In this document: piece by piece, positions 1 through 64,000 of the stretch
Position numbering within the stretch: the stretch's first letter is position 1
Layout: every line of letters starts with the position of its first letter
Origin: Cheilinus undulatus
Taxonomy: Eukaryota; Chordata; Actinopteri; Labriformes; Labridae
Reading direction: 5' to 3'
Length of the DNA stretch: 64,000 nucleotides
NCBI RefSeq assembly: GCF_018320785.1
Contig: NC_054886.1
Span: 34,408,110 to 34,472,109 of the forward strand
Made by a program: the position numbers and the translations under genes
The notes under the pieces: generated by a model
The model's input: the letters and a program-made list of their open reading frames with translations, nothing else
Databases searched by the model: none
What the model was told of the DNA's origin: nothing

Positions 1-401
1 GCCACCTTTAACTTATTTTTCAGTCACTTAACACCAATTTTTGCCACATTCTGACCTTTTTTGCCACTTTTCCTTCAGTGTTTGAAACTTTTTCATTTTT
101 CGCCCATTTAAGCTGCCTTTTGCAATTAAATGCCTATTTTTGTGCCCATTTTCCCAACTTTTTCAGATTTTTGCCACTTTTTGACATTTTTGCCACCTTT
201 AACTTATTTTTCGGTCACTTACCATCCATTTTTGCCACATTCTGCCCTTTTTCACCACTTTTCTCCCATTGTTTGCCGCTTTTTGACCACTTTTGCCACC
301 AACTTATCTTAATTGCCACTTTTCACCACTGAGATTATGGCTCTTGCAAAGGTATTTTTCAGTGATTTGCCTCTTCGGTTTAGCAGGGTTGAGTAACACT
401 G
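1..401 (-). mobile_element. hAT-type non-autonomous element, truncated by window edge
   Basis: The right end reads GGGTTGAGTAACACTG, the inverse of the CAGTGTTACTCAACC terminus seen at 27135 and 39068. The interior is a degenerate array of TTTTTGCCAC-type units. The left end is outside the window. Confidence 0.7.
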
Positions 402-919
402 CACTAAATGCTAAGAAAAGTAAATAAAATCATACTTTTTATTGTGGGCTTCTCAAGGGCCCCTTCCTACTGTGGGCCCGGGTAATCAGTACACCCCCCC
501 CCCCCCCGCGCCCCCTGCGTTACACCCCTGTATGTTATCAGTGTAAATCCATCAGGAATAAGTAAAATAACAGTTATGGGTACTGGTTCCAAAAATACTT
601 ATAGTATATTGATAATTAGCAGTGTAAAAAGTGAACCATGTGTTTACATGAGTCATTTTTATTCTGCCCAGGCTTTTATTCTGATAAATGTGTCCACGTA
701 GGCTCGCTACTGTGCATGGTCACTAGAATAGTTACTACCCTGTTCCAAAGTTTGGAATCTCCTGTTTCTCTCCATACAGAGATTTAAAGACTGTGTATCA
801 TTTATGTTTAAAAAAAATTCAGATGTTGTTTTATTTGTCATTAGACAGTGTCTCTGCAGAGCTGTTTTAGTTTCTTTTTTCCTCTCTTATGTGTTTGTAA
901 AAACAACAATATTCTAAAC
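402..919. other. rbm46 3'-side non-coding DNA, no gene seen
   Basis: AT-rich sequence with a poly-C tract at about 493-508. I see no exon, RNA gene or complete element. Confidence 0.5.
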
Positions 920-1885
920 CAGTGCTACTCAGCGCTGCTCAACCAAAGAGCCAAATGATTTTGAAAATACCTTTACAAGAGCCACAGTCTAAGTGGTTAA
1001 AAGTGGCGAAAATGGGTTAAAGTGGCAATAAAATAAGTTAAAGTGCTAAAATGGTCCAGAAAAAGTAGCAAAATTGATTCAAAAATGTGTCAGTGGTTAA
1101 AATGGTAAAAAAAAAAAAAAAAGGTAAAAATGTGGCAAAAGTGGCAAAAAAAATATTGGAAAAAAAATCAGCTTAAATATGCAAGACGGGGCAAAAAGAA
1201 AATGGCAAAAAGGGGGAAAATCTGAAAATAGCAAAAAGCAGGATAAAAGAGGCAAAATCTGGTGGTAAATGAAAAATTGATAACAAATAACGAGTTACAG
1301 GTGGACAGAAACAGTAAATATGTGGCAACAAATTAGTGTCGAGACTTAAATGGGCAAAAGTGTCAAAACTGTCAAAAAGTGGCAAAAAAATGGGTGAAAA
1401 TTGGCAAAAATGTTGAGAAAAGGGGCAAAATTTATTAAAAAAATGAGTTACAGGTGGTAAAAATGGTTTAAAAAAAAAAAAAAAAAAGTTAAAATGTGGC
1501 CAAAAAAATGAGTGAAAAGAGACTAAAATGGGCAAAAAAGAGGCATTCAATGGAAAAAGGCAGCTTAAATGGGTGCAAAGGGGCATAAAGTGGAAAAAAT
1601 AGAAAAAAGCAAGACAAAAAAGGGAAAAACTGGCAAAAAGGGGCAAAAGAAGTGGCACACTTGCGGTTAAAAAGCTGTAAAAATAGATTAAAAGTAGCAA
1701 AAAAAGGAGGAAAATTACAAATAGGGGCAATGGAAATATACAATCAAAAAAATAAAGGTTGACATCTTAAGCCAGTGGCTAATTTCTGAGTTTAAAGTTG
1801 ACCTTTTTTAAGGTTTTCTGGGAAAGAAATAATTCAAATAAAGAGGTAAAAGAGCCACAAAAGAGCCACATCTTGAGTATCACTA
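920..1885 (+). mobile_element. hAT-type non-autonomous element with 8-bp TSD
   Basis: The ends are CAGTGCTACTCA and TGAGTATCACTA (imperfect inverted termini). They are flanked by the exact 8-bp direct repeat TTCTAAAC at 912-919 and 1886-1893. The interior is about 25 degenerate units of GTGGCAAAAATGGG type. There is no transposase; the open frames on either strand are low-complexity. Confidence 0.88.
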
Positions 1886-2411
1886 TTCTAAACTGATAAT
1901 AATTGGAAGGAAAACTCTGAAAACTTAAACTTGAAGTTGTAACAGACTGAATATTAAAGTGTATCTACTGGAAGTTTTCTCCGTCTGCTGTCTGCTCTGT
2001 TTCTCTCCCACATGTCTGAAGTGTTCTTTAGGTTTGTCTTTTTGCCCTCAGGTCTTTTCTCAGCCTTTCAGAGTAAAAGCCTCCACAGTAATTGATCCCC
2101 TTGAGGCTGCGCAGCTCCTCTGAGTCTCCCCCCGGCTGCTCTCGCTCTCTCTCACCTCTGATCCGAACAAGTCAGCTTCCTAAAACGCTGACTTCCTGTC
2201 CAGGAGAGCGGCCATGTGGGAGCTAACCTCTGTGTTTGGGGAGACTCTGAATTCAAGGCTTATTAGGTTTATAGACCGGGCCCTGAAGTCAGAAACTGCA
2301 GAGCCCTGCAGGAATCTAACTTTTCCTCTTTCCTGATTGGGATAAATCAATAAAATCTTTCAAATGTATGGAAAACAACTAGAACTTGTTATTTATATAT
2401 AATAAACTCAC
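1886..2411. other. non-coding DNA flanking rbm46 exon 6
   Basis: Mixed-composition sequence directly 3' of exon 6 in the rbm46 intron. Nothing further recognised. Confidence 0.4.
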
Positions 2412-2509
2412 ATAAAGGACTCTGACACGCTGCATGACCTCCTCGTCGACATCTTTCTCCGGCTCGGCCCAGTCCACCTGGATGGAGTGACCCCACAGCT
2501 GTAAGGTTC
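2412..2509 (-). CDS. rbm46: rbm46 coding exon 6 (RRM2 end)
   Basis: Acceptor TCTCACAG, 98 bases, donor GTGAGTT. It encodes [20 protein letters not shown], then [12 protein letters not shown], the conserved segment leading into RRM3. It exits in phase 0. The next exon lies beyond the left edge of the window. Confidence 0.93.
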
Positions 2510-5500
2510 CTGTGAGAGAAGATCCACTACACTCATTAAACACCTTTATAAATCACACCTTGACTTAGAGACACCATGATCAGCACAAACTGATCCTACA
2601 AAGCTGTAAGGAGCTGATGTTTAACATGAGAAAGTCGACCTTTAAAGAAACATTTAGCAGAGGAACCCCATCAGAAAAATAAACCAGTTTACTTTATAAG
2701 AGATGAATACATAAAATCACAGAAACTGGCTCACTCTCTAGGTTTATGAAATATTTTAGATACTGTAAGGGCTCAGTTAGAAAAATATCTAACATAGGAA
2801 CAGTCACTTACATATAAATATTTCAGAGCAGAAATTCTACAAGAAATTCTCAAAGCTGCATACTAGTATACTGCAAGAAAATCTGACCAGTTACAGAGCA
2901 TTTTCCTCAAACATCACATATTTTATTCTGTCTGTAGAGGTGAAATGATCCATCGATGTATGCTAGTATATCAATTGGTTGATTAATAACTGCTTCAAGC
3001 TATGCTTTTATTATGAAATTCCCCCCGCAAGCCTGTTGACAGTTTCCACCCCTGGCAGCGCCCTCGCCGTATACAATGGCCGTATGAGGTTGTTCACAGA
3101 TTAAAAAAACCCTCCACTCGTTATGGCTGAGGTAGCGCTAGTGTTAAAATAGAGCCGCCTCACGTTAGATTTATAATGAAAATATAAACTGTCCAAATTT
3201 AACGTGGTTCAAGCAGGACAGCTGTTCTCTGTATACCCCCCAACCCCGCTCATCACAAGAGTTCAACAAAACTCTGCTCTAGTCTAAGCTCTCCATTTAT
3301 TAAAATCAAGGTTACATGAAATCAAAAATAATAAAAATTCATTATATGCCACCTCATTTAAATCTCATAATGTACAAATAAACTTCAAATGAACTATCTG
3401 CCCTTGTGCAAAGTATGAAAGGTTGATATAGAGCAAAAATATCTGCTGAAGTCCACATGGGTGTAAAAAAGTTCAAGAAAAAAATCTAAAATGGCTAACA
3501 GGCCAAAAATGTTGATTGTTATTATAAAAGATTGCAGAAAAGTCCATATTGGTGCCTTAGAGCAAACAAACATTTTTCCTTGGAGCTCCCCCCACTCGTA
3601 TTTAAGGCAAAGCTGAAACCCCCAAAAATGTACACAATAAAACATATTGTTGCCAAAAATCAACATCAATTCAAGAGTTTCACTGATAAAACTCTAAGAA
3701 AATGGCTCTATGCATGTTTTTCTTACCAAAAGATCATTGTATAAACTGTTCATTAAGTGTTTTATCATGATTTTACCTGATATATGCAAATCTAATTGCA
3801 ACAACCTCAGAGCAGAGCAAGACTCGTGGGACGAGGCTGCTGTTTCTAGTGTCCCTGGCAAACAAACAGAGGAGCAGAAGAAGCTCCAGAGATCTGATGA
3901 TTAATGAAGAGGCAGAGATTATTCCTCATACCTCTGTTAGCACCTGCTACAATAGTGAATCTATACGTGAAAGTCACTGAGGACTGCTGAGAGGCTCTGT
4001 TGGACTTCTGCACCAATTAAACTTAATTGACTTGAAGAAGAGTGTACTCTGTAAGGATTTTATCAATGTAAACTCTTTAAATTTATGCTAATTTTTGAAC
4101 ACAATGGATCTCTTTGTTTACAAGTGTGCCTGGGGAGGGTAAAGCATACGGCAGGCTGTGAGGAAAAGAGCTGGGATCCACAAAAGTTCACCTCATAGAG
4201 TTATCTGACAATACAGAAGTAAAAAGAAAGAGATCCCGAATAATAATGGTGTAAGGATCATCAATCTAAAGTGATTAAATCAATAAATGCAGTGAATTTA
4301 AACTTCTATTTCCCCTCAGACTGTCTGCTGTCATCTGCTGTGGACTGGCGCCCCCTGCTGGACAGAGCTGACCCAGAGTCAGCAGACTGCAGAAGGAAAT
4401 GGTGTGAAGCAGGAGTCAGACAGAGACGAGGAGGAGGTGGATGAAAAGGAGGAAGCAGATGGAGTACATACCTGGGATGAGTTTCCTTCGAGCCATGGCT
4501 GCAGCTTTGTGGGACTCGTACTCTACAAAGGCGAAGCCTCGATTTCTGCTTTTGTCGACGGAGCTGGGATAAACGATCACATCCACCACGCCGTCTGTCA
4601 CCTACAGCACATAAACACAGGAGGACCAAGGCGGAGGTAAACAGGCAGAGATGTCTCCTGAGTGGAGGAGGATGAACAGTCTGCTCCTTCTTCTGCCTGT
4701 GTTTACCAGACTCTGACCTAAAACGCCACCTGTTTTTATTTCCTCTTGTTCATTCAGAACAAAACAAAGAAGTCTGCTGAAGTTTTACTTCTGTGAAGTG
4801 ATTAGACTAACATCGGTGTAGTTTGGGGTCTGGTTTAGGCCTCTGTTTGGCCTCCTGGAGGTGTCATAGCAGATTAAACATCTGCAAAAGAGAATTCACT
4901 ACTATTAGAGACACACAGAGAAACACGGCTTACAGTTTCTCCAAAAATTGGAATATTACAAAAGTACTTGGTCAGGGCTCCTTTTGCATGAATTGCTGCA
5001 AAAATGCAGTGTGGCATGGAGGCGATCAGCCTGTGGCACTGCTGAAGTGTTATGGCTACTCTGATAGCAGGAGACAGGTCTACAGATTTGAATCTCAGGC
5101 TGGGTAAATGCCCTAGCCTGAAGCAGAAAGTTGATATGAGAACTGTGGTTTTAATTGATAAAAACTGATGATTATATGTAGGGCTGGGCGATATCTGGAG
5201 ATTTTAATTTATACTGATATCTTTCTATACGAGATATGACACGGGACAATATCGTTATAATGATATAATTACTTTTACGTTAAAATAATTAAACGCGAGT
5301 TGCCATTTCGCCTACCTCTCTTGACTCTGTGTTGGTCTTTGTCCTTCCCAGTCCCCCCTCCTCCTCCGAAACTTCACGAAACTCAATGACCCACCCCCTC
5401 CCCCTCTCACCACAACAACAGACACAACATGGAGACCGCTAACAAAACAAGTGTAGTCAAAGAGTTAGTCGGTAAGAAGTAAAATAGTGGCTCTATCATT

Positions 5501-8500
5501 TGGAGATGGTTTGGTTTTAAGGCATCAGATGATCAGCAAACTAATGTTTTTGTAGAGTGCCGAAAACAAGTCGAAACTAAAGACTCGAGCACGACAAATC
5601 TCCATCATCATTTGCAGCAGCGGCACAGGGTGTAGTACGGAGAGTGTGATGGGGCGCATTCACATCAGAGCAGCTTGGTCCGCTTTAAACGAACTCTGGT
5701 CTGTTTTCCTGGTTAGTCCGGTTCGTTGGAGTGATGTGAAAGCTCAAACAAACTCTGGAGCGGACCAAACAAGCAGACTCTGGTCCGCTTGTAAACCGGG
5801 GCTCTTGGTCCGCTTCCTAAAGAACGCTGGTGCAGTTTGTTTCAGGTGTGAAAGCAGAGCGGACCAACTTGTGAACAGGAAGAGGCATAAAGCGTAATGA
5901 TATAAGGATTTATATGTAATTTAATGCACTCAAATACATGTCGGTACCTTGCTTGGTGTCTGTGTTGCCATAGCAACAAGTCGTAGTCTGTGCTGATTTA
6001 TTCGTATCATGTAAAGAACGACATGCCGGACAGCTCACCGCCTCGCTGGCTGTTCACAATGCCCCAGTGCAAAAGCAGAAACCCCACGACAGCATAAATT
6101 CTGTTTTTCATTGTTTATGTGGAAGAAAAGACTGCGGAAGGAGTTTCGTCTTCTTCTACGCCTTCTTTTCTTCCTGGTCGCCATTTGTTTGTGACAACAG
6201 CGCCCCTAACAGGCACATATTTCCTGTTTTGTGAGCTTAACACAGAGAGACATATTTGTTACATTGCCCATGTCAGTTTACTTTGTTTATTAAAACAAAA
6301 TATTTGAATGTTCAGGATTCAGGGACTGTTCACAAGAGAAAGCACTTTTAATAGAAAGAATACTAATCTCAGAGAAAATCTGCTTTGTAAGATGTAGTAA
6401 ATGTTATTTTTGTTTTGTCTTTTTTCTTTTCACATTTTGCTTATTTGCACAGCTATATGTATTTTGTTTTGCAGAGAAGAAATTTACTTTATATAACTAC
6501 TTATTACTTTACTTATTACTTTAATAATTTACTTTATTTCTTGATTTAATTCATCTAATTATATATTAATTTATATACAGGTAGTTTCTTTTCATGTAAT
6601 AAATGTACATGTGGATTTAACTCAAAACTGAATCTGTTTATTCCTTCTCCATGGACAAATATATCAAGATATATATCGAATATCGAGATATAGCTAAAAT
6701 ATATCGAGGTATACATCTTGGTCCATATCGCCCATTCCTACTTAAATGTTTATCATATTTACTAATAATGGCAGATTTACACACATGGAACAAACATTAT
6801 GGCATTCCCTCCCTAATATCAGTTGTTTTGGAGGGTTGTCCTAATAGCTGTAATGGATTTAAAAGTGTATTTTTTCTCCTACCTCTAAAGTGCATCAGCT
6901 GGCCTTAACGTTTGAGTCTACAAGCTGAGCTGAGAGCAGAGGCAGCTGTACCCGGTCTTATCTTCTGTGTGAACATTCATTAAACACTGAATGAGACAAA
7001 CTTCCCTCCTGTCTAACGTCTTCTCTCAGACTATCAGGAGTTGTTCACTAGACTAAAAACAGCCAAACCCTCTGGTTTCTTCTATTTTAACAACCTTATT
7101 CAAGCGAATGTTTTTAACATTTTCCTCCAGCTTGTGAGACTTTTTCCCTTGAGTTAATTGAAGGCGACGCTGCTGAAAAACACTTTACAAATTCATTTAT
7201 TCTCCAACAGTGCTCACACCTGCAGGGGCTTTTAATTTGGTATTCAAAAGGAAGTACTCAGACAGAGCCACCTCTGTTTAATTGGATCACTCCACTTTTG
7301 CGACTATTTTGCTCTGCAGTCTTTCTGGATTAATTGTAAAACAGGAGTCAAGTAGTTTAAACAGCCGCCCTGTCGTCATGGTTACCCCTGTCAATCACCG
7401 ATAAAGTCTGAGAGGAAACTTTTCTTCATGCTGCTTTTGCTGAGCTCATGATGGATCAGTGCTTTAGGAACGGAGACTGACTGATGTGACTGTGTGGGTA
7501 TCTGCCTACCTTCTTCATCTCCTCCATGATCTCCTCCTTCCTCTTGTCTTTAGGGATGGAGCCGATGAAGAGCCGACAGTTGTCTAAGCTCACACAAACT
7601 CCGATGTACTTCCCAGGACGGATCTCGTAGTTATCCAACATCTGGATCGCTCTCTGAGCTGCTTCTCTGCAAATCAATCCATAATCATTAATGATCAGAT
7701 TTTTTTTGTATTTTTGATGATTATTAAATTACACAAGATCTCAGCTGATAAGGACTAATGCAAATGTAATGTAACTAGTAGAGTAACTAGTTACATCTTG
7801 CTGTGAGTAACTAAGTAATGTAACTTATTACTGTGTTACAAAGTATCTCCTAATGTGAGCTTCCTTTAAATAGATTAAGCAGTGGTTAATCTGGGATCCA
7901 GGACCCCTAGGGGGCGCCAAAGATCTCAGGTGGGGCACGAGGCTTTGTCTGCGAGGAGGTTGTCAAAGTTAGGTTTGCAAATATTAAATAAAATTAAGAT
8001 AAAGGCCTTAAACAGTTAATACAATGGTCTTTTGGTAAGAAAAACCTGTGAAGAGCCACTTCCTAGAGTTTTATTAATAAAACAACTAAAGAGATGTCGA
8101 TTTTTGATTGTTTTTGTTAAAGGTCTTGGGGGTTCTCAGCTTGACTTCGAAGGAAAAAATGGTGGGGAACCACTGGATTAAAGCAGGGGTTCTCAACCTT
8201 TTCAGCCCCAAAATAAAGGTGTCAGAGACCGGGGACCCCCACTGTACCTGAAGGTGGCTGAACACAGCCATACACATTCAAGAATAGTCATGTGGAGACA
8301 AGACTGCCCTCTTAAAAATGTTAATCCTGTTGTTTAAAACAGAATTTAAATACATTAAAAATAGCTAAAATGGGTTAATAATGGCAAAAAAATGCTGGGT
8401 AAGGTGTTGAAATTGGAGTTTAAAAGTAACAGAACTGAGTTAGCAGTGGCAAAAATTGGATAAAAGTGGCAAAAAAAATAACCAAAAATGGCAACAATGG

Positions 8501-11500
8501 GTTAAAGTGGCAAAAACGGGCATATTAAGTGGTAAAACGGGATTAAAAAGTGGCTGAAATGCTGTTAAAGTAGCAAAATTAGGTGGTAATTTGTTTATGT
8601 GGGATGAAAATTAACCTGGCAAGAATTAGATTGTGAAATGTGACGTAAAAAGTGGTAAAAGGGGTCAATAGTGGCAATAATGGGTCAACAGAGCAGATAA
8701 TAGGCAGAGAGTGGCAAGATTTGGTTTACAAGTGGCAAAAAAGGCAGAAAAAGTAGTGGAAAGGGTTTTAATCTGACAAAAAAAATGGATTTTTAATAAT
8801 GTAACTTAAGCTTAAGCTGCAATTTTCAAATCGCAGAAGGTTCAACGTTTCTTTGAGTGAAAATAGCAGTGTTAAACTTTCTTTTTTGCAGCAGGGATGT
8901 TATGCATGACATATCATGCAATCATTCAGGTGCCATTTTTTTTAGAGAAGACTACAAAAAATCCTACCTTCTTCATTTTTGTACTTTTTTCTCATTAAAT
9001 AAAAGAATGACAAAAACCCTTCAATGCAACAGTTCAAATCCAATTTGCAATACAAGTCAGAATCATCAGAATTAGATACTTTTAAAGAATTGTTCAGTCA
9101 ATAAAAGAAACTTGAGGAATAATCGCATATCAAATTGCAATTGCAATACTGGGGGGGGGTCGCAATTAAATTCTTTTTCAAAATCATTCAGCCCTACTTT
9201 TTAAGTGGCAAAAATGTGTTAAAGTTGGCAAAATTGGTGGGAGAAAAGTGATGACAACGGGTTGAAATCTGGCAGAATTGGTGTAAAGTGGCAACAGTGT
9301 AAATTAAAGGAATATTCCTAGTTTTTTAAGGTATCTGGAGACCCCCTCTCAGTGTTTTGCAACTTCAACGCTGAGAACCACTGAATTAAAGTAACAGGAA
9401 GGTCTAGTGTCTCTGTCAGAGTCCCCTCTGTAATGTCAGATATTTAAAATTATTATCACAGCCTGTTGGTGACAAAAACAGCAATTTAAGTTTACAATCT
9501 TTGACTAATTAGAGACTCTGGTGAAGATATTATATCCTGTTTCACTGCTGCCAGAGCCATCTCCATACAGAACTCCTTTAGATCTAAAACTACACAGCTA
9601 ATAGCGTCTGACACAAAAATAAGGCTAATCAGTGCCCTACATTCCTGTTCTTCCTGACAAACCCGACTATAGACTGTTAATAACTGCAGTGGCGTTTTTA
9701 AAACTGTTACCTGTTGGTGTACATGACGAAGGCGTAGCCGCGGTTCTCTCCACTGAACTCCATCATCAGTCTGAATTCATAGATCTTCCCGGCTTTGTCA
9801 AACAAGGGCACCAGCTCGTCCTCGTACATGTCTCTGGGAATCTTCCCCACAAACACCTCGCAGCCCCTCGGGGGGGGCGGACCCTCCCAACCTGAGAAAA
9901 CAAAGTCGAGATCAGGCAAAAAACAGAGAAGAATGCCTCAAAGAGTCGACAAACTCTGACCAATAACCACTGCTGATATAATAATCACCCTTTAAGGCTG
10001 CATCTCTGGGTTTTAAATCGTTGAGATGCAAAACACGCAAGTTCCCCCACCAGAGGGCTCCCAATCAAACCCAAACCAATGAAACCCATACACATAATAA
10101 TAACTAACTACATTTAAAGTCAGTCATAGACAGACCTGGTGGGGGTCCTCCAAACTTCCTCTGTCCGTTCTCCTGCACCATTTCATAGCCCGTCTTCTCT
10201 ATCAGGTCCAGCAGAGCCTTCTCTTTAGCACATGATGCCTTGAACTCATCCTCACCCTGAAGACAACTCACTGTCCCAGAGTCTTCATCCATGTCTGCCC
10301 CCCACTCCCTGTCCACGTCTGTGCCCCACTCTTCATCCCTGTCTGTCCCACAAACAGAATCAGTTTATTCAAGTTAATGAAGGCTTAAGGATGAAGGTGA
10401 TGTAATAGTACAACTTAGAAAAGGGTTGATGCACAGATGAACTGGTTTAACCTCGATATCAGTCCTGTTGACTAACATCGGACAGCTGCAAATGAACAGA
10501 TATTAGAGGCTTTTCAAGGATCTGCAGCAGCGCTACTCAACCCGAGAGCCAAATAGTTGAAAAAAACCTTTGCAGGAGCCACAATCTAAGTGGTGAAAAG
10601 TGGCAAAAAGGTTAAAGTGCAGTAAAAATAAGTTAAAAGGTGGCAAAAATGGCCAAAAAGCTGTAAAAAGTGGCAAAACTTGGAAAAAAGGGGCATTTAA
10701 TGGCAAAAGGTAGCTTATATCCACAAAAACTGGCAGAAAATGGAAAAAAGGGGGAAAATAGCAAATAACAAAAAGAAGGGCAAAAGTGGAAACAAGAAGT
10801 GGCAAAAATTGGTAAAAAGCATCAAAAATGGGTGAAAAAGGGCAAACATGGGGAGAGAAAGCAGGAAAAACAGGCTGAGAAAGGAAAAAATGGGCGAGAA
10901 GTGACCCAAAAAAATGAGTGACAGGAGCAAAAATAGTCAAATGTAGCACAAAAACAGTTAAAAGTGACTAAAACAGGCAAAAAAGCAACATAAAGGTGGC
11001 AAAAATGGGCAAACCGCTGTAAAAAGGTGGCAAAACTTGGAAAAAGGTGGCATTTAATGGCAAAAGTTAGCCTTTAATGGTAAAAAGTGGTGGAAAATTG
11101 CAATAGCAGTAGAAATAAATAGCAAAAAGCAGGACAAAATGTCAAAAATGGGCAAGAAGAAATGGCAAAACAGGCTAAAAGCAGCAAAAATTCAATTAAA
11201 AGTGGCTAAATAAAGCCTACTGGGAAACAAACTGATTAATGTGACTTGCAATGGATAATTTCTGAGGTCAAAGTTTCCCTTTTTTAAGGTTTTCTGGGGA
11301 ATAGTATTTCAAATTTAGGCACAAAAGATCCACACACTGAGTTTCACTGCTCTACAGGAAGCCTGTATGAAGCCCAACCCTATCACATTATTATTCATAT
11401 TTTTAGACTAACATAGGCTTAGTTCTGAAATAAATTACTAGGATTTAAATGCAAAGATCAACTGTCCAAATTCAAGCATACATACAGCCACTTTAATGTT

Positions 11501-12073
11501 GTTTTTAGGTATAATGCAGTGTGTCTTGCAGAAAGAAGGACTGTAAATTTAACTAAATCACACCGTCTTAAAGCGATGATATTCGACAGCCTTGAAGGCT
11601 CATTTTCTGCCTAGCAACAAAACATTTCCTGTATTACTGCCTTATAAGTCTGTTTGGTAAGCTTTTACAGTGGTGTCTTCTGCCTGTTTTATTTATATTT
11701 TACTATATTTAATAAATTATTACACAGAGAGACTATTCCTGGTGTTTATAAGATGACAGTTTAACATTCTCTTTATGAAACAGTTAAGCTAACGGTAGCC
11801 AACTTATTTTGTTATATGTTTTATGTATCATAACCCGTCAATAATAACTGTATGCTAACTACATTTGAGTATAAAAATAAAGAAAAGAATAAACAAAACA
11901 GCAACAGTGGGGCTAAATGTTAGCATAGTAGCTAATGGAAAGCTAGCTAGGTGTTACGCTAACGGCTCCGGTAACTTTTCCTTCATTCAAACGGTGTTTA
12001 AAATTAACGGTTGGCTAGTTTGGCTGAGCTAATGAAGCTAAAATAAACTCTTACCAGCTACTGCAGCGGCCAT
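2412..12073 (-). CDS. rbm46: rbm46 (RNA-binding motif protein 46), 5' six coding exons; 3' part outside window
   Basis: Six exons join in phase to give 264 codons: 12073-12055, 10342-10136, 9891-9711, 7666-7510, 4601-4472 and 2509-2412. Each intron has GT/AG ends. Residues about 40-77 carry the [21 protein letters not shown] and GPPPPRG signatures of the A1CF/RBM46/RBM47 group. RRM1 (about 86-164) has RNP2 VFVGKI and RNP1 [11 protein letters not shown]2 (from about 166) has RNP2 LFIGSI and RNP1 RGFAFVEY. The piece [14 protein letters not shown] and the spacing favour RBM46 over A1CF or RBM47. RRM3 and the C-terminal region would lie left of position 1. In mammals RBM46 is a germ-cell cytoplasmic RNA-binding protein needed for meiosis; that role here is by homology. 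The N-terminus has an odd acidic D-x-E-W-G repeat. The introns are loaded with hAT elements. The adjoining LRAT genes fit conserved synteny. Confidence 0.93.
2510..4471. other. rbm46 intron 5
   Basis: AT-rich intron. A short direct-repeat pattern occurs at 3390-3670 (repeated AAATGTAC/GGCCAAAAATGTT-like phrases about 60 bases apart). No exon or intact transposon was recognised. Confidence 0.4.
4472..4601 (-). CDS. rbm46: rbm46 coding exon 5 (RRM2)
   Basis: Acceptor GCTGTAG, 130 bases, donor GTATGTA. It encodes [16 protein letters not shown]1 RGFAFVEY and the [11 protein letters not shown] block typical of this family. Confidence 0.95.
4890..5110. repeat. degenerate DNA-transposon fragment
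   Basis: The stretch around TTGGTCAGGGCTCCTTTTGC and GGCATGGAGGCGATCAGCCT is familiar to me as interspersed fish repeat sequence. No ends or intact frame are present. The family is not assigned. Confidence 0.35.
5179..6740 (+). mobile_element. fossil hAT element with BED zinc-finger remnant
   Basis: Termini TAGGGCTGGGCGATAT and ATATCGCCCATTCCTA are inverted. The flanks ATTATATG (5171-5178) and CTTAAATG (6741-6748) match 6/8, as an eroded 8-bp target duplication. Inside, 5429-5635 encodes an N-terminal transposase remnant with a BED-finger-like stretch ([15 protein letters not shown], later [13 protein letters not shown]). It is interrupted by an in-frame TAA at 5480-5482 and ends at TAG 5633-5635. 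The expected first zinc-binding Cys appears lost. A separate TTGGTCCGCTT-rich segment at about 5645-5900 may be a nested MITE. Confidence 0.7.
5429..5635 (+). pseudogene. hAT transposase 5' fragment (ZBED-like), inactivated
   Basis: An ATG at 5429 opens a frame with one internal stop at 5480. It continues through a W-x-W-F / C / H-x(n)-H BED-like module to a stop at 5633. The rest of the transposase is absent. Resemblance to ZBED1-type proteins is from recognised motif spacing, not alignment. Confidence 0.6.
6741..7509. other. rbm46 intron 4, unique-looking part
   Basis: No repeat ends or open frames of note up to the exon 4 donor. No function is assigned. Confidence 0.4.
7510..7666 (-). CDS. 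rbm46: rbm46 coding exon 4 (RRM1 end, RRM2 start)
   Basis: Acceptor TTTGCAG, 157 bases, donor GTAGGCA. It encodes the end of RRM1 (NYEIRPGK), the linker [12 protein letters not shown]2 of RRM2 (RLFIGSI) and EEMKK. It enters in phase 2 and leaves in phase 0, matching both neighbours. Confidence 0.95.
7880..8175 (+). mobile_element. short hAT-type MITE
   Basis: It starts CAGTGGTTAATCTGGG and ends GGGGAACCACTG. It shares the phrases GGGGGCGCC/GATCTCAGG/TTGTCAAAGTTA with the element at 26072. The flanks are AGATTAAG and GATTAAAG, an approximate target duplication. Confidence 0.65.
8184..9383 (+). mobile_element. hAT-type non-autonomous element
   Basis: Termini CAGGGGTTCTCAACC and GCTGAGAACCACTG are inverted. 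The flanks GATTAAAG (8176-8183) and AATTAAAG (9384-9391) match 7/8. The interior carries the GTGGCAAAAA-type array at 8350-8760 and 9200-9300. Confidence 0.82.
9711..9891 (-). CDS. rbm46: rbm46 coding exon 3 (RRM1)
   Basis: Acceptor TTCTCAG, 181 bases, donor GTAACAG. It encodes most of RRM1, with [11 protein letters not shown] (RNP2) and [10 protein letters not shown] (RNP1). These are nearly invariant among RBM46 proteins. Confidence 0.95.
10136..10342 (-). CDS. rbm46: rbm46 coding exon 2
   Basis: Acceptor GGGACAG, then 207 bases, then donor GTCTGTC. It encodes an acidic stretch with two D-x-E-W-G-x-D units followed by the conserved family block ending GGPPPG. The acidic repeat derives from an internal DNA duplication of about 30 bp. 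Confidence 0.9.
10528..11349 (+). mobile_element. hAT-type non-autonomous element in rbm46 intron 1
   Basis: Starts CAGCGCTACTCAACCC and ends CTGAGTTTCACTG. The flanks ATCTGCAG and CTCTACAG match 6/8. The interior is a GTGGCAAAAATGG-type array, the same family as the elements at 920, 27135 and 39068. Confidence 0.78.
11350..12054. other. rbm46 intron 1, start-proximal part
   Basis: AT-rich sequence with GCTAAC/TTAGC motifs. Nothing supportable as a gene or element. Confidence 0.4.
12055..12073 (-). CDS. rbm46: rbm46 coding exon 1 (start codon)
   Basis: Nineteen coding bases encode M-A-A-A-V-A plus the first base of the next codon, followed by the donor GTAAGAG. The start was chosen because the phase (1) joins exactly to the acceptor at 10343 and yields an open frame into the RRM exons. 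An internal Met in exon 2 (10316 region) is in frame, but it would drop the acidic repeat that the splice phase supports. Alternative upstream starts cannot be excluded. Confidence 0.72.
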
Positions 12074-12330
12074 CTCTCCCTTCAGACGAACGTTTATCCT
12101 TGAAAAATGTAAAAATATTAAAATAATAAAAGTTCATACATCAATTAACGTGCTTCTATTACAACTTGACGGAATATTAAAATCTCACTTAGCAACAAGA
12201 CACGAGCCACGTTATTTGGACGAATCAGCTTACCGGTTTCATGATTGACAGGAAGGCAGGTCCGGTTGGGCCAATCAGCTCATTCCTCAGGGACATGAAA
12301 GGCGGGACAAAAGGATATCACGTTCTCCAT
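12074..12330 (-). promoter_or_regulatory. putative rbm46 promoter region
   Basis: The region immediately upstream of the rbm46 start codon is less repetitive than its surroundings. It carries a CCAAT box (CCAATCAG on the plus strand at 12271, usable by NF-Y in either orientation) and a related AATCAGC at about 12224. No clear TATA box was seen and the transcription start is unknown. This assignment is inferred mainly from position. Confidence 0.3.
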
Positions 12331-12596
12331 TAAACAAAGGTAAATTAAACTAAACTAAAAATTGAATTAAGGATGAAATTAAATTAAACCACCAACAAGT
12401 GATGAAGGTTTGAATTAAAATAATTCTAAATTAAAATTCAATTAAAGCTTAATCTGGATTAATTTAAAAATTATATAATTATAGAAAAAAAATATTATTA
12501 CAATAGAATAATAACAGAACTCCTCTGTTTGGTCTAAATGTTGATGTTTATTTCCCCAAAATTTATAAAATCATTTGCTGTTTAAAGTGTTGTAGG

Positions 12597-12665
12597 ATTA
12601 AAATAATTAAAATAATAATAATGATAATAATAATAATAATAATTATTATTATTATTATTATATAA
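12597..12665. repeat. (AAT)n/(ATT)n palindromic microsatellite
   Basis: An AATAAT run switches directly to ATTATT at about 12642, forming a perfect self-complementary tract able to extrude as a hairpin. Confidence 0.85.
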
Positions 12666-12959
12666 TTTTGACTATTGTGAGATATAAATATTTTGCAAAT
12701 TTCTTACTTTTTTTTTTTTTTTTTGGCTTTTGCAATTTGCAGGTCTTTTTTAATTTAGATCACAAAAATAACTTCTTTTCCCATCAGTACCTGTAAGAAA
12801 GTGCTTATTTCGCTCTGGTAAATATATTTTTCGTCTTATTTTAAACGATATATGAAGGATTGAAACATAACATGGCTGACACGTCTGCTATCTACTGCTA
12901 TCTTTGATCCATAGCTTGAGTAAGAAGAAAAATGTGTTTTCCAGAGATTAATAAGCGTT

Positions 12960-13240
12960 TATCTTGCAAGTACTGATGGGAAATGAAGTTCTTTATTGTA
13001 TTTCTCCTGATAATTTATTAACATTTTTTGGTACTTTTTGTCCATTGTTGCTACTGTCCTTTTCCACTTTTTTCCACTTATTACCCCTTTTCTGCAATGT
13101 CTTTTGCCTGTTTTTGCCACTTTCAACCAAATTTTACCAATTCCTAGCCACTTTTGGCTTATTTTTCGCCAGCTTTGACCAATTTTTGCTCCAAGTTTTA
13201 TTGTATTTCTCCTGATATTTAAATAAAGACAGCCTGTAAA
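12960..13240. repeat. TTTTTGCCAC-type degenerate array fragment
   Basis: The phrases TTTTGGTACTTTTTGTCCA and TTGTTGCTACTGTCC are shared almost exactly with the array at 14990. The segment is bounded by a direct repeat of TTTATTGTATTTCTCCTGAT (12992 and 13199). Low-complexity frames here are not genes. Confidence 0.6.
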
Positions 13241-13453
13241 ACTATAAATGCACACTTATATACAAATAAAAGCTTCTTTTTCAACAGAAAATGGCAATCA
13301 TCCTCTAAAACGCTGGTTAAAAAATGTATTCAATTCAAAGATATCCCAAAAATACAATCTTTATTCCACTCATGTCATAATTTCACATTTGTACACGTGA
13401 TTTCCTTTCAAATAAATCAATATAAAGTGCTGTTTTTATTTGTTTCCAGGGGT

Positions 13454-13609
13454 TTATGCGGCCATCCAGACGAGGAAGGGCACGGTGAAGGCCAGCAGGG
13501 CGGAGACGACGTTCACACAGCCCAGGTAGAGGAAGATACACACCTCCAGCATCGCCATCGCCTTGGCAACACGCCGACTCAGCAGCAGCCTCCTGGCTGA
13601 TTTACAGAA
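13454..13609 (-). CDS. LRAT paralogue coding exon 5 (membrane anchor, stop)
   Basis: Acceptor TTTTTCAG, 51 codons and TAA. It begins [10 protein letters not shown], continues into a hydrophobic segment of about 30 residues and ends VPFLVWMAA. This parallels the lrat last exon (FCEWLKS to LWMAS), which supports the assignment despite a 2.4-kb intron. Confidence 0.88.
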   Translation of the reverse strand, partial: FCKSARRLLLSRRVAKAMAMLEVCIFLYLGCVNVVSALLAFTVPFLVWMAA

Positions 13610-16600
13610 CTGAAAAAAGAGGAGAAACGTTTAGCAGTGACTGACCACTAGGTGGAGTCGTTACGCTGTGATTTCATATAAATGTCTTCTAGATGGTGAT
13701 ATTCATTCTCTCTCTACTTTTGCCCCCTCCTCATCATCATTCTGTCCATCCGTAGATCTAAAACCACTGAAACTAAGCCTCATTTTTACTTTTCTTTAAT
13801 GATTAAACTCCACTATGATCACGCACACTCAGACATCTGCAGCAGGAGAACAAAAGGAGCTTTTATGAACTTCACTGTTGCTGCAACCAGGAGGCTTAAC
13901 CCAATTAAAGAGATCTGAGATCGGCTTTAATCTGCAGCAGGATTGAAACACGTCACAGCTCGGCGCCGGCATGTGCTGCTGCAGATCTGGTCGGTTTTAT
14001 ATGCAGCCTTATGGCTGCCACACCTGACCGGTGTCATCTGGAGGTCAGAAGGTATGGGGCTAGCTTAAGCTGAATGTGTTTGTGTAAAGTGGTGCCACAC
14101 TGAAAATAATCCTTTAAATGATGTTGAAACTGCAGTTATATAACCTCGGCATGAGTTCAGGTGTTGTACGAGTCTTTTATTTTAAACTTGAGCGTGTGAA
14201 GTAAGGAAGCATGAAGATTCTCCTGAGATCTTTGGGTTGTTTGGATTTCATCAAACCAAAGTCCACTTTGAAATCCAGCATTTTGGGCTCTGGTTTAGCT
14301 TGGTTGGTAGAGCGGGCGCCAGTATGCAGAGGCTAAGGTCTGTGACGCACTGGTCCCGGGACAGATCCTGATTCTGGCACTGTTTGGTGCAAACCTGCCC
14401 CCTCTTGTTTCAGCCGCTTAATTTCCCTTTAATGAGTAAAATCTTCAAGAGAAGAGGCTCAATCTGACCAAGACCAATGCCCTGAACAAACATGCTCCTG
14501 TACTAGATCGCATCTACAACCCTACCTCCAAAAAAGCTGGGACACTGTGTAAAATGTAAACAAAAATAATGATTTTCTAATCTCATAAACTCATATTTTA
14601 TTCCTGCAACACATGAGAGCACGAGTGCCCAGTGTGGGCGACTGGGCCAGGTCCTTAACACCAGGAATACCAGTCCCAGTTGTAAGTCGCTTTGGATAAA
14701 AGCATCTGCTAAATGACACAGTGAAATTGTCTGTAAAGTGAGGAGACCAGTTGTCCCATTCTTGTCTCATGTAGGGTTCTAGCTGCCAAACAGTCCTGGG
14801 TCTTCTTTGCTGGAGTGTTCCTTTTTTAGAGTACTCAAAATGAAAGGTCTGGACTGCAGGCAGGCCACTTCAGGACTCGGACTCTTCTTTTTATTCCACT
14901 ATTTACCATTTTTGCCACTTTTTTAGCCGGTTGAAACAAATTTTAGTTACTTTTGACCATTTATTTAAACAGTTTTGATACTATTACTATTTTTTGGTAC
15001 TTTTTGTCCATTGTTGCTACTGTTCTTTTCCACTTTTTCCACTTACAACCCCTTTTTGCAATGTCTTTTTGCCTGTTTTTGCCACTTTAAACCAACTTTT
15101 GCCAAGTCCTACCCACTTTTGGCTTATTTTTGCCAGCTTTGATAAATTTTTGTTGTTTAAAAAACATTTTTTGCCACATTGTTTCAACTTTTTTCCTTTT
15201 TGCCACCTTTTTTTAGCCACTTGAGACCGATTTTGTTACTTTTGACCATTTATTGAAACATTTTTGCCACTTTTAACATGTTCAGTACTTTTCACCCATT
15301 ATTGCTACTGTTCTTTGAAACTATTTGATGCCCATTCACCACTTTAATTCAATTTTTGGTGCTTTAGAAACACAATTGTCCATTTTCCAATTTAACACCA
15401 CCTGAAACCAATTTTTACCATTTATTCAAACTTTTTTCACTGTTTACTTTTTTTTTTGCCCATTGTTGCCGCTGTTCTTTGTCACTCTTTTGCCACCTTT
15501 GCCAGGTTTAACTCACTTTTGCCACTTCTTTGCCACTTTTTACCCAATTTTCATCTTTTTCACAATTGTTCAACTCTTTTCCCTAAAAGTTGCTTCAGTT
15601 TCTTCTCCATCCTGACATTTCTGCATTAGCTGTGAAGTCTGACATCACTCTCCTAACCATTTATTTCAGCCTGCCCTGCCACATTGTTAACATTTCCAAT
15701 AAAAGGTCATTCTGTTTTATGAAAACGGACCGTGATGTGGATCCTGCTCAGCTTCTTCTTTGGTCTCAGCTTCAACATCTGATAAGTTGTTTCAGCTCTA
15801 TTTTGAATAAAAAATGGGTTTTTAAGATTTGACAATCATCAGCTACAGTTTTAATTTTTATTTTACCCAGTGCCCCAACTTTTTTTGGAAACTGGGGCTG
15901 AATAGTCTTTGTGAGAATGCTTTTTTTCTTCAGTTTCGTAGGTTTCAAAACTGCCCAAGCTCTTCCTGTTTCTAGATTCAGATGTTTTATTGTCACATGT
16001 GCGTCTGGTTTCAGAGATGTCTGTCGTCACCTGGAAGGACTGGAAGCTGATGACGGTGCCGTAGCGACAGTACATGACGTAGTGTTCACAGTTGTACCAC
16101 AGCAGGCTGTAGTCCACGTGACCCTGCAGCTTCTCCGCCCGCATCGCCACCTCCTCGCCCTGCAGCGGCGGCCGGCTGCACACCTGGGGAGGACAGCAAG
16201 TCAGTGATGTTCTGCTGAGAAGCTCATCCACCTGGACCTGTCAATACTCAGTCACACAGAGGCTGCACTATGGCCCTGTGCTGTGGTATAAAACCCAGAG
16301 AAGTCAAGCTTTGTCTGAGCTGTCTGCAGAGACAACGAGCCAACAATCTGATGATTTATACTCTTCCACTGATGTATTTCATCAATGGATCCAGTTGGCT
16401 AAGATCAGTCTTTAGTCACAGTTAGTTGAATCCAGCTGGAACAGATGGTTGAATAAACAACAAGAACCATCAGAGTCTGCATGCTTTTAAATCTCTAACC
16501 TGGTCTTTGGTGTTGATGAGGACCTTAGCTCCGTAGGCGAAGTCCTCCAGTGAGTCCACCCTGATGCTGCCAACCTGAGAGAGGACAGACGTCAGTTAGA

Positions 16601-18164
16601 CTCAATTATTCCAACTTAAATCCTTTGTTTGTAAGTGTTGTTGCTGGTCTGGGTTTTAGTGGAGCTCTGATACCTTGGCCAGTACTCCCAGTATGAGCCG
16701 AGTGTTGGTGACCATCTGTTTAATCTGAGTCTGATCGCTGGAGAAGATCGGCAGGATGTCCGGGATGAAATGAGCGACTCTGGAGAGGGAGAGAGAAAAA
16801 AGAGAGCAGTGAGGGATGAAGAGAAGGAATGGACAAAAGAGGAAGGACAGGGAAAGAAAAGGAGAAAGAAATGGACAAGAAAGAAGATAAAGACCTGGAG
16901 AGACAAAACCAGAAAAAGACCAGTTATTCATGAGATCATGAGAGAAAGAACAGGCGAGAGAAAATGAAAGAAAAGAACAAACAGAGTAGAGGAGCATAAA
17001 GGACAAATAAAGGCAAGACTCAAGAAAGATGTTCAAGAAAAGCAGTCAAAAATGAGGAGGGTGTGTTAAAGGAAAAGAGGAAATTATAGGGCAAAACAAA
17101 ATAAATGTTCAAATTACAAGAAGCTGGAAAGAATGGCCAAAAACTAGAAAGAAGAAAGCGAACAATAAAAGTAAAAGTTGGTCCAATATGGGAAAAGGGT
17201 GAAGTAAAGGACAAATTAGACAAGTCAGAGACATTAAACAGACAGGGAAAGGATATAAAAAGAAAGAAAAGTCAGGAAGAGAACAAACAGTTACAAACAG
17301 GACACATGAAAAGACAAGAAAGGGACAAAAAAATACAAGAAAGGGACAAAAGACATGAAATTATCTAAAAGACAAGTAAGGGACGAGAAGACAAATTAGG
17401 ATCATGAAGACAAGTAAGGGAAATTAAAAGACAAGTAAGGGACAAAAAGACAAGTAAGGGACAAAAAGACAAGTACGGGACAAAAAGACAAGTACGGGAC
17501 AGAACAAGACAACCAAAAGACATGAGTAAGTGACTCAAAAAGTAAGAGACATGATAAAAAAACAAACAAGTCAGGGACATCAACAGTAGGTAAGACAAAG
17601 ATTGAAAATGGACAGAAAGGGGACAAAGGTGAGGAGCAAAGGCGGTATAACAAAGACGAAAATGAAGGAAAGACAGAAAAGATGGGGCAAAATGAAAATG
17701 ATAGGAACAGAAGGCCAACATTAAACAGAGAGAAGGAATGGAGAAGAAGAATAGACATGGACAAGTGAAGAACCCTAACCAGAGACACTGAGGGAGAAAG
17801 AACAACAGAGACAGACAGGGTTAGGACATTAGTGAAAGAAACCCTAACCCTAACCCTGAAAGAAACAAGAAAGAGTTGGATAAAGACAGAGAGAAAGGCC
17901 AAAATGATAGACAATAAACAGAGAAGAAACACGGAAGACAGAAGAGGAATAACAAGACCTGACTAAGACTCACCTTCCTCCCCCCAAGTAGATCCCAAAG
18001 TGGGTGAACAAGGTCCGAGGGACCTCCAGCAGGTCTCCCCTCTTCAGGGTCACCTCACCTTTCTTCTCTCCGCTCTGTCCGTCTCCCCCATCCTCCCCCT
18101 CCTCCCTCTTCTCGAGTCTTGGCGTGGAGATGAAGAGCAGAGCCAGCAGCTGAAGGGGGAACAT
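13454..18164 (-). CDS. LRAT-family acyltransferase, five-coding-exon paralogue
   Basis: Five exons join in phase to 226 aa: 18164-17974, 16779-16674, 16574-16500, 16183-16031 and 13609-13454. A short hydrophobic N-terminus ([12 protein letters not shown]) is followed by a charged linker and then the LRAT core [10 protein letters not shown]. The catalytic residues of the family are present: His55 in THFGIYLG, His67 in VAHFIPDI and Cys156 in NCEH. The His-Cys spacing of 101 residues equals that of the neighbouring lrat. The last exon encodes a hydrophobic C-terminal membrane anchor ending VWMAA. LRAT proteins transfer a fatty acyl group from phosphatidylcholine to retinol at the ER membrane; whether this paralogue uses retinol is not known. 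The final intron position matches that of lrat, but three extra introns interrupt the core. An AATAAA signal (minus strand, 13360-13365) lies about 90 bases after the stop. It may correspond to a tandem lratb-type duplicate of other teleosts. Confidence 0.9.
14297..14420 (+). repeat. tRNA-derived SINE (degenerate head)
   Basis: The stretch TTAGCTTGGTTGGTAGAGCG, then GGCGCCAGTATGCAGAGGCT, has A-box character. It is followed by a CCCGGGACAGATCCTG stretch in place of a B box. It sits in the last intron of the LRAT paralogue, and the decayed B box argues against a working tRNA gene. Confidence 0.6.
14519..15898. mobile_element. degenerate mariner/Tc1-like element with internal repeats
   Basis: The left end TCCAAAAAAGCTGGGACACT and right end CAGTGCCCCAACTTTTTTTG, then GAAACTGGGG, are inverted. 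Inside are a SINE-like tail (TAAGTCGCTTTGGATAAAAG at 14682-14701) and a TTTTTGCCAC array (14891-15560) that ends in TTCTTCTCCATCCTGACATT. No transposase frame survives. Confidence 0.55.
16031..16183 (-). CDS. LRAT paralogue coding exon 4 (catalytic Cys)
   Basis: Acceptor TCCCCAG, 153 bases, donor GTGACGA. It encodes [13 protein letters not shown] and [19 protein letters not shown] with the catalytic Cys156. Confidence 0.94.
16500..16574 (-). CDS. LRAT paralogue coding exon 3
   Basis: Acceptor TCTCTCAG, 75 bases (25 codons, phase 0 at both ends), donor GTTAGAG. It encodes [19 protein letters not shown], the conserved DFAYGA segment of LRAT. Confidence 0.92.
16674..16779 (-). CDS. LRAT paralogue coding exon 2
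   Basis: Acceptor TCTCCAG, 106 bases, donor GTATCAG. It encodes [12 protein letters not shown] and [15 protein letters not shown], including the second catalytic His67. Confidence 0.92.
16780..17973. repeat. purine-rich intron 1 of the LRAT paralogue with 19-bp tandem repeats
   Basis: About 1.2 kb is strongly G/A-rich on the plus strand, so the transcript is pyrimidine-rich. At 17406-17505 the 19-bp unit GACAAGTAAGGGACAAAAA repeats four to five times. The long frames on either strand are consequences of the composition. Confidence 0.75.
17974..18164 (-). CDS. LRAT paralogue coding exon 1
   Basis: Start codon at 18164-18162, then 191 bases, then donor GTGAGTC. It encodes the hydrophobic N-terminus, a Glu/Gly/Lys-rich linker and the core up to HFGIYLGGG (first catalytic His55). 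Confidence 0.88.
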
Positions 18165-18218
18165 GGTGAGAGGACGAGGTGGCGGCGTTGGTTCAGGTGC
18201 TTTTATTCTCCAAACGAG

Positions 18219-18240
18219 GCGGGGGGGGGGGGGGGGGGGT
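18219..18240 (+). repeat. poly-G tract upstream of LRAT paralogue
   Basis: An uninterrupted G run of about 19 bases lies about 55 bases upstream of the start codon, so poly-C in the sense strand. It may be unreliable in sequence length. Confidence 0.7.
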
Positions 18241-18519
18241 GTTTAGACTGAGGCTGATCCAATGAGAAACTACACTACTGGATAAATTAAAGGAACAGGC
18301 TGATTGGAACTGAGTTATAATAGTTTGATGGATTATACAAAATTAAGTGACCTAAACAATCTAATCCATGGTTGAAGCATCGTCATCTAGGGAGAAAGAC
18401 TGGGTAATACTGGGAGGGGCTTAGTAGAGGAGACTGCAAGACTGTAAACAATGGTGGAAGGAGAAGAGATTAGCATGGATGCAGTGTTACTACTATCAAG
18501 CCAATGTAGCTAAGTTAGC

Positions 18520-19790
18520 TTTCAGAATGTGAGCTTTAGCAAACATAGCTAAAGCTACTGTAGTTACATAATATAGATAACATAGCTATGTCACTCACGT
18601 AGCTAATTGTTGCTTTGTTAGTACAGACATCTACAAGCTTTTAAATTTTTGACTTGACTTATGTTAGATATGTAGTTTCATTATCTACGTATCTTAAACA
18701 GCTTACACAGCTAGTAGAGCTACATTCACTATGAAGCTCCCTTATCTATGTTATCTACGTAGCTTACACAGCTTGCTGAGCTCCATTAGCCATGTAGCAC
18801 TATTATCAAAATCATCTACATAGCTTACACAGGTTTCTGAGCTTGATTAGCAATGTAGCTCCATCTACAGTATCTATGTAGCTTACACAGCTAACTGAGG
18901 GCTTTTAGCTCTGAAGCTCTATTATCACCATTATCTATGTAGCTTATGCAGCTTTCGAAGGTCCGTTAGCTATGTAGCGCCATTATCTCCATTATCTACA
19001 TAACTTACACGACAAACTGAACTCCGTTAGCTATGAAGCTACATTATGTACTATGTGAATGGAGCTTAAGCAGCTTTTCAATTGAGCTCTATCAGCTACA
19101 AGCTCTATTATCAACATTATCTACAAAGCTTACACAGGTAATTGAGCTCTGTCATTATCTGCATAGCTTTTGCAGCTAATCAAGCTCTGTTTGCCATGCA
19201 ACTCCATTATCTATGTAGCTTACAAAGCTAATATAGCTCTGCTAGCCATGTAGCTCCATTATCAGTGTAGCTTACAAAGCTAATCGAGCTCTGTTAGCCA
19301 TGTAGCTCCATTATCTATGTAGCTTACAAAGCTAATCCAGCTCTGTTAGCCATGTAGCTCCATTATCTATGTAGCTTACAAAGCTAATATAGCTCTGCTA
19401 GCCATGTAGCTCCATTATCAGTGTAGCTTACAAAGCTAATCCAGCTCTGTTAGCCATGTAGCTCCATTATCTATGTAGCTTACAAAGCTAATTGAGCTCT
19501 GCTAGCCATGTAGCTCCATTATCAGTGTAGCTTACAAAGCTAATCCAGCTCTGTTAGCCATGTAGCTCCATTATCTATGTAGCTTACAAAGCTAATATAG
19601 CTCTGCTAGCCATGTAGCTCCATTATCAGTGTAGCTTACAAAGCTAATCCAGCTCTGTTAGCCATGCAACTCCATTATCTATGTAGCTTACAAAGCTAAT
19701 ATAGCTCTGCTAGCCATGTAGCTCCATTATCAGTGTAGCTTACAAAGCTAATTGAGCTCTGTTGGCTATGTAGCTCAGTTTTCATAAAGG
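18520..19790. repeat. 52-bp AGCT-rich satellite array
   Basis: From about 19200 to 19780, 52-bp units (GTAGCTTACAAAGCTAAT, AGCTCTG, TAGCCATGTAGCTCCATTAT) repeat about eleven times. Older, more divergent copies reach back to about 18520. CTATG-type and CAGTG-type units mostly alternate, giving a 104-bp dimer. Each unit carries several AGCT sites. Confidence 0.92.
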
Positions 19791-20805
19791 TCTGTAAGCA
19801 GACTGTTTAGTTGGCTAGTTTTGTTATCAGGTTTTGCAGGTCAGGTTGTAAACTTTTGCTGTCATAACCCTCACCTTCACAGAAAGTTAATCTGATTTTA
19901 TTTTGAAAGTTTGGGCGTGTGTTTCTATCCTGACAGATGTGTTCTCTCACTACAGAAGATGAAGAGTCTGAGATCTACGGTCTGCAGTCAGACCCTTCTC
20001 AGGATTTCTGTATTCTGGTTTCCCTCTTTTATCGGACATTGATGCTCTGTAAAGGATAAAAACACATCTACAAAATAAAACGGTTAACCCAGGAGTCTGG
20101 ACAGGAGAAACTCTGTTACTGACCTGGTTTTTATTTCAGCTGAGTCAAAGAAAGCTAAGAATACCAGAGAGCTGCTTTACTCTAGGATTATTAGAATGAA
20201 GTAACTTCAGTGGGACCGTTTCTCAATTCAGCCTCCAACTCTTTCTCAACATCAGCTCAGAGGAGAACAAACGGCTGGTTACAGTCCTGATTCATGATTG
20301 GCTGAATCGATTCGAGCTCAGGCAGAGAGGGTCGAAAATATTCTAGACATTTATACGTCAGAAACTCGCCACCTCAGCGCAATTCCTTCCTGTTCACAGG
20401 ATTAGGACGCTGAATAAATCCAGTTTAATGATGCTTTCAGGAGCTGCCATGTTGATCCCATTTCCCAAATTTGGAAATTATTCGACTGAGTTTGGCGAGG
20501 TACTTCTTACCAAATAATTTTTTTATAGGTGACTGGGTTAGTCATGGCCAGTATTTTTGAGGATTTCTGGGGTGTTTTTATGATGCTTATTATTCTAATC
20601 TCATAGTTTAGGTCTGGCATGTTTTGCTGTGCACAAGTTAAATGAAATGTATATTATAGCCTTTTTTATAATTAAAGATTTTCTGATATCTTGAATTAAT
20701 TTTTCACTGTTTTTTTGACCTCTGCACTGACATGCATGTTGTTGTAGTTCCCAGAGAGCACCACTAGATGGAGATATTACTCAGCTTTTTGTAAGATGAT
20801 GCAGA
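19791..20805. other. intergenic DNA between the two LRAT genes
   Basis: Unique-looking sequence about 1.6 kb upstream of the LRAT paralogue start. No exon or repeat end was recognised. Confidence 0.4.
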
Positions 20806-20838
20806 AAATATATATATATAGATAGATAGATATATCTA

Positions 20839-20873
<35 letters not shown>

Positions 20874-20920
20874 ATCTATATATAGATATATAGATAGATA
20901 TAGATATAGATATATATACA
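20806..20920. repeat. TATA/GATA microsatellite
   Basis: Runs of TATA, TAGA and TATC abut the left end of the Tc1-like element, and TATATA follows its right end. The insertion was into a TA-rich microsatellite. Confidence 0.9.
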
Positions 20921-22483
20921 CAGTCGCTAGAAGAAGTATGTGAACCCTTTGAGATTTCTTGGATTTCTGCATAAATTGGTCATCAAATGTGTTCTGATCT
21001 TCATCTAATTCACAACAATAGACAAACACAGTCTGCTTAAACTAATACTGCACAAAAATGATATGTTTTCATGTTTTTATTGAACAAAACATGTAAACAT
21101 TCACAGTGCAGGGTGGAAAAAGTATGTGAACCCCTAGGCTAATGACTGGTTGACCCTCCTTTGGCAGCAATAACCTCAACCAAACGTTCTTTACAAAACC
21201 GTTTCAGTTCAGCAATGTTCTTGGGATGTCTGGTGTGCATCGCTCTCTTGAGGTCATGCCACAGCATCTCAATGGAGTTGAGGTCAGGACTCTGACTGGG
21301 CCACTCCAGAAGGCGTATTTTCTTCTGTTGAAGCCATTCTGTTGTTGATTTACTTCTATGCTTTGGGTCGTTGTCTTGTTGCATCACCCATCCTCTGTTG
21401 AGCTTCAGTTGGTGAACAGATGGTCTTAAGTTTTCCTGTAAAATGTCTTGATAAACTTGGGAATTCATTTTTCCATCAATGACAGCGATGCGTCCAGGCC
21501 CTGAGGCAGCAAAGCAGCCCCAAACCATGATGGCCCCTCCACCATATTTCACAGTTGGGATGAGGTTTTGATGTTGGTGTGCTGTGCCTTTTTTCTCCAC
21601 ACATAGCGTTGTGTGTTCCTTCCAAACAACTCAGTTTTGGTTTCATCTATGGACAGAATATTTTGCCAGTAGTGCTGTGGAACATCCAGGTGCTCTTTTG
21701 TAAACTTCAAACCTGCAGCAATGTGTTTTTTGGACAGCAGTGGCTTCCTCCGTGGTGTCCTCCCATGAACTCCATTCTTGTTTAATGTTTTACTTATTGT
21801 AGATTTGTCAACACAAATGTTAGCATGTGCCAGAGATTTCTGTAAGTCTTTAGCTGAGACTCTAGGAGTCTTCTTCACCTCATTGAGCATTCTGCGCTGT
21901 GCTCTTGCAGTCATCTTTACAGGACGACCACGCCTAGGGAGAGTAGCAACAGTGCTGAACCTTCTCCATTTGTAGTCAGTCTGTCTTACTGTGGACACAT
22001 GAACATCAAGGCTTTTAGAGATACTAATGTAATCTTTTCCAGCTTCATGCAAGTCAACAGTTCTTGATCGTAGGTCTTCTGAGAGCTCTTTTGTGCCAGG
22101 CATGGTTCACATCAGGCAATGCTTCTTGAGAACAGCAAATTCAAAACTGGTGTGTGTTTTTTATAGGGCAGGGCAGCTTTAACCAACACATCCAATCTCA
22201 TCACATTGATTGGACTCCAGGTTGGCTGACTCCTGGCTCCAATTAGCTCTTGGAGAAGTCATTAGCCTAGGGGTTCACATACTTTTTCCACCCTGCACTG
22301 TGAATGTTTACATGTTTTGTTCAATAAAAACATGAAAACATATCATTTTTTGTGCAGTATTAGTTTAAGCAGACTGTGTTTGTCTATTGTTGTGACTTAG
22401 ATGAAGATCAGAACACATTTGATGACCAATTTATGCAGAAATCCAAGAAATCTCAAAGGGTTGACATACTTTTTCTAGCGACT
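20921..22483 (-). mobile_element. Tc1-like DNA transposon, nearly full length
   Basis: Inverted repeats of about 227 bp (20921-21147 and 22257-22483) differ at only a handful of positions and begin CAGTCGCTAGAA (first base altered on the right). They enclose one minus-strand transposase region. The TA target cannot be assigned because both flanks are TA microsatellite. It lies about 1.5 kb from the last lrat exon. Confidence 0.93.
21139..22103 (-). pseudogene. Tc1-like transposase, one frameshift
   Basis: The frame from 22103 begins [20 protein letters not shown]. It covers the paired helix-turn-helix DNA-binding region and the first catalytic Asp (SIDETK). Near 21590 it shifts into a second frame that continues to 21139. 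That frame holds DNDPKH (second Asp) and [11 protein letters not shown] (Glu), so all three residues of the DD34E triad are present. The break lies beside a run of T/A bases (GCCTTTTTTCTCC on plus), so a sequencing indel is possible. Apart from it no stop is seen, and the total length is near the usual 320-340 aa. Confidence 0.9.
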
Positions 22484-22500
22484 ATATACATATATATATT

Positions 22501-23385
22501 CAGTCTCAACAGAAACTCTGGGGGCTGGAGTGTCACATAGACAAAATTAAATAAATATGTTGGTCTACTGTATTAGTATTTGTATTTTCTTTTAAAATGC
22601 AGAACATTTTTAGTCATTACCATTAGTCTACCCCTATTATCTATAATGCAGCAGGCCACATGGAGACAAGTCTGCCCACAAAACTGGCTGGGCCTTCTAT
22701 TTTCACCACTTTTTTAACCCTTTTACATAATATTTTTTGACAATTTTTGCAACTTTAAACCAAATTTTGCCTCTTTAACCCAATTTTTACCATTCTTTAA
22801 CACGTTTAAACGACTTTTCCTACATGATTTCCCCTTCACGCCATTCTTTTATTCATTTTTGCCACTTTTCTTCTATTTTTACCACTTTTTAACCCCTCTT
22901 CATAACTTTTTTGCACAATTTTTTCATTTGTAACCAATTTTTGCCTGTTTCCCCCTTTTTTCTTCTTTTAACATTTTTTGCTACATTTTAACTTCTTTTC
23001 ACAACCTTTTTTTTCCCCTGTTGCCACTCCACAACCCAGTTTGCCTCTCACTACCTATTCTTGCTACTCTTTAACCTCTTTTCACCACTTTATCTGCTCA
23101 TTTTTGCAGCACTTCTGCCAACCTTAACCCTTATTTGAATATCTTGTAATTATGACAGTAAATTTCAGTAAAAACATTTCAAATGTGAAGTCATTCTAAA
23201 ATTACTTCAGTATTAATTGTTTGTGGGATGGATTTAACAGCTGCAGACATTTAAAGCCAAAGAATACTCCTAAAACCATATCTTTTCCTCCTTTTCTGAA
23301 TTTAGTGATCTTTCAGGGGCCAGACAGGAAGCTTTGGGGGGCCTGATGTGGCCCCCGGGCCGCCAGTTGATGATCAGGGCCTTAT
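22501..23385 (+). mobile_element. hAT-like non-autonomous element, left end missing
   Basis: It begins CAGTCTCAACAGAAACTCTG at the Tc1 flank and ends GGCCGCCAGTTGATGATCAG. It is the same family as 54889-55903 and 56502-57999. The first 40 or so bases of the family are absent. The middle is a TTTTTGCCAC-type array. Confidence 0.7.
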
Positions 23386-24026
23386 ATCCATATTGGTCTT
23401 AGAAATCCAAACATCTCAAAATCACAAAATCAAAAAGTCAAATCGTATTCCATTTCCTTTATTTACATATAAAACAAGGTATAGAGTGTTACAGCTTCAT
23501 AAAAATAAAATCTGTACAAAAGTTTGACTGTTAAAGAACAATCCGGTCTAAATGACGCCTATTTACACATATTTAGGAGGTATTCACCTGGTTACAGTGC
23601 AGAGGGGGCGGAGCTTATTCATCCTCTTTGAACACTCATGTTGTGACTGTGAAGTCAAACATACTCAGTAGATTCATCCGCCACTGGAAATAGTCCCCAC
23701 TAGTGTTTAAAGAAAGTGATAAAGCAGTGATCTCCGAAATGCTGAGTGGTGTTGATAAAGATGAAGAATATGAAGAAGAAGTAAACTATTTGGTATATAT
23801 GGTATAAAACTGACTAATTCAAAGGCTTGGATGGCAAATCAGGAGCCAATTTAAGATGATATGGTTGGATAAATGTTGGTGTTGATGTTATAGAAGCTAA
23901 ATGATAGAACAAGTGTAGTCATTAACTGTATAGAGTTGTATGCAGACGACTACCTCCTCTCCCTCCAATATGGAGGCTCAGTCCGTTCAGAAGCAGACTC
24001 CAATTCTGAACGTGGATAAGGTCCTT

Positions 24027-24179
24027 CTAACTGGCCATCCACAGCGTGAAGGGGACCAGGAAGGTGGGCAGGGCCGTGCTGAAGGATATCCCCAAACACG
24101 CCATGGACAGGAGTCCCAGCAGCGCTGTGAGGGGGACGCTACGCTGGTCCCGGATTAGGGACTTCAGCCACTCACAGAA
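24027..24179 (-). CDS. lrat: lrat coding exon 2 (C-terminal membrane anchor)
   Basis: Acceptor GTCTTCCAG, 50 codons and TAG. It encodes [15 protein letters not shown], a hydrophobic helix, and VPFTLWMAS at the end, matching the conserved LRAT C-terminus (IIRDQRS and FFLWMAG in human). Confidence 0.95.
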   Translation of the reverse strand, partial: FCEWLKSLIRDQRSVPLTALLGLLSMACLGISFSTALPTFLVPFTLWMAS

Positions 24180-27100
24180 CTGGAAGACGAGAAATAACAT
24201 TAATAACACTCAAAAATAAATGAAAATATTTGATTTATCTTGTGTGGAGAGGAAGTTTGGATTGAGTGCATTACAACACAAGAACAACTGATGTAAACAG
24301 AAAATATCCTCAAATCTGAAACTACTTTAATGGCAAACACAAAAAACAAGAACATTCTAAAATTATTTGGGGTCCTTAAAACTAAAGAAGCTTTAGTCTA
24401 TAAAGGAGGAGGCTGGGGTGGAGGAGGTGAAGCTTTATGTTATAAAGGAGGACGCTGGGGTGGAGGAGGTGAAGCTCTAGTCTATAAAGGAGGACGCTGG
24501 GGTGGAGGAGGTGAAGCTCTAGTCTATAAAGTAAGAGGCTGGGGTGGAGGAGGTGAAGCTTTATGTTATAAAGGAGGAGGCTGGGGTGGAGGAGGTGAAG
24601 CTTTCGTCTATAAAGGAGGACGCTGGGGTGGAGGAGGTGAAGCGTTGGTCTATAAAGGAGGAGGCTGGGGTGGAGGAGGTGAAGCTTTAGTCTATAAAGG
24701 AGGAGGCTGGGGTGGAGGAGGTGAAGCTTTGGTCTATAAAGGAGGAGGCTGGGGTGGAGGAGGTGAAGCTTTAGTCTACAAAGGAGGAGGCTGGGGTGGA
24801 GGAGGTGAAGCCTTAGGCTATAAAGGAGGAGGCTGGGGTGGAGGAGGTGAAGCTTTAGTCTATAAAGGAGGAGGCTGGGGTGGAGGAGGTGAAGCTTTGG
24901 TCTATAAAGGAGGAGGCTGGGGTGGAGGAGCTGAAGCTTTGGTCTATAAAGGAGGAGGCTGGGGTGGAGGAGGTGAAGCTTTAGTCAGTAAAGGAGGAGG
25001 CTGGGGTGGAGGAGGTGACGCTTTAGTCTTTAAAGGAGGAGGCTGGGGTGGAGGAGGTGACGCTTTGGTCTTTAAAGGAGGAGGCTGGGGTGGAGGAGGT
25101 AAAGCTTTATGCTCTAAAGGAGATCTAGGGTGGTTGTTTCTTGTCATATTGTGTCATCACTGTGACTGGTGGTGGAATTTTAACACTGTTATTTGAAGGC
25201 TTTTCTTTGAGCACAAAAACAGGAAACACTTTGATTGTCAGTCATTTGACAGACAGTAAATCTGCGACAAAATCTACAAACATTTTGACCCAGAAGTCGA
25301 TGATTTACTGTTACACGCCTGTGTCATTAGCGTCTTTTTTGCATTGCATTTCCAATTGGTAGAAAATCAAGAGAAGACAAGCACATTCTTATAACAGTGC
25401 AGGAAACAAGCTGAATGAATCCTTTAATCGGAGCTTCCTGGTCTGTGCATTTAGACTCGTTGCTCTCTGTAATGGCTCTAGGTTTTGTGTGCAGCACAGT
25501 CCTGTCACTAAAGCCCTCCTTAACGGTTCTTTACATTGATGTGGCGAGCTAAAGTTAACTCCTCCCATGGCGACGACCCTGCCGCTAGAGCTGAAGTCCA
25601 TGGTCCCTGCAGAAAAGGACCTCATTCCTCAAACGTTCCAAATCTTCCCCCCTCCCTCTGAGCGACCTTCTAGTAAAAAGATGAAGAATATAATTGGCCT
25701 GTTGTTTATTTTACCATGAGGCCCTCCGGGGCCCCTGAGGGGGCCCACGTGCCCACAAACCCTCGGCACCCCACCCTTTAATGAGGCTGTAGGAAGCAGA
25801 CTCAGCTCCCAGGCTGCTGCAGGTCAGATGTTTAGGTTAGCAATTACAAGAAGTGAAACTGGATCAGTCTGACTGTTGGAGGAGGGTCAGACGAAGCCCT
25901 GAGACGACCCACAACCAGACCCTTTATTTACCACGTTTACTACAACAACCAGGATGTTTGGGATGTTTTCTTGAGACTTTTTGAGTCTTTATCCTGGGAT
26001 AACAACAATTTTTCTAGTGATCAGTGATCCTTTTTTTCAGTCTTGAGAGGATGATTGAAGTTGACCTACATCAGTGGGTTCCAACCTGGGGTCTGGGCAC
26101 CCCTGGGGGGGGGGGTAACGAATGATCTCAGGGGGCGTGCAAGACCCTGTCTGCTCTGATGTTGTCAAAGTTACAGCTACATACTGTATATATTTTTAAA
26201 AACCCATGGTTAGAATCATGACATATAAGGGCCAACCAAAAAGCTGACAAAATGAAGAGAATCCATTTATTTTCTTGTAGAAAATTCACATTTTTAGAAA
26301 AGAAAATTGCGATTATAAAGTCGAATCAAACTCAGAATTTCAGTCTCAAAATCATGATTTACAACATTGTAAAGTACAAAAATATAGGTGCGCAAACTGA
26401 AAACTGTGGTTGGATTTTTGACTTTATAGTCTCTAAAATTCTACGTTTTGGTTCACGTACACTTAACAACTTTTAAAGTCTTTTTTTTTCACAAACTGAA
26501 CATTTTTTTAAACTTTAGAAATTTGATTTTTTTGATCATCAGATCATACTTATTTTTTTTTCTACAATAGCGCTAGTACACTTTAGTAATACTGGATAGT
26601 TTATACATGGATCTTTGTCAACGACAAGTGCATGTAGGCCGGTTATGTTCGGATTTTGCCAAATACAACAATTCAAAGTAACGATTGATTTTTCCAAGTG
26701 GGTCCTGGGGGTCTTAGCTTTCCTCAGATATGAGTGGTGGTGGTGGGGGTGGGAGAGAAAAAGAGGTTGGAAACCAGTGGCTTATATTATGAGAAAACCA
26801 ACCACAAGGTGTGGCACCTAGTCATGCAGTCTCCATGGAGACAGAAGAGGTCAGAGACATCCAGAGTGGTACTGTGAGGGATGCCACCTTTGCAATAAGA
26901 TGGTTGGTGAAACTTCATCCCTGCTGGATATTCCTCAGCCGACTGTTAGTGATACTATTAGAAAGTGGAAGAGTTCAGGAACAACAGCAACTCAGCCATG
27001 AAGTGGAAGACCGCATAAAATAACAAATCCACATCAATAACCGCTTAAGTGATGGTGGGTGAAACTCTCCAACTGATTCCTGAGCCAGGCCGTCTGGTCC

Positions 27101-30100
27101 AACATCAGTGCCTGACCTCATAAATGCTCTACATCAGTGTTACTCAACCCAGCTCAACCAAAGAGCCAAATTGTTGAAAAAAATCTATCACAAGAGCCAC
27201 AACTTTAATGGTGAAAAGTGACTAAAATGGGCAAAAAAGCCGTAAAAAGGTGGGAAAATGGGGTAATAGTGGCATTTAATAGCAAAAGGCAGCTGAAATT
27301 GGTGAAAAATTGCAAAGAAGCAGGATAAAAGTGGTTAAAACCTACGAAAAAGGGCAAATATGGGATAAAAGTGGCAAAAAAATGGTCAAAAAGTGACTAG
27401 AAGAAGTGGTAAAAATATGCTAAAAGCAGCAGAAATAGATTTGAAGTGGCAAAACATGGGAGAAAGGGGGTAAAACAGGCATACAATGGTAAAAAGTGGC
27501 AAAAATTGAGTTACAGGTAGTCAAAAAGCAGCAAAAAATATGTGAAAAGTGACTTAAATGGGCAAAAAAGCTGTAGAAGGTGGGAAAATGGTAAAAAAAA
27601 AAGTGGCATTTAATGGTAAAAGGCAGTTTAAATGGGTGAAAAATTGCAAAGAAGCAGGATAAAAGTGGAAAATCTGATGAAAAGGGGCAAAAAGTGGCAA
27701 AAAATTGTCAAAAAGTGGCTAGAAGAAGTGTTAAAAATGGGCTAAGAGCAGCAGAAATGGATTTAAAGTGGTAAAAAAATATTACAACAAAGGACAAAAA
27801 ATTGCAAATAAGGGCAATGGAAACATACAGGGAGAAAATAAAGGTCAACAATTAAGTGTGACCATTAAAACCTGCTGTATACGTGAGGGAGCCACGCTGA
27901 GTATCACTGAGCTAGAGTTTGCCCAGACTGGTGTCTCCAAACCCCCATACCTTTTCACTAGAGTAAGAAGTCTGGCCAGCACTGGATGCCTTCTAAAAGT
28001 CCTGATCAGAAGTCTTCCCTGATTTTCCACATCATAAAACCAGACAGCAGCTGTGAGTCTCGTGATGTTGGGTTCATAGTGATGGTCGTATAAAGAATCT
28101 TTTCACTCTGATGCTCAGAGAAGGATTGTGGGTTTTTGTAGTCATTACCAGCTAAACTTCTCTCACAGGAATCACTGATGACCTGAACATATGAGCCGCC
28201 GCCCTCCTTCATCATCATCATCCTCCTCTCTCCGTCCCGACTCTGACTCTTGCTGCTGCTTGCTCTCAATGTGCCGTTTGTTCTCCGAGAAGTGACCCAG
28301 ATTTTCCCCTCGTTTAAAAACAGGCTCACCTCCACACTGAGGAGGAGGAGGAGGAGGAGGAGGAAGGGCTGAGAAAAAACATGCTTTCTAATCTGGTTAA
28401 CCACATGAAGAATGATGGTTGATACAGAGGCATCAGAGATCCACTTCACTTTAATTTCACGGTCCTATTTTGGTTAAAGTTATTTTTATTCCAGCTTTTT
28501 AGTGTGACTTCGAGCATTTTCCATCCATCTTTAGCCTGCAGCCACAAATAAAAGTTCCTGGTGATGTTGATCTATTGACTTACAACCTTAAATCTCAGAA
28601 ATGAGCAAATCTTTCAATTATCAATGGACATAAAACTGGTAAACTAATAAAATGAAACACAGTCACAGCTAAAATCTGGAGTTCTTGGAGCTTCAATGCT
28701 ATACACTTCTATGCACGAGTATGCCTTTATAGACTACACCTCCTCCACCCAGCCTCCTCCTTTATAACAAAAAGCTTCACCTCCTCCACCCCAGCCTCCT
28801 CCTTTATAACATAAAGCTTCACCTCCTCCACCCAGCCTCCTCCTTTATAACATAAAGCTTCACCTCCTCCACCCCAGCCTCCTCCTTTATAACATAAAGC
28901 TTCACCTCCTCCACCCCAGCCTCCTCCTTTATAACATAAAGCTTCACCTCCTCCACCCCAGCCTCCTCCTTTATAACATAAAGCTTCACCTCCTCCACCC
29001 CAGCCTCCTCCTTTATAACATAAATCTTCACCTCCTCCACCCCAGCCTCTTCCTTTATAGACTGAAGCTTCACCTCCTCCACCCAGCCTCCTCCTTTATA
29101 ACATAAAGCTTCAGCTCCTCCACCCCAGCCTCTTCCTTTATAGACTAAAGCTTCACCTCCTCCACCCAAGCCTCCTCCTTTATAACATAAATCTTCACCT
29201 CCTCCACCCAGCGTCCTCCTTTATAACAAAAAGCTTCACCTCCTCCACCCCAGCCTCCTCCTTTATAACCTAAAGCTTCACCTCCTCCACCCCAGCCTCC
29301 TCCTTTATAGACTAAAGCTTCACCTCCTCCACCCCAGCCTCCTCCTTTAGAGACTAAAGCTTCACCTCCTCCACCCCAGCCTCCTCCTTTATAGACTAAA
29401 GCTTCACCTCCTCCACCCCAGCCTCCTCCTTTATAGACTAAAGCTTCACCTCCTCCACCCCAGCCTCCTCCTTTATAGCATGCTGTATAAAATCTTAATT
29501 TCTCGTTAATCTACACTCAGAGCGCCATCCCCCATCTAAATGCATGAGTGTTTGACCAGTAGCATTGGTGCTAGCATTCTGGCTAACAGTCCTTGTTTGG
29601 GAGCTAAAAAGTGTGTCACGCTCTTACTGAGTTCTGAGGTTCAAATCATCTATTGGTGCCACTTTTTTAACCCATTTCACCACTACTTCAGCTATTTTAG
29701 CCACTTTAATCAACATTTGCTGTTTTGAGGCCATAATTAGACTATCACAGATTTTTGCTTCTTTCTGCTCTAATCTGTCTCTTTTTATACCTTTTTCTAC
29801 CACATTTCACCAATTTTGTCCCTTATTTCTTTCATTAATAATCCATCTTTACTGTTTTTTTACATCATCTTAACAGTTCTAACTCAATATTTGCCACCTT
29901 TCACCAATTTTGCCTCTTCTTTTGCCAGTATTAACCCATTTCTGATACTTTTACATTGTTTTGAGACTTCTACACAGTTTTTGCTCTTTTTGCCACTTTC
30001 ACTTGTATTTGAAGTGTTTTTGCCCTGTTTTGACTCTTTTAACTCTTTTCACAATTGTTCATTTTCTTTCAGACAAGTTCTCTCAGTTTCTTCTACTTTA

Positions 30101-31593
30101 TTTTCTGGTGTCCTCGCATCTTTAGCTGTGGAGTCTGACATTGTTTACATCAGTGTGTCTATCTACACTGCTAACATTAGCAGTGACAAGCTACATTTTA
30201 CTAAAACATGAACAAATTAAATGTATTTATGTATTTAGAGTGGTGATTATTATCATATTATTATTAATATCAAATATGGCTATGGCAGCTTAACTTTACT
30301 TTGGACCATAATCTGAGGACCCCCATGGCCCCAGGTAGACCGGGCCCCTGAGAACCCCCTCCTGCCCCCTTTATGATCAGCGTCACGTGAATCAGTCTAA
30401 CATCAGATAACCAGATAAGTGGACCGATCAGACTTCAGATAACCAGATAAGAGGACTGATCAGACATCAGATAACCAGATAAGTGGACCGATCAGACTTC
30501 AGATAACCAGATAAGTGGACTGATCAGACATCAGATAACCAGATAAGTGGACCGATCAGACTTCAGATAACCAGATAAGAGGACCGATCAGACTTCAGAT
30601 AACCAGATAAGTGGACTGATCAGACTTCAGATAACCAGATAAGTGGACCGATCAGACTTCAGATAACCAGATAAGTGGACCGATCAGACTTCAGATAACC
30701 AGATAAGAGGACCGATCAGACTTCAGATAACCAGATAAGTGGACTGATCAGACTTCAGATAACCAGATAAGTGGACCGATCAGACTTCAGATAACCAGAT
30801 AAGTGGACCGATCAGACTTCAGATAACCAGATAAGAGGACCGATCAGACTTCAGATAACCAGATAAGAGGACCGATCAGACTTCAGATAACCAGATAAGA
30901 GGACCGATCAGACTTCAGATAACCAGATAAGAGGACTGATCAGACAGTCTGTGTCTGTTGTGATCAGACTGCTCTACCTGCACGTGCATCACGTGCAGCA
31001 CTCACCTGCTCCGTCTGCAGACTCTGGGCCGTCCCGTAGCGGCAGTAGGTGACGAAGTGCTCGCAGTTGTTCCACAGCAGGCTGTAGGCCACGGAGCCCA
31101 GCAGCTTCTCCGCCCTCTGCGCCACCTCCTCTCCCTGCAGCGGGCCACGGAGCACCGCCCGGTCCATGTGGTTCAGCAGGATCCCGGCTCCGTACGCGAA
31201 GTCCTCCACGGAGTCCGTGCGGATGCTCGCGCGCTTGAAGACGACCCCGAGCAGCAGGCGCGTGTTGGTGACCATCCTCTGGATCTGTCTGCCGTCTGCG
31301 GTCAGAGCCGGGAGGATGTCCGGGATCAGGTGGGCCACCCGGTCCTCCCCCAGGTAGATCCCGAAGTGGGTGAACAGAGTCCGGGGGACCTCCAGAAGGT
31401 CCCCGCGCTGGAACCGCGGACAGGACCCGGATCCGGCTCCAGGTGCGGGCAGAGGAGGAGAGTCGTCCCGGTCGCAGCGCCTCGTGAGCGGAGATTCTGC
31501 GCGCGCTGCGCCCAGAGGAGACAGCAGACTGGAGAGCTTAATGTGCGCGAGGAGGAAGAGCTTCTCCAGGAGGAAGATGAGGGTGTCCAACAT
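24027..31593 (-). CDS. lrat: lrat, lecithin retinol acyltransferase
   Basis: Two coding exons, 31593-31006 and 24179-24027, join in phase 0 to 246 aa, close to the roughly 230 aa of mammalian LRAT. The N-terminus ([15 protein letters not shown]) resembles the human N-terminal hydrophobic segment. A Pro/Arg-rich linker is longer than usual. The core carries [10 protein letters not shown], His76 (THFGIYLG), His88 (VAHLIPDI) and Cys177 ([13 protein letters not shown]); the spacings of 12 and 101 match human His60/His72/Cys161. The C-terminal anchor follows IRDQRS and ends LWMAS. LRAT makes retinyl esters from retinol and phosphatidylcholine at the ER, supporting vitamin A storage and the visual cycle. 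Exon 1 is very GC-rich. The 6.8-kb intron contains three large minisatellites. The nearest AATAAA on this strand downstream is at 23463-23458. This is the more canonical of the two LRAT genes here; the assignment to a named zebrafish lrata/lratb copy is not made. Confidence 0.95.
24330..25196 (+). repeat. 42-bp G-rich minisatellite (array 1), open in one frame
   Basis: About 17 units of 42 bp between 24389 and 25130 contain GGAGGAGGCTGGGGTGGAGG on the plus strand. Because 42 is a multiple of three, one frame stays open for 288 codons, reading repeats of [14 protein letters not shown]. It lies inside the lrat intron, antisense to lrat. No promoter, splice or homology evidence makes it a gene. 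Confidence 0.92.
25197..26071. other. lrat intron segment
   Basis: Unique-looking sequence between repeats. It includes a GC-rich patch at 25715-25775 (GGCCCTCCGGGGCCCCTGAG). No gene recognised. Confidence 0.4.
26072..26779 (+). mobile_element. hAT-type non-autonomous element
   Basis: Starts CAGTGGGTTCCAACCTGGGG and ends GGTTGGAAACCAGTG. The flanks ACCTACAT and GCTTATAT match 5/8, all differences being transitions. It shares sequence with the MITE at 7880. A short low-quality frame inside is not a gene. Confidence 0.7.
26800..27134. repeat. degenerate Tc1/mariner-like fragment, continued after 27909
   Basis: Phrases such as GACATCCAGAGTGGTACTGT and CCAACATCAGTGCCTGACCT resemble Tc1/mariner transposase DNA that I recall from fish repeats. 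The fragment is interrupted by the hAT element at 27135. Many stops are present. Confidence 0.4.
27135..27909 (+). mobile_element. hAT-type non-autonomous element
   Basis: Termini CAGTGTTACTCAACCC and TGAGTATCACTG are inverted. The interior holds two copies of a block of about 350 bp of GTGGCAAAAATGGG-type units. The flanking 8-bp sequences (CTCTACAT, AGCTAGAG) agree only partly. Confidence 0.78.
28030..28728. other. lrat intron segment with (GAG)n
   Basis: Contains a GAGGAGGAG run at 28339-28364. Otherwise no recognised feature. Confidence 0.45.
28729..29481 (-). repeat. 42-bp minisatellite (array 2), inverted relative to array 1
   Basis: About 18 units of the same 42-bp motif, here with CCTCCACCCCAGCCTCCTCC on the plus strand. 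Several units are 41 bp because one C is missing, so the frame is broken, unlike array 1. It lies in the lrat intron in the orientation that places the G-rich strand in the pre-mRNA. Confidence 0.93.
29640..30185. repeat. TTTTTGCCAC-type element fragment
   Basis: A degenerate GCCACTTT array ends with TCTCAGTTTCTTCTACTTTA, then TAGCTGTGGAGTCTGACAT. The same distal sequence is found at 15595-15640 and, in part, at 36440-36500, so this is a separate family from the CAGTG-ended elements. Confidence 0.6.
30403..30950. repeat. 32-bp minisatellite with two AGATAA motifs per unit
   Basis: About 17 units of 32 bp (CAGATAACCAGATAAG, TGGACCGATCAGACTT) with few differences (TGGAC/AGGAC, CCGAT/CTGAT, ACTTC/ACATC). 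Each unit has two AGATAA sequences fitting the GATA-factor consensus WGATAR. The array ends about 55 bases from the lrat exon 1 splice donor, inside the intron. Confidence 0.95.
31006..31593 (-). CDS. lrat: lrat coding exon 1 (whole catalytic core)
   Basis: The start codon is at 31593-31591; 196 codons run to the donor CAG/GTGAGTG. All three catalytic residues (His76, His88, Cys177) are in this one exon, as in mammals. The Met was chosen because [12 protein letters not shown] aligns with the known LRAT N-terminus. Confidence 0.95.
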
Positions 31594-31800
31594 GACGAGG
31601 ACAGAGGGAGAAGAACCACCGAAGAAGAAGATGTGTGATGTCTGCCCTCCTCTCTCCTCTCCTCAGGTCTGTCCTCAGGAAGCCACATTTGGAGAGGGAG
31701 GGAGGGGAGGGCCGCGTGACGTCACGAGGAGACTTTAAATGACTGATGGAGAGAGAGAGAGAGAGAAGTGACAGGGAAGTTTCCTTCCAGATAGTGACGT
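31594..31800 (-). promoter_or_regulatory. putative lrat 5' flank with (GA)n tract
   Basis: The GC-rich region upstream of the lrat start includes a GAGAGAGAGAGAG tract at about 31750-31766 and a TTTAAA at 31734-31739. Promoter identity is inferred from position only. Confidence 0.3.
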
Positions 31801-32019
31801 CAGCCCTTCTTAGAGATCCGACTCACTCAGAAGAACCGACTCTTTTGGCTCTCAGCCAGCTCTTCGTGTAGTTCCACTCACACCAGCATAACAGGGTTCA
31901 TATGTGTGCATCAGTCTGCTCTGAATCTAAAGATGGTCTACAGTGGCATACACTTATGTGGTTAATGCTGCTGTAGAGCCAGAACGACCTTTTTATTAGT
32001 TACGACGTGGATGAAAAAC

Positions 32020-33810
32020 AAGCAAGGGTTAAAAAAAGTGAAAGAAATGTTTAAAAAGTTATATGAATGGGCAAAAAATGTCAAAAGTAGGGCAAAAGAT
32101 TTTGGAAAAAAACGCTGTAAATATGGGCAGTAAGTGGCAAAAAAGGACAAAACATTATTTAAAAAAAGACAAGAATAGGTTAAAAGATGTAAACAAGAAA
32201 AGACTTAGTAAAATATGGCAAAATAGGGTATAAAGCAGCAAAAACAGATTAAAAGTTGGTTGTTGTGGCAAAGGAAGTGGCAAAAATGTTGAAAAGTTAA
32301 AGAAATGGGAAAAACATGGCCAAAAATGGTCAAAAAGCGGCAAGAAAGGGCAAAATGTAAATATGGGCAAAAAGTGACAACAGAAAAAGGGCAAGAAAAG
32401 GGAAAAAAAAAAACACAGTAAAAACTTAGTTAAATGTGGCAAAACAGGCTAGAAAGCTGCAAAAATCAATTAACTGTGGCAAATTAGGTAAAAGGAGTAA
32501 AAATTGGTTATTGGCAAAGAAAGTGGCAAACATGGTCAACATTGTCAAAAAGTGGCAAAAATGTTTGAAAAGGCATATGAATGGGCAAAAGTGTCAAAAA
32601 GGGCAAAACATAGAAAAATGTAAAATTTAAATATGGGCAATAAGTGGCAAAAATGGGCAAAAGTTTCAAAAAAGGGCAAAACATAGAAAGGGGTAAAACG
32701 TTGTTAATATGGACAATAAGTGGCAAAAATGGGCGAAAAGTGTCAAAAAAAGTGCAAAACATATAAAAGGTAAAACATTAATATGAGCAATAAGTGGCAA
32801 AAAAGGGCAGTAAGTGGCAAACATGGGCAAAAAGTGTCAACAAAGGTCAAAACACAGAAAAGGGTAAAACGTAAATATGGGCAATAAGTGACAAAAAAGG
32901 GCAGTAAGTGGAAAACATGGGCAAAATGTAAAAAAAGGTAAAACGTTAATATGGGCAACAGGTGGCAAAATGTCAAAAAAGGGCAAAACATAGAAAAAAG
33001 GTAAACATTGTATATGTGGGCAATAAGTGGCAAAAATGGTCAAAAAATGTCAAAAAAGGGCAACAAGTGTCAAGAACAGGCAGTAAGTGGCAAAAATGCC
33101 AAAAGAGGGAGTGGAATGTGTCAAAAGGGCAAAAGTGGCAAAAAATGGCAAAAAAAGAAGCAAAAAGGGGCAAAAAGGGCAATAAGTGGAAAAAATTGCA
33201 AAAAAGGGGAGCAGAAAGTGTCAAGAACGGGCAATAAGTGGCAAAAATGGCAAAAAAAGGAGCAAAAAGTGTCAAAAGGGCAATAAAAAAGGGGGCAAAA
33301 AGTGTCAAAAGGGCAATAAGTGGCAAAAATGGCAAAAAAGTAGCAAAAAGTGTCAAAAGGGCAATAAGTGGCAAAAAAAGGCAAAGAAAAGTGGCAAAAA
33401 GTGGCAACAAAGGGCAAAAAATTGTAGAAATGGGTAAAATGGAAATAGGACAATAAGTGGCAAAACAGGCAAAAAGGGTAAAAAAAAATAAGTGCATAAA
33501 GTGTCAAAAACAGCAAGAAGAGGTAAAAAAAAATGTGAAATAATTTAGTTAAAGATGGCAAGATAGAGTATAAGGCAGTAAAAATAGATTAAAAGTTGAA
33601 AACTAGGTAAAAAGTTGGTAAGTTGGCTAAAGAAGTGGCAAAAATGGTCAAAAAAGGGCAAGAAAAATTTAGAGTGGCAACAAGATCTCAAATGCGCTTA
33701 AAGCAGCAAAAATTGGCCGAAAGTGGCAAAAATGAGTGAAAAGTCTCATCCATGGGCAAGAAGTGGAAAGAAATGGGCAATTAGTGATAAAAAAAAAAGC
33801 CATGCCACCT
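32020..33810. repeat. 1.8-kb degenerate GTGGCAAAAA array
   Basis: Units such as GGGCAATAAGTGGCAAAAAT and AGTGTCAAAAAGGGCAAAAC repeat continuously. At 32600-33060 a longer period of roughly 60 bases is seen (ATATGGGCAATAAGTGGC). Open frames of up to 174 aa on both strands are composition artefacts. Confidence 0.88.
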
Positions 33811-34964
33811 CTCCTCACAGAGATGGTAAAGGTAGAAAAAAGCCTCAGACCTGAGGTTTCCAGCAGCGGCGGCGGCGGGCCGAGCGCATGACCTCACTGT
33901 TTCCACCGCAGCAAATGTCACACAAACACTAACGGGACTGTAGAGGATCATGGGAACTCTGCAGCCAGTGGTTCACACTCAAACGGAGCAATGCTGAGCT
34001 CCATCATCCTAAACCACCAAATGGAGCCGCAGAGAGCAGTGTGGGAACTGCTGACTCAGCGAGAAGTGACCTCAGACTCTGTTCAGGAGAGTCTGAGCAT
34101 GAAGAAAGAGACAGGACGAGAAATTCAGATTTTTTACAGCCAATCAGGACCAAGAAGGACAGGAAGAATAACTCCTAATAAGACTTTTAGGACCTCTTAT
34201 ATAATTAATGTTGAGATGAATAAACAACGGTGTCATCTGCGTAACAACATATCCAAACTGTTTTATACATGAGCCAGGATTTAAGAGAAGACTGCCATCA
34301 TCTCAAACTCAGCCTCATCACTTCTGTAACACACATGAAGGCTCTGGATGCCTCTAGATGGACGCCACAAGCTGTGCATGATGGGTAATTTACTGCTGTG
34401 TCTCACTGAGGACTAAAGCTTAGTCTTTTTCTTCTCCTGGTCTCCTCTAATGAAAGAAAAGAAGGGGCTTTCAGGGATTAAGGGTAGATTATGGAGCAGT
34501 CCCACACAGAGCGGCCCCCTGCTGACGAGGCTTACCCGGTGTTGAATGACGGCAGGATGATGACATTTAGCCGGCGACCCCGACTGAGAGCGAGTGAAAA
34601 AAGGTGAATGGAGCCGAGTGACGGGGTCTGACCGCTCAGTGTTTGTTAAAGTTCTCCAGCAGGGAGGGAGGAGATTATAGGGGATAAACCCCACAGATTA
34701 TCACGAACAAAAAGAGAAATTAGCAACAGTTTACAGATGATACTGCCCTGCCTTCTTCACCGCTCACAGTCTCATTTAGTGACAAACTTCAACACTTTAG
34801 GAGACTAGAGGTTCTCTTCAGCTGTAGACAGGCCGACCACAGAGCTGATGAACTCTACAGACCCTCAAAGCTCTGACTGATTTAGCAACTCTTATGTGTG
34901 TGGGGTTATTAGCATTAGTGCTAGCACCCTGGCTAACAGTTTCCTCACATGAAAGCTGAAAAGT
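33811..34964. other. intergenic DNA, no gene seen
   Basis: Contains a CGG-rich patch (33862-33880) and otherwise mixed sequence between two oppositely oriented arrays. Short frames lack any recognised motif. Confidence 0.4.
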
Positions 34965-34984
34965 TTGTCTAAACTGAAGTATGT

Positions 34985-35181
34985 CCTTTTTTTTTTACTT
35001 TTATGCCCTTTATTTTTGCCAATTTCTGCCACTTTTTTTCCCATGTTTGATGCTTTTTGCAACTTCTTTCCCTATTTCACATTTTTGTACCCATTTTTTA
35101 ACTTTATGTTTTGCCATTTTCCCCCCTGTGGCACTTTTGTCCATTATTGCCATTTTTGTCACTATAAACCCGTTTTTGACC

Positions 35182-35212
<31 letters not shown>

Positions 35213-36440
35213 ACTTTTACCACTTTCTGAACATTTTCTGGCACTTCTTATTTCCACTTTTTACTCATTTTTGTTGTTTTTGCTCTATTTTGCAACATTT
35301 TAACCATTTTTGCTATTAAATAACATTTTTTACCGGTACTTGCCTATTTTTGCCACTTCTTCTTGCCACTACCGGCCTGTTTTTTGCAACTTTTTCCCTA
35401 TTTTATCTTTCTTACCCATGTTTTTACTTTTTGTTTTGGCCCATTGTTACCACTACTTTGCCACTTTTGTCCATTTTAATTTCTTTAACCCACTTATAAT
35501 GCTTCTCCCTCCCTTTTCCACCACCTCTTATATCCAATATTTACCCTTTTTTGATGCTTTTTGCCCCATTTTCTCACTTATTTCCCTACTTTGTCAATCT
35601 AAAATCCCTTTTCACCACTCAACAACCCCCCCCCCCCTTATTTTGCTATGTTTTGAACATTTCTGCCACGTCTTGATTTCACTGTTCACCCATTTTTGTT
35701 GTTTTTGCTCTATTTTGCCACTTTTCAACCTTTTTAGCTACTGGATAACAATTTTTACCAGTTTTTGCTGCTTCTTTTTGCCACTACCAGCCTGCTTTTT
35801 GATGCTTTCTGCAACTATTTTCCCCATTTTATCTTTCTTACCCATCTCTTTACTTCCATTACTATGGCACTTTAGCCATTTTAACCATCTTACTCACTTT
35901 TAACATTTTTTATGCTTCTTCTTCCCTATTTCGACACGTTTGAACATTTCTGCCACTTCTTAATTCCTCTTTTCACCAACTTCTGTTGTTTTTTTGCTCT
36001 ATTTTGCCACTTTATAACAATTTTTGCTATTATATATCATTTTTTACCAATTTTTGCCACTTGTTTAGCCACTACCAGCCCGCTTTTTGATGCTTTTTGC
36101 AACTTTTTCCCTATTTTATTTGTTTTATCCATCTTTTTACTTCTTGTTTTGGCCCATTTTTGCCGCTACTTTGCCACTTTTATCCATTTTATTTACTTTA
36201 ACCCACTTTTAATGCTTCTTCCTCCCTATTTTTCCACTTCTCAAGCCACTATTGACCAATTTTTTCATGCTTTTTGCCCCATTTTCTCATTTATTTCCCT
36301 ACTTTGTCAATCTTAAATCCCTTTTGACCACTTAACAATCATTTTTGGCACTTTTTTGCCCATTCTGTCACTTCTGTGTGCCATTATTGGACCATTTTAT
36401 TGGTCTTTTTTCATAGTCTTTTACCTTAACGTTCATTCAG
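34985..36440. repeat. 1.45-kb TTTTTGCCAC array, inverse of the 32-kb array
   Basis: Degenerate units such as TTTTTGCCACTTTTACCCATTT-like phrases, with about three longer-period copies of TTTTGCTCTATTTTGCCACT. A C-run followed by (CA)n lies at 35179-35214. It ends with TTCTGTCATCCTGACATTTC as in the 14891 array. Confidence 0.85.
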
Positions 36441-39067
36441 TTCCTTCTTCTTTCTTTTCTGTCATCCTGACATTTCTGCTCAGCTCAGCCTAGCCGACAT
36501 TACTTATCATTATTATCAGGCCGACATTACTCTCCTGAGGGTATCTATCAGGGATTATTGACTGGCGCCCCAGGGGGCCACATTGGGGCCCACATTGGGG
36601 CCCCACATCTTCCCATCTGGCCTCCAGAACATTGTCAGGTTTAAAGGAAATAAAGGTTTGTTTTTTTAAATTCTCCATACAGCTATTTGAAAACCCCAAA
36701 CAACTGAGATTGAAACATTTTCATCAGGAATGGCTTAGTTTTGCTCATTTTTCAGAAATCCACCTGTCAGCCATTCTTAGCAAGTGTAATTCATCAGAGG
36801 TGGGAATCTTTAGGCACCTCACGATTCGATTCTTAATCGATTATTGATGCATTTTGATGCACTCGTCTTTTTCTTACACTTCTGTTGTTCTCACTGTCAA
36901 ACATGATACAAACATTAGATTTGTGTTTAGAAAAAAGAGATACATTAATTTTCCACTATCCTCTAATAGAAGATGTGTGTAGACTGGAAAATTTCAGTTG
37001 CACTGAACCAAAGATAGCAGCATCCTTGTAACATTTCTGAAATTATAAACATAAAAGTGTCCTTTTCCACAGATGAACAGCTGGGTATCTAAACCTTGCT
37101 GTTATGTGCTGCGTGTCAGATTCCCCCTCTTTGTTCCGGCAGCTGTGTTGTCTTCAGATTTGAGATGTTCTGGACCAGTTGTTGGTCTCCAGCGTTCTGG
37201 TAATCACAGCACAGTTCTGGAGGGAAACTTTGGCTTTTCTTCTGCAGATGTTTGGGACGACCTTTGAGATCTTAGAGTTGTATTTTTCCAGCTCTTACGT
37301 GCCAATAGCTATTGCTGTAAACAGTATAAATCTGTGCTTCAGTTGCATTTAAAAATGATGGTTGTCATCAAAAAGTCTGATTTTTTTTACATGAATGATT
37401 GACGATGTGATTGAGCTTCTGTACAGTTGAACTTTGAGCGTCTTCATCTGCAGACGAAAACAAAGATGGCACCACCAGAGCGTCTCCAAAAGAAAGAATG
37501 ACAGGAACGAATGAGTGGTGATAAAAACAGAGAGAATAATGATGAGAAGTGAAGAACGATGTGCTTCCAGCGATCGTTTATCTCCTTTTCTCTTCCCTGA
37601 CATCAGACGGGAGCTGTGAATGTGTGTCCGTCTCTCAGAATCAAACAAAGACGGCGGAGCGATGACAAACGAGGCCGAGGACCTCCTGCAGCTCGCAGAG
37701 ACGCGCTCGTTCCCATGCCGTCAGTTTAAGATGAATGAATTTTTCATCCTCAGCTTGTCCGTGCACAAAGCTGGTCAGAGTTTTAGATTTCAGCCTTAGA
37801 GATGATGGGATTACCTTTACAACTTTCAAAAGTTCTGCATCAGTCTGGCATTTAGACCTGAGATGGGGAAAAAAAAAGCACAGACTATAGGAAAAAGGCG
37901 CTTCTTAATGTCGACAAAGAGGCGGAGTACAGCAACAGAACGGCAGTCTCCATGCTTCTGTGTGTGTGGAAATCTCTGAGGTAGTCTGAGAGCTCAGAGA
38001 ACATTCTTACATGATTGCAGACTTATAGCTTTGACGGAGAGGGCTGAGATGGGAGGGGGGCCCCCAAAGACAAACACAGGGGTCTCTGTGTCGCTGCTGT
38101 CAACGCCTTCTGCTGCTCGGCTTCCTGTGACAAATTTTCCCGGTTAACAACACTGAGGAAACCCTCAGACTCTCAGTAATCCAAACCAGACACTGCTCAT
38201 AAAAATATCTTTAATCTCTTCAGTTCAGTATCTACAAATCGTACAGGGATTAATGCATTTAGTGATTTTTTTAAAGCAAAAAGATCAAGCACCAAAAACA
38301 AATTCATGTTTCATGAAAGAAGGCAGGAGTTTAACGTGTAAACAGTTGGCTTTTTGTGTTGTCAAGGCTTTTAATCTCATCAGATCTTTAGTTTTATACT
38401 CCATGGTCTTTGTAGATTTATAAAGTACGGCAGTTATAAGATAAAATAAGGCTAAAGTCAAGTGTTGCTCCCTTTAATAAACCTACACAAAGATGAAAAA
38501 GAAGCATGTCATGCCATCATGTCCAGAAACTTCATAAGAAACAAGACAGAGCTGAAACTATGGACTAAACATTGATTAATGCACCGAGGGTTTGGTTCAG
38601 TCTTCAGAAAACAAAATGTTTGAATATGTAGGGGCATACATCCACAGATTTAAGAAGCAATGCAGGGTTGTGCACCCTGAATTCGCAATTGCAACTTGGT
38701 ACAACCCCCGTCACCCCGGTTACGAGCTCGTAGCATGCAGAAGACATTCAACTCGGGTGGGACGTCAACACGTCGTCCAACATCCGACTTTCCATGTAAA
38801 TGAATGCAGCACGAGTGCGCCTCTCTTGGGAAAACAACTCTAACCGGTAAACTCTCTTGGGGAAAAGAGTGTTGCATCTCAACATAATGACATCAAAATA
38901 CTCAGATCTGCAAAAAAACAAAAAAAGCAATATTCATGGTGTCTTAGGGCTTCTGTTGGTTGGACTTTGTGGACACTTGTAGAAACGAGAATCAAAGGGA
39001 GGATATATTCTTTATAAACTCTTAAAACACCTTTACAGTCACTGCATGTTCATATGAGACCTTAAAA
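36441..39067. other. intergenic DNA between lrat and the AtuA-like gene
   Basis: A repeat-like fragment at 36790-36860 (GGTGGGAATCTTTAGGCACC, TCACGATTCGATTC) resembles the end of an interspersed element. Several short frames (37073-37267, 37349-37829) show no motif or splice support. No gene is called. Confidence 0.4.
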
Positions 39068-39708
39068 CAGTGTTACTCAACCCTGCTCCATGAAAGAGGC
39101 AAACTGTTGAAAATCACCTTTGCAAGAGCCACAATCTAAGTGGTGAAAAGTGACCAAAAAATAAGTTAAAGGTGCCAAAAATTGGTCAAAAAATGGGCAA
39201 AAATCAGAAAAAAGGTGGGAAAATGGGATAGAAGTGGCAATTAGTTGCAAAAGGCAGCTTAAACGGGCAAGAAGTGGTAAAAATAGGCATAAAGGGGCAA
39301 ACACTTGGGGAAAAGTGGCAAAAACAGTCCAAAGGTAGCAAAAATTGTACAAAGAATGAGTGAAAAGTGAATAAAATGGGCTAAAAACAAGAAATACTGG
39401 GAGAAAAGTGGTAAAAATGGGTGAGAAGTGGGAAAAAATGACTTACTGGTTGCAAAAGTGGCAAAACTGTGCCAAAAAAATGAGTGAAAAGGGATGAAAA
39501 TGGGCAAAAATCAGCAAAAAGGTGGGAAAATGGGAAATCAGTGGCACTTAATTGCAAAAGGCAGATTAAATTGGTGAAAAGGGGCAAAAAAATGCAAAAA
39601 GTAGGATAAAAGAGTCAAACAGAAATGTCACAAATGGAAATAATGTTTCAAATTTGGACATAAAAGAGTCACAAATCACCACAAAGAGCCAAAGGCTGAG
39701 TATCACTG
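39068..39708 (+). mobile_element. hAT-type non-autonomous element with exact 8-bp TSD
   Basis: Termini CAGTGTTACTCAACCC and CTGAGTATCACTG are flanked by the exact direct repeat CCTTAAAA at 39060-39067 and 39709-39716. The interior is a GTGGCAAAAATGGG-type array. This is the clearest member of the family in the window. Confidence 0.92.
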
Positions 39709-41715
39709 CCTTAAAAGAATCAACCAAAGGTTCAGGCAGCCAAGTTTTCACAAGAATCTCTTGGATGCTTGTGTTTTCTTGTGATTCGAGGTGTAAAAGT
39801 GGTGGTTCAAATCTACCAAAGGAATGAGCAACTTATGAAGGAGGCACTTGAACGCTTTGCTTCCTAAGCCTTGGACGACCTGCTCCCGTCCTGGCGTCGA
39901 CCAATGTCGGATGCCTTTTGGCTAGTTAGGTTGATCCTGACTGATTAATTCAAACATTTTAAAAGCAATCCCCAGAGGTCACGTGGTATTTGGCCACTAC
40001 TCAGCCAGCATGTCCATGTGGGCTACAGTATGGGTCCCAAGTGGGTTTGTCCATGGGTTCCATGATTGCCCATGTGAACCGATCAGCCCATAAGAGACCC
40101 ATATGGGCCCCGTCTAGAGATCCTTGTGATTGCCCATGTCTACTACAAGTAGGATCTATCTTGGATCTCCAGAGATGGGGCCCCTATGGGTCTCTTAGGG
40201 GCTGATCCATACTTGCAATTCACATGGGCAATCACAGATGGGGCTACCAAGGGGCTAACGAAAGGCTTAGATGATCTCCCAGAAGCAACCCATACATCTA
40301 TTAAATAACATTCAGTTCAACACTGTTGAGAGTGGTTCATTTGCCTCCTTCCTCACTTTAAAGAAAGACGAAACCAAAAATGCTCGAGAGGATGGACCAG
40401 AGGAAGTCAGGAGGATCAGTTGGAGATTAAACGCCTGGAAAAAGCTCAGAAAACCCAGCTTATTCTCTAAACTTTAGCTCAGACCAAGGTATGGACATAG
40501 ACATGGTCTGAAAGAGCATCCAGTAGGCTAAATAAAGCCAACAAGGGCATGTGTAGAAATCCCCACACTGGAGTGCTTGGGTTGGACATCAGACGGCCCG
40601 TGTTGTTGAGGTTTCTCTCTGAAAACATTCCACAGTGACTAAGTTTTCCTCCAACTAATTAATGACAGTCTTGAAATATTTCTTAGGAATCACAAGGTCA
40701 GGGTTTGAGAAGAAGCAATATGCAGGGCAGATGTTGGTTCAAACATTCATGGGCCTCATTAGGATGTGATTGTATTTCCACATTTCCATGTAATAAGTGG
40801 GTTGTGGTTTTCTTCTTCTCTGGCGGGAATTTACTGCCTTCATTTCAACACCTCGGCGAGCAAATCTGACCACTATAATGTTGTCTTTCAGATGTTTTCT
40901 GTTTATTTCTCTGGTGACATGGCCCTTTATTGAGGGCTGATTTATACTCATGCTAGGAGGGGCTGCTTTTGTTGTTGTTCTACATCTAAATTGCTTGGTT
41001 ACTGATTAATGTGGCTGTTGATGTCGGGCTCAGCCATTCAGAGATGTACTTTTTATTTCAAGTGTTGGAGATTTTGCAGCTAAACCACCAAAGTCACAAA
41101 GATGCCAAAGTCAAGGGTCAAAGAAGAAGACGGTTGATCTCGGGAATCTCTGCCAGGGAGGAGTCTGGGCCTTTTCTCTCCTTCACTATGAAAGCGATCT
41201 TCAACAGCCCGCGGGGGACGATTTGGGGAAATAGGGGATATGATTCAGAGGAGGCAGGATGGGTTTTCAGCCGCGACGGAAGCTGTGGCTCTCGTCTGGT
41301 TGCAATTACGGATAAACACGAGACAGTCCAGAGAGCCGGTTTGGTGGAAGGAGAGCATTCCTGCGGAGCCGGGTCGTGTCGGGGTAAATCAGTTGGCTGG
41401 CATAGACTCGACCTGAAGCCGTCACGTGCATCCGCTCGTGCCTGACTGGAGGTAAAGAAACCAGAATCGCCACAACTCCTTGTTGGGGAAGTCAAAGGTC
41501 AGGTGTCACTTCCTGGAGACTGTCCCTTCTGAATAATGGACCTCATTCACTGACAGAAGAACCATGAACAAAACCTAGAGAGCACTCCTTAACTACAAAT
41601 CAGCACTGAAATGTTTAACTATCATTTTTAGCTATTACTACTTCTGACTGGTGATTGATTCCTATTTTAGACTTCAGCCTACATAATCCAGTTAGTCCTG
41701 ACTAAACTCCAAAAC
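39709..41715. other. intergenic DNA with a CCCATRTGGG-rich stretch
   Basis: At 39990-40260 phrases built on GGGCCCCATATGGGTC and GATTGCCCATGTG recur in both orientations. A 144-codon open frame at 41011-41445 has no recognised motif and is not called. Confidence 0.45.
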
Positions 41716-42240
41716 ACATTCATACTGATGGCCCATAACTACAACCAATGTAGACTGATAGTAGGAGCCGGAACAAGTCCATAATTAAAGTCAGTATAGA
41801 CGGATATTTATGGCCAGTACAGTTGAAAATACTGAGCCACATAGGCTGATATTTATAGCCGAAATATGCTGATACTAACGACTGACAGAGGTCGACATTA
41901 ACAGGTGATAGACTGATAAATATAGCTGATACAGGTTCAAATTTATAACCAATATAGACTTTTACTTACAGCCGATATGGACCAATATTTTAGCTGGACA
42001 GGCTGGTATCTGAAGCCGATATCAGCTGAAATTTCCAGATAATATAGGCTGAAACTTTCCTTCAATACGGCCGATATTAACAGACAGGATAAGCTGATAT
42101 TTTCAGTTGTAGTTGGGCTATGGGCCTATATTTACATCTGATACATATCGGTTGTAAATATCAGCAGGAATGTTCATATTAGCCATAACAATCAATGAAC
42201 TTTTTATGCCTGTATCTGCCTATACTGACAACATGCTGAT
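41715..42240. repeat. degenerate tandem of GCCGATATAGGCTGATATTT-like units
   Basis: Units of about 20-40 bases with GGCTGATATTTA and CCGATAT recur about a dozen times with many differences. Confidence 0.6.
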
Positions 42241-42779
42241 AATATTGTGCATCCTCCCTCAAGCATCAGTCATGCTACATGAGTGGTTGCCATGGTTGCT
42301 TCTCTTCTCCTAGGTGGAGTTGTAGACCGACTTTTTCCATATTGTCCCCTAACGTACTGGACTGAGGACATAGACGAGTGTGCTCAGGTCTTACTAATGT
42401 GACGGGGGGGGGGTCAATCTGTTCTAATATGAAACACCCGCAGGCCCTCTGTGTCCCAGCAGGCTTTGCAGAGAGAAATGGCTGCTTGAAAAACACAATC
42501 AAACTCACAGGTTTGATGCAATGAGAGATGGTGGCCGCTGCTCTTGTACTGATGTAGAATAAAAAAAGAAAGCTGTTAAATGTGGATTTTGCCGAGCATT
42601 TTGGGTGGTTGACCAGGTATCGATGTTCTAGACATAAGTATGTCTTGTTCAGGAAATTCTCTTGTGACTGTTTTTTTTTTCTTCTCATACAACTATAAAA
42701 TCATCAGATCATATTCTGGGGTGATTTCTTTCCTCCTTGTTTCCAGCCTGTGGCTATTAAGAAAGTCGAGTAATGGGTT

Positions 42780-44075
42780 AAAACTGATTACTGCTTTCTG
42801 CCTTAATTGGCCACTTTCAACACATTTATACCACTTTCAACCCATTCTTACCACATTCCACCATTTTGCCACTTCTTTTAGCCAATGTTAACTAATTTTT
42901 GCTACCTTTTATCCATTTTTGCAACTCTAATCCCATTTTCACCCCAATTTTGGGAAAAGTGGCCAAAAGTAGGTAAAAGTGGGTTGACAGCAGCAAAAAT
43001 GGGCAAAAAGCAAAACAAACAAACAAACAAAAAAAAACAGTTATGAGTAGAAAAATATTGGTAAGAATAGGTTAAAAGAATACGTTAAAATAGGCACAAC
43101 AGCAAGAAATGGTAACAAAAGTCACAAATAGAATGGGCCAGAGTGGGCTTTAAGAGGCAAAACCTCTACTTAATTCAAGTTTTCTTTCCAAATTTTTGTC
43201 TGATATTTATGAGTTTTGTACTCATTATAGAAAATTTGATTTAAAAAAAACCAAATAAACCAGCTTTTGAAACACTTCTTGCCTATGTTTGCCCATTTTG
43301 ATTCAATTTTTGTTCATAAAATGTCAAAAAAGTGGTAAAAATAGGTGAAAGTGGCAAAAAGGGCAAAAAACAGCAAAAACTTTACTTAATTAAGGTTTCC
43401 TTCCCAAACTATACCTAATATTCTAGTTTTGCACAAAAAATAGAAGATTTGTTTACAAAACCTCAAATAAATTGGCTTTTGGACCGCTTTTCACCCATTA
43501 TTTTTGCAACTTTGCCAATTTAGACCCCCATTTTTTTGGCAAAAATGAGATAAAAGTGGTAAAAAAAATAGTGTCAATAATAGGTGAAAGTGGCAAAAAG
43601 AGCAAAAGGCAGAAGGAACTGGTTACAAGTCACAAAAATATGGGCCAAAGTGGCAAAATAAGGCAAAAAGCAGCAAAATGGGTTAAAAGTGGCCAAAAAG
43701 GGGAAAAAAGCAGCAAAAAAATCACTTAATTCAACTTTTCAACCCAAATGTTTGCCTGATATTTGAGCTTTGTACACAAACTAGAAAATTTGTTGACAAA
43801 CACTCAAATAAATTGGCGTTTGGACCACTTTTCCACCATTTTTTTTCCAACACTCTGCCAATTCAGACCCACTTTTTTATTGCAAAAATTAGATAAAAGT
43901 GGCAAAAAAATAGGCAATGATGGGTAAAAAAGGCCAAAAAAGGAGCAAAAGGCAGCAAAAACGTCACTTAATTCAACTTTCCTACCCAAATGTTTGCCTG
44001 ATATTTGAGCTTTGTAAACAAAATAGAAGATTTGATGATGGAAACCCAAATAAACCGGCTTCTGGGCTGAATAAT
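42780..44075. repeat. GCCAC/GTGGC array with longer-period copies, 3' of AtuA-like gene
   Basis: The block ACTTAATTCAACTTT, CTGATATTTGAGCTTTGTAC, AATAAA, TTGG recurs at about 43168, 43383, 43723 and 43966, spaced about 215-340 bp. Between the copies lie GTGGCAAAAA units. It lies downstream of the AtuA-like stop. Confidence 0.7.
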
Positions 44076-44446
44076 AACCCTCATCAGCTGATAATGACAA
44101 CCTTTAGTTGTGAAATGTTCCTAAAAATTCTGAGAGGTGTTTCTTTCTCTTCAAGGTGCTTCAGGTGATTTAAAGAGTTAAAGTTGTCCTTGTAAACCTG
44201 ATGAAAGCATTTTTACTTCCTGGATGCTTTGTTGTGGGTCTCAGTGAGGATTTGATTAGACTTTGAAGCCCAGTAAGGTTAGGTTTATAAAATATCAGCT
44301 TCATTTTGTTTTTGAGGACCTGTTAAAGGTAAAGTCTTGTTGACATGATTCTCCTGTGTTCGAGTCGAGATAAGCATCTCTTAAAGTCTCCTGTAGTCCA
44401 GCTCTCTCCGCCGTTACCTCCTGCTGTCTTTGAGTGTCTCTGTCTT

Positions 44447-44521
44447 TCAGTCGACCAGTGATTTGAGGTCGGGGAGTCCTCGTAGCTTCAGGTCCAGCAG
44501 CATCTGACCATAAGCTTTGCC
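44447..44521 (-). CDS. AtuA-like exon H (last coding exon, stop)
   Basis: Acceptor TGTTTTCAG, 24 codons and TGA. It encodes GKAYGQMLLDLKLRGLPDLK and a short tail. The phase-0 join to exon G and the GKAYxQMLL motif fit the family. Confidence 0.88.
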   Translation of the reverse strand, partial: GKAYGQMLLDLKLRGLPDLKSLVD

Positions 44522-47500
44522 CTGAAAACACAGAAAAAGACTCAGAAATAAAACGTCTAAAAACCTCTCACTCCTCTGAGAAAGAAAACCACATCTCCAC
44601 CATCGTGACTGAATTTACACGTTTGGTGTTGTTAGAGTTTTATTGGAGCGCGTTGCCACATTTGTGTTTCTTTGATGAGCGGAGGATTCCTGTGAGGCAG
44701 TAAAAACTTTACAGGAGTGTCTGAACAAAGACTGAAGAGGAGGAAGAGGTGGAAAAGAAGAGTGTTAAAAAAGGCTAACGACTGGTTCCTGGAGTCACCA
44801 CCATGATGGAGAGTGATGAGGCTCTAACGACACTAAAATCCATCTGCTTAATCCCTGCTGATGTTTATGTTTTCAGGAGAACATGTGAGTTAAATCTGCC
44901 TTGTTTGCACACTTCTGACTCGGGTTTGAAGTCACATCCAAACCTACAAACAAACAGGAGGAAGAAGGAAAAATAAACAGCTTAGCAGAGCTGGGCTCGA
45001 GTGTTTTCATCATTTTCTAAAAAATCAGGAAGCTAGCCCAGCAGTATTAACATTTCACCGTTAAGTGTTACTGTCTGCGGCAACAACACGGGGATGAAAT
45101 GGGAAGGGAGTGACGAGGTGATGAAAGAGAGGCGACAGAAAGAGGAAGGAGAAGGGTGAAAAGGTCCCAGAGTTAGGAAAGAGGAGAAAGTCAGAGCTGG
45201 GTGGGGGTGTGGATGTTCTCTGATTTGGCCTACTTTCACCCTTAAGACAGAGTCTTTCAGGATGAAACTGCATCTCAGTTCTCAACTTCTCTCAACCTTA
45301 GGCGATACTGTGTGATTGTGAGCACATGTTACCTGGGGGTCGCTGCGTAGGGAGGCCACCCCTCCCCCTCCTAGTGAATTCTTTAGGACGAAGTTAAGGC
45401 CATGGATCCCTGGGAGTGTATACCTACAACCAGCAAAAACACAAACAAAAATACTTTCAGAAATGCTAATGTAAAGATTGGGAGGGGATTTTTCAACCTA
45501 CGCCTGTGGGGGGCTTCCAGGGCAGCTTAGTGCTCTGTCCAACACAGACAGAGCAAACTCAATTCTTGGGAAACACCTTTGGGGACTGCTGAATAACCAT
45601 CTTACATTGATATTTACCTCCTACAGCTGTAAAATGTTCCTAACAATCTAATATTAGTGATATGTTTCCTTCCCTTTATGTCGCTGTGGCTCAGAGTCCT
45701 TTCTGAAGCCTTGTGAAAATATTTAAAGTGGAGTTGAAGTTTTGGTGGCCCTAAAGTATCTTTTTAGGGCTGTGGATCCCGTGGAGATTAGAGCTAAAAA
45801 CACAGACATAAAAATTGCTATCATGAAGACTGGGGGCAGATATTTCCACCACAGCACATCTCTGGGGGGCTTCCAGGGCAGCTTAGAGGTCAGTCCAACA
45901 CAGATTGAGCAAACTGTGAGCTGAAATTCTAGGGAAACACCTTTTGGTCTATCTGAAACTGATATTTACCTCCTAAAGCTGTGAAATGTCCCTACAGGTC
46001 TAATATTTGAGTTGTGTTTCTCTCTCTTGAGGATGTGTGTTTTTTTTGTAAACTGTGTGAAACATTTAATGGTGGCCTTTAAGTTTTTTTTTAAGGCCCT
46101 GGATCCCTCGGAGTGTGTCTAAAAAAAGAAAAAACCAACCAAACAAACAAACAAAAACCAAACAAAACTGCTAAAATAGAGACTGGGAGTAGATTTTTCC
46201 ACCGAGGCATTAACTGTTGAGAGCTTTCAGGGCAGCTTAGAGGTCAGTCCAACACAGATTGAGCAAACTGTGAGCTGAAATTCTAGGGAAACACCTTTTG
46301 GTCTATCTGAAACTGATATTTACCTCCTAAAGCTGTGAAATGTCCCTACAGGTCTAATATTTGAGTTGTGTTTCTCTCTCTTGAGGATGTGTGTTTTTTT
46401 TGTAAACTGTGTGAAACATTTAATGGTGGCCTTTAAGTTTTTTTTTAAGGCCCTGGATCCCTCGGAGTGTGTCTAAAAAAAGAAAAAACCAACCAAACAA
46501 ACAAACAAAAACCAAACAAAACTGCTAAAATAGAGACTGGGAGTAGATTTTTCCACCGAGGCATTAACTGTTGGGAGCTTTCAGGGCAGCTTAGAGGTCA
46601 GTCCAACACAGATGGAGCAAACTGTGAGCCTAAGTCCTAGAAAAGACCTTTAGGGACTGAAAAATAACTACTTAAACTTATATTTACATCCAAAGCTGCA
46701 ACATGTTCCTAAAATTAGGGCTGTGTTTTTTTTTTAGGATGCCGCAGTTCAACGTGTTGAAAGTCTTCTCTGTAAACCTTGTGAAAATTTTTTAATGGTG
46801 GAGTTAAATTTTTTGGTGGCCTTTAGGGTTTTTTAAAAGGCTATGGATTCCGTGGAGAGTATCTACAAAGAGCAAAAAAAAAAAAAACATAAAGACTGGG
46901 AGTGGATTGTTCCACCACTGTACATCTTTGGGGGGCGTCCAGGGCAGCCTAGGGCTGTGTTCAAACTGTGAGCCTAAACCCTAAGGAAGCCCTCTGGGGA
47001 CTTAAAAATAATCTTGAACTTGAATCTTGAACTGATATCTACCCCCTAGAGATGTGAAATGTTCGGGCAAATCTAATATTAGTGATGTGTTTCTTTCACT
47101 TTGGGGTTCTGTGGTTCAAAGTGTTAAAAGCCTTTTCTTTAAACCATGTAAAAACATTTAATGATGAACTTTAAGTTTTTGGTGGCCTTAAAGTTTGTTT
47201 TTAAAGGCCGTGGACCCCAGGGAGAGTATCTCCAAAGAGCATAAACACACAATAAAAAAAAAAAAAAAAAAAAATGCACTAGGAGTGAATTCTTTCACCA
47301 CAGCAACACCTTTGGGGGCTTCCAGTGGTGGTTTAGGGGGCCTGTGGGCCTAAATCCTAGGGAAACATTTTTTGGGGACTGAAAAACATCTTTTAAATAT
47401 GTAAAAACATTCAGTGGTGGAGTTTAAGTTTTTGGTGGCCCTTAGCTGTAGATCGAGAGGAGCATTTACAAACAGCGTTGATTTTTCCACCACCTTCGGG

Positions 47501-50500
47501 TCGGTCCAGGGCAGCTTAGAGCTGTGTTCAAACTGTGAGCCTAAATCCTAGGGAAGACCTTTGGGGTTATTTGCTAAACAAAATCTATTTTGAGTAAGGA
47601 TGGTCAATGGCTTAAAACAGTGGTTCTCAACTGGTGGGTCTGGACCCAAAAGTGGATTGCAGAGCGGTTTTTGGTTGGTCGTGAAGATGTTTGTGGGAAA
47701 ATTTGCACACTTTCTTTTGCCCTGTTTATCTTTCTATGTTCCTTAACCAATAAATCTTCAGTTTTTTACTCTGTAAAGTACTCTGAATTGCTCTGTGTAT
47801 GCCTGCCGCGTCATAAATAAACTTTCCAAACTTCAGCAATGCTACACAAAAACTTTACCACGTAAACAGACATGATGGCCTGCCAGCACAGCCTGGCACC
47901 ATATGTTAGTGCTGAGTTTATCCTGCTTTAATGCTTTTGATGTGTTTTAAAGTGTCTTGTGCTGCATTCTCCTCCAGTTTTATAGAAAGTGTGTGACAGT
48001 AAACCAAACTGGGCCTGTGTGTGGTAAAATCTGTGTATGAGTCTTTATAGGTCTGCAGCTGCTCTGAGTAGCGAGGGAGGGTCAAACATGACCGTTTGCT
48101 CAGACTGACGCTGCCTGTATGCAGTTAAGTTTGGGTTTGTGTTTGTGTCGGCCTCCCGCAGTTTTAATGATCGCTGGAGGTGCTCTAATGAAGCGTCTGT
48201 GGCGGCAGGGAGGCGTTTCTGGGTGTGAGAGGAGACGCAGGTCAGCGAGCTTTACGGCCTCCTCGTCTTCATTAAGCTAATCGCTAACACAGAGCGCTGA
48301 GTCATCGCTTAGATATGTCCAACATCTGAACGTACAGCCAAGGTTTCCCACAATCCTTCAGCAGCCATACCTGCAGATTAGCGTCTACAGCTCCTTTACT
48401 GGAGAGCTTTATGGTGCTTTCACATTAGGCATGATTTTTCTGAACTGAGCTAATTGCTCTCCTGTGGTTTGCATCCGTAAGGTTGATCATAACAGACTGT
48501 TTGTTGCCTTGATTCTGATGATTTTCACCATCAAACCGTGCCAGTCCTAAGACCGCATCCCCAAGCAGGCCTGGGTCAGATCCCCAAGCACGTCTCGTTG
48601 GCATTCACACTCACCAAAGCAAACCAGACTCTGAGAGAGTCAGTGCCACAAATTCAGAAGTACCACCACCTTTAGTTTTAAAACAGCTCAAGGGACCTGA
48701 GAAGATCCTGGTCAGAAGACCTACGGGATCTACTGGGAATAAAGCAGGTCTAAGATACATTCAGGTGCCTGCCCATGAAGGTCATTATGAACAGCGAAGC
48801 AACATAACAAGTATACCAGTGCCACTGGGTTTAATAGATACATAGAGATGAATGTCATCAGCGTACAAGAAAACCATGGAATTTACCACTGACAAAGATC
48901 AGGGAAAAATCCCAACATAATAGGCTTACAGACACTGTTCTTTATGACGGAGTATTAGGGCCACACAAAGAGAAAAAAAATAAAAGAATTAAAATATTTT
49001 TTTTACATTACAAGAATAAAGTCATAATATTAAAAGAATAAAGTTGTAATATTATCATAAAAAGTTGTAATATTACGAGAATAAAGTCGTAATATTACGA
49101 GAAAAAAGTTGTAATATTATAAGAATAAAATATTACAAGAAAGACAGTCTGCCGCAGATAAACGACGGAGTATTGTCCTGATTCTGATAATAATTTGATG
49201 CGGCTGTGCCAAAAGATGAAGTATTTCCTTATTTGTGAAAACGATACAAAAGTACAGCTTCACAAGATGCTCAACATTGCTCATTTTAACGGAGGCGGCG
49301 CCATGGCAGACTCTCTTTCTTGTAATATTTTATTCTCGCAATATTACGAGTTTTTTTGTAATATTACGAGTTTTTTTCTCGTAATATTATGACTTTATTC
49401 TCGTATTATTATGGCTTTATTCTCGTAATGTCACAATTTTTTTGTTTTTTTTTAAGATTTATTTTTGGGCATTTTTGTGCCATTTTGGTACAGGTCTACT
49501 CTGTGTCCCTAAAGTCAGAACCAAACATGGAGAATCAGAGTTCAGTTACTTTGCTCCATATATCTGGAACAAACTCCCAGAAAACATCAGGTCTGCTGAG
49601 AGTCTGAGTTCTTTTAAATCAAGGTTGAAGACTCACCTGTTCACTGCTGCCTTTGACTAAAAAACTTTTTACCTTTCTAATTTTCCATTTTTGCTCGAAC
49701 TCTGCACTGTAGCTTTTACTTTAATATTTGTTTTTATCTTTATTGTTTTTTTTTTTTTTTGCTGTTTTAAAAAAGCTTTCTATGTGTGTTTTTATCTTTT
49801 TTGGATTTTACACATATAAAGTTCAGACAAATGGCACTAGGGATGTGTCTATCTTGTGTGGGTCTTATTTGCTGTTTTTAATCACCTTTTACATGCTTTG
49901 TTTAAAATGTTTTCATTGTGTTTCTTTTTCCCTTTGTCAATGTATTTTAATGACCTGTGTGAAGCACTTTGAATTGCCTTGTTGCTGAAATGTGCTATAC
50001 AAATAAACTTGCCTTGCCCATTAGATAGAGGAGGACAGTGGATAGAGTCGGAAACAGGGTCAAGAGTGGAGGAGAGACATGCAGTAAAGGGCCTCGGGCC
50101 GGATTCGAACCCAGGCCGCCCGCATACATGGGGAGCGCCTTTAACCACTAGGCCACCTGCTCCACAATGTCACAATTTTTTAAAAATTCTTTTCTTTTTT
50201 CTCTTCGTGAGGCCCTAATACGCCGTCATAGTTCTTGAAAAGAGATCTAAGTACAAACTACCTGTAGTTACTGCAGCATATTAGAACCACACTAAAAAAA
50301 TATAATTAAGAAGAAAAAGACAAAAGCTCGAAAATCAACCCTTTGTAAAGTTTGGTTTATTGTAATTTTTTGCCTCTACCAGTTAAATTAAGGATTTTAA
50401 AACTTTTTAAAAAATTTCTAACGTTAAAGTTGAAGACTTTATAAACTTGTAAATAGATTTTTTTCTTGGTAATGCACACCTTTTAAACTCAGAGGTGTTT

Positions 50501-53500
50501 TCTTGTAAATATCTGACTTTATAATCCTAAGAATTAATTTTTTACCCCGATATTTTCACTTTTCATGGATTCTCTTTTTTTGTTTTTTATCTTTATGGGC
50601 GACCCTAAAATGCCTTGTTAATTAATTTTGACAAGGTCAGAGCAGACAGGCTCCTGCGCCCCCCTGAAATCTTTGGCACCCACCCTAGGGGTGCCTTGGA
50701 CCCCACTGCTGCATATTATATGAACATTTAGTATGAGATGGCAATCATACAAAATAATATAAAATAGCAAAACAGTACAAGAGGACTTAAAAAAAATAAA
50801 AAAATAAAAAAAGGAAAAAAAAGGAAAATTGGTAGTTTGGGTCCCAGAGAGAGTGTCTTTTCTCCAAGGTTCTCGCTTAAATCAACAGAAAGTGGAAACT
50901 AATTTTGAACTGAGAAGCAAAAAGCTGACAGTTTATTTTAACAAAGATATCTGTTTCATAGTTTCCATGACTTTGACTGCTACCTCCGACTGCCATGTTT
51001 CAGAGCGTTGGTTTCTGTCTGTGGGGAGTTCTCAAAGAATGAAAACTTTTGTTTAGAGACAAACTGAACTCACAACGCCTCCGGATGTCCAAACGTCAAC
51101 CCGTCAGCCTTTATTGTGTCTACACGTCTGTGTCTCAGCAGGCTGAGTGCCTCTGAGGAGGGTTATGACGGTCAGTAATGTTTACAGGGCTGTCTTGGTT
51201 ATAGTGCGGTTGTGTTGCTGGTTTGTCTCGGTCTGTTGTGGTTCCCCTCCTCACCTCCAGCACTGTGTAAAAGTCTGGAGTCTGTGTTTTGTTTGTTTGG
51301 TTTGAAATCAGAGTCGGTACCATGGCTAGGATGTTTTAAAGAGGATTAGAGACATCCTCTGGTTATTGGTGGGCACGTTATAACAAACAGCTGTAAGACT
51401 TCTGGAAACCAAAAGATACCTGCCCATCCATGAACCTTACGGTCATGCTTAAATCTATGCACAGAGCATTGTGCTGTCAGGATGCTTTGCACTTTGTCCT
51501 GCAGGCTCGATCTGCTCTGCATGGATTTATACGGAAAGGTTGCACCCAGCTTGAAAAAGACCTGGTGCAAATCTCCTGCAGAGTGGAGCAGTGTGGCACT
51601 TCTGGGATGCACCACTGACGGACCAGAGTTGTGCAGCGGGTTTGCAAAGATTAGCCAGAAAGGGACCAATTTGCTGCATGGACAGAATATGTGTAATTTG
51701 GGGGTAATAAGTGATCCATGGATCAATTTTCTACATTCTGTTCGTCTATCCCAGGAGGGGTACACCCTGGGCTGACATACAGAGCTAACACACATGCATG
51801 CATGCACAGGGAGAACATGCAAACTCCAGACAGAAAGGCCCTAGCAGGGATCTGAACCAGGAACCTTCCAAATCCATGCACCACCATGCAGCCTTAGTAA
51901 TATCTGATAAGGAAAATTTTATTGTGGCCTTTAAATTTTAAACAGCTGTTGTGATTGAAGCATGAAGAGAGAAGTCTTAGTGGCGTGCCGAACTGATCAG
52001 CACAGAGTGAGTGGAGGAAGACGCAAACATGGAGGAGGTTTATGTGGTTTTCCTGCAGTCTGATAAACATGCTTGCTGTGTGTCATGTATAAATGTGGGA
52101 CGATTATCTGTTCAACCACAGATTGAGCGTCTTGTTTTTCCTCTGTTGTGTCTTGCGGCTGAAGGCCGACGTCTGACAGCGATTACACCGACCACAGGGG
52201 CTGATTTCTGCTGAGAGTGCTCTGATGAAATCTGGGATTCCTGGGAGGAGGAGTTTAAGTTCCTCTTTAACGCAACAGTCTTTTAAAATCATGGCACGGG
52301 ATGTTTTCATATCAGCTGTTCACCATAGTCACCATAAAATTAGCTTACTTCCATAAATGCACAAAGATCATGAGCACAAAACTCTGAGGCTGAGAAATGG
52401 AGCCAATGAGGAAGCAGAGGATGTGTTCTGCTGTGAGTTGGTCCCCGTAAACCCTCATGCTAACAGATTATGTGCATTCTATTCTTTTAAATGAGATTCT
52501 TCTTTATCTAAATGAGGCATTTCTGATGTAGACCTTCACAATAAAAGCTTTAGAACAAAGCAACACCTCACTGATTTAACTTGAGCTGGCAGCTTGCCAG
52601 CTAGCATGTTTATAGCTGCCTCTCCAACATAATCTGACACCGCAGCCTGATTCTTTAAACCATCATGGACTTTAAACCAGAGATTCATCAGTTAAAACAC
52701 ATTTTAAACTGTTTTTCAAGTGTTGCAGTACGAATTGCTGCAGGTAGGCTAGTGACAAACTGAGTTGATCTGTTGCAGCTCACAGCAGTGTTAATTTTGT
52801 TCGCTATTTTAAATTTTAATTTAAGTTTTAGTCCCATTTTAGTCTTTTCTACCCTTTTTAATTCTAGTCTAGTTTTAGTTGACGAAAACTCAAAACATTT
52901 TAGTCTAGTTTTAGTTCATAAAAGTCCTCACATTTTAGTCTTTACTTTTAGTCCAAGCATTTATTTTCTTGCCTAAATCTGGTACCAAATCATGGAAGTG
53001 TGTTCTCTGCACCCTGGTAAACCTGGGTCCCTGCTTTCTACAGCTGAGAGGCAGAATAGATACAGGCGCATTGCATTTTGACAGATTTACCCACAGTGGA
53101 GAAATATCACAGATTTTGAATGTCTGACGAAAACTACATTATATTTTAGTCCAGTTTTAGTCACCTTGACGAAAACTAAACTTAGTTTTTGTCAGTTTTA
53201 GTTATCAGGTTCTACTTTTGTTAGTCTAGTTTTCGCCATGGGAAAAAAGGCTGTGGAAGAACAGTTTTAGTCATAGTCTTAGTCGACGAAATTAACACTG
53301 GCTCACAGCTTGTGTTAAATCCGCAGACAGGCCGACAGCCGCTGTGCAAAGAGAGCACACTCGCTGCATGTTGCTGTTATTACAGACGTGAGTCTTTGGT
53401 GCTAACAACTGGACTGCGCTGTTGTCTGTCACATATCACTCCGCTACGTTGCTCACCGTGTGACGGCATTGTTCGTCCCAGGCTGGATGAGGTGGGAGAA

Positions 53501-56500
53501 GTATTCCTCCACCACAGAAGAAGTCAGGTGTTTCTTCAGGTAGGGGAAGAAGAGCGGATGGCGAGCTATCACTCCTGCAGAACGAGACAGAAATAGTGAT
53601 GGAAATCAGACAAAGCTGCCTTTCATGCAGTAATTCGTCCTCTTACTGAATATTTAGAGGTTTCTCACCAATGTTAGCCGAGTCTCCTTTGTCTCCACTC
53701 CTCGTGTAGGCCAGCTCCTCCAGTCTGTAGCTGTGAGGTCCACTGGGCAGCTCTGGACGCAAACCAGAAAACCAAAAGCGTGTTTGTGTGGCTCAACAGA
53801 AGGCGATAAAACAAGGACAGAATCAGGCTTTTATTTCTGTCCAGCAGCCTTGTTTATTCTCATGGAGGAGCTCTTTCAGCTGAGGTCTGGAAGCATTTTT
53901 AATGTGTGAAAATGTCTGTTTAAGGAGTCTGGGAGCCAGCGTCTTCACCTGGATAAACAAACTGAACTGAGCCTCGTTAGTCAAAGAAGAACGGCTGAAG
54001 AAAGGAAGGAGTCGCCTCAAAGATTCATGGGAAATTAACAAAACTTCAACCTAAAGTGGAACTCTTTGACACTCAGAAATACTTGGCATTAAAAATATAT
54101 AGCTGATCTGTTTAACCATTTACAAACCACAATTCCAAAAAAGTTGAATTTGATGCCTGCAACACATTCCAAAAAAGTTGGGACAGGGGCAGAAACGACT
54201 GGGAAAGTGGTGGAAGTCTCCAAAAACAACTGGAACATTCCACAGGCAAGTGGGTGAATTGGTAACAGGTGATGATTGGGTATAAAAGATGCACACCTGA
54301 AAGGCTCAGTCAATTTCAATCGATGATGGTGAGAGGTTCTCACCTTTGGGAATGACTGTAAAGGCAAACTGTCCAGCTGTTTATTTTTTACAACACGTAA
54401 CTGGAAGGAATTTAGAGATTTGCCCATCTAAAGTCCATAGTTCAGATTCAGAGAATCTGAAGAAATTGCTGCATTTGAAGGCCAAGTTTGAAGGTCGGTG
54501 TTGGATGCTTGTAATTTTTGGGCCGTCAGGGGCCACTGCTTTAAAAACAGGCATGATTCTGTACTTAAATCCCTGAACAGGCTCAGGAACATTCCAGAAA
54601 TCACTGTTTGTCAACACAGTTGGCCGTGCCATCCAACAATGACAGTTAAGCTGGATCATGGAGAGAAGAAGCCGTATGTGAACAGGATCCAGAAACATCG
54701 CCGTCTTCTCTGGACCAAAGCTCATTTAACATGGACTGAGGAGACATGGAAAACAGTTCTGTGGTCAGAGGAAACCACAGATGCTGTGTCCTGTGGGCTA
54801 AAGAGGAGAGGGAGCATCCAGCTTGTTCTCCTGGCTCAGTTCTAAAGCCTGCATCTCTGTTGGTATGGGGTTGCATTAGTGCCTATGGCAGAGTTCATCA
54901 AGTACCTTTTGCACAAGGGCCAGATTTAGTCTCAACAGAAACTCTGGGGGCCGGATTTTCAAATACACAAAAATTAAATAAATATTCTGGTCTGATTGAA
55001 ATATTATTGCAGTAGTATTTGTATTTTCCTTGAAACTACAGGACATTTTTAGTCATTACCAGTGAGATCTATCCCTATTATCTATAATGCAGCAGGCCTG
55101 ACAACAGGATTGGCTGGACCCCTGAAAATCCAAGAGAATAGGCCCTCCCTAATTGTCATTTAGCACCAGTATTAACCTATTTTGACACTTTTAACCTGTT
55201 GTTGATACTTTTTGCCTATTTAACCCAATTTTTGCATGATTTAAACCACTTTTAAACCACGTTTCTACATGTTTTATCCGCTTTGTGCCACTCTTATATC
55301 CATTTTTGCCACTTTTCTTCTATTTTTGCCACTTTTTAACCCTTTTATTACATTTTTTGCAACAATTTTTGCAACTTTAGAAGCATTTTTCCCACTTTTA
55401 AGCCATTGTTGATACTTTTTGCCTCATTAACCTAATTATTGAAAGATTTTAACCCCCTTTAAGCCACTTTTTTTGCATGTTTTATCCCCTTTATGCCACT
55501 CTATTATCAATTTTTGTCACTTTTTTCTATTTTTGCCACTTTTTAACCCCTTTTCTTTACTTTCTTGCACTAATTTTGTCATTTGTAACCAATTTTGATA
55601 CCTTGCGTCCCTTCTTTCCTCCTTTTTTTCCCCCCCTTTTCACAACGTTTTTCAGCCAATTTTTTGCAACACTTCTGCCAACCTTAACCATTTTTTAAAT
55701 ATCGACTAATTTTGACAGTAAATTTCTGTAAAAACAGATCAAATGTTTGTTGGATGGATTTAACAGCTGCAGACATTTAAAGCAAAAGGATACTCTTAAA
55801 ATCTTCTTTTCCTCCTTTTCTGAATTTAATGATCTTTCGTGGGCCAGACGGGAAGCTTTGGGGGGCCTGATGTGGCCCCAGGGCCGCCAGTTGATGATCA
55901 GTGGTCTATGGCGTGGGCAGCTCTAACATCTGGAAAGGAACTATCAATGCTGAAAAGTAGAGAGAGCTTTTAGAGCAACATATGCTCCCATCCAGACAAC
56001 GTCTCTTTCTGCTAAACCCCATACCACATCCATCACAACAGCATGGCTTCATAGGAGAAGAGTCCGGGTCCTGAACTGGTCTGCCTGCAGTCCCGACCTT
56101 TCACCAATAGAAAACATTTGGAGCATTAGAAAAGGAAAAATCCAGGAAAGAAGACCCAGGAGTGCTGAGCTAGAATCCTACATCAGACGAGAATGGGGCA
56201 ACATTTCTCCCCCATCAACTGGTCTCCTCACCTCCCAGACGTTTACAGACCGTTGGTGCTACACAATTTTGACCTGTCCCTACTATTTTGAGATGTGTTG
56301 CTGCCATCAAATTCAAAATGAGCTAATATTTTCATGAAACGTTAAAATATCTCAGTTTAACATCTCATCAGTTTTTTATGTTACATTGTGAATAAAATAT
56401 AGATTTATGAGATTCATCGAACATTGACTTCCGTTTTTATTTACATTTTACACAACGTCCCAACTTTTCTACAAGTGGTGTTGTGTATTAATTGTTAATG

Positions 56501-59500
56501 ACACTGATCATCAACTGGCGGCCCAGGGGCCATATCAGGCCCCCAAAGCCTTCTGTCTGGCCCCCCGAAAGATCCCTAAATTCAGAAAAGGAGGAAAATA
56601 TGATGTTGTGGTTTTAGGAGGTTCCTTTGGCTTTAAATGTCTGCAGCTGTTAAATCCACCCCAAAAACACTTCATATTTGAAAAGTTTTAAAATTACTTA
56701 ACATTTGATCTGTTTTTTACTGAAATTTTGTGTCATAATTAGTAGATATTTAAAAAAGGCTTAAGGTGGCAGAAGTGCTGCAAAAATGACATGATAAAGT
56801 GGTGAAAAGGGTAAGAGAGAAACAAAAATGGGTGATAAGTGGCAAAATGGGAGAAAACTTGGCAGAAAAGGTGGTGAAATGAGTCAAAAACTGGTAAAAA
56901 AGGAAAAAAAGTATCAAAAATTGGTTAAAAATGACAAGAAAGAGTGCAACAAAGTAATGAAAAGGGGTTGAAAGTGGTAAAAATTGATTAAAAAGTGGCA
57001 CAAAGGGGATAAAAAATGCAGGAAAAGTGGTTGAAAATGGCTTAAGAATGGTTAAAGAATGGCAAAAATTGCTTTTAAACTTGCAAAAAAGGTTGAAAAA
57101 TGTAATGAAAAGGGGTTAAAAGTGGCAAAAATAGAAGAAAAGTAAAAAAAATGTTAAAAGAATGGCACAAAGGGGATTGAAAAATGCAGGAAAAGTGGTT
57201 AAAATGGTTTGAAGTATGGCAAAGATGGGTAAAAGTAGCAAAAGGGGCAAAAAGTATCAAAAAGTGTTTAAAAATGACAAGAAAGAGTGCAACAAAGAAA
57301 TGAAAAGTGGTTAAAAAGTGGCAAAAGTTGAAGAAAAGTGGAAAAAATTGATAAACAAGTGGCACAAAGGGGATAAAAATGCATGAAAAGTGGTTGAAAA
57401 TGGGTTAAAGAAAGGCAAAGAATGGGTGAAAGAGGCAAAAAAATGCTTTTAAAGTTGCAAAAATTGTTGAAAAGTGTAATGAAAAGGGTTTAAAAGTGGC
57501 AAAAATAGAAGAAAAGTGGAAAATAATGATAAAAGAATGGCACAAAGGGGATAAAAATGCATGAAAAGTGGTTAAAATGGGTTTAAAAGAGGCAAAAATG
57601 GGTTAAAAGTGGCAAAAATTGCTTTCAAAGTTGCAAAAAATGTTGAAAAAATGCAATAAAAAGGAGTTCAAAGTGGCAAAATTAGAAGAAAAGTGGAAAG
57701 CATCAAAAGAGTTAAAAGTGTCAAAATGAGTTAATACTAGTGCTAAATCATGATTGAGGATTCTCTGGGATTTTCAGGGGTCCAGGTCTGTCTCCTTGTG
57801 TCCTGCTGCATTATAGATAACAGGGATAGATCTTGCTGGTAATGACTAAAAAGGTCTTGCGGTTTGAAAAAAAATACAAATACTACTGAATCAGAATTAA
57901 AAAAAAATATTGATTTAATTTTTGTGTATTTGAAAGTCCGGCCCCCAGAGTTCCTGTCAAGACTAAATCTGGCCCTGGTACAAATGTATTTGACCCCTGG
58001 TTTATGAGCACTGTTGCCTTTATTTTTACTTTGAAATGAAGTTTGTTATGTCTTTAACCTCTCTGTTTAACTATCTGTCCTTCTTCTCAGCTGTGTTTTT
58101 GAATGTATTTGTTTGTAGCCGTGGATGTGACCTCAAACCCGAGTCAAAACTTTCCATGTGTGTCTATAATCCCATAAAAAAACAATAGAGCTAATCAGTA
58201 AGGAACAGGTATCTTGTCTTCTGTATGCAGTTGAAAATAGGTTGAAAAGGATTTTCCAAATCAATGCATTCTGCTTTTATCCACATTTTACGGAGTGTCC
58301 AAACTTTTTTAGAACTGGGGTAGTCGTCAGAAACAAAAAGTCAAAATTCAGCTAAGATCGTCTGTGTCTGCAACATTTTAAATACAGTTTTTATATAAAA
58401 ATATGTTCAAAACATTTCATCTGCAGTTTTAGGGACGGTGAGGAGAATCAGCTGACTATTAAAGACCTGTTGGATGCATTAAGCATGCCTCTTTATATAA
58501 AATGTATGATAATAAGAGAAAGAAAGGATCAGAGTAAAAAAGATGCAGATCATAACTCCTGCCTGCAGGGCAGATGATCAACTTGCAGCGCATTTTTCTT
58601 CATCATTTCCTCTACAGAAGTGTGACAGAAGACCATGATTTCTCCAAAGACGTGACAATAAGGATGAAATACATGACTAACCCAGCTGAAGTGGATCAAA
58701 GATGCATGTTTTGATGTGAAAATAAAGAGAATTAATATTAAATGTGGCAGCTCTGCCTTTTCTTCCTTCATTTGCATGTTTTTATTCTCTTTGGTTTGTT
58801 TTTGTGATTGAAGTGGACTTCCTGTTCCTGACCTGGAATGTGAAGCAGGTCGAGGCGACGCCAGGACTCTGAGCACGTCTGTGCAGGACGACACTGAAGA
58901 AATACTGAGTCAGAAATGGTCTGCATTCAAATGTTTACTTTAACTACTCTTCAAACCACACTTACAGTTCCTCTAGTGTTTGACTATGGCGTTGTTTATG
59001 TTGATGCATTAACGCGTTCATCACTCATGCTGCAGACAGATTAACAAATGTTCTCAGGAGGCCTGAAGGAGTCTGTGGGTGCGTTTCCAGCGCTTGTGTG
59101 CCAGTGTGCAGAGCCATGTGAGTGCAGCCTTGGAGAGCGGATAAAAAGGCTCAGCATGTGCTCTCTTTTTTAGGAGTTGGAAATAACACAAACGAACAAA
59201 TACGTTCACAAACACCAAGGAGGAGGGAGTCGTTTCTCACAGCCTTAACCTCGCTCTCGTTAGCCGGTGGCCTCAATGTTCTCTTTGTGAGTCTGCGGGT
59301 TTTATGGGGCATTGTGGTTTTAAGTTTATGCTTCATTATCATTCACTGGATTTCTCTGTTTCTAAATAAGAAGTGAAAGGGAAGCCATCGCCCTCTAGTG
59401 GCAGAGGATTCAATCCTCTGCTTGGTTTTTGATCGAGGAGCAGAGTAAAATAAGACCACGCTTGTTTACCTTTGTCTGGTACCTCCTCCTCTGAGGTAGG

Positions 59501-62500
59501 CGGAGCCTCCTCCTCAGGTGTGTGTGACTCCTCCTCTGTGAGAGACTCCACCATCTCTCCATTGACGTGAATGTCCACCTGCAGTGATGTGAGCAGTACG
59601 GGGTTAATGATCATTTCTGATGCACACACTCACACAGCTCTGTAGCCCATTAATCTGACCTTCAGCTGGGATTTAGGGTGCAGGAAGAAAAACGGCTTCA
59701 GGACAGGAGACCTAAGGACAAAAGGCCAGATTATGAACACATTAAAACAGACTGTTTCACATTTTACAGGAGTGTTTAGGGCACTCAGATACCAAGTGGC
59801 CACACATGAGTCTAGTCTGCACTCTAACATTCACTACAACGCATCTTCAGAGACAACCTGATATCAGAACTCACCCTCCTCTGATTCTAACAACAGCCCA
59901 AACATTATTCCTGTATCCCTGCATGCTGTTAACCTTTAAGAGTTCCTTTAAAATACTGACACATTTATCCCTAAGGACAAAAATGTCCACTTCACAGTAT
60001 CTATTATCAAACAAAAAACAAACAAACAGAAAGTTAAAATAACTTTCATCAAGTACATCTCAATGAGTATTTGCTTATTATTTCTATCAGGGTCAGTTGA
60101 TTTTGATGCAGTGTTATTTTTTTAATGGTGCCAGATTAAAAAAAAACAAACAAACAAACAAACAAACAAAAAAAAACCTCACACTCAAAGTCCTAAGGAC
60201 CAAAAACGTCCGCTTCCCAAAACTGCTGTAAAAATATGATATATTAATATTTTTTACACTTTAAATGAGTGAATTGCTAAAAACTACCTCAGCTTTAAAT
60301 ATACATATTAAATATAAATTATATTTCTGGTTTTTAACCCTTTCAAGGCCAGTATGCTTCATTAACTGCACAGTATTTTTAACTTTAAAAAAAATTAATA
60401 ATTTTTATAAAACACATTTCAAGCAGTATTTGCTAATTATTGTTATCAGGGTCAGTACATGGCAGCAACAATGATTTTGAGGCATTGCTATTTTTCAACA
60501 GTTTCAGATTAAAAAACAAAAAACCTCACACTTGAAGGACAAAAAATGTCCACTTCCAAAAAACTGGGGTAAAAATTGTATGTAATACTATTTTTTTACA
60601 CTTAAAACAAGTCAGTCTTTCAAAAGTACTTCAGCCTGAAATATACAGTGCTTAACAAATTCATTAGACCACCCTAACCCTGACCAAAGTAAGGTTTATG
60701 CCACAGCTGCCCTAAATTAACAGCATTGGTAATGACCAAAATCATTTTTGATGTTTCTGTAATGGTTAATACACCAATATGTAGAAGCTCTTTAACCCAA
60801 ATGATATCTTTAATGCTAAAATAGAATTATTATTGCTATCCATGAATTTTCAAATTTACTGATTAAAAAAAACTGAAAAAATAGTAAAGAACATTAATTT
60901 TTCTTGATTAATATGTCAAATTATAGTTATTTACTGTCATTCCTGAACAGAAAAATGAGTTTTAGTGGTTGAATGTTATGCTTGATTCATTTCTGACTTC
61001 TCAGAGAAGCCCAGTGAGCCGGCTCAAATTTGGGTGAATTCAGTTTGAAATTCCTCATTCCTGTTCAAAATGGTAAAACATGGAGAGCTGACTGAAAATG
61101 AAGAGTCCGCATTAAAGCACTTCATGAGGCTGGATGGTCTCTGAGACAGATATGACAGGTGGTCTAATACATTTGTTAAGCACTGTACATATCAAATACT
61201 AATTATATTTATGTTGTTTTTAACCCTTTAAATGCAAGTATGTTTATATAACTCCACTGTATTCTTAATTAGACAAAAAAAACAAAAAAAACATGAAATG
61301 CATCTCAATGAGTATTCGCTTATTATTGTTATCAGGGTCCATGCTTGGCAGCAACATTGATTTTGATGTATTGCTATTTTTCAACAGTGTCAGATTAAAA
61401 AACAAAAAACCTCACACTCAAAGTCCTAAGGAAAAAAAATGTCCACTTCCAAAAGCCTGGTGTGAAAATATATATTAATATTTTATCCACTTTAAATAAG
61501 TCCATCATTTAAAACTACTTCAGCTTGAAATATACATATCAAATATTAATTATATTTATGGGGTTTTTAACCCTTTAAATGCCAGTATGTCTATATAACT
61601 CCAAAGTATTTTTCATTAAAAAAAAAAAAAAAAAAAATTAATTCATAAAATTAATTTGAAGGAGTATTTGATGATCCAGTGTATCCAAGTATCCAATGAT
61701 TGGCAGAAACATTGATATTGATGTAGTATTATTTTTTCAACATTTTCAGATTGAAAAAAAAAACTCGCACTGGAAGCCCTAAGGACAGAAAAAAGTCCAC
61801 TTCCCAAAAACTGGAGTTAAAATCCTTTTCATTAATTTATTTTTTCCACTTTAATCGAGTATATAAGTATTAAATATCAATCATATTTTGGGGGATTTTT
61901 AAAGGCCAGTATGTTTACACAACTCCACTATAAAAACAAAGAACAAAACTACAAAAACTCAAATAAAATACACACAAACACAAACACAATTATCCAATAT
62001 CAATAGCAACACACACTTATCATTCCTGCCACCCTTGCAGAAAAATGTAAAACGTGTGAAATTTTGCAGCATGATTTGAGTAGGTAAACGTAGCGCCATC
62101 TGGTGGACAAATATAACAATTAAAAATTAAAAGCTAGTAGTCCACAATCAAATCTTAAGATAAAAGAATGACTTAGTTCATGTCAGGATACATGTGGGAT
62201 CAAAAATTCAACTTTCAATGGTTTTCAATGGGACATTTTTGGTCCTTAAGAACAAATGTGTCGGTTTTTGTGTAGCTTAGCCATTTTAGGCTAATTTAAG
62301 GAACTGAGATGACAATTCTATGGATATATTTTGAAATGAATATCCTCTGGCAAATTTGAGGAAAATTCATTCAACACAGCCAAAATGGCTTGGAAAGAAA
62401 ACTAACTGAATGGTACAAAACATCCCCAGGATCTCTGAAGGGTTAAAGACAGAAAAAGTTAATGGTACCATTGGACAGAGGTAAATAAAGCCATGCTTTG

Positions 62501-63282
62501 TGTGAAGATCATGTCTGCTATCAGGTTAATGTGTCTATTGAACAAGTCCAGTCCAGGTGAAACCTCCATGTCTGCCTCTGTATGCCGTCTGAGCTCTCAG
62601 ATTTAGTGTGCATCAACACAAACATTACCACTGGGTGTCTGAATGCCCGTAACAGAGACATAATCCTGCTAATGCATGGTCTAAACAGGGTAATGGTGAG
62701 TGTGAACTTTCTTTTTCAGGACATTAAGGTATCTATTGGGGACTCACACTCGGGGTCGTCCGCCCACGATGCCTGTCAGTCCAGGAGCTGTGAGGAAGGA
62801 GCAGAAAAGAAACAACAATGCTAATATAATAATGATGCTAATGCTATAACAGTATATTTGAACTGGTAACCCTAACCCTGCTCTAAACTCAGCTGACTCA
62901 TCTGTAGCAGTAAACTGCTGCAGAGTCATTCAAAGTTCGCGAGGCTGATACTGCTGTGAGGATGAACCCCTCACCATAAACAAAATCTGGTTCAGAAGGG
63001 CAAAAACCTTCTCTATCTTCACTCTCTCACCGCCGCCATGATGAAGGACAGATATGAATATAACTGGAGCAGATATGGCAGCTGTTTGTCCTTTTAGCAG
63101 AACAAAGTGTGCATGATTGGATTTTCCCTATCACCGTTTAATTGGACAGAAGGACGAGAACGTGGAGACGTCTGTGCCGTACCCATGCCAGTTCCTGCAG
63201 GAGCGACTTCACGTGCAAACAGCTCCAGAGCTTTTTTCTGTTTGTGGTGAACGGCCATCCACAGCACGGCCTCTCTGCAGCC
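44447..63282 (-). CDS. AtuA/DUF1446-family protein (acyclic terpene utilisation-like), last eight coding exons
   Basis: Eight exons join in phase to 222 aa and a TGA stop: 63282-63183, 62787-62748, 59711-59660, 59578-59470, 53752-53669, 53574-53457, 45423-45333 and 44521-44447. The 5' exons lie beyond the right edge. The first part has ALELFAREVAPAGTGMAPGL and TGIVGGRPRVSPVL, which I recognise from the end of the AtuA N-terminal domain. A Glu-rich linker follows (exon 59578-59470). The C-terminal domain begins LAYTRSGDKGDSANIGVIAR and ends with PGIHGLNFVL, SLGGGGVASLRSDPQGKAYG and QMLLDL. Bacterial AtuA belongs to the acyclic isoprenoid (citronellol/geranyl-CoA) catabolic cluster, but its exact reaction is not settled. 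I know of no proven function in animals. All splice phases agree and no stop interrupts the frame, so it looks like a working gene. Confidence 0.85.
45333..45423 (-). CDS. AtuA-like exon G
   Basis: Acceptor GGTTGTAG, 91 bases, donor GTAACAT. It encodes YTLPGIHGLNFVLKNSLGGG, then GVASLRSDPQ, the glycine-rich core of the C-terminal domain. An 8-kb, repeat-filled intron separates it from exon F. Confidence 0.9.
45340..47560. repeat. tandem repeat block in AtuA-like intron, with a near-identical 354-bp duplication
   Basis: The sequence from about 45881 to 46234 recurs from 46235 to 46588 with offset 354 and almost no differences in the second half. More divergent copies (GGCAGCTTAGAG, TAAAGTTTTTGGTGGCC, CCTGGATCCC) extend to about 47560. 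The first copy begins next to exon G, and exon G itself ends in a related GGATCC phrase. Confidence 0.8.
47617..47820 (+). repeat. hAT-type element fragment
   Basis: Starts CAGTGGTTCTCAACTGGTGG, a typical hAT terminus, with GGGTCTGGACCCAAAAGTGG following. The distal end was not found. Confidence 0.5.
47821..48942. other. AtuA-like intron, unique-looking segment
   Basis: No repeat ends, exon or RNA gene recognised. Confidence 0.4.
49490..50018 (+). repeat. LINE 3' end fragment (L2/CR1-like)
   Basis: The frame around 49500-49655 reads YIWNKLPENIRSAESLSSFK, then SRLKTHLF, the usual C-terminal motif of fish LINE reverse transcriptases. It is followed by a 3' tail ending GTGCTATACAAATAAACTTG, then CCTTGCC. 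Confidence 0.75.
50019..50166 (-). repeat. tRNA-derived SINE
   Basis: On the minus strand it has an A box (TGGCCTAGTGG) and a perfect B box (GGTTCGAATCC, plus-strand 50101-50111) in a GGCGGCCTGGGTTCGAATCC context. A CATGTCTCTCCTCC body typical of fish SINEs follows. It directly abuts the LINE tail and is not a functional tRNA gene. Confidence 0.8.
50282..50708 (-). mobile_element. possible hAT-type MITE
   Basis: The right end GCCTTGGACCCCACTG is related to the inverse of the 7880/26072 family. The flanks CAGCATAT and CTGCATAT match 7/8. The left terminus is poorly preserved, so the boundary is tentative. Confidence 0.4.
50709..52785. other. AtuA-like intron segment
   Basis: Includes a stretch at 51570-51920 that reads like interspersed repeat (CAGGGAGAACATGCAAACTC, CAGGGATCTGAACCAGGAAC). 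Several short frames show no motif. No exon found. Confidence 0.4.
52786..53300 (+). mobile_element. hAT-type MITE with exact 8-bp TSD
   Basis: Termini CAGTGTTAATTTTGTTCG and CGACGAAATTAACACTG are inverted and flanked by the exact repeat GCTCACAG (52778-52785, 53301-53308). The interior is rich in TTTTAGTC/GACGAAAACT. It lies 157 bp from exon F. Confidence 0.92.
53457..53574 (-). CDS. AtuA-like exon F
   Basis: Acceptor TTCTGCAG, 118 bases, donor GTGAGCA. It encodes GVIARHPLFFPYLKKHLTSS, then VVEEYFSHL and the NNAVTR end. Confidence 0.92.
53669..53752 (-). CDS. AtuA-like exon E (start of C-terminal domain)
   Basis: Acceptor GCGTCCAG, 84 bases, donor GTGAGAA. It encodes LEELAYTRSGDKGDSANIG. 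The RSGDKGD motif is the hallmark of the AtuA-like C-terminal domain. Confidence 0.92.
53753..54115. other. AtuA-like intron segment
   Basis: Non-coding sequence between exon E and the Tc1-like fossil. Nothing recognised. Confidence 0.4.
54120..56480 (+). mobile_element. fossil Tc1/mariner-like element split by a hAT insertion
   Basis: Left end AATTCCAAAAAAGTTGAATT; right end ACACAACGTCCCAACTTTTC. Between them are remnants of an IS630/Tc1-type transposase: HRRLLWTKAHLTWTEETWK and a WGCISAYG-like piece left of the insertion; NWSACSPDLSPIENIWSI-like sequence right of it (about 56075-56130), with frameshifts and stops. The 54889-55903 hAT element interrupts it. Confidence 0.65.
54889..55903 (+). 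mobile_element. hAT-type non-autonomous element nested in Tc1-like fossil
   Basis: Starts CAGAGTTCATCAAGTACC and ends CCAGTTGATGATCAGTG. The flanks GCCTATGG and GTCTATGG match 7/8. The interior holds a TTTTTGCCACTTTT array and the GGCCAGACGGGAAGCTTTGG block shared with 22501 and 56502. Confidence 0.85.
56502..57999 (-). mobile_element. hAT-type non-autonomous element, inverted copy
   Basis: Starts CACTGATCATCAACTGGCGG and ends TGTATTTGACCCCTG. The flanks GTTAATGA and GTTTATGA match 7/8. It is the reverse-complement family member of 54889, with a longer GTGGCAAAAATAGAAGAAAA array. Confidence 0.85.
58000..59469. other. AtuA-like intron segment
   Basis: A mariner-like end fragment (GTGTCCAAACTTTTTTAGAA, then CTGGGGTAG) lies at 58297-58322. 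Otherwise unremarkable; short frames are not supported. Confidence 0.45.
59470..59578 (-). CDS. AtuA-like exon D (acidic linker)
   Basis: Acceptor CACTGCAG, 109 bases, donor GTAAACA. It encodes VDIHVNGEMVESL, then a low-complexity Glu/Pro/Thr linker joining the two AtuA domains. Phase 0 in and phase 1 out agree with the neighbours. Confidence 0.82.
59660..59711 (-). CDS. AtuA-like exon C
   Basis: Acceptor TCCTTAG, 52 bases, donor GTCAGAT. It encodes SPVLKPFFFLHPKSQLK, matching the family pattern in which a hydrophobic strand and an invariant PKS follow GGRPxVSPVL. Confidence 0.88.
59990..61870. repeat. roughly 350-bp tandem repeat (about 5 copies) in AtuA-like intron
   Basis: The blocks TATCAGGGTC, GGCAGCAACATTGATTTTGA and CAAAGTCCTAAGG, then TGTCCACTTCC, recur at about 60086, 60441, 61328 and 61690. 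After removing the 540-bp Tc1-like insertion the period is 345-362 bp. Confidence 0.82.
60646..61185 (+). mobile_element. Tc1/mariner-type non-autonomous element (540 bp)
   Basis: Termini CAGTGCTTAACAAATTCATT, then AGACCACC, and GGTGGTCTAATACATTTGTT, then AAGCACTG, are inverted with TA on each side. It is inserted inside one unit of the 350-bp tandem. A start-like piece (MVKHGELTENE) near 61070 resembles the transposase N-terminus and is followed by stops. Confidence 0.85.
61871..62747. other. AtuA-like intron segment
   Basis: AT-rich with CA-rich stretches (61960-62010). A further weak copy of the TTAAGGACCAAAA theme lies near 62240. No exon seen. Confidence 0.4.
62748..62787 (-). CDS. AtuA-like exon B (40-bp micro-exon)
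   Basis: Acceptor CCTCACAG, 40 bases, donor GTGAGTC. It encodes APGLTGIVGGRPRV, split at both ends, and joins perfectly in phase to exons A and C. The GGRP motif is a family signature. Confidence 0.88.
63183..63282 (-). CDS. AtuA-like exon A (first in window)
   Basis: Acceptor TCTTCAG, 100 bases, donor GTACGGC. It encodes EAVLWMAVHHKQKKALELF, then AREVAPAGTGM. The preceding exon is outside the window or was not recognised in 63283-64000. Confidence 0.85.
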
Positions 63283-64000
63283 CTGAAGACAGAAAAAAGA
63301 CACAGACGGACAGGGGATTAGATAAAACACTGGAGCATTTAGTCCAACACCAATGTGGTTCAATCAAAGAGCGGCACTGTGGCTGAAACGTCCTTAAACC
63401 AAATACAAAAACAGGGAAAAAAACAGATGAAATAATGGGTGAAAAACTGGTTAAAAAAGCTGAATAGTAGAAGAGAAGTGTGTGAGGTTAGCAGTGTGAA
63501 ACAGGCTTAACTGTGACCCCGACCTGATTCTGGCAGAGGATGGAGAGAGTGTTAAAACTAACAAAAAGAGAGGAAGAGGAGCATTTGGTAGCATGAAACA
63601 GGCTTAAAACTGACCCTGAACTGATCTGAGGTTAAAGATAGAGAGGTGAGAGAGCGAGAGAGAGGATAAAAATGGAAAGAAACTAAAAAAGAAAGGACCA
63701 CATAGAAAAATAAGGAGCTGGAAAATGCAGAGAAACGTGTAAAAACTCTCATAAAAACTTAACTTTTTTGCATTGAAGGATACTCTAAATTTCAAGTTTT
63801 ATTTAACAAAAAGCAAAAAGATGCTGGGGATGCAGAACCCTAGGAATGAAGCTTTCAGGACAGGGATGAACCAAGACAAAATCAGCTGATGTAGGTCTGG
63901 TTTCCTGCCTATAATTCCACAAACCCACTCAGACATTTGGCCGATAAATCAGCAGCAAATATCCGCAGAAGTTTTCATATTTGCTGACATTGATATGCCG
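63283..64000. other. non-coding DNA upstream of AtuA-like exon A
   Basis: Purine-rich sequence with a repeated phrase (TGAAACAGGCTTAAAACTGACC-like at 63497 and 63594). The preceding exon of the AtuA-like gene was not recognised here. Confidence 0.4.

Follow-up and report, generated by a model that had tools for sequence, protein, structure and literature searches.

The window, a stretch of 64,000 nucleotides of the Cheilinus undulatus genome (contig NC_054886.1), carries the vitamin A gene lrat on its minus strand. Its two coding exons, spliced in phase, give a protein of 246 aa, and the reading frame with the first coding exon was matched by the Pfam LRAT family (Table 1). The intron between them runs from a GT donor (first base 31005) to an AG acceptor (last base 24180), and both tandem arrays, A1 and A2, lie within this single intron.

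Table 1. Coordinates in the window of the lrat gene, the two arrays and a related element.
Feature	Positions	Strand	Remarks
Last coding exon of lrat (from the acceptor to the stop codon)	24027..24179	-	splice-site join
lrat intron	24180..31005	-	6,826 nt, GT-AG, phase 0
Array A1	24387..25122	+	17 full 42-bp units and a 10-nt stub; G-rich on +
Spacer between A1 and A2, would-be hairpin loop	25123..28736	.	3,614 bp
Array A2	28737..29481	-	17 full 42-bp units and one shortened 35-nt unit
First coding exon of lrat (from the ATG to the donor)	31006..31593	-	PF04970, E 1.1e-38
Array-free relative of the interspersed element hosting many array copies	8796..9198	-	family context, outside the lrat pair

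Tandem Repeats Finder gave a period of 42 bp for both arrays, with 17.5 copies and 93% matches in A1 (24387-25122) and 17.8 copies and 94% matches in A2 (28737-29481). The original prediction had placed in the lrat intron two inverted 42-bp arrays of about 17 and about 18 units, 3.6 kb apart, and it was borne out with coordinates differing by 8 bp at most. Being made of highly similar tandem units, within the range of ~10-100 bp, the arrays are minisatellites. A 23-bp core of the unit, searched with up to 3 mismatches, was found 17 times on the plus strand in A1 and 14 times on the minus strand in A2, the expectation from 100 shuffles being 0. In the lrat pre-mRNA, A1 is C-rich and A2 is G-rich; the near end of A1 lies about 207 nt from the acceptor and A2 lies 1,524 nt from the donor. 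A candidate acceptor-like sequence, CACCCCAG, is present in each A1 unit. It was also possible to see by eye further degenerate repeats in the spacer.

Several other identities were discarded. The unit keeps an open frame, which extends for 299 aa from stop to stop over A1; a coding origin was rejected because there was no Pfam match, the 1-bp deletions of A2 break the frame and the array is intronic. As to a known structured RNA, the sole Rfam match in the window at the gathering score was UnaL2, outside the arrays, and as to a viral source, a 26-bp exact core was absent from viral_contigs in one scan for exact matches. Assembly errors are common in tandem arrays, and on this general ground one array might be a false copy of the other. 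However, the arrays differ in unit variants and flanks, which speaks against A2 being a mere copy of A1 made in assembly: one G is missing (a 1-bp deletion) in four units of A2 and in none of A1, and only two identical unit types are common to both. We consider an artefact highly improbable.

The repeat is found well beyond lrat. An exact 36-bp core occurs 1,859 times (900 + 959) in the same 1.17-Gb genome, and its reversed-pattern control gave 0 occurrences. With A1 as genome query, 142 matches were obtained from 40 candidates scored out of 1,626; 39 of these 40 best-scoring loci (A1 included), which are the best matches to A1 and not a random sample, are at most 3 Mb away from a chromosome end, a zone that makes up 12.3% of the 24 large contigs. 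The same zone held 22 of 24 core clusters among the first places listed (C1 to C3) and 9 of the 13 clusters of a variant unit end, ATGT, and the lrat locus itself is 2.6 Mb from the contig end. Matches to another variant, 13C, were also located in chromosome interiors. The 42-bp family is a G-rich minisatellite, dispersed and, in the loci seen, concentrated near chromosome ends. Another close inverted pair of arrays is present on contig C17, some further arrays likewise have a neighbour no more than 10 kb away, and those of locus L022 form a pair in the same orientation. The structure particular to lrat that the original prediction had implied was not supported, as both A1 and A2 belong to this genome-wide family. 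Considering that the sampled copies of the family are mostly near chromosome ends, the facing arrangement of A1 and A2 in the lrat intron is probably an accident.

The flanks of the other copies suggest a transposon as the probable vehicle. Among the 21 arrays outside lrat, homology with the flank of another array was detected on the left in 12, on the right in 14 and on at least one side in 17; in these 17 the common flanks belong to an interspersed element, now decayed, whose ends resemble those of a transposon, and in the other 4 there was no flank homology on either side. The outer ends of the element, TAGGGCTG../..CAGCCCTA, were seen directly. Both were recognised in 1 of 23 arrays (L016), and the hAT label rests on this one copy, in which the target duplication ATTTCCCT/ATTTCCAT matches at 7 of 8 positions; a single end was seen by eye in L011, L022, L023, L024 and L026. 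At the lrat arrays, neither blastn nor the element flank profiles gave a match, a search allowing one mismatch showed no TAGGGCTG-like end within 700 bp to the left of A1 or A2, and a CAGCCCTA-like site was found once about 380 bp to the right of A2 and not to the right of A1. Terminal inverted repeats or element flanks that would make A1 and A2 part of an array-bearing, non-autonomous hAT-like transposon were thus not found, and their arrival inside the transposon is conjectural; the four other arrays without such homology are in the same situation.

We propose that the family probably originated inside a non-autonomous DNA transposon with these hAT-like ends, that the array was probably born by slippage between two copies of AAGCTTT located 42 bp apart, and that the transposon probably spread it round the genome. 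The element flanks would then have decayed, with the arrays kept homogeneous by turnover. A different mobile origin may be drawn from the layout of foldback elements, which is that of two inverted tandem arrays around a spacer. A1 and A2, inverted tandem arrays with a spacer between them, would in that case form the terminal inverted repeats of a single mobile element with a length of about 5.1 kb. However, no direct duplication was visible by eye outside 24387 and 29481; the arrays of 20 loci were single or, in L022, a same-orientation pair, most of them with flanks of another element; and both arrays of the inverted pair on C17 showed by eye the left flank of the interspersed element. We give the foldback reading hardly any credence.

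The relationship between A1 and A2 was approached through the variants of their units. A unit that links two variants (10A and ATGT) was found only three times in the genome with a pattern designed from the lrat units, once in A1 and twice in A2. The ATGT end occurs 32 times, 17 of them on C22, the contig of the lrat locus (at 34.43 Mb), where 7 are in the lrat arrays; that contig holds 5 of its 13 clusters, among them the two lrat arrays. When the similarity of variants was weighted by rarity, A1-A2 ranked third of the 231 pairs formed by 22 arrays, and each was the nearest of the other. Taking into account this unit haplotype, private to A1 and A2, and the lack of recognisable element flanks, it is probable that one of the arrays arose within the region as a copy of the other or underwent conversion by it, so that local copying is likely. 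On the other side, units within an array are slightly more alike than between A1 and A2 (a value attained in 2 of 2000 permutations, the first unit of A2 being omitted). Colinear inverted duplication of the whole arrays was not seen; it was rejected because TGT-ended units are placed at the outer end of A1 but towards the inner end of A2, and the near flanks are unmatched.

It may also be argued that the two arrays arrived in the intron independently of each other, their resemblance being due to recurrence of variants and their opposite orientation to a coin toss. The flanks near the edges of A1 and A2 have nothing in common, some other arrays too are at most 10 kb apart, and the plain profile distance of A1-A2 (0.052) is unremarkable, 144 of the 231 pairs being closer. 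Variant 13C was absent from the 20 sampled arrays, yet the genome has 25 occurrences of it, spread over twelve contigs; it was dropped as a private marker for that reason, and single shared variants are consequently weak evidence. Against separate arrivals stand the linked 10A and ATGT unit and the concentration of the ATGT end on C22, and we regard such arrivals as unlikely.

The opposite orientation of A1 and A2 within one intron is what makes a duplex possible. In the minimum-energy fold of the intron, calculated in silico, 668 of the 736 nt of A1 were paired with A2, which agrees with the very long imperfect duplex, closing a 3.6-kb loop, that had been predicted originally. Effects of the duplex on splicing, RNA editing and inversion of the segment between the arrays, also raised in that prediction, would be possible consequences. 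The A1-A2 duplex reached -1354.5 kcal/mol, whereas each array folded by itself gave -168.4 or -56.7, and the G-rich array alone reached -530.6 when G-quadruplexes were allowed; the fold of A2 showed 196 quartet guanines and about 24 predicted G-quadruplexes. After one shuffle of the letters of A1, the minimum energy of the intron went from -2714.6 to -1904.0. The predicted duplex has 668 pairs, 16 of them G-U, a longest perfect stretch of 83 nt and 310 adenosines; a long duplex within one transcript, as expected of an ADAR substrate, was therefore present in silico. According to this model, about 670 bp of imperfect duplex would enclose a 3.6-kb loop in the lrat pre-mRNA. The likeliest outcome would be that this dsRNA undergoes A-to-I editing and has hardly any further effect, the intron being removed by splicing and the array pair being close to neutral. 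In zebrafish most repeat families are edited and the palindromic hAT element ANGEL is among the most edited (PMC8096273), and editing sites are enriched in human long-range complementary regions, more so when these are stable (PMC8052449). A1 and A2 would then probably be an incidental intronic dsRNA, edited and mostly neutral.

An active role in splicing was also considered, in which pairing with A2 hides acceptor-like sites of A1 and draws donor and acceptor nearer, so that copy number tunes the correct splicing of lrat. With a generic matrix for the 3′ splice site, 18 of the 53 AGs of A1 in transcript orientation (24387..25122, minus strand) scored at least as high as the true acceptor (6.2-6.7 versus 5.9); the corresponding numbers were 0 of 113 for A2 and 5 of 335 for the remainder of the intron. 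The predicted pairing of A1 with A2 goes in the same direction, as does the tendency of human conserved complementary regions to be intronic and to obstruct cryptic splice sites (PMC8052449). However, with this generic matrix three intronic AGs outside the arrays score higher (9.1, 8.8 and 6.9) than the best A1 site (6.7), the family is dispersed, and nothing found here indicates selection, and such a role seems to us improbable. It is very doubtful that the pair constitutes a self-masking splice switch, that is, an arm-copying subtelomeric minisatellite in which A1 sets 18 acceptor-like sites before the real acceptor and A2 covers them by pairing. If this were true, a change of copy number in either array would unmask the A1 sites and lower full-length LRAT, and the storage of vitamin A would be tied to how long a rapidly mutating repeat happens to be.

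The explanation that we favour, and hold with reasonable confidence as a whole, is that of a dispersed subtelomeric family with a transposon vehicle, local copying, and an incidental duplex that is edited and near neutral. What looked like an oddity of a single gene becomes thereby a G-rich minisatellite family, which seems to have been spread by a transposon and to have persisted after the transposon had decayed. Unit variants shared locally may serve as a tracer of array copying along a chromosome arm, including copying into inverted pairs, and intronic inverted pairs predict very long dsRNAs whose editing and effect on splicing would be readable from RNA-seq.

Neither the 42-bp repeat nor an inverted minisatellite pair in an lrat intron is mentioned in the titles and abstract openings listed by the literature searches, which is no proof of absence, the literature not having been searched by sequence. 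Lin et al. are said to have reported in 2016 that complementary AC/GT repeats bridge teleost introns; these are (AC)n and (GT)n close to two splice sites. A1 and A2 are likewise complementary repeats in one intron and can draw its ends nearer, but their motif is another, not a dinucleotide, and their distances to the splice sites are 1,524 nt and about 207 nt. Human CEB1 has a unit length similar to 42 bp. Together with CEB25, it is described as a subtelomeric G-rich minisatellite in PMC2673046, PMC3486850 and PMC5491262. As far as these descriptions go, the 42-bp family resembles them in unit length, in a G-rich strand with predicted G-quadruplexes and, for most of the loci seen, in subtelomeric position, and differs in being a large family over many chromosomes. 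Edited inverted repeats, such as human Alu pairs and zebrafish ANGEL (PMC8096273), share with the lrat pair a long intramolecular dsRNA from repeats in opposite orientation; the lrat arms, unlike those, are tandem arrays, so that many registers can pair, and their editing is only predicted. Minisatellites or satellites inside MITEs are reported for Xenopus miDNA4 and Xstir and for bivalve Pearl elements, in a review (PMC9659126), which assigns miDNA4 to Tc1-mariner, whereas the element of the 42-bp family has hAT-like ends. In contrast to those cases, as there described, the sampled copies here are G-rich and near chromosome ends, and no element flanks adjoin the lrat copies; the likeness is that a short non-autonomous DNA element with terminal inverted repeats contains the tandem array or gave rise to it, and that dispersal was followed by homogenisation. 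The best reading of the A1/A2 repeat is thus that of a transposon-associated, G-rich, subtelomeric minisatellite, a kind already known.

The intron of lrat, a vitamin A gene, holds A1 and A2, two arrays of one 42-bp minisatellite unit, whose coordinates are collected in the table. The original prediction of two arrays of about 17 to 18 units in opposite orientation was borne out by Tandem Repeats Finder, by cutting the arrays into units (17 full and a stub in A1, 17 full and one shortened in A2) and by a unit-core search of the window, which at up to 3 mismatches gave 31 matches, 17 in A1 (+) and 14 in A2 (-), with a chance expectation of 0. The arrays lie 3,614 bp apart. Their placement inside the lrat intron also held, considering the in-phase GT-AG junction of the two minus-strand exons and the Pfam LRAT match in the first of them. 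In the transcript the G-rich A2 comes first, with 1,524 nt between it and the donor; the C-rich A1 comes last, about 207 nt from the acceptor.

Coordinates of the arrays and related features (window positions unless a contig is named)
Feature	Position	Strand	Description
A1	24387-25122	+	Tandem Repeats Finder: 42-bp period, 17.5 copies, 93% matches
A2	28737-29481	-	Tandem Repeats Finder: 17.8 copies, 94% matches
lrat intron	24180-31005	-	GT-AG, 6,826 nt; two exons join in phase, 246-aa protein
Array-free relative of the element	9198-8796	-	no recognisable right end
C17 inverted pair (L043), first array	C17 43440138-43441565 (L043 839-2266)	+	34 units; 1.9 kb from second array
C17 inverted pair (L043), second array	C17 43443432-43444355 (L043 4133-5056)	-	22 units

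The same intron carries a 32-bp array at 30403-30945 (17 copies, 96% pure), which ends about 60 bp from the lrat donor. Degenerate AAAAGTGGCAAAAATGGG-type repeats, seen by eye in opposite orientation at 27191-27850 and 29640-30040, are a second source of complementary stretches within the intron, and similar repeats occur elsewhere throughout the window. A second LRAT-like gene stands in tandem with lrat (15863-16240, 16616-16927 and 17970-18242, minus strand), its domain split over three pieces; two gave Pfam LRAT matches, and the other was scanned in another frame, its third frame being lrat-like by eye. Its coding sequence appears to be interrupted by more introns than that of lrat, and just upstream of this gene (18700-19776) are 61-bp and 52-bp tandem arrays. 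The window also contains a UnaL2 LINE 3′ element at 14669-14722 (+) (Rfam RF00436) and, at 45869-46629, 2.1 copies of a 354-bp unit with 99% matches, either a duplication of very recent origin or an echo of the assembly.

The long RNA duplex that had been claimed for the two arrays forms in silico. When the complete intron was folded to its energy minimum, 668 of the 736 nt of A1 were paired with A2, and the duplex energy was -1354.5 kcal/mol versus -56.7 and -168.4 for the arrays singly; the G-rich array alone reached -530.6 kcal/mol when quadruplexes were permitted. The duplex comprised 35 helix runs, with a longest perfect stretch of 83 nt, 16 G-U pairs and 310 adenosines. The intron energy went from -2714.6 to -1686.0 once long-range pairs were disallowed (span 1,500 nt); a single shuffle of A1 gave -1904.0, and 322 nt of A2 then still paired into the shuffled array. 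These folds are free of kinetics, and A2 could self-fold first during the approximately 3.6 kb of transcription before A1. The donor-acceptor graph distance of 19 in this fold had no control and was given no weight.

The 42-bp arrays are not private to lrat. With A1 as query, the fish's own genome (1,173,462,691 bp; 24 large contigs make up 99.7% of the assembly) gave 1,626 first-look candidates, the best 40 of which were scored and yielded 142 matches of 76 to 100% identity, mostly 90 to 94%. The exact 36-mer core occurred 900 + 959 times, and its reversed control 0 times. Less than 3 Mb from a chromosome end, where 12.3% would be expected, were 39 of the 40 loci clustered from the A1 search (that of A1 among them). 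The same was true of 22 out of 24 clusters drawn from the first 36-mer places listed (C1, C2 and part of C3) and of 9 of the 13 clusters of the ATGT unit end. On C22, where the window covers positions 34408110-34472109, the distance from the lrat arrays to the chromosome end is 2.6 Mb. This concentration is not absolute, since the 40 loci are the best matches to A1 and no random sample, and matches of the 13C unit variant also fall at interior sites (C20:18.4 Mb, C19:14.9 Mb).

Many of these arrays are bordered by a decayed, transposon-like element, the probable vehicle of their spread. Flanks were compared in 20 of the 40 loci (21 non-lrat arrays; a one-unit match in L023 was left out, and two flanks were truncated by locus ends). 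Homology with another array near the edge was found on the left in 12 of 21, on the right in 14 and on at least one side in 17, mostly at 70 to 90% identity; the arrays of L013, L017, L018 and L020 had none. The outer ends of the element read TAGGGCTGAACGATT.. and ..AATTGCCCAGCCCTA. Both ends were recognised in only one of 23 arrays, L016, with ATTTCCCT and ATTTCCAT beside them, alike at 7 of 8 positions. Insertion of hAT elements generates an 8-bp target duplication, and L016 would fit such an element, but one copy at 7/8 is thin evidence. By eye, several copies carry AAGCTTT immediately to the left of their first unit and once more where the last unit ends. This suggests that the array was born when slippage occurred between two copies of AAGCTTT at a spacing of 42 bp.

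Beside A1 and A2, neither blastn nor a profile search found element flanks. Among three other C22 arrays with the ATGT unit end, two keep both flanks and one the right flank only, so that this one chromosome carries arrays with two element flanks, with a single one and with none. Transposase pieces of Tc1/Sleeping Beauty type lie at 21139-22106 (-) in two overlapping frames, with Pfam support for the 21549-22106 piece only; adjoining them, a stretch at approximately 22257-22486 shares 95.7% identity with sequence close to an array on C7 (L010).

Judging from their unit variants, A1 and A2 are probably kin. By rarity-weighted common variants the pair ranked third of 231 (22 arrays), each being nearest to the other, whereas plain profile distance did not single it out (144 of 231 pairs closer). 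The genome has 32 occurrences of the ATGT end, of which 17 are on C22, 7 of those in the lrat arrays; five of its 13 clusters are on C22, both lrat arrays among them. A unit in which A at position 10 is linked to the ATGT end, a pattern designed from the lrat units themselves, has three occurrences genome-wide, one in A1 and two in A2. Variant 29C was in 0 of 20 sampled arrays. The 13C variant was rejected as a private marker: it was likewise in 0 of 20, yet occurs 25 times genome-wide. Units were slightly more alike within arrays than between them (2 of 2000 permutations; the first unit of A2 left out). The evidence favours local copying or conversion between A1 and A2 without proving it.

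Inverted pairs of arrays also occur outside lrat. The C17 pair, near the end of that contig, has the element's left flank at each array (by eye), and the C21 loci 696401 and 706772 are inverted 9 kb apart; same-orientation pairs were found at C1 1157272/1163308 and in L022. This tally is what surfaced, not a survey.

We commit to reading A1 and A2 as a near-neutral passenger that would make the predicted dsRNA. Back-splicing is not expected, given that A1 and A2 share a single intron with no recognised exon in between. It is very improbable that A1 serves as a row of decoy acceptors masked by pairing with A2, an idea that stems from the C-rich strand. With a generic 3′ splice-site matrix, 18 of the 53 AGs of A1 reached or exceeded the score of the real lrat acceptor (5.9), compared with none of the 113 in A2 and 5 of the 335 elsewhere in the intron; among those five, however, three (9.1, 8.8 and 6.9) outscore the best A1 site (6.7). 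In human genes, one study found an enrichment of editing sites in regions that are complementary over long range, and found that such regions tend to block cryptic splice sites; the second result would favour masking, but highly stable structures are excepted from the cryptic-site enrichment (PMC8052449). For the near-neutral, dsRNA-making pair, the comparison lies with this human editing and with zebrafish, where editing is reported across most repeat families, with a palindromic hAT element among the most edited (PMC8096273).
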